Shown here piece after piece: positions 1 through 55,195 of a DNA stretch of 55,195 bases. This stretch comes from Saccharospirillum sp. (GTDB lineage: Bacteria; Pseudomonadota; Gammaproteobacteria; Pseudomonadales; Natronospirillaceae). The stretch is from assembly GCA_022565595.1 (NCBI GenBank), contig JAIUML010000029.1:1-55195 (forward strand). The letters are read 5' to 3'. Under the pieces are notes generated by a model. That model ran no database searches. It was not told where the DNA came from and saw only the letters and a program-made list of their open reading frames with translations. Every line of letters begins with the position of its first letter. The stretch's first letter is position 1. The translations under genes were made by a program, and so were the position numbers.

Positions 1-99
1 GGCTGGCCTCACGGCTTCCCCCTTGCGTTTCGCTACGGTTGTCGTCACTACTTCCGGTTACCTCCTTTCAGGTAACAAGTTCTGGCCCATGCCGGGCAC

Positions 100-270
100 A
101 CGAGTGTCGATGTCCTCATCGACATTGTGTGCGTTAGCTCACTTTGAGCCCTCGGCTTGGTCGGCAGGCTGACGCCTGCTACGTCGATGGGGATATCGAC
201 GCTCCAATGGACATTCCCCGGAAATTGCTCCTGCATTTTCGGGATTCCGTCCTTCCCTGGACATAAAAAA
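100..270. repeat. Modular hairpin repeat, copy 1
   Basis: This is an imperfectly palindromic intergenic element related to the one at 4231-4392. The core has hairpins at 106-123 (GTCGATG-TCCT-CATCGAC), 164-179 (GCAGGC-TGAC-GCCTGC) and 183-200 (GTCGAT-N6-ATCGAC). The two halves of the core resemble each other in inverted orientation. The tail (about 217-264) has a stem CCCGGAAAT/ATTTTCGGG at 217-243 with loop TGCTCCTGC, and a small GTCC/GGAC hairpin just before the A-run of the gspD terminator. Compared with copy 2 the core is inverted, while the tail keeps its orientation. It lies just beyond a minus-strand terminator. A 77-codon open frame across it is a by-product of the repeat and is not called as a gene. 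Nothing was recognised in positions 1-99. Confidence 0.75.
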
Positions 271-299
271 GCCCGAGCCACTTTTGATGGCTCGGGCGA
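265..299 (-). terminator. Rho-independent terminator of the gspNCD operon
   Basis: Read on the minus strand, a 9-bp GC-rich stem GCCCGAGCC/GGCTCGGGC (271-279 with 289-297) is followed by six T residues (265-270). It lies about 135 bp downstream of the gspD stop codon, which fits the end of the secretin operon. Confidence 0.85.
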
Positions 300-435
300 A
301 ATGCAACTTAATGCAAGAGAGTCAAAACGCCGCGTATGGTACTTCCGAGCCTCTGAATGTAAACAGTTATTGGCTCAAAGGTCGCTTTTCTAAAAGCGAC
401 TCTTTTGTAAATATAAAAGTACAGGTCGAGCAGTT

Positions 436-2388
436 TCACTCTCCGCTGCGCAGGGTACCTTCCAGGCGACCTTCAAAGAGATCATCTACCGTGGGTGGAT
501 CAAAATTCTCGTTAAACCCATCCAGCGTCTCAATGCGAATCTCCCAGATGCCTTGCATGCGACGTTCACGATAGCTACCGAGATTGTCTTCCATGATGGT
601 TGGGCGCAATACGATCATCAGGTTGGTTTTCTGACGCTCGGTGGATCGGCTCTTGAACAGGTGACCCAGGATGGGAATGCGACCCAGAACCGGGACTCGG
701 CTTTCACGTTCGATGATGGTGTCGTCTATCAGGCCACCGAGTACGATGGTCTCGCCATTGCCGATCAGCACTTCGGTTTTCACCTGGCGCTTGTCCGTGA
801 TGATGTCCACAGCGCCCAGGACGTTAGAGCTGGAGATGGATTCAACAATCTGATCGACTTCCAGTCGAATGTAGTTGTCCTGCTGAACGTGAGGCACGAC
901 GGTCAGGGTGGTGCCGACGTCCTGACGGTCGATGATAAAGGGATTTTCGTCCGAGCCTGTACCACCGCGCTTGAACGGTACCGAACTGCCCACCGTTATA
1001 AAGGCTTCGCTGTTGTCGAGCGTCATCACGCTAGGGGTCGACAGCAGGTTGGTGTTGGATTGTGACTCAATGGCCTGAATGATCACACCGAAATTCGGGG
1101 TGCTGCCCCAGGGGTCGACAATGCCCATAAAAGCACCACTGGGCAAGGCGCCGACGTTGCCGGTTGCTGCAGCCTGGGCGACGGTTGAAATGGGTGTGCC
1201 ACCTTCGGAGAAGTTGGTGCTGGCAAAAGGCACGCCGTCTTCAGCGCGGGCCGGATTGGTGGCCCATTGAATGCCGAGAGCGTCCGAGATGTTGCCATTG
1301 ACTTCGACAATGGCGGCTTCGATCAGCACCTGTTTGCGGCGGATATCAAGCTGCCCGATGATGCTTTCTATTTCGGTCATCATCGATGGCTCGGCTCGGA
1401 CGACCAGTGCGTTGAGATCTTCATCTGCCAGGATACTGACGGGCACCGTCGGTGCGGCCTGACCACCACTGCCACTGCCACTGCCGGATTGAGCCTGGCC
1501 AGTCAAACCGCGCAACAGTTCCGCCATGCGTGCTGCAGAGGCATTGTTCAGAAAAATTACGCGAGATGAGGTGTTTTCGGGTGCGGGGATATCCAGCTCA
1601 CGGATCAGGTTGCGAATTTGCGCACGTGCTTCTGCTTCGCCCTTCATGATAATGCGATTACTGCGTTCGTCGCCGACCAGGTGGACACCGCGGGTGCCGG
1701 CTCGTTGTCCGCTCTGTTCACCAGAGGTAACGGGCGTTGGCGCGATGCGTTGCAGCAGCGTGATGATGTTGCCAACCCATGCGTGCTCCAGTGTCACGAC
1801 TTCGATCTCTTCACTGCCAGCCTGGTCGAGTAATGCAATGATTTCCCCTACCCGCTCGATGTTGGTCGCCCGATCGCTGATGATCAAGGCGTTGGCCGTA
1901 TTGACCCCCGCCAGATGACCATAGCGAGCAACCAGGGGCCGCAGAATAGGGACCAATTCCATGGCAGAGGTGTTCTGTATCGCAAAAACTCGGGTAACAA
2001 TTTCTTCGCCGGTCATGTTGCCTTCGATATCAACCGGTATACCCGCGGCCTTGATGTCTGCCTGACCAATAACCTTGACGGCATGGTCGGTTTCTACAGC
2101 GGAAAAGCCGTAGACCTCAATGGTGGCAAGAAAGATTTCATAGATGGCGGCGGCAGTAAGATCCCGGTCCGAGATAACGGTTACCCGGCCTCGAACTCTG
2201 GGGTCGACAATAAAACTCTTTCCGGTGACTTTGGCAACCAGATCGATCACTTCCTTGATCTCGGCATCCTGCATATTCAGTTGGTAGGTGGGCTCACCGT
2301 TCTGTTGTGCAAAAGCTTGAGCGGAAAATGCCAGGGTGATGGTGACCGCCAGCGCGCCTACCCAACGAATGAAACGCGAATTAAACAT
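436..2388 (-). CDS. gspD: Type II secretion system secretin GspD
   Basis: This is the outer-membrane secretin that forms the multimeric exit channel of the type II secretion system. The 650-residue protein starts with a signal peptide ending near AQAFA (about residue 26). N0 (about 34-105, with a typical IKEVIDLVAKVTGKSFIVDP stretch), N1, N2 and N3 domains follow. N3 is interrupted by a Gly/Ser linker near residue 305, as is common in GspD. The C-terminal secretin core carries the family signature VPVLGRIPILGHLF. Length is normal for the family. No lipobox is visible, so it may need a pilotin or self-insert. The ATG at 2388 has an AAGGGT ribosome site. It is the last gene of gspN-gspC-gspD, and the terminator at 265-299 ends the unit. 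Confidence 0.96.
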   Translation of the reverse strand: MFNSRFIRWVGALAVTITLAFSAQAFAQQNGEPTYQLNMQDAEIKEVIDLVAKVTGKSFIVDPRVRGRVTVISDRDLTAAAIYEIFLATIEVYGFSAVETDHAVKVIGQADIKAAGIPVDIEGNMTGEEIVTRVFAIQNTSAMELVPILRPLVARYGHLAGVNTANALIISDRATNIERVGEIIALLDQAGSEEIEVVTLEHAWVGNIITLLQRIAPTPVTSGEQSGQRAGTRGVHLVGDERSNRIIMKGEAEARAQIRNLIRELDIPAPENTSSRVIFLNNASAARMAELLRGLTGQAQSGSGSGSGGQAAPTVPVSILADEDLNALVVRAEPSMMTEIESIIGQLDIRRKQVLIEAAIVEVNGNISDALGIQWATNPARAEDGVPFASTNFSEGGTPISTVAQAAATGNVGALPSGAFMGIVDPWGSTPNFGVIIQAIESQSNTNLLSTPSVMTLDNSEAFITVGSSVPFKRGGTGSDENPFIIDRQDVGTTLTVVPHVQQDNYIRLEVDQIVESISSSNVLGAVDIITDKRQVKTEVLIGNGETIVLGGLIDDTIIERESRVPVLGRIPILGHLFKSRSTERQKTNLMIVLRPTIMEDNLGSYRERRMQGIWEIRIETLDGFNENFDPPTVDDLFEGRLEGTLRSGE

Positions 2389-2425
2389 GCTTTACCCTTT
2401 TCCTGTCCTGTATTTTTGCCATTCC

Positions 2426-3373
2426 CTATCTTGTTCCTGGTAGGGTTTGGTAAATCGTGAAAGTCCGCGAACCGCGCTGCACGGAGATTTTCAACTCGCC
2501 GCCGGATTGCAGTATCTGGTTCAGCAGCATCTGATCCTGAGCTATGTTACCCACCGGGTTGTCGTTCACTGCCGTGACCACATCTCCGGGGCGCAAACCG
2601 GCCATTTGTAATTGGCGGGCATTGCGGGTTACCTGGTAACCAGCGCCTGTCGGCTCAAGACCGACCTCCTGGATCAACCCCTGGGGGTCGCTGTTGGCGC
2701 GCTCGGCTATATAGGAAACCATCTGTTCAACCTGGGCTTCCACGTTACCGCCGCGTTCAAACTCTTCCTGGGCTCGTTGAACACTCTCTGTAAAATTGCT
2801 GGGGCTGGACTGATCGCTACTGGGTTCTGGTGCACGCGGGTCTTCATCACGAGCGAGCAGCAGGCCCGAGGATTCAATACGCGGATAGCGCAATGTTTCC
2901 ATTTGGCCATTGCGACTGAGTATGACCCGATCACCGTAAACAGCGGCCAGTTCAGCCTGCCCGAAGACATCGTCACCAATGCTGAAGGCTCGGCCAGCGC
3001 CGCTGCGCTGCGCAATGATGGCGAAGCCTTCGCCTTCCAAACCCTGAGCCAGAATCGCCTGTAGCGTCAAGTTCAAACGAGTATCAGGTGCTTCTACCGG
3101 CCGGGGTTCTTCAACGGCCGCTGTTTGCTCAGTGACAAAGGCACCAAAGAGTTCTGCCTGTGCCAGTTGATCACCGATACGAGCCAGATCGGCCTGGCCG
3201 CCGCTGGTTGAGCCACCCGCTGGCGTAATGGTAGGCGCTTGCACTCCTGGCACAGGCTCCAGCCACAACCAGGTAAAATGCGCAGCATAGATCGCACTGC
3301 CGATAACGAGCACCGTTACCAGCCATTTCTGGAGCACCAGCCACCAGGGTCTGAGTTGAACCAACCACTCCAT
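2426..3373 (-). CDS. gspC: Type II secretion system inner-membrane protein GspC
   Basis: GspC is the bitopic inner-membrane component that links the inner-membrane platform to the secretin through its periplasmic HR domain. The 315-residue protein has one N-terminal membrane segment (about 15-37, VLQKWLVTVLVIGSAIYAA) and a Pro/Gly-rich linker. The HR domain (about 65-165) contains the family pattern LQAILA followed by AIIAQRSGAGRAFSIGDDV. An acidic linker leads to a C-terminal PDZ domain (about 220-310, with LQMAGLRPGDVVTAVNDNPV). The start codon lies directly against the gspN stop codon and gspD follows after 37 bp, so the three genes are one operon. Presence of a PDZ rather than a coiled-coil end is the Vibrio/Klebsiella type. 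Confidence 0.93.
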   Translation of the reverse strand: MEWLVQLRPWWLVLQKWLVTVLVIGSAIYAAHFTWLWLEPVPGVQAPTITPAGGSTSGGQADLARIGDQLAQAELFGAFVTEQTAAVEEPRPVEAPDTRLNLTLQAILAQGLEGEGFAIIAQRSGAGRAFSIGDDVFGQAELAAVYGDRVILSRNGQMETLRYPRIESSGLLLARDEDPRAPEPSSDQSSPSNFTESVQRAQEEFERGGNVEAQVEQMVSYIAERANSDPQGLIQEVGLEPTGAGYQVTRNARQLQMAGLRPGDVVTAVNDNPVGNIAQDQMLLNQILQSGGELKISVQRGSRTFTIYQTLPGTR

Positions 3374-4108
3374 TTAAAAAACCTTCTGTGCCAGTTCTAC
3401 CAGAATCGGGCCACTGCCCGGAATCGAGAGATTCATCTGGTCCGCCAAAACACGGCGCACTTCAACAACACCCGTGCCTTCGCGTTCCAGCCGGGATTCG
3501 ATAAAGGATTCACCATTCAGCCCGGCTATATTAAGCCGCCAGGCGTTATCGTCGCTGAGAATCACACCGGCCATTTGCGGTACCTCAAAGCGTTGGTTGG
3601 ACGAGCCAAAGCGCAGGCTCAAGGGCCCTCCGGCCCAACTCAAATGGCCTGTAGCTTCACCGAGATCAAAGCGCCAACTGCTGTCGGCGGCGACATCATC
3701 GAAGACAAGGCGCCCTTGAATGTCGGCGTTGAAATTGGCCAGAACCCGGCTGTACTGACCTTCATCCACATGGCCGGAAAAGCCTTCCACTGCCAAACCC
3801 AGAGGTTTGAGCAGTACTCGCCCCTTTACGTCGACAAAGGGGGTAGTGACGGATAACTGATAAGGCAGACGCGCCAAAAAGAGTTCCAGCGGTTGCGATC
3901 GCCATTCAACCTGATACGCAGGTTGTTGCGGTACCTGTATCTGACCAGAGCCACGCCAGATGTTGCCCTGGAGCTCTACCAATCGCACGCCCTGCGCCTG
4001 AAGAACAGGGTCGATGTACTGTTTTACCCAACTTAGAGGCGTTGTCGCCACCAGGGCGACCAGGTACACCAGTACAAAAATTCCAATAAGCTTTATATTT
4101 ATCTTCAT
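3374..4108 (-). CDS. gspN: Type II secretion system protein GspN
   Basis: GspN is a non-universal type II secretion component, an inner-membrane-anchored periplasmic protein often next to gspC and gspD. The chosen ATG at 4108 gives 244 residues starting MKINIKLIGIFVLVYLVALVATTPLSWV, a clear signal anchor. An upstream in-frame ATG at 4171 would add 21 polar residues before the anchor and is less likely. The body contains the family-typical QGNIWRGSGQIQV and a WRSQPLELFLARLPYQL stretch. The stop codon TAA abuts the gspC start. The first gene of the operon; the other gsp genes (E to M) are not in the window. GspN is poorly conserved, so the assignment also rests on its position. Confidence 0.88.
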   Translation of the reverse strand: MKINIKLIGIFVLVYLVALVATTPLSWVKQYIDPVLQAQGVRLVELQGNIWRGSGQIQVPQQPAYQVEWRSQPLELFLARLPYQLSVTTPFVDVKGRVLLKPLGLAVEGFSGHVDEGQYSRVLANFNADIQGRLVFDDVAADSSWRFDLGEATGHLSWAGGPLSLRFGSSNQRFEVPQMAGVILSDDNAWRLNIAGLNGESFIESRLEREGTGVVEVRRVLADQMNLSIPGSGPILVELAQKVF

Positions 4109-4230
4109 AAACCGCCGTTCTAAACGCATCCCTGACTTGTTTCCGGCTGGACAGTTTATAGAAGGCGCCAAATCTCAACAATCGGTTTACGCCAACCTGA
4201 CGTTGATTTGTGAGAAGTGGGTGGTTTTTT

Positions 4231-4392
4231 GGAGCGTCGATGTCCTCATCGACGTAGCAGGCGTTAGCCTGCTCGCCGGGCCGAGGGATTACAGCGTGCT
4301 GGCGCACGCCATGTCGATGGGGACATCGACACTCCATTCCCTGAAAATTGCTCCTGCATTTTCAGGATACCGTCCATCCCTGGACATAAAAA
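4231..4392. repeat. Modular hairpin repeat, copy 2
   Basis: This is the second copy of the element at 100-270. Core hairpins are at 4236-4253 (GTCGATG-TCCT-CATCGAC), 4256-4273 (AGCAGGC-GTTA-GCCTGCT), 4294-4309 (GCGTGC-TGGC-GCACGC) and 4313-4330 (GTCGATG-GGGA-CATCGAC). The tail has a perfect stem CCTGAAAAT/ATTTTCAGG at 4340-4366 with the same loop TGCTCCTGC as copy 1, and GTCC/GGAC at 4372-4385. The tail ends at the A-run of the groEL terminator. The T-A pair of the tail stem here is C-G in copy 1, a compensatory change that suggests the RNA or DNA structure is kept. The element fills the space between the gspN start and the groEL terminator. Confidence 0.75.
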
Positions 4393-4412
4393 AGCCCCGG
4401 CATGCCGGGGCT
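4387..4412 (-). terminator. Rho-independent terminator of groESL
   Basis: On the minus strand a perfect GC-rich palindrome AGCCCCGGCATGCCGGGGCT (4393-4412) is followed by six T residues (4387-4392). It lies about 45 bp after the groEL stop codon. Confidence 0.88.
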
Positions 4413-4458
4413 CTATTTTGCTTTGGGTTACCGAGGTAACCGGGTCAGCGGGGGCTGA

Positions 4459-6126
<1,668 letters not shown>

Positions 6127-6156
6127 CTAGAAATTCGTTGAACGACGAGCGGCTGT

Positions 6157-6444
6157 TTAAGCAATAACGCCGAAGATGTCACTTTCAGTCATGATCAACA
6201 GTTCTTCGCCGTCGATCTTGACGGTGCTGCCTGCATACTGGCCAAAAACCACAGTATCGCCGACCTTCACATCCAACGGACGAACCTCTCCGTTTTCGAG
6301 GATCCGGCCGTTGCCGACTGCCAGTACTTCACCCTGTGAGGGTTTTTCCTTGGCTGAACCGGGCAGTAAAATGCCACCGGCGGTGGTTTCTTCCTGATCC
6401 TTGCGGCGTACGACTACGCGATCATGCAAAGGACGAATTTTCAT
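6157..6444 (-). CDS. groS: Co-chaperonin GroES (Hsp10)
   Basis: GroES is the heptameric lid of the GroEL chamber. The 95-residue protein begins [14 protein letters not shown] and contains the mobile loop [22 protein letters not shown], both standard. The ATG at 6444 is preceded by an AGGAGA ribosome site 8 bp away. The 5' leader, predicted from the promoter at 6531-6559, is about 80 nt. It contains a hairpin (GGGTGGCC-GCTG-GGCTACCC on the plus strand, about 6491-6510). Confidence 0.99.
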
Positions 6445-6530
6445 GGATCCAATCTCCTAGAATAACAAATTGGGAGTTTTTGTTAGTCCGGGTGGCCGCT
6501 GGGCTACCCGGGAATTTCGATGCCCACCGT

Positions 6531-6559
6531 TAATGGGGCCGAGGTTTTTTCATTTCAAC
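6531..6559 (-). promoter_or_regulatory. Sigma-32 (RpoH) heat-shock promoter of groESL
   Basis: On the minus strand GTTGAAA (6553-6559) is followed after 14 bp by CCCCATTA (6531-6538). This matches the sigma-32 consensus CTTGAA/CCCCATNT and closely parallels the E. coli groE promoter. Phased A/T tracts lie just upstream (about 6574-6600 on the plus strand) and could act as an UP-like element. An inverted repeat TTCAAC-N8-GTTGAA (6555-6574) overlaps the -35 box. No CIRCE element (TTAGCACTC-N9-GAGTGCTAA) is visible, so HrcA control is not indicated. Confidence 0.85.
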
Positions 6560-6642
6560 ACCCCCTGGTTGAAAAAATCACTGGTTTTTTTGTTTTTTGG
6601 CTGTGGGGACGTGGTCGCTACCGGGTAAGGCCTATCAATCGA

Positions 6643-7374
6643 CTAGACCCATAGGTCCTTGACCGAAGTATCTGGTGAATAATGAGTAGCAATCTGGGCT
6701 TGCAGGAGTTCGGCTGTGGCGAGGGCGTCTGTGGCCGCCTGGTGGGCGTTGTAGTAGGGGAGGTTGTAGCGTTGCCGGCTGTCGGCGAGGCGAATTGAGG
6801 TTGGTTTTTTGCCGAGCAATCGGCTCAGGAAGCCATTTTTGCCGGTGCGGTGAAGGCGTGCTTCGAGTTCCATGGTGTCGATGACCGGGAAGGTGATGCC
6901 CTGGCCTAGCCTGGCCTTGATGGCGACATCCAGGAAGGGCCGCTCTATGCCTCGAAAGTGGACGACGCAGAGTCGGCCGGCCATCAGGCCGAGCAGTTCT
7001 TCGAGGTGGGTGCTGAGGTCTGGTGCCTGTTGCAGGTCGGAATGGGTGATCTGGTGGATGGTAACGGACTTGTTTTCGAGCGGCATGCGCGGTTTGACCA
7101 GCCATTGGCGAGCGTGGCGGACGGGTATTCGGTCGAGGGTGAAGGGTACAAGGCCGATACTGACGATGGAATGGCTTTTGGCACTCAGACCAGTGGTTTC
7201 GAAATCCATTGCGAGCAGGGAGATGTTCTTGATGGGGGTTTCCGGGTCCGGCACGCCCGCCTGATAAAAGCGTTTGAGCAAAGATTGCTGGCTGCGTTGG
7301 GCCATTTCAGCATAACAGGCTGGCCAGTGTGGTGCTGTGGGTTGGGCACTTTGCCTTGGCAGCAAGTGAATCAT
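6643..7374 (-). CDS. DEDDh-family 3'-5' exonuclease (DnaQ-like)
   Basis: This is a probable DNA or RNA 3'-5' exonuclease related to the DNA polymerase III epsilon subunit. The 243-residue protein shows Exo I (DFETTGL), Exo II (HFRGIERPFLDVA) and the Exo III DEDDh pattern HQAATDALATAEL near the C terminus. The chosen ATG at 7374 overlaps the stop codon of the upstream nucleotidyltransferase (ATGA), implying translational coupling. A longer frame starting at 7524 would overlap that gene by 150 bp and is rejected. The pairing with a cNMP-CBS-DUF294 protein is common in Pseudomonas and relatives, where the function is not established. It is not the replicative DnaQ, which is usually beside rnhA. 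Confidence 0.88.
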   Translation of the reverse strand: MIHLLPRQSAQPTAPHWPACYAEMAQRSQQSLLKRFYQAGVPDPETPIKNISLLAMDFETTGLSAKSHSIVSIGLVPFTLDRIPVRHARQWLVKPRMPLENKSVTIHQITHSDLQQAPDLSTHLEELLGLMAGRLCVVHFRGIERPFLDVAIKARLGQGITFPVIDTMELEARLHRTGKNGFLSRLLGKKPTSIRLADSRQRYNLPYYNAHQAATDALATAELLQAQIATHYSPDTSVKDLWV

Positions 7375-9242
7375 TGGGCACGCCCTACCTGGTAGCGGAT
7401 GCGCAGGTACTTCTGAGCATTGCTGAGAACCTGAAAGGCTTCCTTGAGGTTGCGTCGCTCGAATTGGGAGAGGGCTTCGGGTTCGACGCTGTTGTCCGGG
7501 TCTATATTGTTCTCCAGGTCCCACGCCTGATGCCGGGCACGGACGAGGGAGATGAATTCTAGCGCATCGCGCAGGTCGTCGCCGTTGGAGTGCCCCAATA
7601 CCTTGTGTTCAGCAATGTCGATAAGGCGGTCGAAGGAGTTCTGGGCAGTGGAGCCACAGGCGAGGGCATGAACGCGTATCACGTCGGTCAGTGGTGCTGT
7701 GCCTCGGCGCTTGAGGTTAATGGTGTTGTTCTGCTTGCCGTCGTTTTCCATCACAAAGGTGCGGAAGAAACCCAGCGGGGGCGTTCTGTTCAGGGCATTG
7801 CGCGCCAGGCAGGCGAGGAACAGATTGCTCTTGCTCGCCTTCTGTGCCAACAACTTCTGCAAGGTGGTGGCGAATTCGGTTTCACCGTAAATGCCGTCAA
7901 GGTCGAAAAAAATGGAGCTGTTGAGCAGGGCCTGGGCGTTGGGTTTGTCGATCCAGTCGGTGAAGTAGCTCTTCCAGACCTTCAGCGGCTGGCGCCAGGT
8001 CGGGTTGGTGGCCATGATACCGCCGGTGCAGTAGGTGTAACCGCATTCTGCGAGGCCATCGCTGACGAAGGCAGCCAGTTGCTTGAAATAGTCGTCGTGT
8101 TCGGCCGGGTCGAAACGGTCGTCGATGACCATGGCGTTGTCCTGGTCGGTCAAGACGTACTGATCGTCTCGAGCCATGGAGCCCAGCGCCAGGAAGCAGT
8201 AAGGCACAGGGGGCGGGCCCAGTTTCGCCTCGCCCAATTCCAGCAGGCGCTGGCTGATGCTGCGGCCGATGCTGGCGATGGCGCTGCCAATCATTCTTGA
8301 ATTGGCGTCTTCGTTGACCAGGCGCACGAAGGTGGCGCGAATGCCGGGTTTCAAGCGCGCCAATTCTCGACCGGACTGCTTGTGAAAGATCTCGCTGACC
8401 AGGATCAGACTGCTTTGGGATTCGTGCCGCAGGATGTCAGAAAGCGCGATGATGCCAATCAGCTTGCCTCTGCGCATTACCGGCAGGTGGTGGACGTTGT
8501 GGCGCAGCATCAACATCATGGCTTCGAAGATAAAATCGCTGGCTTCGATGCAAATGACGTCCCTGCTCATGATATCGGTAATGGGGGTTTCCAGAGGTGC
8601 TCCAGCGGCCAGGGCTCGGGTCCGCAAGTCCCGGTCGGTCAGAATGCCGATCAGCTCTGGCGTACCAGCGGCCTCGCCTTCGATAATGGCCAACGAAGAA
8701 ACGCCCTCTTCGCTCATGATTTTGGCGGCATGTTGCACGCTGACGGTTGCCGACACCGTTACTGGCGGCCTGCTTACCAGCTTGATGACCATGGCCGTCA
8801 TCAGGTTTTTCTTCTCGGTTCGGTTGGTCAGAGCGCTTTGCAGCGGGTTGCGATCCTCAATTTCGACAAAGTCGGCGAACTCTTCATCGGTTTCGAAGAG
8901 CCATTGAAAATCTTCATTCGAAATACTGTAAAGCAGCGTGTCCTCAAGCGCCCTGGCCGGGAAACGGACGGTCCGGTTCATCAGCAAGGCCAGCTGACCA
9001 AAGATCTCTCCCTCGGCCAGCCGATTGTAGAAATCGCCATTGCGTCGGCTGATCTCAACAGCCCCGCTGCGAATGTAATACATCTCTTCGACGCTTTGCC
9101 CGAAGGTCAGAATGGTACTGCCTGCCTTGTAATACAGCACTTCCACTCTGTTGGCGATCTGCGTCAGATGCTCCTCCGGCAGGCTGTCGAAAGGCGCAAA
9201 CTGCCGCATATGTTCTCGGATCTCTCGCTGCTCGACTTCCAT
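7371..9242 (-). CDS. cNMP-binding / CBS / DUF294 putative nucleotidyltransferase
   Basis: This is a predicted cytosolic signal-responsive nucleotidyltransferase. Domains in order are a cyclic-nucleotide-binding fold (about 10-125, with GEIFGQLALLMNRTVRFPARA), a tandem CBS pair (about 155-270), a GlnD/DUF294-type nucleotidyltransferase core (about 305-440, with LGSMARDDQYVLTDQDNAMV, the GS and DxD metal motif), and a C-terminal helical DUF294 domain. The ATG at 9242 gives 623 residues. An in-frame TTG at 9275 is an alternative that adds 11 residues. The architecture matches a widespread gammaproteobacterial family without known substrate. Its stop overlaps the start of the downstream exonuclease. 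Confidence 0.9.
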   Translation of the reverse strand: MEVEQREIREHMRQFAPFDSLPEEHLTQIANRVEVLYYKAGSTILTFGQSVEEMYYIRSGAVEISRRNGDFYNRLAEGEIFGQLALLMNRTVRFPARALEDTLLYSISNEDFQWLFETDEEFADFVEIEDRNPLQSALTNRTEKKNLMTAMVIKLVSRPPVTVSATVSVQHAAKIMSEEGVSSLAIIEGEAAGTPELIGILTDRDLRTRALAAGAPLETPITDIMSRDVICIEASDFIFEAMMLMLRHNVHHLPVMRRGKLIGIIALSDILRHESQSSLILVSEIFHKQSGRELARLKPGIRATFVRLVNEDANSRMIGSAIASIGRSISQRLLELGEAKLGPPPVPYCFLALGSMARDDQYVLTDQDNAMVIDDRFDPAEHDDYFKQLAAFVSDGLAECGYTYCTGGIMATNPTWRQPLKVWKSYFTDWIDKPNAQALLNSSIFFDLDGIYGETEFATTLQKLLAQKASKSNLFLACLARNALNRTPPLGFFRTFVMENDGKQNNTINLKRRGTAPLTDVIRVHALACGSTAQNSFDRLIDIAEHKVLGHSNGDDLRDALEFISLVRARHQAWDLENNIDPDNSVEPEALSQFERRNLKEAFQVLSNAQKYLRIRYQVGRAQ

Positions 9243-9415
9243 CGATGGTCTAGCCTCATGAGTGGTTGTGTCCAATCCCGTTCAGGATCATTCAAGTTGG
9301 TTGCTATGCACCAGAGCCAACCTTTATACTCAGTGTACTGTGGCAAGGTGATAACGATAAATCAAACAGCCACTGCAAGGAAAACTCAGGGATCTCTCAC
9401 AGGAAATAAAGGAAG

Positions 9416-10423
9416 ATGACACTGGCTACACACATGTCTACCGATACCTCCATTCTCATTGTCGACGATGCCAAGTTCAGCAGCGCTATCATTCAACGCT
9501 TGTTGCAAAAGGCCGGCTTTCGAGACGTGCGCGTTGCCGACAACGCCATAGACGCTCTGAACTCCCTTAAAAAGCGCCCCGTTCACCTGCTGCTGGCGGA
9601 TTGGCTGATGCCTGGCATGGACGGTCTGGAATTAACGCGACTGGTACGAGAGCTCGACCGGCGCCAGGGCACCTTCACCTACGTCATGCTGCTGACCGCC
9701 AAGGAGAATGACGAAGCCATGCAAGAGGCCTTTGCCAAGGGTGTGGACGACTTCGTCGGCAAAACGAACCTCAAGACCCAACTGCTGGCCCGCGTTCACG
9801 CTGGCCAGCGCCTGTCTCAATTGCACAACCGGCTGTTGACTCGGGAACGTCAATTGAAAGAGCAGTTCCGAACCATCACCCGCATGAACCGGCTGGACAC
9901 CACCACGGGCCTGGGTAACAGCCAATACATAGAAGCACGGCTAACCAGGGCTCTGCAGCAAATGCGCAGTCGCAGTGGCTTTATCGGCTTGATCCTGGTG
10001 CGCCTCGATAATCTGGGGAAACTGGAGCAACAGCATGGCCAGGGGCTGAAAAATGAACTGATTCGTCAGGCCTGCGCCCGCCTGCAGGAGCACTGCCGGC
10101 CACTGGACGAGACAGCACGATTGGGCGACCACATTCTGGGGGTCCTGATTCAAGGCTCTGGCCATAATGTCACTTCGCACTCTCTGTTGCGCCGACTGGA
10201 TGAAGCCCTTTTCACCAAGGCCTACTCCACCAGCGCCGGCTACTTGTCGCTGGACGGTTGCCTGCAACTTGAGTTGGCCGATGTGGCGCAAAGCATCCCT
10301 GCTTCTGCCAGCTCCATGCTTGAAGAAGCCATGAGCAGACTGGACGCCCTGCCCCAGGAACAGCGATACGGCCAATTTTTCTGGCACAATACGCCTTCGA
10401 AGGATGATACCCCGGAAGAATAG
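9416..10423 (+). CDS. Response regulator with degenerate GGDEF domain
   Basis: This is a two-domain signalling protein. The receiver domain (about 11-135) has the acidic pair Asp17-Asp18, phosphoacceptor Asp62 (LLADWLMPGMDG), Thr94 and Lys116, so it should be phosphorylated. The C-terminal domain (about 155-320) looks like a diguanylate cyclase: it has a DTTTGLGN variant of the usual DxLTGLxNR start. However, the catalytic signature is replaced by ARLGDHILG, so it is probably inactive and may act as a binding or dimerisation module. The ATG at 9416 is used; ATG 9434 is an alternative. The HAMP-PAS histidine kinase two genes downstream is a possible partner. Confidence 0.85.
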   Translation: MTLATHMSTDTSILIVDDAKFSSAIIQRLLQKAGFRDVRVADNAIDALNSLKKRPVHLLLADWLMPGMDGLELTRLVRELDRRQGTFTYVMLLTAKENDEAMQEAFAKGVDDFVGKTNLKTQLLARVHAGQRLSQLHNRLLTRERQLKEQFRTITRMNRLDTTTGLGNSQYIEARLTRALQQMRSRSGFIGLILVRLDNLGKLEQQHGQGLKNELIRQACARLQEHCRPLDETARLGDHILGVLIQGSGHNVTSHSLLRRLDEALFTKAYSTSAGYLSLDGCLQLELADVAQSIPASASSMLEEAMSRLDALPQEQRYGQFFWHNTPSKDDTPEE

Positions 10424-10485
10424 CCTGACTGGCTTTCCTGGTGTCTTGTCCCTTATCATCAGCGAAACCCGGCTTGGACTGTGCA

Positions 10486-11376
10486 GTGAAAACCGCCCTG
10501 ATCATCGGCCCAGGTGCCATAGGCACACTGCTCGCCTGGCACCTGCAGAACAGCTTTAGCCTGGTTGTGCCGCAGCATCGTTCCGATCAATTCTTGCCTA
10601 TCCGGTTGCTGGACCAGGAGCAGGAATACCCACTGAATTGGCATTTGTCCAAACCAGATGACATCAACCCGGACATCGACCTGGTTCTGGTTACCACTAA
10701 ATCATCCATGGTTCGGACCGCAACCTCACCCTTTCTGCACCGCTTCCAGGGGGCCACCTGGCTGATCTGTTGCAATGGCATGGGCCCGCAACAATGGCTC
10801 AGTGAGCAACAGCCGGGCCGAGTCTTGTGGGCCAGCACGACCGAAGGCGCCTTGCAGACCAGCAGCCAGGAGGTTTTGCACACCGGCCGGGGTGAAACCT
10901 TGATCGGCTGTGCACAAGCGGAACTTGCCAACAGTGATTGCCTGCAAATGGCGCATTGGCTGACCGAACAGAGTGGGCCCTTGACCCTTCGCTGGGCGGA
11001 TGACATTAACACCCAGCTGTGGCGCAAACTGGCCATCAACGCGGCCATCAACCCCTTGACTGCTCATGCAGGTATTTGTAATGGCGACCTGCTGGCCCCG
11101 CACTGGCAAGCAGAACTGTCGGCCATTTGCGCCGAGGTATCAGCAGTCGCTGCGGCGCAAGGCGTTCAATTGCCTGTGAACTTGCTTGCCCAGGTGCGTG
11201 AAGTGGCAGAGCGCACGGCCCACAATCGCTCTTCCATGCTGCAGGATATGGACAAGGGTCGACCAACAGAAATAGAGGCAATCAACGGCTTTCTATTGGA
11301 TCGCGGCCATGAACAGGGCATTGCCACACCCAGGTTGCGAAACTGGTATGATGCGATCAAAAAGAGGGAGCCCTGA
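10486..11376 (+). CDS. panE: Ketopantoate reductase family protein (PanE/ApbA)
   Basis: The protein probably reduces 2-dehydropantoate to pantoate with NADPH in coenzyme A synthesis. It shows the N-terminal Rossmann motif IIGPGAIGTLLA and a TTK motif after the second strand. The C-terminal domain has WRKLAINAAINPLTA, with the catalytic lysine, and SSMLQDMDKGRPTEIEAINGF, the conserved family signature. The GTG at 10486 places the Rossmann fold at the usual N-terminal position. An in-frame GTG at 10441 adds 15 residues with no better ribosome site. The stop codon is 4 bp from the start of the following kinase. Other members of the PanE/ApbA superfamily act on different 2-oxo acids, so the substrate is not certain. 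Confidence 0.82.
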   Translation: MKTALIIGPGAIGTLLAWHLQNSFSLVVPQHRSDQFLPIRLLDQEQEYPLNWHLSKPDDINPDIDLVLVTTKSSMVRTATSPFLHRFQGATWLICCNGMGPQQWLSEQQPGRVLWASTTEGALQTSSQEVLHTGRGETLIGCAQAELANSDCLQMAHWLTEQSGPLTLRWADDINTQLWRKLAINAAINPLTAHAGICNGDLLAPHWQAELSAICAEVSAVAAAQGVQLPVNLLAQVREVAERTAHNRSSMLQDMDKGRPTEIEAINGFLLDRGHEQGIATPRLRNWYDAIKKREP

Positions 11377-11380
11377 ACCG

Positions 11381-13048
11381 ATGAATAAAAGGCTTCAACC
11401 TACCCTGGTCAGCCGCATTCTCTGGTGGTTGCTGGGCACTACAGCGGTCAGCACCCTGTGCATTGGGCTTGTGGTTATCTCCGGCCAACATTTGCCCGCC
11501 ATGGTAACGGTCGCCATTATCGCCACCATTTCCATTACCAGCGCCGGGGTGCTGTTACACATTCTGCGCAAGCACTTTCTTAAGCCGCTGAATCAACTGA
11601 TGCAGGTCTCCAAGGATGTCAGCATCACCGAGAGTATTCGTTTGCGGGCACCCAAGCTGAATCAGGATGAGCTTGGCCAGGTCGTGGATGCCTTCAATTC
11701 GATGCTTGATCGCATGGAAAGCCGTGAAGCTGAACTCAAATCCGAACGGGATCGAGCCACCGATGCACGGCAGCGCTCCGATGGCCTCGCCAGTGAAGCC
11801 CAGCGTGCACTGCATAGCCTCGAATTCGAAGTCGCCGTTCGACAACGGATTGAACGCAAGCTGACCGATGTCCAGACTTACATGAACGCCATCATCAACT
11901 CGATGCCGTCGGCCTTGATAGCCGTGGACGACCAGTTGATGGTGACGCAATGGAATACCGGCGCAACCCAGTTCAGTGGCACCCGTGACGACAAGGCCAT
12001 GGGCCGAGACCTGGCTGACGCCTTTCCGTTCCTGGCCGACCATGAGGACTTGATACAGCAGGCATTGGCCGAGCAGATATTAACCAGCCGTCACAATCTG
12101 CCCTTTACCCTGGACGACAAGCCCGGCCGCATTGATCTGATCGTCTACCCATTGCACTTGACCGGCACCAAGGGTGCGGTTATTCGCATCGATGATGTGA
12201 CCGAACAGTTCAAGCTGGAAGAGGTCATGGTGCAAACTGAAAAGATGATGTCTGTCGGTGGTATGGCCGCCGGTATGGCGCACGAGATCAATAACCCCCT
12301 GGGGGCCATTGTTCAGAATGCGCAAAATATCCAGCGTCGGCTCGACCCTCACCTGAAACGCAATGCACAGGAAGCAGAAAAGCTCGGCCTGGATTTGAAT
12401 ACCATGCAGCGCTACCTGCTGACCAGAGAGGTCTATCGCTTCCTCGACAACATCACTGAATCCGGTTTGAGGGCGTCCCGCATCGTACGCAACATGCTGC
12501 AATTCAGCCGGGACAGCGGCACCCAACTGACCTACCATGCCGTAGGCCCTGTACTGGAACAGGCGATCAACATAGCGCTCAACGACTACAATTTGCGTGC
12601 CGGCTACGCTCATCACCATCTGTATGTCGATCAGGATTTTCGTTCACCAGAAACCCGCGTACCCTGTGTGTTAACGGAACTCGAACAGGTACTGCTGAAC
12701 TTGATGAAAAACGCCGCTCAGGCGATCAAGGAACGCTTCGACACTCTCAATGACATCGACGAGGGTGTCATTCAAATCCGCCAGTATGTCGATGTGGATC
12801 ACTGCGTTATAGAAGTCAGTGACAACGGAGTCGGCATGAACGAGGCTACGCGCAAACAGATTTTTGAACCTTTTTTTACCACCAAAGAGATTGGTGTTGG
12901 TACCGGCCTTGGTTTGTCCGTCAGTTTCTTTATCATCACGGCGCATCACCATGGACGCATGACGGTCGAATCCGAGATCGGTGGCGGCAGTCGTTTCATT
13001 ATTCAGCTGCCACTGACATCACCCGGCGAATACAAACCCCCCGCATAA
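11381..13048 (+). CDS. HAMP-PAS sensor histidine kinase
   Basis: This is an inner-membrane two-component kinase of 555 residues. Two membrane segments (about 14-35 and 41-60) enclose almost no periplasmic loop. They are followed by HAMP (about 62-115), a coiled linker, PAS (about 165-275) and the catalytic core. His301 in MAHEINNPLGAI is the phosphoacceptor. N (LLNLMKNAAQAI), G1 (DNGVGM), F (FEPFFTTKEIG) and G2 (GTGLGLSVS) boxes are intact. With hardly any external domain it probably senses through the membrane or the cytosolic PAS. The ATG at 11381 follows a GGGAG ribosome site and the panE stop codon. No response regulator is adjacent; the REC protein at 9416 is the nearest candidate. Confidence 0.93.
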   Translation: MNKRLQPTLVSRILWWLLGTTAVSTLCIGLVVISGQHLPAMVTVAIIATISITSAGVLLHILRKHFLKPLNQLMQVSKDVSITESIRLRAPKLNQDELGQVVDAFNSMLDRMESREAELKSERDRATDARQRSDGLASEAQRALHSLEFEVAVRQRIERKLTDVQTYMNAIINSMPSALIAVDDQLMVTQWNTGATQFSGTRDDKAMGRDLADAFPFLADHEDLIQQALAEQILTSRHNLPFTLDDKPGRIDLIVYPLHLTGTKGAVIRIDDVTEQFKLEEVMVQTEKMMSVGGMAAGMAHEINNPLGAIVQNAQNIQRRLDPHLKRNAQEAEKLGLDLNTMQRYLLTREVYRFLDNITESGLRASRIVRNMLQFSRDSGTQLTYHAVGPVLEQAINIALNDYNLRAGYAHHHLYVDQDFRSPETRVPCVLTELEQVLLNLMKNAAQAIKERFDTLNDIDEGVIQIRQYVDVDHCVIEVSDNGVGMNEATRKQIFEPFFTTKEIGVGTGLGLSVSFFIITAHHHGRMTVESEIGGGSRFIIQLPLTSPGEYKPPA

Positions 13049-13061
13049 TAGAGGCAACCCC

Positions 13062-13622
13062 ATGGGCAACCGACTATCGAAAATTTATACCCGCACCGGA
13101 GACACCGGCGAAACAGGCCTTGGCATGCAGGAACGCATTGGCAAAGACAGTGCTCGCATTGCAGCCATCGGCGACATCGATGAGCTGAACAGCAGTCTCG
13201 GTTGGTTGATGGTAGCGTTGGGTACGGAGCACGAAGAGTACACCATGCTCAGCCAGATCCAGCACGACCTCTTCGACCTCGGCGGCGAACTGGCGATGCC
13301 CGGCTATGAACTGCTCGATGAGCAACTGATTCAGGACATCGAACAACACATCGATCGCATCAACGACCCACTGCCGCCCCTGAAGAACTTCATTCTACCC
13401 GGAGGCAACGAAGCCGCTGCCCGCTGCCACCTGGTGCGCAGCATCTGCCGGCGCGCCGAGCGCAGCCTGGTGGCATTCAACCGCGAGGAGGCCACCGGCC
13501 ATTCTCTGGCTCAGCAATACCTGAACCGCCTCTCGGACCTGATGTTCGTGTTCGCCAGACAACTGGCCAGAGCCGAGGGTTGCAGTGAGGTTTTGTGGCA
13601 AAGTCGACACAAACGTGAATAG
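13062..13622 (+). CDS. PduO-type ATP:cob(I)alamin adenosyltransferase
   Basis: The enzyme transfers the adenosyl group of ATP to cob(I)alamin, making adenosylcobalamin. The 186-residue protein has the family N-terminus KIYTRTGDTGETGL (ATP-binding P-loop-like TRTGDxG), GDIDELNSSLG, and the C-terminal block CRRAERSLVAFN and YLNRLSDLMFVFAR. Length is normal for the PduO/MMAB class. The ATG at 13062 has an AGAGG site 8 bp upstream and starts 13 bp after the kinase stop codon, so it may be co-transcribed. No cobalamin riboswitch is visible upstream, as expected for a gene inside an operon. Confidence 0.93.
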   Translation: MGNRLSKIYTRTGDTGETGLGMQERIGKDSARIAAIGDIDELNSSLGWLMVALGTEHEEYTMLSQIQHDLFDLGGELAMPGYELLDEQLIQDIEQHIDRINDPLPPLKNFILPGGNEAAARCHLVRSICRRAERSLVAFNREEATGHSLAQQYLNRLSDLMFVFARQLARAEGCSEVLWQSRHKRE

Positions 13623-13702
13623 ACGCCAATAAAAGGCTAAACCCGACGCCTTACAGGCCGATATCAAGAGTAACTTCATTTAAACAACGAGTTCAGACTC
13701 TC

Positions 13703-13921
13703 ATGGCGGCTATAATCCTGGGCAAGACCCTGCTGACCGACGAAGAATTGATCGAGCACGCCTTCAGCGTAGACAACGAAGCCGATCTCAACCTGACGGA
13801 ACTGCGGCATCATGCCGTGGAAGCGGCCATGTACACTTCGATGTTGCTGATTCGGATGATGAAAGCAGAGCGCATCTACGTGGAGTGTCGCCCCACGATC
13901 ACACCAGATAAACCCCTTTAG
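13703..13921 (+). CDS. Small hypothetical protein (72 aa)
   Basis: This is a short acidic protein that I do not recognise. It reads like a compact helical protein, with acidic residues in DEELIEHAFSVDNEADLN and a second helix AVEAAMYTSMLLIRMMKAERIYV. There is no signal peptide and the ribosome site is weak. It is accepted because no overlapping gene explains the frame, the amino-acid composition looks protein-like, and it fills the space between two plus-strand operons. It precedes the gcvH leader hairpin by about 60 bp. Confidence 0.5.
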   Translation: MAAIILGKTLLTDEELIEHAFSVDNEADLNLTELRHHAVEAAMYTSMLLIRMMKAERIYVECRPTITPDKPL

Positions 13922-13983
13922 GCGGTGACTGACCCGTCTCAGTAGCCCAACTTTGATTCCCCATGCTACATTATAGGCAATCC

Positions 13984-14010
13984 AGACACCCGGACTTCGT
14001 TCGGGTGTCT
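13984..14010 (+). terminator. Perfect 9-bp hairpin upstream of gcvH
   Basis: AGACACCCG (13984-13992) pairs perfectly with CGGGTGTCT (14002-14010) across a 9-nt loop. No T-run follows, so it may be a weak terminator for the small gene or a leader hairpin of gcvH. The sequence shows no glycine-riboswitch core. Confidence 0.45.
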
Positions 14011-14046
14011 TCACATTGACTCCTGTAATGAACAAAGGGTTTTGAC

Positions 14047-14436
14047 ATGAGCACGATTCCGGCAGATCTGAAGTACTCTGCATCTCACGAGTGGGTTCGG
14101 GAAGAAAACGACGACGTCGTTACCATCGGCATTACCGACTACGCTCAGGAACAACTGGGTGACGTCGTTTTCGTCGAGCTTCCCGAGGAGGGAGCTGCGG
14201 TGGTAGCGGGCGATTCTGTCGCCGTGGTTGAGTCCGTCAAGGCGGCATCCGACATCTACACCCCCTTGACCGGCACCGTTGTCGCCGTTAACGACTCTCT
14301 GGAAGATGCCCCGGAGCAGGTTAACGAAGACGCCTATGAGAATGGCTGGTTGTTCAAGATCAAATTGGCCGATGCCGGTGAGCTGAAAGACTTGATGGAC
14401 GCCGAGTCCTACCAGGATCAGTGCGCAGAAGACTGA
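14047..14436 (+). CDS. gcvH: Glycine cleavage system H protein
   Basis: GcvH is the lipoylated carrier that shuttles the aminomethyl group between GcvP, GcvT and lipoamide dehydrogenase. The 129-residue protein has the lipoylation motif [11 protein letters not shown] with Lys65. The N-terminal HEWVRE and C-terminal NENGWL-like [10 protein letters not shown] blocks are typical. The ATG at 14047 has an AAAGGG site 7 bp upstream. It is followed by gcvP; gcvT, usually the first gene of this operon, is not beside it. Confidence 0.97.
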
Positions 14437-14464
14437 GCTGATTGCCAGCACCCCAGTGTCACAC

Positions 14465-14487
14465 GGCAGGGCCAATCTGGCCCTGCC
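14465..14487 (+). other. Intercistronic hairpin between gcvH and gcvP
   Basis: GGCAGGGCC (14465-14473) pairs perfectly with GGCCCTGCC (14479-14487) across the loop AATCT. There is no T-run, so it is more likely an mRNA-stabilising or processing element protecting the gcvH message than a full terminator. Confidence 0.6.
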
Positions 14488-14518
14488 CGCCTACCCTGTT
14501 CCAACCGAGACGCCCGCC

Positions 14519-17413
14519 ATGACCGAAGCAACCCCTCTGGAGATTCTCGAAGCCAAGGACGATTTCCTGCGTCGCCACATTGGGCCATCACCGGCCGACG
14601 AAGCCCAGATGCTGTCGCAACTTGGGCTGAACTCTCTGGAAGCCCTGGTCGACCAGATCCTGCCCGAAAGCATCCGTTACGATCAGGATTTGAGAGTCGA
14701 GCGCGCAACCAGTGAAACAGAGGCTTTGAGTTACCTCCAGGCCGTTGCCCGACAAAACAAGGTCTATCGCACCTACATTGGCCTGGGGTATCACGACACC
14801 CTGGTGCCCAATGTGCTGCTGCGCAATGTACTGGAGAACCCGGGTTGGTACACCGCCTACACCCCCTACCAACCGGAAATTGCCCAGGGTCGGCTGGAAG
14901 CCTTGATCAATTACCAGCAGGTGGTTTCTGACCTGACTGGCTTGCCTCTGGCCAATGCGTCCCTGCTGGACGAAGCTACAGCTGCGGCTGAAGCCATGGC
15001 AATGGCGCGGCGCTGCACCCCCAAAAACAACGCCAATACCTTCTTTGTGGACGACAACATCCTGCCACAGACACTGGACGTGGTGCGCACTCGGGCCCAG
15101 TACATGGGTTTTGAAGTCATCACCGGTACACTGGAAGAAGCGGCCAATCAGCCAGTTTTTGCCGCCCTGCTGCAGTACCCGGGCAGCAATGGTGAGGTGC
15201 GTGACCCCGAGCCAGTCATAGAAGCCCTTCATAGGCAGGATGCCCTGGCCATAGTCGCCACGGATCTGATGGCCCTGTTGTTGCTCAAATCGCCTGGTGA
15301 TATGGGCGCTGACATTGTGCTCGGTAACAGCCAGCGCTTCGGTGTACCACTCGGCTACGGCGGCCCGCATGCCGCTTTTTTTGCCACACGCGAAGAATTC
15401 AAACGCAGTATCCCGGGCCGCTTGATCGGCGTATCAAAAGACACCAATGGCAAAACCGCCTTGCGCATGGCACTGCAAACCCGGGAGCAACATATACGCC
15501 GGGAAAAAGCCAACTCGAACATCTGTACTGCCCAGGTATTGCTGGCCAACCTCGCGGGGCTTTATGCGGTTTATCATGGCCCGGAAGGCTTGCTTACCAT
15601 CGCACAACGCATTCATCGTTTGACCGGCATTCTGGCCGAAGGCCTGGAAGCCAAGGGCATTCACATCGTCAACAGCCATTTCTTCGATACGCTGACCATA
15701 GACCCCCAGGGCAACAGGGACCTGATTCTGCAACGCGCCGAAGAAAAACAGGTGAACCTGCGGCTGGACGACCGGGGCACCCTGGGCATCAGCTTGAATG
15801 AGACCACAACGCGTGAAGACGTCGAGGACCTGTTCGATATCCTGATGGGCGAACACGACTTTATCGTCGCCGAGATAGATGACCAGATCACCAATCAGGG
15901 CACGACCTTTCTGCCCGAAAACCTCGAGCGCCAAAGCCCCTATCTGACGCACCCGGTGTTTCACAAACATCACAGCGAATCGGCCATGTTGCGCTACCTG
16001 AAGCAACTGGAAAACCGGGACCTGTCACTGGCGCACAGTATGATTTCGCTGGGCTCGTGCACCATGAAATTGAACGCCACCGCTGAAATGATTCCGATCT
16101 CCTGGCCGGAATTCAACCGCATGCACCCCTTCGCACCCCGACCTCAATCCAGTGGTTACCGCATTCTGCTGGAAGAGCTGAATGCCATGCTGTGCGCCAT
16201 TACCGGCTTCGATGCCATCAGCATGCAACCCAACTCCGGTGCCCAGGGAGAATACGCTGGCCTGTTGGCGATCCGTCGCTACCAGCAAAGCCAGGGCGAA
16301 GTGCAGCGCACTGTTTGCCTGATCCCGCAGTCGGCTCACGGCACCAACCCCGCTTCAGCACAGATGATGGGCCTGAAGGTGGTGGTGGTAAAAACCGACG
16401 AGGCTGGAAACATTGATCTGGACGATTTGCGCGCCAAAGCGGCTCAGGCTGGCGACCAGCTCAGTTGCCTGATGGTCACCTACCCTTCAACTCACGGGGT
16501 TTACGAAGAAGGCATCAAGGAGATCTGTCGGATCATTCACGACCAGGGCGGTCAGGTGTATATGGACGGCGCCAACCTCAATGCTCAGGTCGGACTCACC
16601 CGCCCAGCTGATATGGGCGCTGATGTGGCCCACCTGAACCTGCACAAGACCTTCGCCATTCCACACGGGGGTGGCGGCCCGGGCATGGGACCCATCGGCG
16701 TAAAAACGCACCTGATAGACTTTCTGCCAGGCCACGGCAAGAACATGAACGAGCCGGATGGCGCAAAAGACGGAGCGGTTTCTGCCGCCCCTTTTGGCAG
16801 CGCCTCCATTCTGCCCATTTCCTGGATGTACATTCGCCTGCTCGGTGCCCAGGGCCTGCACCGCGCCACCTGCATCGCCCTGTTGAACGCCAACTATGTG
16901 GCCGAGCGGCTGAAGGATCATTACCCCATTCTATACACTGGCCGCAATGGACGAGTGGCTCATGAGTGCATTCTCGACCTTCGGCCCTTGAAGGCCAAAA
17001 CCGGCATTACCGAAGTCGACATTGCCAAGCGCCTGATGGACTATGGCTTTCATGCGCCAACCATGAGCTTTCCGGTGCCGGGCACCTTTATGGTGGAGCC
17101 CACCGAGAGTGAGCACCTGGAAGAGCTGGACCGTTTTATCGATGCCATGATCGAAATCCGAAAGGAGATCGACCGCGTTGACCAGGGTGAATGGCCACTG
17201 GACAACAACCCGTTAACACGGGCACCCCACACCCAGAGCGATCTGGTCAGCGACTGGCAGCGCCCCTACAGCCGCAAGCGAGCCGTCTTTCCCCTGCCCT
17301 GGGTTGCTCAGGCAAAATTCTGGCCCAGTGTGAACCGGATCGACGATGTCTGGGGTGACCGCAATCTGTTTTGCAGTTGCCCTGCCATAGACGAATATAC
17401 GGAGACGCAATGA
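14519..17413 (+). CDS. gcvP: Glycine dehydrogenase (decarboxylating), P protein
   Basis: GcvP is the PLP-dependent decarboxylase of the glycine cleavage system and passes the aminomethyl group to lipoyl-GcvH. The 964-residue single-chain form has the N-terminal FLRRHIGPS and the [13 protein letters not shown] segment. The PLP-lysine motif [18 protein letters not shown] and the C-terminal domain are complete. The ATG at 14519 begins [20 protein letters not shown]. An upstream in-frame start at 14456 would translate through the hairpin at 14465-14487 and is rejected. Its stop codon overlaps the gcvR start (ATGA). Confidence 0.97.
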
Positions 17414-17913
17414 TGGAAATCATTCTGACGGTCATGGCTTCCGATCGGCCTGGCATAGTGGAACAGTTGGCGGCAGTCATCGAGGCAGAAGGCGCCAGTT
17501 GGCAGGAAAGCCGCATGGCAACAATGGCCGGCCGCTTTACCGGCATCGTGCGAGTCGAGCTGGAACAAGGCAACTACCCCTCTCTGCAAAAAGCCTTGCA
17601 GGCGCTACGAGACAAGGGCTTGAGCGTTCAGATCGAGCTCGGTGAAAGCGAAGCCGAAATTTCACAACGCTGCACCATAGCGGTGGTCGGTAATGATCGG
17701 CCGGGCATTGTTCGGGAAGTCAGCCGAGCGCTGGCGGCAATGAACATCAATGTCATCGAACTGACAACAGAAATAGAACCCGCTTCCATGAGTGGCGGCA
17801 TCCTGTTTCGGGCAGAAATCGAGCTGGGCCTGACGAAAGACCAGGCACTTGAGGCCGTGATCAATGGCCTGGAAGGTTTGTCACCGGACTTGATGGTGGA
17901 TCAAACGGCCTGA
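17410..17913 (+). CDS. gcvR: GcvR-family ACT-domain regulator
   Basis: This is a 167-residue protein made of two ACT domains (about 3-80 and 86-165). Each begins with a DRPGIV-type turn ([12 protein letters not shown] and [12 protein letters not shown]), the pattern of GcvR. In E. coli GcvR binds glycine and antagonises the LysR regulator GcvA. Here the gene is translationally coupled to gcvP: ATG 17410 overlaps the gcvP TGA, with GGAG just upstream, and ATG 17413 is an equally possible start. The linkage with gcvP supports a role in glycine-responsive control. A GcvA-type LysR gene lies far away at 49015, with no evidence that the two interact. Confidence 0.87.
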
Positions 17914-17920
17914 CCCTCGA

Positions 17921-17987
17921 CTATGGTCCGCAACAGCTACCGGGTAGGCCTCTGAGGGGTACCAGAGGTAGCCAGCGCGAACCATAG
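17921..17987. other. Long bulged hairpin between convergent gcvR and BCCT genes
   Basis: Nested pairs CTATGGT/ACCATAG (17921-17927 with 17981-17987), GCTACC/GGTAGC (17936-17941 with 17968-17973) and CCTCTG/CAGAGG (17949-17954 with 17963-17968) form an extended structure. The last two overlap slightly, so they are partly alternative. No T-run flanks it. Its position between convergent genes suggests a bidirectional termination or mRNA-end structure. Confidence 0.5.
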
Positions 17988-18019
17988 CCACAACTTACAG
18001 CCTTGGGGGTCCCTATACC

Positions 18020-19651
18020 CTAGACAGATTTCGGTTCAGAAGCCAACCCTTTAAACAGTGCTACACAGCCTACCAGTAGCACTATGGTGAAGGGTGCGCC
18101 TGTGGATACTGCCATGGCCTGGAGTGCGACCAGTCCGCCGCCGAGGATCAGGGCGATGGCGATGAGGCCTTCGAAGGTCGCCCAGAACACACGCTGTGGT
18201 GTGGGCGAAGCAACCTTGCCGCCAGCGGTAATGGTGTCGATGACCAGTGAGCCGGAATCCGAAGAGGTCACGAAGAAAACGATGACCAGGATGATGGCGA
18301 TGAAAGACGTTATTTCCGACAAGGGCAATACGGCAAGCATTTCAAACAAACGCAAATCGAGGCCCGCATCAACAACACCGGTATAGCCGTCATTGATGAA
18401 CTGGGAAATGGCAGTGCCACCGAAGGCTGTCATCCACAGGATGCAGGCTGCTGACGGAATCAGCAACACACTGATCATGAATTCGCGAACGGTGCGGCCA
18501 CGCGATACTCGTGCGATGAACATGCCAACGAAAGGTGACCAGGAGATCCACCATGCCCAGTAGAAGGCGGTCCAACCCTGGCTGAAGTTCGCGTCTTCAC
18601 GACCAAAGGGCATGGCCAGGGCGGGTAGATTTTGTACATAAGCACCGAGATTGCCGAAGAATCCAGTCAGGATGATGATGGTCGGACCGGTCAGAATGAC
18701 AAAGATCAGCAGCAGTAACGCCAGACCCATGTTGATCTCGGACAAGCGTTTGACCCCTTTGTCCAGCCCCGCAACAACTGACACCAATGCCAGGGCCGTG
18801 ATGCCGATGACCAGTAAAACCTGAGTGGTAGCGCCGAGAGGAACGCCAAAGAGGGCGTTCAACCCCGCCGTAGCCTGGGCAGCACCGAGCCCCAGAGAAG
18901 TCGCCAGGCCAAAGAGTGTGGAGAAGACGGCAAGAATATCAATGATATGCCCTGGCCAGCCCCAGACGCGTTCGCCTAACAGGGGGTAAAATACAGAACG
19001 GACGGTTAACGGCAGGCCCTTGTTGAATGAGAAGATGGCCAGTGCCAATGCCAATACGGCGTAGATGGCCCAGGGATGTAAGCCCCAATGATAAATCGTT
19101 GCGGCCATGCCCAGCCGACGGGCGGCTTCGGCGTCTCCTTCTGCGCCACCAAGGGGGGCCCAGTCCGTTCGGACGCCGTCTTCTACGGTAGTGCCACCCA
19201 GCGCTGTCTGGAAATGATCCATGGGTTCGGATACGCCATAGAACATCAAACCTATGCCCATGCCCGCGGCAAACAGCATGGCAAACCAGCCCGGGTAGGA
19301 GTAATCCGGCTTGGCTTCCGTACCACCGATGCGCACTTTACCCAAAGGCGAGACAATCAAAAAGAGGCAAACCAGGACAAAAATATTCCCCGAGATTAAA
19401 AAGAACCAGTCGAGATTACTGGTTAACCAACCCCTCATGGTACCGAACATCGGTCCTACGCTGTTTTGAAACGCCAGTGTCAAAAACACAAAGGCGATTA
19501 CGGTCAACCCCGAGATCATGAATACCCGGTTGTGGATATCGAGCCCGAAGGGGCCGATGTTCATCTTGATGTTGTCTTGCCCGACCTGATAATCGGTATC
19601 GATCGGATTGACCTCACCATCTGGCGGAGTCATGTTTTCATTGGCGCTCAT
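18020..19651 (-). CDS. BCCT-family betaine/choline/carnitine transporter
   Basis: This is a 12-helix secondary transporter of 543 residues that takes up quaternary ammonium osmolytes such as glycine betaine. The glycine-rich motif AAGMGIGLMFYGVSEP resembles sodium-coupled betaine carriers (BetP type) rather than the carnitine antiporter CaiT. The tryptophan-rich signature (FYWAWWISWSPFVGMFIARVSRGRT) and GLHPWAIYAV block are present. The cytosolic N-terminus (about 38 residues) is acidic and the C-terminal tail is short. The long basic osmosensing tail of BetP is missing, so osmoregulation, if any, differs. The ATG at 19651 has an upstream GGGGATACGG stretch. It is transcribed alone. Confidence 0.93.
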   Translation of the reverse strand: MSANENMTPPDGEVNPIDTDYQVGQDNIKMNIGPFGLDIHNRVFMISGLTVIAFVFLTLAFQNSVGPMFGTMRGWLTSNLDWFFLISGNIFVLVCLFLIVSPLGKVRIGGTEAKPDYSYPGWFAMLFAAGMGIGLMFYGVSEPMDHFQTALGGTTVEDGVRTDWAPLGGAEGDAEAARRLGMAATIYHWGLHPWAIYAVLALALAIFSFNKGLPLTVRSVFYPLLGERVWGWPGHIIDILAVFSTLFGLATSLGLGAAQATAGLNALFGVPLGATTQVLLVIGITALALVSVVAGLDKGVKRLSEINMGLALLLLIFVILTGPTIIILTGFFGNLGAYVQNLPALAMPFGREDANFSQGWTAFYWAWWISWSPFVGMFIARVSRGRTVREFMISVLLIPSAACILWMTAFGGTAISQFINDGYTGVVDAGLDLRLFEMLAVLPLSEITSFIAIILVIVFFVTSSDSGSLVIDTITAGGKVASPTPQRVFWATFEGLIAIALILGGGLVALQAMAVSTGAPFTIVLLVGCVALFKGLASEPKSV

Positions 19652-19827
19652 TCCGTATCCCCTGTTTAATGTTTAGTTATCAAACGAAACATTCCGTCCT
19701 GTTTCGATTGCACTTCAGGATAATCGCTCACTTTTTGGGCGAATCCATGAGATTATTATTTTGTTGTCTAAACACTAATTCATTGACACTAGACTGACAA
19801 CCCGAGGGACGCTTTCTGTTTTGTCAA

Positions 19828-21669
19828 TCAGGTCAGGGACTCATCACCTACCGCGTTGCTCATTGGCGCGGCCATGCTGTCTCCAAACTGCAACTGGGCC
19901 AATCGACGATACAGCGGTGACTGCTCAATCAAAACCTCATGTCGCCCTTCAGCGATGACTCGGCCCTGCTCCATCACCAGTATCCGATCTGCGCTCTGCA
20001 CAGTAGCGAGTCGATGCGCGATGATCAGAGTCGTTCTGTTCTGCATCAGTTGTTCCAGTGCTTTTTGCACCTGGTGTTCACTTTCGGCATCCAGCGCACT
20101 GGTGGCTTCGTCCAACAACAGGATGGCCGGGTTGTTCAAGATCGCACGAGCGATCACCAACCGTTGTTTCTGTCCGCCGCTGAGCCTGACCCCGCTCTCA
20201 CCCAGGTCACTGTCGAACCCCTGCGGCAAGGCTTGAATGAATTCGTAAGCGTTCGCAGCTTTCGCCGCGGCAATGACCTCTTCGTCGCTGGCATCCGGTC
20301 GCCCATAGCGAATGTTGTGCCAGACATTCTGGCTGAACAACACCGGTTGCTGCGGTACCAGTGCCATCTGCCGACGCACATCGGCCAGCGTCAGTTCTTT
20401 TATATCTGTGCCCAGCAATCGAATGGAGCCCTGCTGCGGGTCATAAAAGCGCAGCAGCAGCTCGAACAGCGTTGACTTGCCTGCGCCACTCGGCCCAACC
20501 AGGGCGACTGTCTCACCGCGCTTGATGGTAGCTGTGAGGCCGCGCAGCGCCGGCTCATCGGGCCGACTCGGGTAGCAAAATACCACCTCGTCCAATTGCA
20601 GATGCTCGGTTGTCTGGGTGTCCGCCGTTTTCGCTGTTGCCGGAGAAATAATCAGCGAGGGTTCGGCCAGAATCTCCAACAACCTTTCCGTCGCGCCAGC
20701 GGCACGTTGTATTTCACCGTAAACTTCTGAAACACCGGCGATACCAAAGGCGACCATGACGGCATAGAACACAAAGGCCGCCAATTCCCCACCCGTCATC
20801 TGACCGGTCATCACATCATAGCCACCGACCCAGATCATGACGGCGATGGCACTGAATGCCAGCAGTATGACCACCGACATTAATATTGAACGCTGCCAGA
20901 TGCGCTGTCTGGCGACCTCCAGGGCGTTATCAACTTCTCGCTTGAAGGCCTCTCTCTCAAAGGCTTCTCGGTGGTAACTTTGTACCGTCTTGATCTGGCG
21001 AATGATCTCTCCAGCATAGGAGCCGACATCTGCGACGGTGTCCTGACTGCGACGGCTGAGTGCGCGTACGCGACGACCCATCCACAACATGGGTGCAAGG
21101 ATGGCAGGCACGCCAAGTATGACCAGAGCCGAGAGTTTGAGGTTGGTGATCAGCAGCATGATGGTGCCACCGAAAACGGTCAGGCTGCTGCGCAAGGCAA
21201 AGGACAAACTGGAACCAATAATGGATTGCAGCAGGGTGGTATCGGTGGTCAGGCGCGACATGATTTCGCCGCTGCGGTTTTCTTCAAAGTAACTGGGGTG
21301 CATGTGCACCAGATGCGTAAACACATCGTTGCGCAGATCGGCAGCGATACGCTCGCCGAGCCAGGTGACCAGAAAGAACCGCACGAAGGTTCCCGCAGCC
21401 ATGAATACCACCAGCACCATGCTCAACATAAGCGTCTGATTCAAGGCACCGACAGACTGAGCCAGAATGCCCTGGTCAATCACCAGCCGCACGCCCTGCC
21501 CCAGAGCCAGGGTGAGCCCGGAGGTAAACACCAGCGCAATGGCGGCGCCGACCATCAGGCTTTTATAGCGTTTGAGATAGGGCCAGAGCTGAAACAGGAA
21601 GCTGAGGGAAGCTTTGGACTTGGCAGAAGTTTCCGTTGCCGTTTCAGTCGTTTGGGTAGATGCGGTCAT
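19828..21669 (-). CDS. MsbA-like ABC exporter (fused TMD-NBD)
   Basis: This is a homodimer-type ABC half-transporter of 613 residues. Six membrane helices (about 25-310) precede an ATPase domain with Walker A LVGPSGAGKST, Q-loop, signature RLSGGQKQRLVIARAI and Walker B ILLLDEATSALD. It fits the lipid or drug exporter family, and export of lipid A is not implied because no lpxK is adjacent. The ATG at 21669 is the first plausible start. A rho-independent terminator ends only about 5 bp upstream, and there is no Shine-Dalgarno sequence. This leaves the mode of expression open. Confidence 0.85.
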   Translation of the reverse strand: MTASTQTTETATETSAKSKASLSFLFQLWPYLKRYKSLMVGAAIALVFTSGLTLALGQGVRLVIDQGILAQSVGALNQTLMLSMVLVVFMAAGTFVRFFLVTWLGERIAADLRNDVFTHLVHMHPSYFEENRSGEIMSRLTTDTTLLQSIIGSSLSFALRSSLTVFGGTIMLLITNLKLSALVILGVPAILAPMLWMGRRVRALSRRSQDTVADVGSYAGEIIRQIKTVQSYHREAFEREAFKREVDNALEVARQRIWQRSILMSVVILLAFSAIAVMIWVGGYDVMTGQMTGGELAAFVFYAVMVAFGIAGVSEVYGEIQRAAGATERLLEILAEPSLIISPATAKTADTQTTEHLQLDEVVFCYPSRPDEPALRGLTATIKRGETVALVGPSGAGKSTLFELLLRFYDPQQGSIRLLGTDIKELTLADVRRQMALVPQQPVLFSQNVWHNIRYGRPDASDEEVIAAAKAANAYEFIQALPQGFDSDLGESGVRLSGGQKQRLVIARAILNNPAILLLDEATSALDAESEHQVQKALEQLMQNRTTLIIAHRLATVQSADRILVMEQGRVIAEGRHEVLIEQSPLYRRLAQLQFGDSMAAPMSNAVGDESLT

Positions 21670-21673
21670 AAAC

Positions 21674-21711
21674 AAAAAAGCCCCGAGAAGGAATCTATCC
21701 TATCTCGGGGC
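21674..21711 (-). terminator. Rho-independent terminator at the start of the ABC exporter gene
   Basis: On the minus strand a 9-bp stem GCCCCGAGA/TCTCGGGGC (21680-21688 with 21703-21711, loop 14 nt) is followed by six T residues (21674-21679). It ends transcription from the binding-protein gene at 21774-23063. The exporter ATG (21667-21669) begins 5 bp after the T-run. Confidence 0.85.
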
Positions 21712-21773
21712 AAACCGCTTACTTTGCAATCAAGTTGGTCGAGTTTTCGACTGCCCGATTAAAAAACGCTCAT

Positions 21774-23063
21774 TCACTGAACCGAATACCGCCCCAGGCT
21801 CTTGTCAACAATCCTCTGAGTAATGGATTCAACGGCCGCTTCGGCGGTTTTGCGGCCAGCAAGTACGTCGTGGGTTTCCTGTGACAGGTAGCGCGAGACG
21901 TGCTTGTAGAGGCGGTCTGTTGCCGAGGATGGACGCAGGGCGACGTTTTCAAGGGCACGGCCGACGGGTTCGAATAGGGGGTTCTGGCCAGTGACACTTG
22001 GGTCTTCGTATAGTGCGGAGCGTGTGGGCAGGTAGCCGTGTTCTGTACGGCGACGCTGTTCAGCTTCACTGGTCAAAAAACGGATCAGGTCGACGGCTTC
22101 ATCCGGGTGGCGGGTGGCCTGGGTGACGCCGAGTTGCCAGCCACCCAGGGCACCGGTGGATTGGCCATTGTCGCCCCGTGGCAAGACAGTGACGCCAATT
22201 TTGCCCGCGACCGCTGATCCTTCCCGGTTGCCGAGGCTCCAGGCGTAAGGCCAATTGCGCATAAAGAGGGCGTTGCCGGACTCGAAATGGGCTCTGGCAT
22301 CTTCTTCACGGTAGTCGAGCACCTCGCTTGGGGTGATTTGGCCGACCCAACCAGCCGCCTGTTCGAGCGCCCCTATGGCTGCCTGATTGTTCAATGTCAC
22401 TTCCTGGTTCTCGTTCACCACATTGCCGGCGTCGGCGCTGACCAACCACTCGACGATGTTGCAGGTCAGGCCTTCATAATCGCTGCCCTGCCAGACGTAA
22501 CCCCAGAAATCCGGGCTGCGGCTGCGCTGTTGATTCTGGACATCCAATGCGATGCGCTCGAGGTCATGCCAGGTTTCTGGCACAGAATGACCATATTGTT
22601 GTAGTAAATCCTGACGGTAGTACAAAAGGCCGGTGTCGACATACCAGGGCAAGGCGATTAGGCGATCTTCGATGGTGTTGTTGGCCACCAGGTTGGGGAA
22701 AAAGGCGTCCTGGTCGTTGATATAGGGAGTCAGATCCAACAGCCACTGGTGCAGCAAGCCGGGCCAGATGACGTCGATCTGGAAGACGTCAACGGTGTCG
22801 TGCCGTTCGCGTAACAGGAGTTGATACATGGCCAGACGTTCGGTGGAAGATTCCGGCGTGGCGATGACATCGACCTCGTTACCGGTCTGGCTGGCCCAGC
22901 GCTCGGCACCCTCGATGCACAACTGCCGCTCGATGCCGACAGCGCCACAGGCAATGACCACTTTAACAGCCAAAGCTGATTGCAGGCCCAGTACACTCCA
23001 ACTCAACAGGAACAGAAAAAAGGCCCGAACGGCCGTCAGGAACGCTTTGCGTGAATCGATCAT
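21774..23063 (-). CDS. Extracellular solute-binding protein, sugar type (orphan)
   Basis: This is a periplasmic binding protein of family 1 (maltose/trehalose-like cluster B), 429 residues. The ATG at 23063 has an AAGAGG site and gives a signal peptide rich in Leu and Phe, ending at QSALA (about residue 32). Family features are the DVFQIDVIWPGLLHQWLLDLTPYI block, ALPWYVDTGLLYYRQDLL and the C-terminal WQLGVTQATRHPDEAVDLIRFLTS. No membrane or ATPase subunits of an importer are adjacent. It may serve a distant ABC system or a sensor. A terminator follows, and murI lies upstream after a 123-bp gap. Confidence 0.88.
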   Translation of the reverse strand: MIDSRKAFLTAVRAFFLFLLSWSVLGLQSALAVKVVIACGAVGIERQLCIEGAERWASQTGNEVDVIATPESSTERLAMYQLLLRERHDTVDVFQIDVIWPGLLHQWLLDLTPYINDQDAFFPNLVANNTIEDRLIALPWYVDTGLLYYRQDLLQQYGHSVPETWHDLERIALDVQNQQRSRSPDFWGYVWQGSDYEGLTCNIVEWLVSADAGNVVNENQEVTLNNQAAIGALEQAAGWVGQITPSEVLDYREEDARAHFESGNALFMRNWPYAWSLGNREGSAVAGKIGVTVLPRGDNGQSTGALGGWQLGVTQATRHPDEAVDLIRFLTSEAEQRRRTEHGYLPTRSALYEDPSVTGQNPLFEPVGRALENVALRPSSATDRLYKHVSRYLSQETHDVLAGRKTAEAAVESITQRIVDKSLGRYSVQ

Positions 23064-23186
23064 GGGTTGCCTCTTGTTTCTATTATTGGGGCGTCTTAAT
23101 CGTTTAAGTTGACAAGTATAGAACATCAGTTTCAGGATTTCTGTAACATTTTTTTAGGTTTTAATCCCGGCGTTTATTTTTGAGGG

Positions 23187-23969
23187 TTACAGCAGAGAGT
23201 CTTCAGCCGTCTCAAAACTGGCACCGGCGAAGGCGAGGCTTAACTCCGGCCAGGACTGCACCAGGCCTTTGAGTCGGTCGTCTTCTGCGGTGGTGATCAA
23301 CCGGACAACGGATGGTTCCGGCCTTGCCTGATAGCGGCGTTTTACTTCTGCCGCTATAGCCTTGCCGGTATCGATAAGAGTGATCTGGTCGCCCGCCAGG
23401 GCCTGAATCTGATCGGCCACCAGCGGGTAGTGGGTACAACCCAGCACGAGACGATCGATACCGGCCGCAGCGAGGCCTGGAACATAGGTGTGCAAAAGGC
23501 GATGAATATCCGGGTGATCGGGGCCTTGCTCTACAGCGTCGGCCAGGCCAGGGCAAGGCTGATTGATGATGAGCGTTTCCGGGTTGAACTTGGCCGCCAG
23601 TGTTCGATACCGCTCGGACGCCAGGGTGTTTTCTGTAGCGAGTATGCCAATGCTGCCTTTCTGACTGCCCAGGGCCGCTGGCTTGATGCCGGGCTCTACA
23701 CCGACGATGGGTACATTCAAACGATCACGCAGATTGTCAATGCAGTGAGCTGTTGCCGTATTACAGGCAATAACGATAAGGTGTGCGCCCTGCCCGATCA
23801 GCCAGTCGGCAATGTGGTCACAGCGTTGCTGCAACTGCCATTGAGGTCGGTTACCGTAGGGTGCATAGCCCTGGTCGGCGACGTAGATGATCGATGCCTC
23901 GGGAATGACCTGGCGCACCCAGCGTGTTACTGTCAGTCCGCCCACACCCGAATCAAATATTCCGATCAC
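23187..23969 (-). CDS. murI: Glutamate racemase
   Basis: MurI converts L- to D-glutamate for peptidoglycan synthesis in the cytosol. The 260-residue protein has the N-terminal IFDSGVGGLTV with Asp7-Ser8 and the two catalytic cysteines, Cys69 in IACNTAT and Cys178 in LGCTHYPLV. The start codon is GTG at 23969, with GAGGG about 8 bp upstream. There is no frameshift or truncation. It lies alone between ald and an orphan binding-protein gene on the same strand. Confidence 0.96.
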   Translation of the reverse strand: MIGIFDSGVGGLTVTRWVRQVIPEASIIYVADQGYAPYGNRPQWQLQQRCDHIADWLIGQGAHLIVIACNTATAHCIDNLRDRLNVPIVGVEPGIKPAALGSQKGSIGILATENTLASERYRTLAAKFNPETLIINQPCPGLADAVEQGPDHPDIHRLLHTYVPGLAAAGIDRLVLGCTHYPLVADQIQALAGDQITLIDTGKAIAAEVKRRYQARPEPSVVRLITTAEDDRLKGLVQSWPELSLAFAGASFETAEDSLL

Positions 23970-24055
23970 GCTATACCCTCACGTCAATGGTCGGGCAAGA
24001 CTATAGCGCGCCTGTCGAGTTGTAAATGATTCGGTTGATCGGCGGTAACGGCCAG

Positions 24056-25177
<1,122 letters not shown>

Positions 25178-25213
25178 GACGCCTCCACTGTGTTTTTTTT
25201 GGATGGAATGGTC

Positions 25214-25291
25214 AGAGTATAGAAAGCCCAGGGTGAAAACCCAGTACAAAAGAAAGGTTTTTTAAAACATGGTGTAAAATTTATTTAACAC
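25214..25291 (-). promoter_or_regulatory. Candidate ald control region
   Basis: A -10-like TATACT (minus strand, 25214-25219) lies about 40 bp before the ald start. No good -35 is visible. About 50 bp further upstream is a 22-bp imperfect dyad, GGTGT-N-AAAT-TT-ATTT-N-ACACC, at 25270-25291. Its length and symmetry suit a dimeric regulator such as an Lrp/AsnC-type protein, but none is identified. Confidence 0.4.
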
Positions 25292-25316
25292 CAGCCGTCG
25301 CTCGCCTTGCGCCTTG

Positions 25317-25607
25317 TTAGAACTTTATCCACTCGGATAGTCGTTTCCACCAACTGCGCTGGCGCAGCAAACGATCCTGTCTATGGCGGTAGAAACAGGC
25401 GCTGTACAGGGCTTCGTTGATTTCGAGAGGCGATACGGGGCGACTGAAGAGGACACGAAAGCGTCGTTCGCCCTCCCGCAATAGGCTTTCACAGGCCCGG
25501 TTGTCGGGTGCATCGTAATCGTACATCTGCTCGGTCTGCTTGAAGTCGATGCCACGTGCGTCCATCTGACTGGCAAACCATTCGATCATGGTCAAGCGTT
25601 CATTCAT
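25317..25607 (-). CDS. Small hypothetical protein (96 aa)
   Basis: This is a soluble, helix-rich protein that I do not recognise. Residues 1-40 are acidic (DYDAPDNRACESLL) and the C-terminus is basic and Trp-rich (RQSWW-like RQRSWWKRLSEWIKF), possibly membrane-associating. There is no signal peptide. The ATG at 25607 is used; ATG 25589 is an alternative. It follows the amidotransferase gene by 66 bp on the same strand and may be the last gene of the araC-ggt-amidoligase operon, although the gap makes co-transcription uncertain. Confidence 0.6.
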   Translation of the reverse strand: MNERLTMIEWFASQMDARGIDFKQTEQMYDYDAPDNRACESLLREGERRFRVLFSRPVSPLEINEALYSACFYRHRQDRLLRQRSWWKRLSEWIKF

Positions 25608-25673
25608 TAACGATCACCATCGTTCCGTTTGCTGAAAACCACTCAAAACCCCTATTGTAATAAAGCCAATAGC

Positions 25674-26333
25674 CTACTGCGAACATTCCACCAGTCGCCT
25701 GAACAACCAACGCTGACAACTCTGATAAAGCAGAAACTCCGGGTGCCATTGCACTCCCAGCAAAAACGGTGAATTGCGGCTTTCGATGGCCTGGATGATG
25801 TTGTCCTGATCACGGGCTACGACGCTCAGCCCATCGCCAAGGTTCTTGATGGCCTGGTTGTGCAGGCTGTTCACCCGCACACGCCGGTCGTGCCAGTGCG
25901 CCAGAAGTTCGGCATCCGGGTCGATGGTGACGGTCTTTAGCGGCAACAGGCTGCGCCGCTTGGAGGTCAGCCGGCGGATTGGGTTGATGTCCTGGAACAA
26001 AGAGCCACCAAGGCGGACATTCAGCAACTGGGCGCCTCGGCAAATACCGAGTAGGGGTATATCTCTGTCCAGTGCCTGATCAATCATGGCACTTTCGAAA
26101 GCATCACGCTCCTGATCGTAATTGGGCTCGACTTCCGGCTCCTCGGCATAGAGGGTTGGGTGAACATCGTGGCCACCGGTCACTACCACACCATGGAGTG
26201 TTTGCTCGATGTCATCGCCTGGCCTTAGTTGCAGTGGCTGGCCTCCGCTCCACCGGACCGCCACAGACACACAAAAGCGCGGACCCGCTGCACCACGACT
26301 TGGCCCGGTGATTCCGATCAAGGGGCGAGCCAT
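25674..26333 (-). CDS. Class I glutamine amidotransferase-like hydrolase (PuuD/peptidase C26 family)
   Basis: This is a predicted gamma-glutamyl amide hydrolase of 219 residues. The nucleophile Cys98 lies in LLGICRGAQLLN, and His197 with Glu199 lie in GVQWHPE, completing the triad. The VNSLHNQAIKNLG block is characteristic of PuuD, which hydrolyses gamma-glutamyl-GABA. The chosen ATG at 26333 has GGAGG 4-5 bp upstream and overlaps the end of the amidoligase gene by 16 bp. A frame reaching 26462 would overlap by about 145 bp and is rejected. The context (amidoligase and gamma-glutamyltransferase) suggests a gamma-glutamyl amide cycle, with the substrate unknown. Confidence 0.87.
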   Translation of the reverse strand: MARPLIGITGPSRGAAGPRFCVSVAVRWSGGQPLQLRPGDDIEQTLHGVVVTGGHDVHPTLYAEEPEVEPNYDQERDAFESAMIDQALDRDIPLLGICRGAQLLNVRLGGSLFQDINPIRRLTSKRRSLLPLKTVTIDPDAELLAHWHDRRVRVNSLHNQAIKNLGDGLSVVARDQDNIIQAIESRNSPFLLGVQWHPEFLLYQSCQRWLFRRLVECSQ

Positions 26334-27298
26334 TTTTCCTCCACCGTCTGTGCCCAATCGTGTGTCCACTTCTCCCAGGGTCGATCCAGCAGTTGACGGT
26401 AGGCTTTGCAGCACGCTGCCAGACGTTCCGGGTCGCAAGCCAGGCGCTCGACCTGACACCAATCTTCCCAGGCACTGTCGATGCTCCAGCCTGGCTCATG
26501 GATCTCGGAGTTGGGCAAGCGATAATGAAAGGTAGGCCGCGACTTGATCAGCGGGTCAACGACTGCAGCCTTGACCCGAGCCTCATCGAGGTGACTGAAC
26601 AGAGGCAACATATCCAGCGCTCGATTTCGGGTCGGGTTATCCAGAAGATAATCATCAATCAACGCGGCCTGATCCGGAGCGTAGCCCGGCGACAAAACCT
26701 TGCGTACATACTTGCCAGGAAAGGGGTCGGTAAAGGGTGACAGCCGACGAGCCAGGTCAACATTGGCACGCACAATCAACCAGTCGAACAGACAGAAGAA
26801 GGCCTTAAGGTAGCGTAAAATCAGGTCCGCATCTTCTCTGGGCACTTCCGGGTTGAACTGCAAACCAAAGGCATTCCACAGGTTAACAGAAGAACCAGTC
26901 GCGCCGGCCTGCCTCAGCGCTGTGGTCAGATCGTTGAAAAGCGGCAACCGATTCAGCGGGATGGGAGGGCTGACCAGTTCAAGTGGCACAAAGGGCTCGG
27001 ACACTCGTTGCAAAAGGGTTTCGAACCCCTGCCGGACTTCGTCTTCCCAGTCGCCTTCGCGGTAGGACTGTTCGCCCAGCTCTTTCAAGATCCGGAAGTC
27101 CACTTCCGCAATCCAGTCACCAGCGGAGTCGCCTTTCAGGTGGTACTGGTAGCGGCTGGTCTGTTTGCATTCAAGGCCAAGCACTTCGGCAGAGACCTCG
27201 GCGAGACGGTGCAGCCCAAGCCCACTCATTTCTATTTCCACACCCACTCGACGGGTGTTACCCTGGGCGTTGGTTTGACAAGGCAGTTCAGTAATCAT
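26318..27298 (-). CDS. Putative amidoligase (PF12224-type)
   Basis: This 326-residue protein matches the amidoligase family, which is related to ATP-grasp and glutamine-synthetase-like enzymes and is predicted to form amide bonds. Visible family marks are the N-terminal GVEIEMSGL with Glu21 and Glu23, the AEVDFRILKELG block, and the LELVSPPIPL and FGLQFNPEV segments. It is soluble and has no signal peptide. The ATG (27296-27298) overlaps the stop of ggt (ATGA), and its own end overlaps the amidotransferase start. Predictions of amidoligase-GATase pairs exist for bacteria, but no product has been assigned here. Call rests on motif pattern, not on a search. Confidence 0.8.
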   Translation of the reverse strand: MITELPCQTNAQGNTRRVGVEIEMSGLGLHRLAEVSAEVLGLECKQTSRYQYHLKGDSAGDWIAEVDFRILKELGEQSYREGDWEDEVRQGFETLLQRVSEPFVPLELVSPPIPLNRLPLFNDLTTALRQAGATGSSVNLWNAFGLQFNPEVPREDADLILRYLKAFFCLFDWLIVRANVDLARRLSPFTDPFPGKYVRKVLSPGYAPDQAALIDDYLLDNPTRNRALDMLPLFSHLDEARVKAAVVDPLIKSRPTFHYRLPNSEIHEPGWSIDSAWEDWCQVERLACDPERLAACCKAYRQLLDRPWEKWTHDWAQTVEEKWLAP

Positions 27299-29052
27299 TG
27301 GCCGTCTTCTTCCGCTCTTTGCACATTAAAACCGCGACTTACCCCCGTCATGCGAGGGTCCGCCGCCCCTTGCCAACCTTCGCCTTCACGGGCGAGGCCA
27401 TGGACCCCACTAGTCAAATTGGTAACAGTAACAGAGTGCCCAAGCGCCTCGAGGCCAGCAACTCTGCGCACGGCCCCGCTATTGGCTTCAACTTCTATCG
27501 CCTGACCACTGTACAAAACGTTGGGCAGGGCGACGGCCTGTTCAAGGGGCATCTGCCAATCCAGATGGGCAATAAGGGTCTTGAGCACATAGCCAATGAT
27601 ACGACTGCCTCCTCGAGAGCCCAGCGCCAGCACCAGTTCCCCGCTTTCGTCAAACACCAGTATTGGCGCCATGGAGCTGCGTGGCCTTTTGCCGCCGGCA
27701 ACGGCATTGGGGTGCGCCCCGAATTCGGCCGAGGCGTTAAAGGTGAAGTCCGTCAGTTGATTGTTCAGCAGGAAACCCTCGGTCATCATGCGATTACCAA
27801 AGGGCTTTTCTATGGAGGAGGTGAACAACACGACATTGCCATCGGTGTCCACCAGACTCAGGTGGGAAGTACCTTCACGCACCCCTTCCAGAGGCTGGCT
27901 GTAACCGGCAGACGCCCTGAGCGACTGTGGATCACCAAAAGGCACCTCGGTCATGGCTCGGTCGGTACGAATCAGCTCGGCTCTGAGACTCAGATACTGA
28001 GGATCAATCAGCTCAGCTACAGGCACCGAAACCTGGTCCGGATCACCCAGAAAGCGATGACGATCGGCAAAGGCAAGGCGACTGGCCTCGAGTATCCAGT
28101 GCCAGACCAGATCGCTGTCTGGCCCCAGTGCCGCCAGATCCTGGCCTTCCAGCATGCCCAGGGTCTGCAACAGGGTAATGCCACCGGATGACGGAGGCGG
28201 CGCGCCACACACTCGCCATTGGCGATAGTTGGCACAGACCGCGTCACGTTCAATCATCTGGTATTGATCAAAGTCGGCCTGAGCGAGATCACTTGGCCAG
28301 AACCGCCCCTGACTGGCGCGTTCTATAACGGCCGTCGACAAGGGAGGCTCGTAAAAGGCCCGACCACCAGACTCCGCGAGGCGCCTCAGGGTGTCGGCAT
28401 AGGCCTGGTTGACCAGACGGGCTGGCTCTTGCTGTGCCTGGGTTCTGAAATAGTCACGGGTATCGGGGAAGAGCCGCAAGCTCGGGTCAGCCTCTATCTG
28501 GGCGGCCAGTCGAATCGGCATGGGTACGCCCTGCTCCGCCAGGTCGATGGCCGGAGCCAGCAAGTCGGGCCAGGCCAGGCGCCCGTATTTACTGTGCAAA
28601 TCGCTCATCAGGGCTGGCATACCGGGCACTCCGACGCTGCGACCGGTTGGCATGGCGGTGTACCAGGGAACAGCCCGGCCCAATAGCGTAAAACGATCTG
28701 GCTGTGCGGCCAATGGCGCGGTTTCTCGGCCATCATAAAAGCGGGTCTGCTTGCTTGCCGCATCGTAATAAAGCACAAAGCCACCCCCACCCCAACCGGT
28801 TTCTGGCGCCTCGACCAGACCCAGTACGGCCTTGACGGCAATGGCGGCATCCATGGCGTGACCGCCCTGCTGCAACACGCCGAGGCCAATGTCTGCTGCC
28901 AGATCATTGGGCGCGGCAATTTTGACCTGGTGGGCGATCTGCTGCGGCTTCGGCTCGGGAACGAAGGCCAGCAGTTCGGCTTCAGGTGTTTCGGTGTTGC
29001 AACTGCTGAGCACCAGGCTCATGCCCAGCAACACCACCCAATGGCGAAGCAT
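27295..29052 (-). CDS. ggt: Gamma-glutamyltransferase, lipoprotein form
   Basis: The enzyme cleaves or transfers gamma-glutamyl groups from glutathione and related amides, normally in the periplasm. The 585-residue precursor is self-processed at the catalytic Thr395 in EGTSHLSLVDTDGN. Arg109 in the YDGRETAP block and the SSGGITLLQTLGML and GSRGGSRI segments are conserved. The N-terminus has a lipobox (SLVLSSC) with Cys18, so this GGT should be anchored in the membrane, unlike the soluble E. coli enzyme. ATG 29052 starts after an AGGAGG site; a TTG at 29061 is less likely. The gene is 5 bp from the araC stop codon and overlaps the amidoligase start. Confidence 0.93.
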   Translation of the reverse strand: MLRHWVVLLGMSLVLSSCNTETPEAELLAFVPEPKPQQIAHQVKIAAPNDLAADIGLGVLQQGGHAMDAAIAVKAVLGLVEAPETGWGGGGFVLYYDAASKQTRFYDGRETAPLAAQPDRFTLLGRAVPWYTAMPTGRSVGVPGMPALMSDLHSKYGRLAWPDLLAPAIDLAEQGVPMPIRLAAQIEADPSLRLFPDTRDYFRTQAQQEPARLVNQAYADTLRRLAESGGRAFYEPPLSTAVIERASQGRFWPSDLAQADFDQYQMIERDAVCANYRQWRVCGAPPPSSGGITLLQTLGMLEGQDLAALGPDSDLVWHWILEASRLAFADRHRFLGDPDQVSVPVAELIDPQYLSLRAELIRTDRAMTEVPFGDPQSLRASAGYSQPLEGVREGTSHLSLVDTDGNVVLFTSSIEKPFGNRMMTEGFLLNNQLTDFTFNASAEFGAHPNAVAGGKRPRSSMAPILVFDESGELVLALGSRGGSRIIGYVLKTLIAHLDWQMPLEQAVALPNVLYSGQAIEVEANSGAVRRVAGLEALGHSVTVTNLTSGVHGLAREGEGWQGAADPRMTGVSRGFNVQRAEEDGQ

Positions 29053-29057
29053 CCTGC

Positions 29058-29933
29058 TCAAGCCTCCTGGTCCGCGATGGCGCGAGACTGCGCTCGAAAC
29101 CGACTCGGCGACAGCCCCGTGCGGCCGCGAAACCAGTGACTGAAATTAAACGCATCACTGTAACCGACGCGCTGAGCAATCTGGCTGACTCGCCAGTTGC
29201 TGTGCATCAACAGTTCCCGCGCACATTGCAGGCGCATGTCCGCCAGGCGCGACATCGGGCCCTGACCGTAGAGTTTGCGGCACACCCGATTCAGGTGTGG
29301 TACTGAACAATGCACTCGGCTGGCCAGAGTTTGTTGTGACCAGGGCTGATGTAGCTGATCTTCGAGTTGCGCAAACAACTGTCGGATGGACATCTCAAGG
29401 CGACTGTAGCCGCTGGCAAACAACAACATCTCCGCCAGCATTTCGTCCAGCAAGGCGACGAAACGACCCCGCCGGGCGGTCTGGGTTTGATGGTAGAGTG
29501 CATCCATCAAGGGAGAAATGGCCCAGACCTGTTCATGCTGATAGACATCTGCCATCTGTGCTTTCAGCGGCGACCAGAGCTGGCTGTCCTGCAACAGCAA
29601 CCAGGCCATGCGCCAATCGGGTTCGGTCAACTCGAACAAGAAAGGCTGGTTTACCGGAAGCAAGGTCACGCTGCCGGGCTCAATGGGGAGGCTTTTACCG
29701 GGCAGATGCAATCGACCACCTCCACCCAAGGTCATCAAGAGGGTATGGAGGTCGGGCTTTTTCCGGCCGACTCGATAACTGCCCTTCAGCCAACTGATGC
29801 CGCCCATATGAATGCCATGCTCCTGAAATTCGGGCACCTCATCGGTGACCAGAAAACGTTCACGACATTCTGGCCCCAGGTGGAGGACATCCTCGAATTC
29901 GACATGATCTGAATTCACAGCTTGTTGATTCAT
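29058..29933 (-). CDS. AraC-family transcriptional regulator
   Basis: This is a DNA-binding regulator of 291 residues. The N-terminal part (about 20-160) looks like a cupin-type sensing domain, with LPGKSLPIEPGSVTLLPVNQPFLF. The C-terminal double helix-turn-helix (about 190-285) contains VSQIAQRVGYSDAFNFSHWFRGRTGLSPSRFR, a full AraC signature. The ATG at 29933 is chosen. An upstream in-frame start at 30029 would add 32 residues lacking any domain character and crossing the AT-rich promoter-like region. It is the first gene of the operon with ggt, amidoligase and amidotransferase, and is likely to control it, probably autoregulated. It is divergent from the MATE gene. Confidence 0.88.
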   Translation of the reverse strand: MNQQAVNSDHVEFEDVLHLGPECRERFLVTDEVPEFQEHGIHMGGISWLKGSYRVGRKKPDLHTLLMTLGGGGRLHLPGKSLPIEPGSVTLLPVNQPFLFELTEPDWRMAWLLLQDSQLWSPLKAQMADVYQHEQVWAISPLMDALYHQTQTARRGRFVALLDEMLAEMLLFASGYSRLEMSIRQLFAQLEDQLHQPWSQQTLASRVHCSVPHLNRVCRKLYGQGPMSRLADMRLQCARELLMHSNWRVSQIAQRVGYSDAFNFSHWFRGRTGLSPSRFRAQSRAIADQEA

Positions 29934-30123
29934 AAACACATAGTATTGGCAATCAGGATTTCTATAATACACACCATAATAGTTGGCTTTCCTGTTTATG
30001 CAAGGGCACTCACTGGTGCCGATCCGCAACCGCTCGCCAATCTTGATCCTATTTTTTCACATTAACCGGCCTCCTTAAGCAGAGGCACCGGGCCGCGCCC
30101 CTGTGTGCGGATACGACCTGAGT

Positions 30124-31512
30124 ATGAAGATGAGCTACCGACATTTCTGGCAGCAAATATGGGTACTGGCCATTCCAGTCGCTGTGCAATCCATGTTGAT
30201 TTCAGTACTGGGTATGGCCGATGTATTGATGGTCAGCCACCTGGGCAGCGCTGCGGTCGCTGCTGTTGGTTTATCCGCCAAGTTGAACTTTGTCCTGATT
30301 CTGGTGATGGCCGCTATAGGCACCGGGTGCAGTATTCTGGTGGCACAGTATTTCGGCGCGGGCCGCCATGAGCGAGTGCAACAGACGCTGACCTTGTCAC
30401 TGGCCTGGGGAATGTTGCTGATGCTGCCCTTCACGCTGATGCTGGGGCTTTTTGCCGAGGTCTTTATTCGCCTGGGCAGCTCCGATCCGGCGGTGATAGC
30501 TGCAGGAACGGCCTATCTGACCTGGATGGCGCTGACCTTGATGACCACTCAGGGCATTATCGTCTATGAGTCTGCGTTGAGGGCTGTTGGCAAAGCCACC
30601 TGGCCGCTCAAATACGCTGCCGTTGCCATCGCTTTGAACATAGTACTCAACTACTGGTTCATTAATGGTGGACCAGGGGTACCGGCCATGGGCGTGACCG
30701 GAGCCGCGATCGCCAGTGTGCTGGCTAGAGCCCTCCAGGTTGCCTGGATGGCGTGGGATGTGCAACGCCTTAGCACGCTGAGAGTCAGCCGTCACAGCCT
30801 GGTGGCTTTGCAGCAAAAAAAGTTACGTCAACGCTTCTTCACCCTTTGTTGGCCACTGGTGGTCAACTTTACCCTCTGGTCCATGGGGTCGCTCGGCTAT
30901 CACCTGATCGCCGGTCGCCTGGGGACAACACCGCTGGCAGTAATGAGCCTGCTGGCACCAATCGAGGGGCTCTATCATGCCCTCTTCTTCGGGCTGGTAA
31001 ATGCCTGTGGCATCATGATCGGACAGCGCCTGGGCCGTGGCCAGTTTAGTGAAGCCCGCTGGCTGGCCAATCGCTTCCTGCTGATGGCACCCCTGGGTTC
31101 GTTCTTGATGGGCCTTTTGTTGCTCTTCGTTTCGCCCTGGCTATTGGCAGTGATGGTGCCAGGTGACCCGATCACCCTGCAACAGACCCAGTGGGCCATG
31201 GTGGTCATGTGCCTTGGTTTCTGGATCAAGGTGTTCAACATGACGGCCATTCAGGGCATTCTGCGCGCTGGTGGCGACAGCCGTTTCTGCCTGGGCATGG
31301 ACATGGTAGCGCTCTGGCTGATCGGCCTGCCGCTGACCTGGATCGCGGCCTTTATCTGGCAGTTGCCCTTTACCTGGGTCTACGCTCTGGTTTTGAGTGA
31401 AGAAGTGATCAAGGCAATAGGGGTTTACTGGCGGGTGCGCAAAGGCTACTGGCTGGTGAATCTGGCTGAGCTGGATACCGATACGGTACCGGCTACTCAG
31501 CCCACAGCCTGA
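30124..31512 (+). CDS. MATE-family multidrug or metabolite exporter
   Basis: This is a 12-helix cation-coupled exporter of 462 residues. The first helix region IPVAVQSMLISVLGMADVLMVSHLG and the corresponding start of the second half (VVNFTLWSMGSLGYHLIAGRLGTTPLAVMSLLAPIEG) show the internal repeat of the family. ATG 30124 is chosen over GTG 30103 and ATG 30130; none has a strong ribosome site. It is divergent from the AraC-ggt operon, so the shared 190-bp region could co-regulate it, for example to export a product of that pathway (inference). The gene ends 3 bp from the convergent HIT gene. Confidence 0.9.
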   Translation: MKMSYRHFWQQIWVLAIPVAVQSMLISVLGMADVLMVSHLGSAAVAAVGLSAKLNFVLILVMAAIGTGCSILVAQYFGAGRHERVQQTLTLSLAWGMLLMLPFTLMLGLFAEVFIRLGSSDPAVIAAGTAYLTWMALTLMTTQGIIVYESALRAVGKATWPLKYAAVAIALNIVLNYWFINGGPGVPAMGVTGAAIASVLARALQVAWMAWDVQRLSTLRVSRHSLVALQQKKLRQRFFTLCWPLVVNFTLWSMGSLGYHLIAGRLGTTPLAVMSLLAPIEGLYHALFFGLVNACGIMIGQRLGRGQFSEARWLANRFLLMAPLGSFLMGLLLLFVSPWLLAVMVPGDPITLQQTQWAMVVMCLGFWIKVFNMTAIQGILRAGGDSRFCLGMDMVALWLIGLPLTWIAAFIWQLPFTWVYALVLSEEVIKAIGVYWRVRKGYWLVNLAELDTDTVPATQPTA

Positions 31513-31515
31513 GCC

Positions 31516-31941
31516 TTAACTGTTCTGCAATGCAGCTTTGATGAGTTCAGCTTGCTGCTTCAACTCATCCGGGTCTGCCTGAACAGAGGCGTGCGGTTTA
31601 CGCAGGTCTGCAATCGAACCCGGCAACACATGAAAGTGAATGTGCGGCACGCTCTGGCCCGCCCCGGTGCCGTTCAATTGAAACAGAACGACACCAGGCG
31701 CATCAAAGGCCTGTTTGACGGCCGTTGCAATCTTTTTGGCGGTTTTGATCCAGTGAGCGGCGCCCTCTTCCGACAGATCCATGATGGTCTCGGCCGCCTC
31801 CTTTGGAATCACCAGGGTGTGCCCTTTGGCCTGTGGCATGATGTCCATAAAGGCCAGGCTGTGATCGTCCTCATACACCTTGATCACCGGAATTTCGCCC
31901 CTGAGCATTTTTGCAAACACATTGTTATTGTCGTATGGCAT
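31516..31941 (-). CDS. HIT family hydrolase
   Basis: This is a histidine-triad nucleotide hydrolase or transferase of 141 residues. The triad HIHFH with His100, His102 and His104 lies in SVPHIHFHVLPG. The N-terminal VFAKMLRGEIPVIKVYEDD block is typical of Hint-like members. ATG 31941 starts MPYDNNNVFAKM; a further upstream in-frame start (31977) adds an unlikely 12 residues. It is convergent with the MATE gene. The substrate is unknown, as for most bacterial HIT proteins. Confidence 0.92.
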   Translation of the reverse strand: MPYDNNNVFAKMLRGEIPVIKVYEDDHSLAFMDIMPQAKGHTLVIPKEAAETIMDLSEEGAAHWIKTAKKIATAVKQAFDAPGVVLFQLNGTGAGQSVPHIHFHVLPGSIADLRKPHASVQADPDELKQQAELIKAALQNS

Positions 31942-32012
31942 AAAGCATGTCCTGATGGTTACCGATGTTGGTGTCACTTAACACCAAAATCCAGGGAACT
32001 ACAAGGCTTCCG

Positions 32013-34070
32013 CTACGACACCCGAAAGCGCCCGACCAGCTCGTTAAGCTCCCGACTCAAGTCCTGCAACTGCTGGCACAAGTCTGCACTCTGCCGAGCT
32101 TCCTGCACTGCTTGCTCACTTAACGCAGCCACAGTACGCGTTCGATCCTGCACTTGAACTGCGAGCAGGTTCTGATCCTCGGTAGCACTCACAATGGACT
32201 GATTCATGGCTTCTACCTGCTCGATTACCTTGACCATATCCGTTAAACAACGGCGTGCATCACGAGCACCCTTGACGGCAATACTGGCATTAGACTGACT
32301 GCCCTTCATGAACTCTGTGGTTTTCGCGGAGCCCTGCTGGACACTCTCTACCACAGTGGCGATATCCAGAATACTTTTCTGCGTGCGCGAGGCGAGCGAG
32401 CGAACTTCGTCAGCAACCACGGCAAATCCTCGCCCGTGTTCACCAGCTCTGGCAGCTTCAATGGCGGCATTCAAGGCTAACAGGTTGGTTTGCTCCGCTA
32501 TGCTATTAATCACTTCCAGTACAGCGTCAACCTGATCGATGTCACTAGCGAGCGCATCAATAAGACCCGTACCCGTTTCTATGTCTTGCGCAAGGCCTTC
32601 AAAAGAAGCAATGGTTTTATCGACCTCTTGATGGGTGACTCTGCCCGTCTTTATGGCCTGCAATGCATATTCGACAGACTGCCCAGCCATGTGCCGAACA
32701 TCGCTAACGGACTGCCCGAGGGTGATCATTGTTTGCGTCAAATGCAGGAACTCCTTGTTTTGTTGCTCACTGTACTCAGTCGCGCTGTGGGCACTGCCAA
32801 TCAAGCGCTGACTGTGCTCTCCCAGGCGGCTCCCAACCTCCAGAATTCGTACCATGATGCGCTGAATTTGCTCAACGAAGCGGTTGAAGTAGCGCGCCAA
32901 CATTCCCAACTCGTCTGTTCTTCGGGTCGCTATTCTCCGAGTCAGGTCACCCTCCCCTTCGGCTATGTCAACAACTCTTCTGGTCATCTCCTGTACTGGC
33001 TTTATTACCAGAGTGCGCAACATGACCAACAGCCCTGCAAAGCAGAGAACGACAACGCCCATCGATAACAGCAGGGTGTTCAAGATTCGCTCAGCGAAGA
33101 CTTCGGTTTCGAGACGCTCGCCGGTCATCCAGTTTTCTGTTTGGTGTTGCAACTGATTAACCCCATCTCCCAAGGCTGTGATCCCTTGCTGAACCCTCCC
33201 AATGCTCGACAAGGCTGACTCTCGAGCATTCAACTGCTCCAGTCGCGAAGCCAACAAACCAGGTTCGACCAACCTGAGGGTTACCCAGGTTTGAAAGTCC
33301 TGGTTGAGCCCATCAAAATCCTCTCGGTTCATCGGATCATCGGTCATCAATTGCAATCGGTCGAAAAGCGTTGGAATATGGCGTGCCAGATCTTCAATTG
33401 CCATTCCCTGACGGCTTAAACGATCCGTATCGGTCTCACCCAGATAACTGATCAACGACAATTCCAGTGAGAGTATTGCCTGTTGAATGGTTTGTGCCTC
33501 TATCACCAGTGGATAATCGCTGACAAAGATACTGATCATTTGAATCAGTTCGTCCAGACGACCAACCAGAACACGACCTTCTTCACGGAAAACCTCCATT
33601 TGTGCGTCCTGAGCTTCGGCAATGGTCAGTGCTGTTTCCTGATATCTGGCTATATCCAGTACCGCCTGATTCAAGCGCTGATGCTCAGCCAACAATTGCT
33701 CAACCGACGAACTGGCGTCTGGCAAAACACTCATTAACTCCCTGGCCGTTCGAACAAAGGGTGCTGAGAGTTCTTCCAATTGGCGAACTTCCTCTCTGAC
33801 CGCCGAAGGGCTGTCAACTGACAACAGATTGGCCGCTCCGTTGGATGTCATCAGGAAGCTTGCCGTCATCTGCTCCAACAGTTGCCCGCTCTTGCGAACG
33901 CTGTCAATCAACGCATCGTAATTGCGTTGGACTTGCGCCATTCCCCACTGGGTAACAGAAAAGGCCAGCCCGATGACAAGAGCAACGATACCGATCAACA
34001 GCACTACCTTGATACCCAGGCTGAATCGACTTTGAACGAGCGCTTTATCATTGACGTCTGATGTTTTCAT
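32013..34070 (-). CDS. Methyl-accepting chemotaxis protein
   Basis: This is a transmembrane chemoreceptor of 685 residues. A first membrane helix (about 20-42) is followed by a long all-helical periplasmic domain (about 45-325). The second helix (about 330-352), HAMP (about 353-405) and the signalling hairpin with [34 protein letters not shown] come next. There is no CheR-binding pentapeptide at the C-terminus. The large helical ligand domain is of the size seen in HBM-type receptors, which can bind organic acids or interact with other proteins, but I cannot assign it. The ATG at 34070 has GGAGC about 5 bp upstream. The gene begins 21 bp after the stop of a second glycerol-type binding protein, suggesting that protein as partner. 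Confidence 0.93.
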
Positions 34071-34091
34071 AAGATGCTCCCGCACTCTCGC

Positions 34092-35807
34092 TCATTGCCA
34101 TTGGCGCATCAGCGCCTCGTAAGGCAGGGTCTGCCCCGGGGGTTTCTCCTGAGACATGCGCGGCTTGGGTGCACCTGGTTGAGAAAGCCAATAGTCAGCC
34201 CCCCTGATGTCGTCACCCATGGCGATTCGAGGTGGGCAGAGGTCTGTCTGGAAGGTGCGTTGCATCACCCTCATGGCCCGATCCTGCTCACGCGCAAGCT
34301 GGTCCAGTGCTTCCTGTGGCGTTTTTAAGCCTTCAATTGCATCGGCTATGTTCGGCCACCAGAGCGTAGACAACCGCGGGTAGTCCGGGACATTGATGCC
34401 GGTCGGTGTCCAGCTATTGCGTGCCTGACTTCGGTAAAATTCAACCAGCCCGCCTAGCCTTGGGGCCAGTTCAGTCATGACTTCCGATTCGATATCGGAA
34501 GCTCGAATCGGCGTTAGGCCGGCAAGCGTTTTCTGCAAGGAGACTGTTTTAGAGGTCGTGAATTGGGCGTACAGCCAGGCCGCCTGCTGGCGTCGCTCGC
34601 TCATGAAGGCGGGTATGGTCCAGGCGCCCACATCCTGATAGCCCAACTTCATACCTTCTTGCCAGTAGGCACCGTAAGGTGAGGGTGCCATGCGCCACCT
34701 GGGAGTACCGTCCGGATGGGTAACCGGTAAACCTTCTTCCAGCATGTCGGGTGTAAAAACCGTGTACCAGAAAATCTGCTGGGCGATGTTACCCTGGGCA
34801 GGCAAAGCACCCGCCTCTTCAAAAGTCATGGCCTTCGACTCTGGCGGCGCAAAACGATCCAGCCAGTCGATAAAGGTGGTCAGTGCATAGACAGCAGCCG
34901 GGCTGTTGGTTGCACCACCTCGTGAGATGTCCGATCCAACCGGTGAGCACCCTTCCATCCGTATGCCCCAATCATCAACCGGAAGGCCGTTGGGTAAACC
35001 CGGATCCCCCGCTCCGGCCATGGATAGCCAGGCATCGGTAAAACGCCAGCCAAGAGAAGGATCACGCTTACCATAATCACTGTGGCCATAAACGCGCTGA
35101 CCATCGAGCTGCTGGACATAGACAGTAAAAAATTCGGCAATGTCTTCGTAGGCTGACCAGTTGACAGGAACACCCAGCTCATAACCATAAAGCTCTCGAA
35201 ACTGCTGTTGCAATTCCGAACGCTGGAACCAGTCGTAACGAAACCAGTAAAGGTTCGCAAATTGCTGGTCTGGTAGCTGATACAGATCTCCATCTGGAGC
35301 CCGTACAAAATCCAGACCGATGAAGTCGTCCAGATCCAGCCCGGGCGAGGTAAAATCTTCACCAATACCGGCCATGAACTCGGTTAAATTCAGTACCCTT
35401 CCGGAACGGAAGTGGTAACCAATGGAGTCCGAATCGTTCACGAAGGCATCGTACTCATTGATGCCCGAAATCAGTTGTAGCCAGAGTTGATGGATCACCT
35501 CCGACTCACGCACAACGTCGTGCTGTACTTCAATGCCGGTGATTGCGGTGAACAGAGGTGCCAGTACTTCGGACTCGTAATAGTGCGTGGCTATGTTTTC
35601 AGACATCACCTTGATACTCATACCCTTCAAGGGCTGAGCAGCCTGAGCAAACCAATTCAGTTCTTCCAACTGCTGTTGCTGCGATAAAGTAGACTGAGGA
35701 AAGTGGGTTTCAAGAAGGACTGCCAGGTCCTCTGAAGCATGAACAAAATGAAATGACATCGACAGCAGCACGGCTGCAGCCAAAGAAGCTTTGCGTTTGA
35801 TACTCAT
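34092..35807 (-). CDS. Second GlpV-like solute-binding protein, linked to the chemoreceptor
   Basis: This is a periplasmic binding protein of 571 residues with a signal peptide ending at HFVHA (about residue 24). It is a clear paralogue of GlpV (36116-37849): both have LDLDDFIGL, QQFANLYWFR, NWSAYEDIAEFF, RDPSLGWRF, QQIFWYT, WRMAPSP and QPGAPKPRM in the same order. It differs by a lone Cys in RMEGCSPVGSDISRGG and a sequence-diverged N-terminal lobe. It lies beyond a 308-bp gap with several hairpins downstream of glpV, and is followed directly by the chemoreceptor gene. Likely it feeds the receptor, or the same importer with a different ligand. The ligand is inferred from homology to GlpV. Confidence 0.85.
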   Translation of the reverse strand: MSIKRKASLAAAVLLSMSFHFVHASEDLAVLLETHFPQSTLSQQQQLEELNWFAQAAQPLKGMSIKVMSENIATHYYESEVLAPLFTAITGIEVQHDVVRESEVIHQLWLQLISGINEYDAFVNDSDSIGYHFRSGRVLNLTEFMAGIGEDFTSPGLDLDDFIGLDFVRAPDGDLYQLPDQQFANLYWFRYDWFQRSELQQQFRELYGYELGVPVNWSAYEDIAEFFTVYVQQLDGQRVYGHSDYGKRDPSLGWRFTDAWLSMAGAGDPGLPNGLPVDDWGIRMEGCSPVGSDISRGGATNSPAAVYALTTFIDWLDRFAPPESKAMTFEEAGALPAQGNIAQQIFWYTVFTPDMLEEGLPVTHPDGTPRWRMAPSPYGAYWQEGMKLGYQDVGAWTIPAFMSERRQQAAWLYAQFTTSKTVSLQKTLAGLTPIRASDIESEVMTELAPRLGGLVEFYRSQARNSWTPTGINVPDYPRLSTLWWPNIADAIEGLKTPQEALDQLAREQDRAMRVMQRTFQTDLCPPRIAMGDDIRGADYWLSQPGAPKPRMSQEKPPGQTLPYEALMRQWQ

Positions 35808-35950
35808 GGTTGTTGACCTGAACTGACTCAAGGTCCCATCTGGTACTCCCAGCACCATTTTCAGACTGGGTCATCGAGCATGCACTACTCCCCTTTCTGG
35901 CTAACAACGCCGTTGGCCAAAAAACAGGAATTGCTTTTTGTTGTAATAGT

Positions 35951-35968
35951 CCGACCTTCCCTGGTCGG
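35951..35968. other. Hairpin in the glpV to binding-protein gap
   Basis: CCGACC-TTCCCT-GGTCGG forms a 6-bp hairpin with a T-rich stretch downstream on the plus strand (35971-35992). As a minus-strand RNA the loop reads AGGGAA, containing the GGA bound by CsrA/RsmA proteins. The gap 35808-36115 otherwise holds only the paired hairpins at 36062-36102 and no gene. Confidence 0.35.
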
Positions 35969-36061
35969 TAGTTTTTGTCTAGTTGATTTTTTTCAAGCGA
36001 AGCCACAACTGACGACACGGTTAAATGCCGTACAGCTTCGTTCAATTACTGAAATGCATCA

Positions 36062-36102
36062 GGGCAAAATCCTTTGCCCTTGGGCATTGCGAAAGGCAAT
36101 GC
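36062..36102 (-). other. Tandem hairpins just after glpV
   Basis: Two strong stems lie directly downstream of glpV: GGGCAAA-ATCC-TTTGCCC (36062-36079) and GCATTGC-GAAAG-GCAATGC (36084-36102). Neither is followed by a T-run. Such intercistronic structures typically protect binding-protein mRNA from 3' decay and give it a higher level than the downstream genes. Confidence 0.6.
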
Positions 36103-36115
36103 TGTTGCTCTCGGA

Positions 36116-37849
36116 TCAACGAGTGCCAGCGGCCATCCACTCAGCCATCATCTGATCGTAAGGCATGGTACGCCCCTGCTCTTTTTCGTTTTCCATGCGA
36201 GGCTTGGGTGCACCTGGCTGAGCAAACCAGTACTCAGGATCACGTGGCTCATTCAGAATGGGCTCATACTGCTCAAAAACATTGGCACGCGCCAGGCGCA
36301 TCATGGTGTTATCGATGGCATTGGCCAGGTTGTCCAGCGCCTGTTGCGGGCTGATTTCCCCACTGACGGCCGGAGCCAGGTTCTGCCACCACAATGGCGC
36401 AAGACGTGGGTAGTCAGGTACGTTAGTACCAGTCGGTGTCCACATGCTTTCGTTGGGGCTGCGGTAGAACTCGACCAGGCCACCCAGTTTTGGCGCCAGT
36501 TCAGTCATCTCATCCGAGTTGATATCGGAACGACGGATCGGCGTCAGGCCTGCAATGGTTTTTTCAAGGGACACGCTTTTGGCTACGGTGAACTGAGCAA
36601 ACAACCAGGCTGCGGTACGGCGATCTTCCGGTGTGGAATTGAAGAACGTCCACGAACCCACGTCCTGGTAGCCTACCTTCATGCCTTCTTGCCAGTAAGG
36701 TCCAACCGGCGATGGCGCCATCCGCCATTTCGGGTTGCCTTCGTCATCTGTTACCGGCAGCGATGGGTCCGTCATGTCAGCGGTAAACGCTGTGTACCAG
36801 AAAATCTGCTGGGCGACGTTGCCTTGCGCTGGCACTGGGCCTGCTTCACCAAACGTCATACCCTGAGCTTCAGGTGGCGCATAATCGCGCAACCATTCCA
36901 CCATTTTCCGCAACGCATACTCGGAAGCCGGTGCGTTGGTACCACCACCGCGCGTCACGCTGGCGCCAACCGGGTTGCCATTCTCATTGACCCGAATACC
37001 CCAGTCATCAACCGGATTACCAAAAGGAATGCCGGGATCACCCATACCAGCCATGGAAAACCAGGAGTCATGGAAGCGCCAACCCAGAGAAGGATCACGG
37101 CGACCGTAGTCCATGTGTCCGTAAACGGTTCGGCCATCGATGGTGCGGCCGGTAAAGAACTCCGCAATGTCCTCGTAAGCCGACCAGTTCAAGGGAACAC
37201 CCAGGTCATAACCGTACTGATCACGAAACTCGTTCTGCAAATCTTCACGATCGAACCAGTCAGCGCGGAACCAGTAGAGGTTGGCGAACTGCTGTGCCGG
37301 CAACTGGTATATTTTGCCGTTGGGTCCTGTGGTGTATTGCAGACCGATGAAGTCATCCAGATCCAGGTATGGATTGGTGAAGTCAGCCCACTCGTTTTCC
37401 ATGGCATCCGAAATGGCAATGGTTTTGCCGTAACGCAGGTGGGTGCCGATGGCATCCGAGTCATTGATGTACCCGTCGTAGATATTACGATCAGATTGCA
37501 TCTGCGTTTGCATCGTATCGACCAGGTCACCCTCGCCGATGATGTTGTGTGTTATCTTGATGCCAGTGATCTCTTCGAATGCTCTAGCCAGCACGTTGGA
37601 TTCATACTCATGGGTCGTCAAACCTTCCGCTACGGTTCGAATCTCCATGCCACGGAAAGGCTCAGACGCCTTGATGAACCATTCCAGCTCAGCCAACTGC
37701 TCTTCACGACTCAAGGTAGAGCGCTGAAAATTATTGTCTACCCAACGCTCTGCTGCTTGCCGATAGGCATCCTCTGCCTGTGTCTGGGCTGCTACCAGGA
37801 GTGCACCTGAGAGCAACATTGATAGGTATTTCACTTTATTGTTTTTCAT
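36116..37849 (-). CDS. glpV: Glycerol ABC transporter substrate-binding protein
   Basis: GlpV is the periplasmic receptor of the GlpSTPQ glycerol importer first described in Rhizobium leguminosarum. The 577-residue precursor has a signal peptide ending AAQTQA (about residue 25). Family segments include NDSDAIGTHLRYGKT, DLDDFIGLQYTTGPNGKIY, NWSAYEDIAEFFTG, GHMDYGRRDPSLGWRF and QPGAPKPRM. ATG 37849 follows AGAGG at 5 bp; a start at 37924 would put 25 extra residues before the signal peptide. It is the sixth gene of the glp operon, with the small DUF2160 gene in front. The annotation as glycerol-binding rests on operon content and sequence family, not on direct binding data. Confidence 0.9.
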   Translation of the reverse strand: MKNNKVKYLSMLLSGALLVAAQTQAEDAYRQAAERWVDNNFQRSTLSREEQLAELEWFIKASEPFRGMEIRTVAEGLTTHEYESNVLARAFEEITGIKITHNIIGEGDLVDTMQTQMQSDRNIYDGYINDSDAIGTHLRYGKTIAISDAMENEWADFTNPYLDLDDFIGLQYTTGPNGKIYQLPAQQFANLYWFRADWFDREDLQNEFRDQYGYDLGVPLNWSAYEDIAEFFTGRTIDGRTVYGHMDYGRRDPSLGWRFHDSWFSMAGMGDPGIPFGNPVDDWGIRVNENGNPVGASVTRGGGTNAPASEYALRKMVEWLRDYAPPEAQGMTFGEAGPVPAQGNVAQQIFWYTAFTADMTDPSLPVTDDEGNPKWRMAPSPVGPYWQEGMKVGYQDVGSWTFFNSTPEDRRTAAWLFAQFTVAKSVSLEKTIAGLTPIRRSDINSDEMTELAPKLGGLVEFYRSPNESMWTPTGTNVPDYPRLAPLWWQNLAPAVSGEISPQQALDNLANAIDNTMMRLARANVFEQYEPILNEPRDPEYWFAQPGAPKPRMENEKEQGRTMPYDQMMAEWMAAGTR

Positions 37850-37914
37850 GATGACCTCTTTTGTTGACTTTAAACCAGTCCTTGTTACCGCTCTTTCCCT
37901 AAGTTTTTTTGGGA

Positions 37915-38187
37915 TCAACCCCACCGCATCAGGACAACAATCCAGACAACGGAAATGGCGGTTGCGACCAAAACGTGAAACTCGGTAAACCCGACAATGC
38001 CGAGATGAATGTAAGCACTGCTCAATAGCCCTATGAACAAACGGTCGCCCCTGGTAGTACTGATGGGCAGAAAGCCTTTACGCTCAATGGAAGGTGAGAA
38101 GTATTGCCACACAGTCATTCCTGCAAGAATCAAGGCAATGGTGGAAAAAAAGCCGGCTGTCGGTACGGTCCAGACCATCCAGTTCAT
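37915..38187 (-). CDS. DUF2160 family small membrane protein
   Basis: This is a 90-residue protein with three predicted membrane segments (about 10-30, 48-66 and 70-87), for example FFSTIALILAGMTVWQYFSP. It matches DUF2160, which occurs between the permeases and glpV of glycerol importers (glpU in the R. leguminosarum naming). No function is established. It is encoded 12 bp after glpQ, with GGAGG before its ATG. Confidence 0.85.
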   Translation of the reverse strand: MNWMVWTVPTAGFFSTIALILAGMTVWQYFSPSIERKGFLPISTTRGDRLFIGLLSSAYIHLGIVGFTEFHVLVATAISVVWIVVLMRWG

Positions 38188-38199
38188 AACAACGCCTCC

Positions 38200-39087
38200 T
38201 CAGGTACGGCCCAGGGCAAAGCCCTTGGCGACATGGTTGCGGACAAAGTAGATAACAAAAATCCCGGGCACGATGGTCAGTACGCCAGCGGCCGCCAGCA
38301 CGCCCCAGTCGATTCCAGAGGCACCGACAGTCCGGGTCATGATGGCCTGAATCGGTTGAGCGTTGGTGGCGGTCAGGGTGCGTGCCAGCAGCAATTCAAT
38401 CCAGGAGAACATGAACAGGAAAAAAGCGGTTACGCCTATACCTGAGCGAATCAGGGGAATGAATATCTTGACAAAGAATCGCGGGAAGCTGTAACCATCA
38501 ATATAGGCTGTCTCATCAATTTCCTTGGGCACACCTGACATAAAACCTTCCAGAATCCATACCGCCAGTGCAACATTGAACAAGCAGTGCGCAAGCGCCA
38601 CAGCTATGTGTGTATCAAACAAGCCAATGGACGAGTAAAGCTGAAAGAAGGGCAGTACAAATACCGCAGGCGGTGCCATTTTATTGGTCAACAACCAGAA
38701 GAACAGGTGTTTGTCACCAACAAACTTATAACGACTGAATGCATAGGCCGCTGGCAACGCAACACTCAAACTGATAACCATGTTAATCGCCACATAGGTA
38801 ACAGAGTTGATATAACCTCGGTACCAGGAGGGGTCCGTCAGAATTTTCCGATAATTATCGAACGTAAACTCCTGTGGAAAAAAGGTCAGTGCACCCAATA
38901 TTTCCTGGTTGGTTTTGAATGACATATTCAACAACCAATAGATGGGCAGCAGGACAAAGATCAAATAGACCACCAGCCCTATTCGTGATTTCATGGAGGA
39001 TCCTCCCATCACACGTGATTTGCCTCGTTTGATTACCGTTTTCTGCTTTTGCAGGGAACCGGCTCCGGATAATACGTTCTGGCTCAC
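38200..39087 (-). CDS. glpQ: Glycerol ABC transporter permease GlpQ (MalG type)
   Basis: This is one of two inner-membrane channel subunits. It has six membrane helices and the EAA loop for contact with the ATPases (SGVPKEIDETAYIDGYSFPRFFVKIFIPL). The frame starts at GTG 39087, with AAGGGG 5 bp upstream and 10 bp after glpP. An internal ATG at 38994 with GGGAGG upstream gives a 264-residue protein starting MKSRIGLVVYLIF, more like typical MalG permeases. The 31-residue extension VSQNVLSGAG... is basic and may or may not be translated. Its position in the operon with glpP and glpV supports the assignment. Confidence 0.88.
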   Translation of the reverse strand: MSQNVLSGAGSLQKQKTVIKRGKSRVMGGSSMKSRIGLVVYLIFVLLPIYWLLNMSFKTNQEILGALTFFPQEFTFDNYRKILTDPSWYRGYINSVTYVAINMVISLSVALPAAYAFSRYKFVGDKHLFFWLLTNKMAPPAVFVLPFFQLYSSIGLFDTHIAVALAHCLFNVALAVWILEGFMSGVPKEIDETAYIDGYSFPRFFVKIFIPLIRSGIGVTAFFLFMFSWIELLLARTLTATNAQPIQAIMTRTVGASGIDWGVLAAAGVLTIVPGIFVIYFVRNHVAKGFALGRT

Positions 39088-39097
39088 ACTGGTCCCC

Positions 39098-39976
39098 TTA
39101 TTTGTTGATCGTTTTGTCTTTCTGCATGTGCATAATTGTGGTGTAGAATATCCAACTCACCAGCAGAATGATCAGAAAGTAAATGATGGAGAAGGCAGCC
39201 GCCGGGCCCAGATCGAACTGTCCAATGGCCATGGCAGTCAACGCCTGACTGAGGAAGGTGGTAGAACTGCCCGGCCCACCACCAGTCAACACAAAGGGTT
39301 CCGCGTAAATCATGAACGAATCCATGAAGCGAATCAGCACCCCGATCACCAGCACATTGGTCAGCTTTGGTAGCTGTATGTGACGGAATACGGCCCAGCG
39401 TGACGCCTGGTCAATCCGTGCCGCCTGGTAATAGGCTTCCGGTATGGCACGCAAACCGCTGTAGCAAAGCAAGGCAATCAGAGGCGTCCAGTGCCAGACG
39501 TCCATCAGAATGATGGTTGCCCAGGCATCGCCCGAGTTACGCGAAATGTTGTAGGCGTACCCCAGTTCACGCAGCCCCCATCCCATCAGGCCGATGTCAC
39601 CGCGTGTAAACAGTTGCCAGATGGTCCCCACCACGTTCAAAGGAATGAGCAATGGCAAGGAAACCAGCACCAGGGCCAATGAAGCCTGCCAACCTTTCTT
39701 CGGCATCATCAAAGCCACGGCGATTCCCAGTGGCACCTCGATCAACAGAATGGTGAAGGAGAATGCGAACTGTCGTACCAGAGCGGATTGCAATTGGGGA
39801 TTGTTCAACATCTCCCGATACCATTCAGTACCGGTAAAGAAACGCGTATTGGCATCGAACACATCCTGAACAGAGTAGTTCACGACGGTCATCAGTGGGA
39901 TCACGGCCGAGAAAGCGACCACGATGAATACTGGTAATACAAAAAACCAGCCCTTGTTGCTTTCAATCTTGTTCAT
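39098..39976 (-). CDS. glpP: Glycerol ABC transporter permease GlpP (MalF type)
   Basis: GlpP forms the membrane channel with GlpQ. The 292-residue protein has six membrane helices and the coupling-loop motif LRAIPEAYYQAARIDQASRWAVFRHIQLP. The ATG at 39976 overlaps the end of glpT by 14 bp, with GGAG 7 bp upstream. glpQ follows after 10 bp. The N-terminus is short, as usual for sugar-type permeases lacking the extra helices of MalF. Confidence 0.92.
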   Translation of the reverse strand: MNKIESNKGWFFVLPVFIVVAFSAVIPLMTVVNYSVQDVFDANTRFFTGTEWYREMLNNPQLQSALVRQFAFSFTILLIEVPLGIAVALMMPKKGWQASLALVLVSLPLLIPLNVVGTIWQLFTRGDIGLMGWGLRELGYAYNISRNSGDAWATIILMDVWHWTPLIALLCYSGLRAIPEAYYQAARIDQASRWAVFRHIQLPKLTNVLVIGVLIRFMDSFMIYAEPFVLTGGGPGSSTTFLSQALTAMAIGQFDLGPAAAFSIIYFLIILLVSWIFYTTIMHMQKDKTINK

Positions 39977-41069
39977 CGTTCAACTCCAACAAGAATTCAT
40001 CCAGATACACCTTCAGCCACTGTTCCGGGAAGCTGACGCGTGCGTGCAAGTCAGGAACTTTTTGATCTTCGTGCAGCCGAGCCTTCATCGATACGGATCC
40101 AAACAGAAACGACATGATTCGGTAGGTACCCAGATCTTCGATGTCCTTGATGGTCACTTCGAACGCCTCGTCGTTCTTCTCGTCCCAGACGTGTACAAAT
40201 TCGGGACGAATACCCAACTTGATATTGGTTGTATTGCGTTTGCGAATTTCAGCCACAAGGTCTTCGTTGACGGGCAATAGACGGCCTTCGAATTCAAGCC
40301 CCCGCTCGGTCAATTCTGGTTCGATGAAATTCATCCCGGGGCTGCCGATAAAGTAACCAACAAAGGTGTGTGCAGGCCGTTCAAAAAGATCTCGAGGAGA
40401 GCCAAATTGGACAATCTGTCCTTCATACATCAGGGCGATCTTGTCGGCGAAGGTCGAGGCTTCCAACTGGTCATGAGTGACGTAAACCATGGTGATATTG
40501 AACTGCTCGTGAATCTGCTTGAGCTTGCGACGCAGTTTCCATTTCAATTGCGGGTCGATCACCGTCAGCGGTTCATCAAAGAGAATGGCGGATACATCAT
40601 CCCGCACAAGGCCACGGCCCATGGACACCTTTTGCTTCTGGTCTGCACTGAGGTTTTTGGCCTTACGACCCAACTGATTGGTGAGCTCGAGGATTTCGGC
40701 CACTTCAAAAACCTTGGATTTGATCTTGTGCTCGGCAGTGCCAATGTTGCGCAACGGGAAAGCGAGGTTATCGAATACGGTCATGGTGTCGTACACCACC
40801 GGGAACTGAAACACCTGGGCAATGTTGCGTTGTTCTGGCTTCATCTCATTGACGCGGACGTCATTGAAGAGAATCTCTCCATCGGAGGGCTCCAACAAAC
40901 CCGAAATAATGTTCAGCAGGGTCGACTTGCCACAACCAGAAGGCCCCAGCAAGGCATAGGCTCCGCCCTGTTCCCAGACATGCTGCATCTGCCTGATGGC
41001 ATAGTCTTCAGGCCCTTGAGGGTTGGCACTGTAGGTGTGTGCCAGAGCATTAAGCGTAATTTGCGCCAT
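39963..41069 (-). CDS. glpT: Glycerol ABC transporter ATPase GlpT
   Basis: This is one of two cytosolic ATPases of the glycerol importer, 368 residues. Walker A is LLGPSGCGKSTLLN and Walker B is AILFDEPLTVIDP. The ABC signature is degenerate: LSADQKQKVSMGR in place of LSGGQ. The last ~110 residues form a TOBE/MalK-like regulatory fold. Its partner GlpS has a normal LSGGQ signature, so the pair probably has one strong and one weak ATP site. The stop codon overlaps the glpP start. Confidence 0.92.
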   Translation of the reverse strand: MAQITLNALAHTYSANPQGPEDYAIRQMQHVWEQGGAYALLGPSGCGKSTLLNIISGLLEPSDGEILFNDVRVNEMKPEQRNIAQVFQFPVVYDTMTVFDNLAFPLRNIGTAEHKIKSKVFEVAEILELTNQLGRKAKNLSADQKQKVSMGRGLVRDDVSAILFDEPLTVIDPQLKWKLRRKLKQIHEQFNITMVYVTHDQLEASTFADKIALMYEGQIVQFGSPRDLFERPAHTFVGYFIGSPGMNFIEPELTERGLEFEGRLLPVNEDLVAEIRKRNTTNIKLGIRPEFVHVWDEKNDEAFEVTIKDIEDLGTYRIMSFLFGSVSMKARLHEDQKVPDLHARVSFPEQWLKVYLDEFLLELNDEQD

Positions 41070-41074
41070 AAGAA

Positions 41075-42163
41075 TTAAACCTCCAGCAGACTGGCCGGCG
41101 CATGAACAATGCTGCCGTGCGGGTCAAAGGCGTAGAGCTTGTGAGTCGGGAAGTAAATCTTGATGTCCTGATCCACGTGGTACTCGTGCACACCGGAGAG
41201 GTGCAACACCAGTTCGAAGTGCGGGTTGCGCACATGAAGAAAGGTCTCCGAGCCTGAAATTTCGGCCAGATCGACCTTGACCGGCAGTTCCAGGTCGTCA
41301 TCGGCATGCGGTACCAACCCAATATGGGAGGCCCGGACCCCAAACTGGTAATGGCCGGGTTTTAGTGGTCTCAGATCGCTGTTCAGTTGGAAGTGCACCG
41401 TCTCATCAAAGGTCACCTCGTTCTCGGTGACACGCCCTGGTATGATGTTGATGGGCGGCTCGGAGAACATTTCGGCGGTGATGATGTCTTTCGGGCGATG
41501 ATAGACCTGAGGCGTTGGCCCCATTTGCAACAAGCGTCCCTCATGCATAACGGCGGTATTGCCGCCCAATGCAAGCGCCTCATTCGGCTCTGTTGTTGCA
41601 TATACGGCTATGCAATTGCGGGCCTTGAACAGACTGCGCAGCTCTTCTCGCAATTCCTCGCGCAACTTGTAGTCGAGGTTGACCAGTGGCTCATCGAAAA
41701 GAATCAGTTGCGCATCCTTGACCAGGGCGCGCGCCATGGAAGTGCGCTGTTGCTGTCCGCCAGAAAGCTCCAATGGCATTCGCTCCAGTAGATGCTCAAT
41801 GCGCAGCATGGCGGCCGTTTCGTGCACACGCTGGTCGATCAACTTCTTATTGAGTTTCGCCAGGCGCAGTGGGCTGGCGATGTTCTCGTACACAGTAAGA
41901 TTCGGGTAATTGATGAACTGTTGATAGACCATGGACAGGTTTCGTTCCTGAACCGGCACCCCAGTCACATCCATGCCGTTCATCAGGACTTTGCCTGAGT
42001 TCGGCCGATCCAGGCCGGCCATCAATCGCATCAGAGTCGTTTTACCCGCCAGGGTGCGTCCCAACAGGACATTGAAGGAACCGGGCTCCAATGTCAGGCT
42101 GACATCGTCGATCCAGGTTTCGCCTTCCACAACGCGCGACACGTTCTGCAGCGTTAGAGACAT
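41075..42163 (-). CDS. glpS: Glycerol ABC transporter ATPase GlpS
   Basis: This is the first gene of the operon, a MalK-like ATPase of 362 residues. Walker A is LLGRTLAGKTTLMR, the Q-loop MVYQQFINYPNLTVYENI, the signature LSGGQQQRTSMARALV and Walker B LILFDEPLVNLD. The C-terminal TOBE-like domain is present. In place of the usual GPSGCGK the Walker A has RTLAGKT, an altered but plausibly functional P-loop seen in this subfamily. The ATG at 42163 is preceded by a 5' leader from the -24/-12 promoter at 42299-42314. Confidence 0.92.
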   Translation of the reverse strand: MSLTLQNVSRVVEGETWIDDVSLTLEPGSFNVLLGRTLAGKTTLMRLMAGLDRPNSGKVLMNGMDVTGVPVQERNLSMVYQQFINYPNLTVYENIASPLRLAKLNKKLIDQRVHETAAMLRIEHLLERMPLELSGGQQQRTSMARALVKDAQLILFDEPLVNLDYKLREELREELRSLFKARNCIAVYATTEPNEALALGGNTAVMHEGRLLQMGPTPQVYHRPKDIITAEMFSEPPINIIPGRVTENEVTFDETVHFQLNSDLRPLKPGHYQFGVRASHIGLVPHADDDLELPVKVDLAEISGSETFLHVRNPHFELVLHLSGVHEYHVDQDIKIYFPTHKLYAFDPHGSIVHAPASLLEV

Positions 42164-42298
42164 TACTTTCCAACCTTTTGTCGTTGTTATTGGGTACCGC
42201 CAGGGGCGGTGGGTATTGTTATGGCTGCAAGGGCTTCGAGTTTGACGTGGCTTGTCGCTGTACTACCCGGCCATTGCGGCGTCTTGTGACAGGAGTAT

Positions 42299-42314
42299 TA
42301 CAAGAGCCGTGCCA
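42299..42314 (-). promoter_or_regulatory. Sigma-54 (RpoN) promoter of the glp transport operon
   Basis: On the minus strand TGGCACG-GCTC-TTGTA (42299-42314) matches the sigma-54 consensus TGGCACG-N4-TTGC[A/T] with a single mismatch, GT for GC at -12. Spacing between the GG and GT doublets is correct. It faces glpS and lies about 140 bp upstream of its start. The activator gene is divergent and its likely binding sites lie 100-190 bp further upstream, the usual enhancer distance. Confidence 0.75.
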
Positions 42315-42415
42315 GAAACGAAAATTTCCGAAAAAATATGTTGGAAGTGCCCTATTAATGGGAGCCGAGAGCGGCAGGTGCACCCGAACCGGGCACTAGC
42401 GACCATCGACTTGAC

Positions 42416-42487
42416 TGTTCAAAAGTGTTCACGACTGAACACTGAGTGAACACTTCAACTGTTCAAAGTGACTGTTCAAGATGAACA
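42416..42487. promoter_or_regulatory. Cluster of TGTTCA/TGAACA enhancer sites
   Basis: Seven exact half-sites occur in 72 bp: TGTTCA at 42416, 42426, 42460 and 42473, and TGAACA at 42436, 42447 and 42482. The best dyad is AGTGTTCACGACTGAACACT (42424-42443), a perfect 8-4-8 palindrome. A second, TGTTCA-AGA-TGAACA, is at 42473-42487. Most neighbouring half-sites are spaced 10-13 bp, about one helix turn. They lie 100-190 bp from the sigma-54 promoter and about 145-215 bp before the activator ATG. They are the probable enhancer bound by the activator, and may also be used for its autoregulation. Confidence 0.75.
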
Positions 42488-42632
42488 TTGATAGCAGTAT
42501 GAGCCATCCGATCGCGGCTCTAGCGCGGATCTTCAGAAGCTGTTTTAGCATCAATGGTTGACTTGAAGTTCGATTGGTAGACAATTGAAGTCGGCTTGTC
42601 GCTCCAGGTTTGCATCCTATTGGGGCGTTTAT

Positions 42633-44624
42633 ATGAACAATAACGAACATGACAATCCGCCCGACTCAATCGCTCTTGAGTCGTTTACAGGTGACCACAT
42701 CATCGAGAACGAACCGAAGCAGCATAAAGAGGTCATTGAGGAATCCTGGTTTCGCTGCGAACAGTTCGGACTGGAACACGGCAGTGAACCGGATTTTTCC
42801 ACACTGCCCGCTGGCGAACTGAATGACTTGATCAGTGAACACCGCTATCTGCTCGATACCACCGAGAACGAAGTCCTGCCTTATTACGAAAATATCCTCA
42901 GCAATTCGGCCTGCATGATCGTCCTGGCGGACCGCCAGGGGCATGTTCTGAACACCTGGGGGCAATCCCGCTTTGGCAAGGCCGACAAGCACGGGCTGGT
43001 TGGCGGCAACCAATGGAAAGAGTCTGGCGTTGGCACCAATGCAATCGGCACCGCCCTGGCCAGCGGTCAAGCTGTGCAGGTAGGCCGCGATGAGCATTTT
43101 CTGCGCGCCAACCGCTATATGGTGGGTTCGGCCTCGCCCATCTACAACATCAACAATGATCTGGTGGGTGTACTGGATATTTCATCCGACGCCTATTTAC
43201 CGCAGGATCACACCCTGGGTATGGTCAAATTGATGTCGCTGAGTGTCGAGAACCGCCTGATCTACCTGGCGTTCCAGAAAGACCACTTCATCATCACCTT
43301 CAATACCAATGTGGTCAGCCTGGATAGCCACTGGTCCGGCATTCTGGTGCTGGATAACAACGGCACCATCGTCTCGGCCAACCGTCGCGCCGAGATCGTA
43401 TTGGCACAGGATCTCGCTCTGGTGAATGTCAATCAGATATTCGACTGCGAGATGCGGGAAATCAAGCAGCAGCCCCAGAACCTGCCAATGAGACTGCGTG
43501 CGCTGGGTCGTTATCAAATGTACATCAAGGTAATCCCGCCACTGGCGCCGGTCATGCGTGCACCGGACTTTCGGAATCGCCCGGACTATCAACCACCCGA
43601 ACCGAACCAGCCAAAATTTGATCTGTCGGAATACACAGTGGCCATGCCCGCCTCCGACCCGGAAAAACCCGAAAGCCGAGTGCCTCCCTTGCCTGACAAT
43701 GTCATCCCGATCAGCGAACTTGAGCATGGCGATGAACGTGTCAGACGAGTGGTCAAGCAGGCGCACAAGATCATGGAAAAGGACATTCCCATCCTGATTC
43801 ATGGGGAAACCGGGGCCGGCAAGGAAATACTGGTGCGCTCACTGCACTACCACAGTAGCCGGCGGAGGGAGATGCTGGTGGCCGTCAACTGTGCCGCCAT
43901 ACCGGCAGAATTGGTCGAATCAGAACTCTTTGGTTACGAAAAAGGCGCCTTTACTGGTGCCCACACCAAAGGTTCCATTGGCCTGATTCGTCGAGCACAC
44001 AAAGGCACCCTCTTTCTGGACGAAATCGGTGAGATGCCGCTGACCGTACAATCACGGCTGTTGCGAGTTTTGCAGGAACGCATCGTTACCCCTCTGGGGT
44101 CGACGGAAGCCTTTCCTGTGGACATCAAACTGATTTCGGCCACCAACCGGATTTTGAAAGAAGAAGTTCAGGCGGGTCACTTCAGAGAAGACCTCTACTA
44201 CCGCATATCGGGCCTGAATATCGAATTGCCGCCACTGCGTGACCGAGCGGATAAACAGTCCGTTATTCAATACGTGCACCATCGGCTGTGCCTGGAAGAT
44301 CCGTCGCCGCCCTTGTCACCCGCCATGCTGGCTCAATTTGTTGCCCACCCCTGGCCGGGCAACATGCGCCAACTGGTGCATGTATTGAAGGTTGCCATGG
44401 CCATGGCGGACGGCGACCCTCTGGAAGACTGGCACTTGCCGGACGACTTCTTTGACGACTTGAGCAGTACTCCCGCTACCACAGCCTCAGATCAGGCAGA
44501 GACCTATGACACTCTGATTCCAAGACTGCTGAAAGAATACAATGGCAATGTGTCGCAGACGGCCAAAGCGGCTGGCGTCAGCCGCAATACAGTTTACAAG
44601 TACGCTCGTCAGTCCGAAAGCTGA
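42633..44624 (+). CDS. AcoR/DhaR-type sigma-54-dependent activator
   Basis: This is a bacterial enhancer-binding protein of 663 residues. A GAF-like domain (about 60-210, with SGVGTNAIGTALASGQAVQVGRDEHF) is followed by a PAS-like domain (about 230-300), a Pro-rich linker and the AAA+ domain (about 365-590). Walker A is GETGAGKE (391-398), the sigma-54 contact loop GAFTGA (438-443) and Walker B GTLFLDE (458-464). A Fis-type helix-turn-helix ends the protein (NVSQTAKAAGVSRNTVYKYARQ). All ATPase and sigma-contact residues are intact. ATG 42633 has GGGG 7 bp upstream; the TTG at 42585 is rejected. DhaR, a related protein, activates glycerol genes in Klebsiella, which supports its role here in driving glpS transcription. 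Confidence 0.92.
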   Translation: MNNNEHDNPPDSIALESFTGDHIIENEPKQHKEVIEESWFRCEQFGLEHGSEPDFSTLPAGELNDLISEHRYLLDTTENEVLPYYENILSNSACMIVLADRQGHVLNTWGQSRFGKADKHGLVGGNQWKESGVGTNAIGTALASGQAVQVGRDEHFLRANRYMVGSASPIYNINNDLVGVLDISSDAYLPQDHTLGMVKLMSLSVENRLIYLAFQKDHFIITFNTNVVSLDSHWSGILVLDNNGTIVSANRRAEIVLAQDLALVNVNQIFDCEMREIKQQPQNLPMRLRALGRYQMYIKVIPPLAPVMRAPDFRNRPDYQPPEPNQPKFDLSEYTVAMPASDPEKPESRVPPLPDNVIPISELEHGDERVRRVVKQAHKIMEKDIPILIHGETGAGKEILVRSLHYHSSRRREMLVAVNCAAIPAELVESELFGYEKGAFTGAHTKGSIGLIRRAHKGTLFLDEIGEMPLTVQSRLLRVLQERIVTPLGSTEAFPVDIKLISATNRILKEEVQAGHFREDLYYRISGLNIELPPLRDRADKQSVIQYVHHRLCLEDPSPPLSPAMLAQFVAHPWPGNMRQLVHVLKVAMAMADGDPLEDWHLPDDFFDDLSSTPATTASDQAETYDTLIPRLLKEYNGNVSQTAKAAGVSRNTVYKYARQSES

Positions 44625-44643
44625 GCAACTTTCAGACTTCCCG

Positions 44644-46134
44644 TCATTTTGCCATGGACAGGGTGGCACGAACCGCCTGATGCCAACCATCCAGCAGCCG
44701 CTGACGCACTGAGGCTTTCATGGCTGGCTCGAACTGACGTTCGCACTGCCACGTCTCGCGCAATTGATCAATGGACTCGTACACACCACACTGAAGGCCA
44801 GCCAGCATGGCAGCGCCCAGGGCTGTTGTCTCGGTGACGACGGGCCTGGCAACCTGACTGTTGGTAATATCGGCCATAAACTGCATGGCCCAGTCATTGG
44901 CGGCCATGCCACCGTCTATACGCAACTCGACATCCGTCGCAGAGCCATCTCGAAGCATGGCCCCGAGCAAATCGGCGGTCTGGTAACCAACCGATTGCAA
45001 GCCTGCGGTGACGACCTCGGCGACGCCAGTATCACGCGTCATTCCCAACAAAGCCCCGCGAGCATCAGGGTTCCAGTGTGGCGCCCCAAGGCCAGTAAAG
45101 GCCGGCACCAGATAGACTGACTGCTCAGCGCCAACCTGTTCAGCCAGGGCCGAACTCTCGGCTGCGGAATTGATCATTTGAACCTGATCGCGCAGCCACT
45201 GCATGGTCGCGCCCGCCATGAAGATGGAGCCTTCCAGTGCATAGGTCACTTCACCCTTGAGTCGGTAGCCCACCGTCGTAAGCAGTCGGTGTTTCGAGTT
45301 CACCGGCATCACACCCGTGTTCATTACCATAAAGCACCCCGTGCCGTAGGTACTCTTGGCCATACCTACATCAAAACAGCACTGCCCAAACAGAGCCGCT
45401 TGTTGATCTCCAGCCACCCCGTTGATTGGCAGCTCTGCGCCAACCACCTCGGCTGAGGTCGTACCAAAATCGGCGGCTGAGTCGAGCACGGTCGGCATCA
45501 TCTTGATAGGGACATTGAACAGGTCCAGCAATGCCGAATCCCATTGTTGGGTGTGAATGTTGAACAGCAGAGTGCGAGAGGCATTGGAGGCATCGGTAAC
45601 GTGGCGCTTGCCCCCAGTAAGCTTCCAGATCAAATAGGTATCGACTGTTCCGAACAGCAATTGACCCGCTTCGGCCTTTGCTCTTGCGCCACTGACATTA
45701 TCCAGTATCCAGGCAACCTTGGACGCTGAGAAATAGGGGTCCAACAGCAAACCGGTTTTCTCGTGTACCCAGGTTTCCGCCTTGCGCTTGCGCCATTCGT
45801 CACACTGGCGCGCCGTCCGACGGTCCTGCCAGACAATGGCGTTGTAGATTGGCTCACCGGTTTTTCGGTCCCAGACCAGGGTTGTTTCGCGCTGATTGGT
45901 GATACCCAGGGCTCGAATTGATTCGCGCCGCGACCCCGATTGCTCAAGTACCTGTTGCAGCGTCGTCAAGGTGGTTTGCCAGATGTCCTGTGGGTCGTGC
46001 TCAACCCAGCCCGACCTGGGGAAATGTTGCTCAAACTCCAGTTGAGCCGAGTCGAGCACCTCGCCACTCTGACTGAATAATATGGAGCGCGTGCTGGTGG
46101 TGCCTTGATCGATAGCGATGAGACAATTCGACAT
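44644..46134 (-). CDS. glpK: Glycerol kinase
   Basis: GlpK phosphorylates glycerol to glycerol-3-phosphate in the cytosol, trapping imported glycerol. The 496-residue protein has the N-terminal [29 protein letters not shown], the substrate motif [25 protein letters not shown] and the C-terminal [15 protein letters not shown] block. Length is standard. ATG 46134 has AGAGG 6 bp upstream. It converges on the activator gene, 19 bp from its stop codon. It has its own promoter region with DeoR-like repeats, so it appears not to share the sigma-54 promoter. Confidence 0.97.
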
Positions 46135-46197
46135 GGATAACCTCTTGATCGCAGGGTAAGACGAGAGTCCCCCTGATTGTCTTTTTGTTGTGCATCA

Positions 46198-46246
46198 TGG
46201 CAAGGACCCTGGTTTCAATGAAAGCCCAAAAGCCAGGGTTGCCAAA
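46198..46246. other. Bulged stem-loop in the glpK leader region
   Basis: TGGCAA-GGA-CCCTGG (46198-46212) pairs with CCAGGGTTGCCA (46233-46244), leaving the GGA as a bulge and a 20-nt loop. It lies between the putative glpK promoter and the start codon, so on the minus-strand transcript it would form in the 5' leader. Confidence 0.5.
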
Positions 46247-46251
46247 TGACG

Positions 46252-46280
46252 CTATAAATTCGTTTTATTTCGTTTATCAA
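46252..46280 (-). promoter_or_regulatory. Putative glpK promoter with operator-like repeats
   Basis: On the minus strand TTGATA (46275-46280) and TTATAG (46252-46257) are separated by exactly 17 bp. On the plus strand TTCGTTT occurs at 46259-46265 and 46269-46275, 10 bp apart, so both lie on or within the spacer. An inverted third copy, AAACGAA, is at 46295-46301. Phased TTCG-type repeats of this kind are typical of DeoR-family repressors such as GlpR. No glpR gene is in the window. Confidence 0.55.
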
Positions 46281-46421
46281 TCTTATACGCACACAAACGA
46301 ACTTCAAAGCGATTTTTTGTCAACCACTGATCCAAAAGAGGCGCTCGACGGTGAATACAAATATCCGAACAGTATGCTAAGGTAGGCCCACTTTGCCCGC
46401 TGTATCTGCCCAGGAGCAACC

Positions 46422-47261
46422 ATGAGCAACCTCAAACATACGCTGTTCTGGATGACCGTTTACCTCCTGGTAGTCGGTTCGGTGTGTGCGTTGATCTTCG
46501 ACCCACTGGAAAGCGCCTTTATGGCCAACTGGGTCTTCAATTCAATGATTCTTGGCGTCCTTGTCATCGGCGTCGGCGTGACCTTTCGCCAGGTACTGAC
46601 CTTGAGGGCCGAGGTGCAATGGATCGCTCTGTTTCGCACCGGCCGAGCAGGACTGTCGGTTGAGCAGGAACCTCGCCTGCTGAAACCTCTGGCTCGCCAA
46701 TTGGGCGAAGACTTCAAGAGAGATCGCTTTACCCTGTCGGCCATGTCACTGAGGACGGTGCTGGACGGCATCCGCTCTCGCCTGGATGAAGCCCGAGAAA
46801 TCTCCCGTTACATGATCAGCCTGCTGATCTTCCTTGGCCTGCTGGGTACCTTCTGGGGGCTTCTGGGCACCATCGAATCCGTTGGCCGGGTGATCATCAA
46901 TTTGAACGTCGGCAATCAGGACTTCAATCAGGTCTTCGGTGAGCTCCAGGCAGGGCTATTAACGCCTCTGGAAGGCATGGGAACGGCATTCAGTTCCTCC
47001 CTCTTTGGTTTGGGTGGATCACTGGTTCTCGGCTTCCTCGATCTTCAGGCTGGCCATGCACAGAACCGTTTTTATGACAGCCTGGAAGAGTGGTTGACCG
47101 GTTTGACCAACCTTGTCGACGCTCGCGAGATCAACGAAGGGCAAGCCCCTAAAGCCGGCAGCATCAAGGCGAGAGAGGAGCTGGCTGAGGAGCTGATGAT
47201 ACTCGAAGAAGAGAACCGGCAGCTCAAGCGGCAGTTGGGTTTCTATGACGACGAGAAATAA
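46422..47261 (+). CDS. MotA/TolQ/ExbB-like proton-channel protein
   Basis: This is a membrane protein of 279 residues with four predicted helices (about 8-28, 37-57, 126-150 and 195-216). The last two have the MotA/TolQ pattern LLIFLGLLGTFWGLLGTIESVG and PLEGMGTAFSSSLFGLGGSLVLGF. A C-terminal charged coiled tail (EELMILEEENRQLKRQL) is unusual for TolQ. It is paired with the OmpA-domain protein 14 bp downstream. Such pairs resemble non-flagellar stator complexes. The AGGAG site precedes ATG 46422. Function in this organism is unknown. Confidence 0.85.
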   Translation: MSNLKHTLFWMTVYLLVVGSVCALIFDPLESAFMANWVFNSMILGVLVIGVGVTFRQVLTLRAEVQWIALFRTGRAGLSVEQEPRLLKPLARQLGEDFKRDRFTLSAMSLRTVLDGIRSRLDEAREISRYMISLLIFLGLLGTFWGLLGTIESVGRVIINLNVGNQDFNQVFGELQAGLLTPLEGMGTAFSSSLFGLGGSLVLGFLDLQAGHAQNRFYDSLEEWLTGLTNLVDAREINEGQAPKAGSIKAREELAEELMILEEENRQLKRQLGFYDDEK

Positions 47262-47275
47262 ACGGAGGCATTCAG

Positions 47276-48595
47276 ATGTTAGGTAGCCGCCGTCGCTCCT
47301 CCAGTAACATCAATGCTTGGCCAGGCTATGTAGACGCTCTTTCTGCACTGCTGCTGCTGGTCATTTTCATGCTGCTGATTTTCACCCTGGCGCAGGTGTT
47401 TCTGGCTGAAACCGTCTCCGATCGCGATCAGGAATTGAACCGCCTGAATGCCCGTCTGGCAGAAATCTCCGATGCGCTGCGAATCCAGCGTGCCACCAAC
47501 GAAGATTTAAGCCAACGGTTAACCACCTTGCGCTCGCAATACAACCAGAGCTTGCAGGTTCAACAAGGGCTCGAAGAGCAGATTGCCGCACTCGAAGAAA
47601 CCATTACCACCGATCGCGAAACCATCGAAGTGCAATTGCGCGAAAAAGCCTCACTGCAACAGGACATCGTTGCACTCAGACAGTTGCGTGCAGACCTTGA
47701 GCAGGAATTGGCGGTCGTAGTCGCCACGCTTAGCCTGCGTGAAGCCGATATCGACCGTTTGCAGTCCGAACTGAGCAGCCGGGAAGCACTCGTTGGCTCG
47801 TTGCGCGACCGCACCCAGGCACTGGAAGCTCGCCTGGCGGATGAACGAGAGCGCACCCTGCTTGCACAGCGCCAGATCGAACAAAGAGAATTCCGCATTG
47901 AAGACCTGGTGGCCATAGTGGAAGAAGGTGAGCGTGCCCTGGAAGAGGAACGTGAACTCTCAGCCAGCGCACGCGCCGATGTGCGACGTTTGAGCCAACA
48001 GATCGAAGACCTGCAAACTCAGCTTGGCATCATCAGTGCGGCGCTCAGGCTCGAGGAAGATCGGACCGCTCAACAGGAAACACTGTTGGAAGACCTGGGC
48101 CAACGACTCAACACCTTGCTGGCCCAGAGAGTGACGGAGCTGGAGCAATACCGCTCGGAGTTTTTCGGTCGGCTACGTCAGGTATTGATCGACAACCCGA
48201 ACATACGCATAGAGGGAGACCGCTTCCTGCTGCCATCTGAGCTCTTCTTTGACTCCGGTTCTGCCACACTGAATGCGGCAGGGCAGTCAGAGCTCGACAA
48301 GCTGGCAGAAACGCTGCTCAGCATCGCCGTGAATATCCCTGATGATCTGGAATGGATCCTGAGGATAGATGGCCATACCGACATTCGCCCTATCAGTACC
48401 GAGCGATTCCCCTCGAACTGGGAGTTATCCACCGCCAGAGCAGTGTCGGTCGTCCGCTATTTGGCGGGTCAGGGAATTACTCCGGACCGCATGGCCGCAG
48501 CAGGTTTTGGTGAGTATCACCCAATAGACGAAAGAGAAACCGAAGAAGCCTTCGCTCTCAACCGCCGAATCGAAATCAAACTGACCAACCGTTGA
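47276..48595 (+). CDS. MotB-like coiled-coil protein with OmpA domain
   Basis: This is an inner-membrane protein of 439 residues. One membrane helix (about 20-42) has a conserved Asp20 at its start (GYVDALSALLLLVIF), the position of the proton-binding Asp of MotB. A very long coiled coil (about 45-290, heptad-rich Glu/Arg/Leu) leads to a C-terminal OmpA peptidoglycan-binding domain (about 300-437) with RIDGHTDIRP, ELSTARAVSVVRYL and NRRIEIKL. It pairs with the MotA-like gene 14 bp upstream. The long coiled coil would span the periplasm to the cell wall. The ATG at 47276 has GGAGG 7 bp upstream. Confidence 0.88.
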   Translation: MLGSRRRSSSNINAWPGYVDALSALLLLVIFMLLIFTLAQVFLAETVSDRDQELNRLNARLAEISDALRIQRATNEDLSQRLTTLRSQYNQSLQVQQGLEEQIAALEETITTDRETIEVQLREKASLQQDIVALRQLRADLEQELAVVVATLSLREADIDRLQSELSSREALVGSLRDRTQALEARLADERERTLLAQRQIEQREFRIEDLVAIVEEGERALEEERELSASARADVRRLSQQIEDLQTQLGIISAALRLEEDRTAQQETLLEDLGQRLNTLLAQRVTELEQYRSEFFGRLRQVLIDNPNIRIEGDRFLLPSELFFDSGSATLNAAGQSELDKLAETLLSIAVNIPDDLEWILRIDGHTDIRPISTERFPSNWELSTARAVSVVRYLAGQGITPDRMAAAGFGEYHPIDERETEEAFALNRRIEIKLTNR

Positions 48596-48616
48596 ATGGG
48601 CAGCAGCGGCTTTCGG

Positions 48617-48642
48617 CATCCTGGCCCTTTAATGCCAGGATG
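48617..48642. terminator. Bidirectional hairpin terminator
   Basis: CATCCTGGC (48617-48625) pairs perfectly with GCCAGGATG (48634-48642) around an 8-nt loop, followed by TTTG on the plus strand. It lies between the OmpA-domain gene and the convergent DUF1127 gene. The T-run is short, so it is at most a moderate terminator. Confidence 0.6.
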
Positions 48643-48667
48643 TTTGCCTCGGTTGTTCCAGTTTGTT

Positions 48668-48880
48668 TCATCGCCAGAAAGGCTTGATCGCCTCACGAGT
48701 CACCTGATCTCGCGTCAACCCCAGGTCTCGTAACTGGTAGTCGGTCATGGCAAACAGATCCTGGCGGCTCTGGTAACGTCGCCAATAGCGACGCAAAACC
48801 TCACGCAACCCTTGTCTTGCCCGGCCAACTTGCTCAAAGTCACAGCACAGTGTTGATTGAGAAACGGTGATTTGTGTCAT
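48668..48880 (-). CDS. DUF1127 small protein (YjiS-like)
   Basis: This is a 70-residue basic cytosolic protein. The DUF1127 core is visible as RRYWRRYQSRQDLFAMTDYQLRDLGLTRDQV, with the DLGLTR signature. Members of this family in other bacteria have been linked to RNA turnover or membrane stress, but this one is uncharacterised. The ATG at 48880 has an AGGAGGG site. It is divergent from a GcvA-type LysR regulator, a common arrangement, suggesting it is that regulator's target. Confidence 0.88.
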   Translation of the reverse strand: MTQITVSQSTLCCDFEQVGRARQGLREVLRRYWRRYQSRQDLFAMTDYQLRDLGLTRDQVTREAIKPFWR

Positions 48881-49014
48881 GGTGATACCCTCCTGTCTAT
48901 TCGGTCAACAATGCCTCTAGTGACCATTCTCATCCTTATTCAGATAACTCACAATTGATCATATTTGCAGTTCGAGTAAGATTTACTAAACCATATCTAC
49001 CGAGAATTCGAGCA

Positions 49015-49929
49015 ATGAAACCCTTGCCCCCTTTGAATGCGCTGAGATGCTTTGCTCTGGCTGCCGAACACCTGAGCTTCAAGAAGGCATCCGAAAATCT
49101 GTTTGTTACTCAGGCCGCAGTCAGCCATCAAATCAAGGCATTGGAGTCCTGGTTGGGTGTCACCCTGTTCGAGCGCTTGAACAGGGAGGTTCGACTGACA
49201 GCCGAAGGTCATAGTTTACTGCCCTTTGTCCATGACGCCTTCGAAAAACTGGAAACCGGGGTATCCCAACTGCGGACGGACCCTCAACCCGACCGGCTCA
49301 AGGTATCAGTTCTGCCCTCTTTTGCCTCGGCCTGGTTGGCACCAAGACTGGGCAGTTTTCGGCAAAGGCACAGTGAATACCGTGTCGTATTGAACCCCAG
49401 TGCTGAACTCGAACGCTTCGCGTCAGATACGGACATCGCCATACGTTTTGGCTATGGCGATTATCCGGGCTTGTGGAGTGAACTGCTGATGCGCGACACC
49501 CTCATTGCCGTTTGCGTTCCCGACATGCTGCCTGCCGCCCCTGTCGGTTTCGATTGGCTGAGAACAGTCGACCTGGTCGAGGATCTGGACTATGAACCCA
49601 ACCCCTGGGGCCGATGGCTGCATCAACAAGGGTACAACGCCGAAGGGTTTGAAGTTGCCATGACCATAGAAGACTCTCGCATGTTGATCGACATTACTCT
49701 GGCAGGGGGCTTTGTCGGCCTGGCTCGGAAGTCGCTGGTCCAGGCCCAGTTGGTCGAGGGTCGACTGGTCAAGGCCTTTCCTTTCGAGCTTCCGATGAGT
49801 TCGTCCTATTATCTGGTTAGCCCGGAACGCTACCTTAAGCGCCCCAAGGTTATTGCCTTTCGAAAATGGCTGATTCATGAGCTACAGACGGCCTTCGTTC
49901 CCGAAATGCTGGATTTCCATGGCAGCTGA
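49015..49929 (+). CDS. GcvA-type LysR transcriptional regulator
   Basis: This is a DNA-binding regulator of 304 residues. The N-terminal winged helix (about 5-65) has LNALRCFALAAEHLSFKKASENLFVTQAAVSHQIKALE, and the rest is a two-lobe effector domain. The MKPLPPLNALRCF start is typical of the GcvA subgroup. ATG 49015 is chosen; an earlier frame (48955) would begin inside the AT-rich intergenic promoter. It is divergent from the DUF1127 gene with a 134-bp shared region containing AGTAA-GAT-TTACT (48975-48987) and other AT-rich T-N11-A-like sites. Its effector is unknown. Confidence 0.9.
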   Translation: MKPLPPLNALRCFALAAEHLSFKKASENLFVTQAAVSHQIKALESWLGVTLFERLNREVRLTAEGHSLLPFVHDAFEKLETGVSQLRTDPQPDRLKVSVLPSFASAWLAPRLGSFRQRHSEYRVVLNPSAELERFASDTDIAIRFGYGDYPGLWSELLMRDTLIAVCVPDMLPAAPVGFDWLRTVDLVEDLDYEPNPWGRWLHQQGYNAEGFEVAMTIEDSRMLIDITLAGGFVGLARKSLVQAQLVEGRLVKAFPFELPMSSSYYLVSPERYLKRPKVIAFRKWLIHELQTAFVPEMLDFHGS

Positions 49930-50017
49930 GCAGAGACACTAGGTCTGGTCAGGCTGAGAATTGAGTCATTCTTGCGCTTTGTTTACACTTATCGGCTGAC
50001 CCCACTATGAGCCGCTC

Positions 50018-50929
50018 ATGTTTTCGAGAATTCTGTCTTCATTGGTTGGTATCTTTGCTGCTTTCACTTTGCTGATCCATACCCTGACTTTGGGCATCTT
50101 CCTTTACTTGTTGATCATTATTCGCCTGCTCATGCCTTTCCAGGGCGCCAGAGAGACCGTTCAACTCGCCATAGTGGAAGTCGCACGCCTCTGGATTGGG
50201 GGAGTACTCTGGTGGATGAAGCATATGCAAAGCATAAAATGGGACATAGACTGTCCGATTGAGTTGAATCGAGAAGGCTGGTACCTGATTACCGCAAACC
50301 ATCAATCATGGGCCGATATCTTCGTGTTGTTTGAGGTTTTTCATCGCAAAATTCCGCTGCTCAAGTTCTTTATCAAGAAAGAAATGGCCAAGGTACCCGT
50401 AGTCGGACAGGCCTGGTGGGCTCTGGATTTCCCATTCATGCAGCGCCACTCCAGGGCCTACCTGGAAAAGCACCCTGAAAAGGCGGGTCAGGACCTAGAA
50501 GCCACACGCAAGGCCTGCGAAAAATTCTCACGGTCCCCCACCAGTGTCATGAACTTTCTCGAAGGAACACGCTTCACACAAACCAAACACAAAGAGCAAC
50601 AATCGCCCTACAGGCACCTGCTGAAACCCAAGGCGGGCGGAATTGCCTATACCATTCAGGCTCTCGGTAATCGATTTACCGCGCTCTCCAACGTCACCAT
50701 AGTCTATCCGAATGGCGCACCGTCATTCTGGGACCTGATGTGTGGGCGCCTGAGAGAAGTGATTGTCCGCATTGAAAACCAGCCTATCCCCAGCCATTTC
50801 GCTACGGGGGATTATCAGAATGACGCTCAGTTTCGGAAGGAGGTACAACAGTGGGTGGGCAGCCTGTGGCGGGCTAAAGACGAAATGATCGAGCAGGCAT
50901 TGCAGCATAAGCAATACCCGCCTCAGTGA
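50018..50929 (+). CDS. YihG-like 1-acylglycerol-3-phosphate acyltransferase family protein
   Basis: This is an inner-membrane acyltransferase of 303 residues. Two N-terminal hydrophobic segments (about 5-42 and 58-70) precede the catalytic motif NHQSWAD (about 94-100) and the phosphate-binding FLEGTRFT (about 181-188). A later VTIVYPN segment matches the third family motif. The size and motif arrangement fit E. coli YihG rather than PlsC, so it may transfer acyl groups to lysophosphatidic acid or remodel phospholipids. It is transcribed alone; the ribosome site is weak. Confidence 0.87.
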   Translation: MFSRILSSLVGIFAAFTLLIHTLTLGIFLYLLIIIRLLMPFQGARETVQLAIVEVARLWIGGVLWWMKHMQSIKWDIDCPIELNREGWYLITANHQSWADIFVLFEVFHRKIPLLKFFIKKEMAKVPVVGQAWWALDFPFMQRHSRAYLEKHPEKAGQDLEATRKACEKFSRSPTSVMNFLEGTRFTQTKHKEQQSPYRHLLKPKAGGIAYTIQALGNRFTALSNVTIVYPNGAPSFWDLMCGRLREVIVRIENQPIPSHFATGDYQNDAQFRKEVQQWVGSLWRAKDEMIEQALQHKQYPPQ

Positions 50930-50991
50930 GTGAAGCGCTTGAGTGCTGAGTGTTGCCGTTACGAAAGACTCGATTAACCGACACCAATAAA

Positions 50992-52392
50992 TCAGCTGGA
51001 TTTCCTGAAAGCAGCAACATTACCGGACACCAGGCGGTGCCGAGTGCAGAAATTGTGGGTGCCTGGCTCATACTCGGCTGGCTGATCCACCCGCTTGACG
51101 GGCACACCACATTGCTCACACTCTGGGTTGTCGTAATGAAGCAACCATGACTTGTATTGCTCAAGGGTGACACCGCACTTCTGGGCAGCGAAGACCAGGG
51201 GCCGCTCGAGGTAGTCTGATAATTGCCGCGCTGGCAGACTGATATGACCAGCGCCAGGATGATAGGCGACGAACACCAGCTCTAGATCCTCCAGACGCTC
51301 GAATATAGCCTCGACGTTGGTGGTGTCTTCTTCCTGGTCCGCTTTTTCCAGTTGATCCTTGACGTCCAGATTTTCTGCATTCAGTTTACGCAGTTGGTCT
51401 TTTAACTCATCTATCTCAAAATTCTTTTCGGTGAGCATTTCCTTGAGCTCGGTCAACTTCAGCGTTTCGCCTGCTTCAGTCTTCTGCTGGTTGCGCAGCA
51501 ACTCAAGGTGCTCTTCTTTAAGCTCATCGAAACGATCTTTCTGTGTGTCGTTGTTTTCCTGCATCAACAGGTAGTTTTTCTCGAGTTTGGCGTGACGACT
51601 CTGCAGCTTCTCGAGCAGGACCTTGTTCTGATTGGCTTGCTGCTCCAGCTCCTGGATTCGATTTCTATAGGCCTGAGCTTCGTTTCGCATCGCCCGCTTG
51701 ACCTGATCGAGAGCCTCCTTGTGTTGCTCTTCGAGGCCTTGCAAGCGCTGCTTTTGTAGCTGAGACAGAATACTGAGCTTGGACTGGTAATCCTTGGCCT
51801 GCTCACCAAGCTTGGCCTTCAATTCGTCTTCGCTGTAGCCGGCCAGAGCGGCTGGCTCAACGGTTTCGGAGACCATTGGCACCTGATCATAATCGACCTC
51901 GTCCGTCACTTTTTCATTGATAACGGGAGGGTCGTAAACAGGTTCATCGGTAATGATGCCGAGCTTGTTGGTACGCAAAGCATCCTGCATGAGCTTGAAG
52001 TGGTTCAGGCCGTCTCGGCCCGTTGGCTCCCAAAGCTCTTTCTGATACCAGGATACAGAGCATTGACTGCGGCACGCAAGCCGAATCGGCCCACGCCCCA
52101 TGTCGGGCCCGGGGCCGGCGGTATCGGCAAGGTGTCTGAGCGGAATGTTCCAATCCTGGTCGGCAAAGCCTCTATCATCGAATTCAATAAGGAAAAGTAC
52201 GACGGAGTGTATATCCAGGGTAGGGGTGATTCTCAGATAGGCCGCCTGGACTTCGCGTGAAGACAGCCCGGACACACCGACGACGCCATCCAGCACGGCT
52301 TCAAATTCGGTGTACCGCATTTGCTTGGTGACACCTTTGCGACCGAAAAAGAAAACCGCTTCGATAATATCTTTACTGTTGCGGAATGCCAT
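50992..52392 (-). CDS. Coiled-coil protein with C-terminal Cys motif, unknown function
   Basis: I do not recognise a family with certainty. The 466-residue soluble protein has a globular N-terminal part (about 1-150) and an acidic linker (about 150-190). A long coiled coil spans about 195-375. The C-terminal globular part has CEQCGVPVKRV and FCTRH, a possible zinc-binding CxxC...CxxH group. Similar proteins have been called chromosome-partitioning or DNA-repair ATPase in automated annotation, but no P-loop (GxxxxGK[ST]) is visible here, so I do not adopt those names. There is no signal peptide. The ATG at 52392 is preceded by GGGGTAGGTAA. It is flanked by divergent or unrelated genes. Confidence 0.8.
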   Translation of the reverse strand: MAFRNSKDIIEAVFFFGRKGVTKQMRYTEFEAVLDGVVGVSGLSSREVQAAYLRITPTLDIHSVVLFLIEFDDRGFADQDWNIPLRHLADTAGPGPDMGRGPIRLACRSQCSVSWYQKELWEPTGRDGLNHFKLMQDALRTNKLGIITDEPVYDPPVINEKVTDEVDYDQVPMVSETVEPAALAGYSEDELKAKLGEQAKDYQSKLSILSQLQKQRLQGLEEQHKEALDQVKRAMRNEAQAYRNRIQELEQQANQNKVLLEKLQSRHAKLEKNYLLMQENNDTQKDRFDELKEEHLELLRNQQKTEAGETLKLTELKEMLTEKNFEIDELKDQLRKLNAENLDVKDQLEKADQEEDTTNVEAIFERLEDLELVFVAYHPGAGHISLPARQLSDYLERPLVFAAQKCGVTLEQYKSWLLHYDNPECEQCGVPVKRVDQPAEYEPGTHNFCTRHRLVSGNVAAFRKSS

Positions 52393-52584
52393 TTACCTAC
52401 CCCAAAAACCAGCGATCCAATCGCCTTGCCACTGGAAAGTGAAAACAGATTGGGAAGCCACATCATACGCCAAAACTGGGCTACCACAATGAGGTTAGTG
52501 TAACTCTAGTCAGGATCCCTGAATGTGACCTGTTCATCACTTGGCATCAAATTTACGCATATTAAAGGCCGGAAACGTGACAAA

Positions 52585-52614
52585 TTACCGATTTTCATCG
52601 CGAAAATCAGGTAA
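52585..52614. other. Long hairpin in the fadH to coiled-coil gene gap
   Basis: TTACC-GATTTTC (52585-52596) pairs with GAAAATC-A-GGTAA (52602-52614), one base bulged, around the loop ATCGC. A second stem, GGGCA-A-CC with GG-C-TGCCC (about 52635-52657), lies just after the fadH stop. Neither has a T-run. The gap 52393-52673 (281 bp) holds no gene; it includes the upstream region of the coiled-coil gene. Confidence 0.5.
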
Positions 52615-52673
52615 ATCCAACTCAAATGACTGAATGGGCAACCTCAATGTGGCTGCCCTACCCTTCAGAAAAG

Positions 52674-54692
52674 TCACAATGCTACTGCTGCTTCTGCACC
52701 TTGCCGAATGGCTCGCTTGGCATCCAACTCTCCAGCTTCGAGCGCGCCGCCAATGCGACAGACTGAACGGCCAAGCGCTTCAAGCTCATCGTACAAGTCA
52801 TGCCTTGGTTCCTGACCGGCACAGACCACTATTTGATCCACAGGCAATAGCTGCGACTCGCCATCGACGCTGATATGCAAGCCGTCATTGTCTATACGAT
52901 GGTATTCTACTCCAGAGACAAAGTGCACACCCTTGTTCTTGAGGGTCGAGCGATGGATCCAGCCTGTTGTCTTGCCGAGATTCTTGCCCAATTTCGATGA
53001 CTTGCGTTGCAGCAACCAGACTTCTCGGGGGCTTGGCTCCGGTTCTGCCTTGATCAGACCACCAGGGCTGGACACCGTCAAATCGACACCCCATTCTCGG
53101 GTGAAGGCGGCAATGTCCTGGCTTGGCTGAGCCTCGCCATGCACCAGCACCTCGCCGACATCAAAACCAATACCGCCGGCCCCCATCACGGCTACCTTAT
53201 TGCCGGGAGCTACCTTCCCGCTGACCAGATCGACATAGCTGACCACCATGGGATGATCGATGCCTTCAACCTTCGGTGTTCTGGGTACAATGCCAGTTGC
53301 AATGATGACCTCATCGAAATCGGACAGCATTTCGGCACTGACCAGGGTATTCAGTTGGATGTTGACGTCATGGCGCTCCAACTGAACGCGAAAATAACGG
53401 AGTGTTTCATGAAACTCCTCTTTACCAGGTATCCGTTTGGCCAGATTGAACTGACCACCGAGTTCGGCCCCGGCATCAAACAAGCTAACCTTGTGCCCCC
53501 TCTGAGCGGCAATGGTTGCCGCCGATAACCCACCGGGACCGGCACCCACCACAGCGACTCGCTTGACCGTCTCTGTCGGGTGGTAATTCAGTTCCGTTTC
53601 TCTGCAGGCACGCGGGTTAACCAGACAGGATGTCAGTTTCATCTCAAAAATATGGTCGAGGCAGGCCTGATTACAGGCGATGCAGGTATTGATGCCCTCC
53701 GCATCGCCGCTGGCCGCCTTATTGACGAAATCAGAATCCGCCAAAAAGGGTCGAGCCATCGACACCATATCGGCCTTGCCACTGGCCACTATGGATTCAG
53801 CAACATCGGGAGTATTGATTCGGTTGCAGGCAACTACCGGTATAGTCACCTCTGACTTGATCCGCTCCGTTACTGCCACGAAGGCCGCCCTGGGTACCGA
53901 AGTAGCGATGGTAGGGATTCTCGCCTCGTGCCAGCCAATGCCTGTATTCAACAGGTTGACCCCAGCCGCTTGCATGGCTTTCGCCTGGGTGACGATCTCA
54001 TCCCATTGATTGCCACCCTCAACCAGGTCGATCATCGATAAGCGGTAAATGATCAGGAAGTCTTCACCGCAAAGGGCTCTTATTTCCTGAACAATGCGTT
54101 CTGCCAGGCTGATTCGAGCGTCTACTTGCCCACCCCATTGGTCCGTCCGATGATTGGTGCGTGGTGCGGTAAACTGATTGATCAGATAGCCTTCCGAGCC
54201 CATGACCTCGACCCCATCGTAACCGGCTTTTTTTGCCAGTGAGGCGCAGGTGGCAAAGTCCTTGATGGTTCTGGCGATGTCTTCTTCACTCAACTCCCTT
54301 GGCTTGAAGGGGTTGATGGGCGACTGTAAAGCCGAAGCTGAGACATTGTTGGGCACATAGGCGTAACGGCCCGTGTGCAGAATTTGCAAGCAGATTCTGC
54401 CTCCTTCCTGATGCACTGCCTTGGTGATGACTTTATGGTGCTCTGCCTCTGCCTCAGACGTCAGTTTAGCGGCACCGGGGTAGGTCACCCCCTCGTCATT
54501 TGGTGCTATGCCGCCAGTAACAATAAGGGCCACACCACCTCTCGCCCGCTCGGCATAAAAGGCCGCCATTCGATCAAAGCCATTGCGGGCTTCTTCCAGC
54601 CCGGTGTGCATGGACCCCATCAGAAAACGATTCTTTAATTCAAAAGGACCCACATTCAACGGGGTGAATAGCGCCGGGTATGCCTGAGTCAT
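52674..54692 (-). CDS. fadH: NADPH-dependent 2,4-dienoyl-CoA reductase
   Basis: FadH is the flavo-iron-sulfur enzyme that reduces 2,4-dienoyl-CoA during beta-oxidation of unsaturated fatty acids. The 672-residue protein has an N-terminal TIM-barrel (old-yellow-enzyme type, with GSEGYLINQFTAPRTN and Tyr169 placed as in E. coli FadH). Four cysteines for a 4Fe-4S cluster (Cys337, Cys340, Cys344 and Cys356, C-x2-C-x3-C-x11-C) are followed by FAD- and NADPH-binding domains (VAVVGAGPGGLSAATIAAQ and AVMGAGGIGFDVGE). ATG 54692 has AAGG about 6 bp upstream; the TTG at 54716 is rejected. A PsrA-like operator lies just upstream. Confidence 0.95.
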   Translation of the reverse strand: MTQAYPALFTPLNVGPFELKNRFLMGSMHTGLEEARNGFDRMAAFYAERARGGVALIVTGGIAPNDEGVTYPGAAKLTSEAEAEHHKVITKAVHQEGGRICLQILHTGRYAYVPNNVSASALQSPINPFKPRELSEEDIARTIKDFATCASLAKKAGYDGVEVMGSEGYLINQFTAPRTNHRTDQWGGQVDARISLAERIVQEIRALCGEDFLIIYRLSMIDLVEGGNQWDEIVTQAKAMQAAGVNLLNTGIGWHEARIPTIATSVPRAAFVAVTERIKSEVTIPVVACNRINTPDVAESIVASGKADMVSMARPFLADSDFVNKAASGDAEGINTCIACNQACLDHIFEMKLTSCLVNPRACRETELNYHPTETVKRVAVVGAGPGGLSAATIAAQRGHKVSLFDAGAELGGQFNLAKRIPGKEEFHETLRYFRVQLERHDVNIQLNTLVSAEMLSDFDEVIIATGIVPRTPKVEGIDHPMVVSYVDLVSGKVAPGNKVAVMGAGGIGFDVGEVLVHGEAQPSQDIAAFTREWGVDLTVSSPGGLIKAEPEPSPREVWLLQRKSSKLGKNLGKTTGWIHRSTLKNKGVHFVSGVEYHRIDNDGLHISVDGESQLLPVDQIVVCAGQEPRHDLYDELEALGRSVCRIGGALEAGELDAKRAIRQGAEAAVAL

Positions 54693-54711
54693 ATCGTAAC
54701 CTTTAGTCTGT

Positions 54712-54729
54712 TTCAAACGGTCGTTTTAA
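54712..54729. promoter_or_regulatory. PsrA/FadR-like operator upstream of fadH
   Basis: TTCAAAC-GGTC-GTTTTAA is a near-perfect dyad (one mismatch from TTCAAAC-N4-GTTTGAA). It resembles the box of PsrA, a TetR-family fatty acid regulator of many gammaproteobacteria. It is 20 bp before the fadH start, so a bound protein would block transcription. No psrA gene is in the window. Confidence 0.6.
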
Positions 54730-54983
54730 TTTGTACTCATAGCACCACAGGGCGATGGTCGAGTCAAGAAAGTACGAGCGGTATGGCCTGATGGTTCAAG
54801 AATGGTGAAGGCTGCGCTGGATTGTTGCGGGTATAAGAAAGAGTGGTAAAAAGGGCGAGCGCTAGAACAAAAATCGGTTTGAAAGTGATTACCTGGAGAT
54901 ATCCGATTGGAACTGAAGGGAAGGGGAAACTTAAAGAATAAAGACAGTATCACCAGTCTGACTACTTCGACTTAACTGCCATA

Positions 54984-55013
54984 AAAAGAAATGGCGGAAC
55001 GGACGGGACTCGA
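54984..55013. repeat. Duplicate of the tRNA-Asp 3' end
   Basis: Thirty bases at 54984-55013 are identical to 55061-55090, which cover the T-loop half through CCA of tRNA-Asp plus 8 bp of downstream flank. The copies are exactly 77 bp apart, the length of the tRNA gene. After position 55013 the sequence departs from the tRNA. The rest of the 54730-54983 intergenic stretch shows no gene. Confidence 0.85.
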
Positions 55014-55068
55014 TCGGGCTGGCGCTCCAGACCGCGACACAGGTCTAACTGATCACGTACAAAAGAAA

Positions 55069-55145
55069 TGGCGGAACGGACGGGACTCGAACCCGCGACC
55101 CCCGGCGTGACAGGCCGGTATTCTAACCAACTGAACTACCGCTCC
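55069..55145 (-). tRNA. tRNA-Asp (GTC)
   Basis: The 77-nt gene reads GGAGCGG...CCGTTCC-G-CCA on the minus strand. The acceptor stem closes with one G-U pair, and the CCA end is encoded. The anticodon GTC lies at 55109-55111 (gac on the plus strand) in the loop CTGTCAC. The D-loop TTCAGTTGGTTAGAAT and T-loop GGTTCGAGTCC are standard. Confidence 0.96.
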
Positions 55146-55151
55146 GCGTTT

Positions 55152-55195
55152 TGGTGGGTGTGAACGGGATCGAACCGCTGACCCTCGCCTTGTAA
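55152..55195 (-). tRNA. tRNA-Val (TAC), 3' part, cut by the window end
   Basis: On the minus strand the visible part runs from the anticodon loop (TTACAAG, anticodon TAC) through the variable loop and T-arm (GGTTCGATCC) to the CCA end at 55152. The 5' half is outside the window. It lies 6 bp upstream of tRNA-Asp, the usual Val-Asp order. Confidence 0.85.

Follow-up and report, generated by a model that had tools for sequence, protein, structure and literature searches.

A putative sigma-54 activator, enhancer array and promoter at a glycerol ABC importer locus of Saccharospirillum

Glycerol uptake is usually described as facilitation by GlpF or as import by an ABC transporter, both repressed by GlpR (in passages of PMC6922529 and PMC7912956). 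In the Saccharospirillum DNA analysed here, the gene that adjoins the importer gene glpS encodes a predicted sigma-54 activator. The window, by which we mean the whole stretch of 55,195 nucleotides that was analysed, is part of contig C29 of a 4.77 Mb genome. As described below, a comparison of related sequences makes it very probable that glpS is switched on by the divergently encoded sigma-54 activator acting through an enhancer array.

The divergent glpS–activator region

The importer genes are read leftwards from 42163, all on the minus strand: glpS (ABC ATPase, 41075..42163), glpT (ABC ATPase, 39963..41069), glpP (permease, 39098..39976), glpQ (permease, 38200..39087), glpU (DUF2160 small membrane protein, 37915..38187) and glpV (solute-binding protein, 36116..37924). 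The gene set S, T, P, Q, U, V is present in glpSTPQUV order and is followed by a gene for a second glpV-like solute-binding protein (34092..35858, minus strand; 58% identity to glpV). Judging from the sequence, the true start of glpV is probably the ATG at 37849. For these genes we follow the nomenclature of the earlier note and of PMC7912956. The activator gene (42633..44624, plus strand) is read rightwards, and the glycerol kinase gene glpK (44644..46134, minus strand; TIGR01311 with 688 bits for a cut-off of 590) is convergent with it. The regulator is flanked by glycerol genes, as had been claimed: glpK on one side and glpS-T-P-Q-U-V on the other.

Counted from glpS, the intergenic region holds a -24/-12 site, a TTCG-N6-TTCG repeat and seven TGTTCA/TGAACA half-sites. 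The -24/-12 site, TGGCACGGCTCTTGTA (42299..42314, minus strand, directed towards glpS), has one mismatch to TGGCAC-N5-TTGCW, its -12 element reading TTGTA and not TTGCA or TTGCT. By arithmetic from this site, the predicted start of the glpS transcript lies at ~ 42288. The half-sites start at 42416, 42426, 42436, 42447, 42460, 42473 and 42482, that is, seven in 72 bp (42416..42487; no strand applies). This putative enhancer array spans -128 to -199 from the predicted start and lies about 107-173 bp upstream of the -24 element. The earlier note had described both elements, and the promoter with its single mismatch and the seven half-sites were confirmed at these positions; the distance that it gave for the half-sites, 100-190 bp upstream, comes close to ours.

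Taken by itself, the promoter match carries little weight: the window has 55 sites with two mismatches or fewer versus 42 expected, and three of 100 shuffles reached 55. A psp-like site at 12587-12602, which we considered as an internal control, was rejected; it lies inside a coding region of kinase type (the type being read from the letters). TGTTCA/TGAACA occurs 64 times in the 55 kb versus 34 expected, and the clustering of the half-sites is the only striking feature in the window alone. Because the window by itself said so little, we built a comparative set of loci.

The activator and the conserved elements upstream of glpS

The protein encoded by 42633..44624 gave Pfam matches to Sigma54_activat (218 bits), GAF and the AAA lid, and its GAFTGA motif is intact. 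We aligned it with the proteins of 28 other loci, giving 29 rows; frames had been examined in 32 loci, and L017, L101, L102 and L173 were dropped for frames that were short under our start rule. GAFTG was invariant throughout the alignment and the final A was present in 28 sequences, L240 having S. At the C terminus SRNT-YK was invariant in all 29 sequences, and the structure model ended in helices at this place. We refer to this part as a Fis-type helix–turn–helix (HTH), a naming of our own, the Pfam run having given no match to an HTH model. The regulator does carry the sigma-54 and ATPase motifs that had been ascribed to it (Sigma54_activat, AAA lid, GAFTGA and HTH), and rpoN is present in the same genome (Sigma54_DBD, 240 bits, at C2:18386). 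The activator frame of L105, a locus outside the alignment, contains a stop.

An AlphaFold model computed with the 29 aligned orthologues had a mean pLDDT of 73 and a pTM of 0.46, with residues 416-464 poorly modelled. It consists of N-terminal helices, a GAF domain (about 94-205), an alpha-beta domain (about 219-301), the AAA+ domain and the HTH. In the model, the alpha-beta domain looks PAS-like. The sensor region matched the N-terminal structure of DhaR (4lrx) with a profile E of 2.6e-16; by fold, 4lrx came at rank 32 (E 8.5e-14) with a poor superposition (rmsd 16). The DhaR model NF008485 scored 234 bits on the activator versus a cut-off of 551. We describe the protein as a predicted sigma-54 enhancer-binding protein of the AcoR/DhaR type, where the AcoR-like label rests on the architecture and the DhaR(N) match and not on a comparison with the AcoR sequence.

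Searches with the activator (E up to 1e-90) found it in 13 of 22 genomes of the family, and GlpS, with E up to 1e-110, was found in exactly these 13. In the order, 45 of 390 genomes, belonging to 14 of 142 genera, had the activator (E up to 1e-100). Among the loci of the order, 34 that lie outside the family were selected by their activator; 33 had it divergent beside glpS-T-P-Q and the 34th was at a contig end. In a sample of the phylum, the activator adjoined glpS in 13 of the 21 same-order genomes with GlpS. By these last two counts, the activator–glpS wiring is not peculiar to this strain.

For the DNA elements we used 50 intergenic regions, 13 from the family, 33 from the order, that of HL-58 (L018, named Marinobacter) and those of L239-L241; apart from HL-58, they were drawn from the family codes f1, f6, f19, f20, f26, f37, f55 and f74. 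L017 (Natronospirillum, a genus of the Oceanospirillales in the NCBI taxonomy) was omitted because its intergenic region duplicates, as judged by eye, that of the family genome G006, and L179 because its contig ends before glpS. A -24/-12 site with two mismatches or fewer and an intact GG faced glpS in 47 of the 50 loci (shuffle mean 1.0, maximum 5), which are related, so that this and the following counts are not of independent events. L173, L183 and L185, all of f19, had only candidates with three mismatches, at a similar distance. The most enriched hexamer was TGTTCA, found 266 times and in all 50 loci, versus 25.4 expected from 30 dinucleotide-preserving shuffles (maximum 35); TGTTCG (38 versus 11.8) was the sole one-base neighbour clearly above expectation. 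At least three half-sites lay 40-210 bp before the -24 element in 48 loci, and at least two in all 50. The order and orientation of the half-sites differed among loci. The spacings between neighbours were within 1.5 bp of whole helical turns in 128 of 185 cases versus 35% under a uniform distribution, the one reference used for this figure. Such conservation makes a chance origin of the promoter and the array untenable.

IHF-like sites with at most one mismatch were present in 33 of the 50 loci versus 11.4 expected (maximum 17), many of them at -41 or -54 from the -24 element; the locus studied here has no good IHF-like site, its best having two mismatches. Shuffles for the promoter, the IHF-like sites and the TTCG repeats were mononucleotide. 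A -24/-12 site towards the activator gene was found in only three of the 50 loci and is not conserved, so there is no sign of sigma-54 autocontrol. The candidate promoter for the activator gene is a weak sigma-70-like one, TTGACT-16-GACAAT (42558..42585, plus strand; 9/12 match), for which one was found versus 0.4 expected. We rejected a second sigma-54 target at C16:64078, the only other perfect TGTTCA-N4-TGAACA of the genome, which lies inside a long open reading frame.

Loci with GlpS and without the activator served as controls. GlpS was present in 79 of 398 genomes of the phylum sample, 67 of which were not already in the set, and 40 of these were fetched. Three of the 40 loci have the activator, and all three show both DNA elements. 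The other 37 comprise 25 with a gene for a GlpR-like DeoR protein in the stretch and 12 with neither regulator (the upstream stretch of L268 was short, 213 bases); the combination of promoter and half-sites was found in none of the 25 and none of the 12. An isolated promoter-like match occurred in two of the 25 loci, and one or two isolated half-sites occurred in three of the 37. We also built a quick tree from 87 rows of GlpS, with a warning from the program that distant rows had long branches; on it, the activator label required four changes versus a mean of 28 for shuffled labels. Five f36 loci and L237 and L238 (f19) have no activator and sit inside the activator-bearing part of this tree, so the activator was probably lost there.

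L237 and L238 offer a close comparison. Their GlpS proteins share 92-93% identity with the GlpS of the activator-bearing HL-58, and the three form one starred clade. No gaps are needed to align the promoter regions around the site, which reads TTTTGGCACAGCTCTTGTA in HL-58 and TTTTAGCATAGCTCTTGTA and TTTTGATGCAGCTCTTGTA in L237/L238. In the latter two, the GG of the -24 element and all half-sites are absent, the 450 bp upstream of glpS containing no TGTTCA, and the TTCG-N6-TTCG repeat is kept. HL-58 could have regained the activator instead of L237 and L238 having lost it. The activator, the enhancer and the -24 element are present or absent together in this comparison.

The sequences themselves show that the promoter and the array are conserved, that activator and importer go together, and that gene and sites are missing jointly. 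From these we infer that the activator would sense glycerol or a product of it, bind the half-site array, roughly 130-200 bp before the start of the glpS transcript, and remodel the RNA polymerase–sigma-54 complex held at the -24/-12 site, so that glpSTPQUV is turned on. Depending on the extent of the operon, the second glpV and a downstream chemoreceptor gene would perhaps be switched on too.

A probable GlpR layer beside the promoter

The genome also encodes a GlpR-like DeoR protein, which scored 322 bits with NF008154, just below the cut-off of 331. Its gene is on contig C12, unlinked to glpS, whose neighbour here is the activator gene. Orthologues are present in 16 of the 22 family genomes, including all 13 with the activator; in two of these 13 the orthologue has an in-frame stop. 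In related loci the genes are clustered in the order glpS, the activator gene, glpK, glpR and glpD in L018, L183, L185 and L201, and glpS, the activator gene, glpR and glpD in L173. With both regulators clustered in these five loci, and both present in the family genomes, the activator and GlpR coexist.

The TTCG-N6-TTCG repeat at 42319..42332 (minus strand), a putative GlpR operator, abuts the -24 element. The earlier note had not mentioned it. Each of the five genomes of the genus that have the activator carries a repeat in this place. In the set of 50, six loci (the genus and HL-58 only) have it beside the -24 element, versus a shuffle mean of 0.05 and a maximum of 2. The window contains three such repeats versus 1.7 expected, a count that would not be significant; the argument for a GlpR site is one of position and conservation. 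Another repeat, also a putative GlpR operator, is upstream of glpK (46259..46272, plus strand), and CGAA-N6-CGAA precedes glpD in this genome and in four others of the genus. By eye, we read the glpD upstream regions of 12 of 15 loci: five had the N6 form, five an N7 form and two (G016 and G008) neither. G009, G010 and G012, which have the N7 form at glpD as well as the activator, have no repeat at glpS.

These data are moderate evidence that GlpR has a part in the control, which we consider more probable than its absence, and in this genus GlpR probably acts at glpS too. Bound to TTCG-N6-TTCG, within about 20 bp upstream of the -24 element, it would hinder expression, and this repression would lift once glycerol-3-phosphate is made. 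The earlier note had contrasted an enhancer-type control with the GlpR control of the rhizobial importer. Comparative genomics gives strong support to the enhancer half of that claim. The other half, the contrast with GlpR, needs correction in view of the GlpR-like protein and the repeat at the -24 element, and an activator plus a repressor is the more likely control logic here.

As a fuller reading, we tentatively suggest a dual-key switch, in which the activator, as a dedicated one-component regulator, would read glycerol directly through the enhancer array and GlpR, beside the -24 element, its phosphorylated product; the sigma-54 layer would go back to the ancestor of the gammaproteobacterial clade that was sampled and would have been lost, together with its sites, at least twice (in f36 and in L237/L238). 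We give this reading somewhat less than an even chance. If it is true, uptake could begin ahead of the first glycerol-3-phosphate, and the cells would be spared the long lag, limited by GlpR, that is described for Pseudomonas putida (a passage of PMC6922529).

The best of the competing explanations is that sigma-54 and the activator control glpS by themselves, GlpR having no role there and the TTCG repeat being incidental. It would account for the 44 of 50 loci without a TTCG repeat near the -24 element and for a repeat that is no commoner in the window than chance predicts. We nevertheless think it unlikely, because the position of the repeat is identical in the five genomes of the genus with the activator and the same motif precedes glpD and glpK of this genome and glpS of L237 and L238, which have GlpR only.

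It is less likely still that the activator serves another polyol or alcohol and that the importer is not chiefly for glycerol. AcoR/DhaR-type activators are sensors of other small molecules, and glpK is absent from the 12 kb that were fetched for the f20 and f26 loci. In addition, Cupriavidus metallidurans without the GlpR-controlled importer still uses glycerol, as described in part of PMC7912956. Against this, glpK adjoins the locus here, glpK-glpR-glpD lie alongside in L018, L183, L185 and L201, and mutant screens in Ruegeria pomeroyi led to the annotation of its homologous glpVSTPQ as a transporter of glycerol (in a passage of PMC10130141). By analogy with its homologues, the importer of this locus would transport glycerol.

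Finally, the array might be a cluster of GlpR operators and glpS a repressor-controlled sigma-70 gene with an accidental -24/-12 match, for which speak the geometry of TGTTCA-N4-TGAACA, shared with the E. coli GlpR operator (half-site TGTTCG), the roughly threefold enrichment of TGTTCG and the GlpR orthologues of all 13 activator-bearing family genomes; this is very improbable, because 266 half-sites have A as their sixth base and 38 have G, the arrays track the activator and not GlpR (there are no clusters in the 25 activator-less loci with a GlpR-like gene, of which only L249, with one, and L264, with two 238 bp apart, have half-sites), L237 and L238 keep GlpR and the TTCG repeats yet have no upstream TGTTCA, and glpD and glpK of this genome have TTCG/CGAA repeats instead. 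We therefore retain activation by the sigma-54 activator through the array, with GlpR as a probable second layer in this genus.

Relation to known systems

ABC importers under sigma-54 activators are already known, as is a glp ABC importer under GlpR. In the open-licence literature, covered as titles, starts of abstracts and some passages, we found no description of a sigma-54 activator together with a glp ABC importer, and a term search of the Pseudomonas glycerol review PMC6922529 gave no occurrence of rpoN or 'ABC transport'. The prediction is that a set of gammaproteobacteria (the 45 of 390 order genomes and 14 of 142 genera above) places its ABC importer for glycerol under sigma-54 and a dedicated sensor, in place of GlpR or in addition to it. 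The outcome is a concrete candidate activator, a candidate promoter and, in the TGTTCA arrays, a putative binding motif. A sigma-54 promoter that responds to glycerol might also serve as an expression tool.

AauR is a two-component response regulator. With RpoN, it activates the aatJQMP ABC importer in Pseudomonas aeruginosa (a passage of PMC7962211). The locus described here is similar in combining a sigma-54 activator with an ABC importer; it differs in that its activator has a GAF sensor and no receiver domain, and the AauR system is for glutamate uptake. DhaR of E. coli has no GAFTGA and works with sigma-70, as stated in part of PMC3162934. Our activator resembles it in that its sensor region matches the DhaR(N) structure 4lrx. 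Unlike E. coli DhaR, it has GAFTGA.

Passages of the same paper (PMC3162934) name the AcoR-like sigma-54 activators as a group. The activator is like these in having a sensor region, an AAA+ domain with GAFTGA and a putative Fis-type HTH in one protein, and no receiver domain. It is unlike them in adjoining a glycerol ABC importer and in the TGTTCA half-sites, which form variable, helically phased arrays.

The glp genes of Ralstonia sp. RRA, including glpR and glpSTPQV, rise on glycerol (a passage of PMC11223650). An adjacent GlpR repressor of the DeoR type controls glpSTPQUV in Rhizobium leguminosarum VF39 and the related importer in Cupriavidus metallidurans (passages of PMC7912956). The locus analysed here has the same S, T, P, Q, U and V genes and a glycerol kinase gene nearby. 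Unlike the rhizobial glp locus, it has a divergent sigma-54 activator gene and a predicted enhancer array, and its GlpR-like gene is unlinked.

A second solute-binding protein and a chemoreceptor beside the importer

The solute-binding protein of the importer, GlpV, has a relative encoded nearby. This second glpV-like protein is 58% identical to GlpV, and its gene is directly followed by that of a methyl-accepting chemotaxis protein (MCP) with HAMP and MCPsignal domains (adjoining genes, 32013-35858). The same order of glpV, second glpV-like gene and MCP gene recurs in the family genome G017 (locus L119), where the MCP gene is incomplete, the stretch ending within it. This may be a binding-protein-dependent glycerol chemoreceptor that is co-transcribed with the importer. 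On the far side of glpK lies a further pair of genes, encoding a MotA/ExbB-like protein and an OmpA-domain protein (46422-48595).

Regulator genes at other loci

At loci L018 (Marinobacter HL-58), L173, L183, L185 and L201, a single cluster holds both the sigma-54 activator gene and glpR-glpD. Both the activator gene and a GlpR-like gene were absent around glpS in the fetched stretches of L231-L235 (five loci, one family code, f36); judged from ORF starts, choline/betaine-type genes seem to precede L231 and L234. A GlpR-like DeoR protein at L115 (G000:C1:342500-353000) scored 228 bits (cut-off of GlpR model NF008154, 331). Its gene resides, again judging from ORF starts, in an apparent ABC-transporter operon with a glycerophosphodiesterase-like gene, and the protein is possibly a second glycerol-phosphate regulator.
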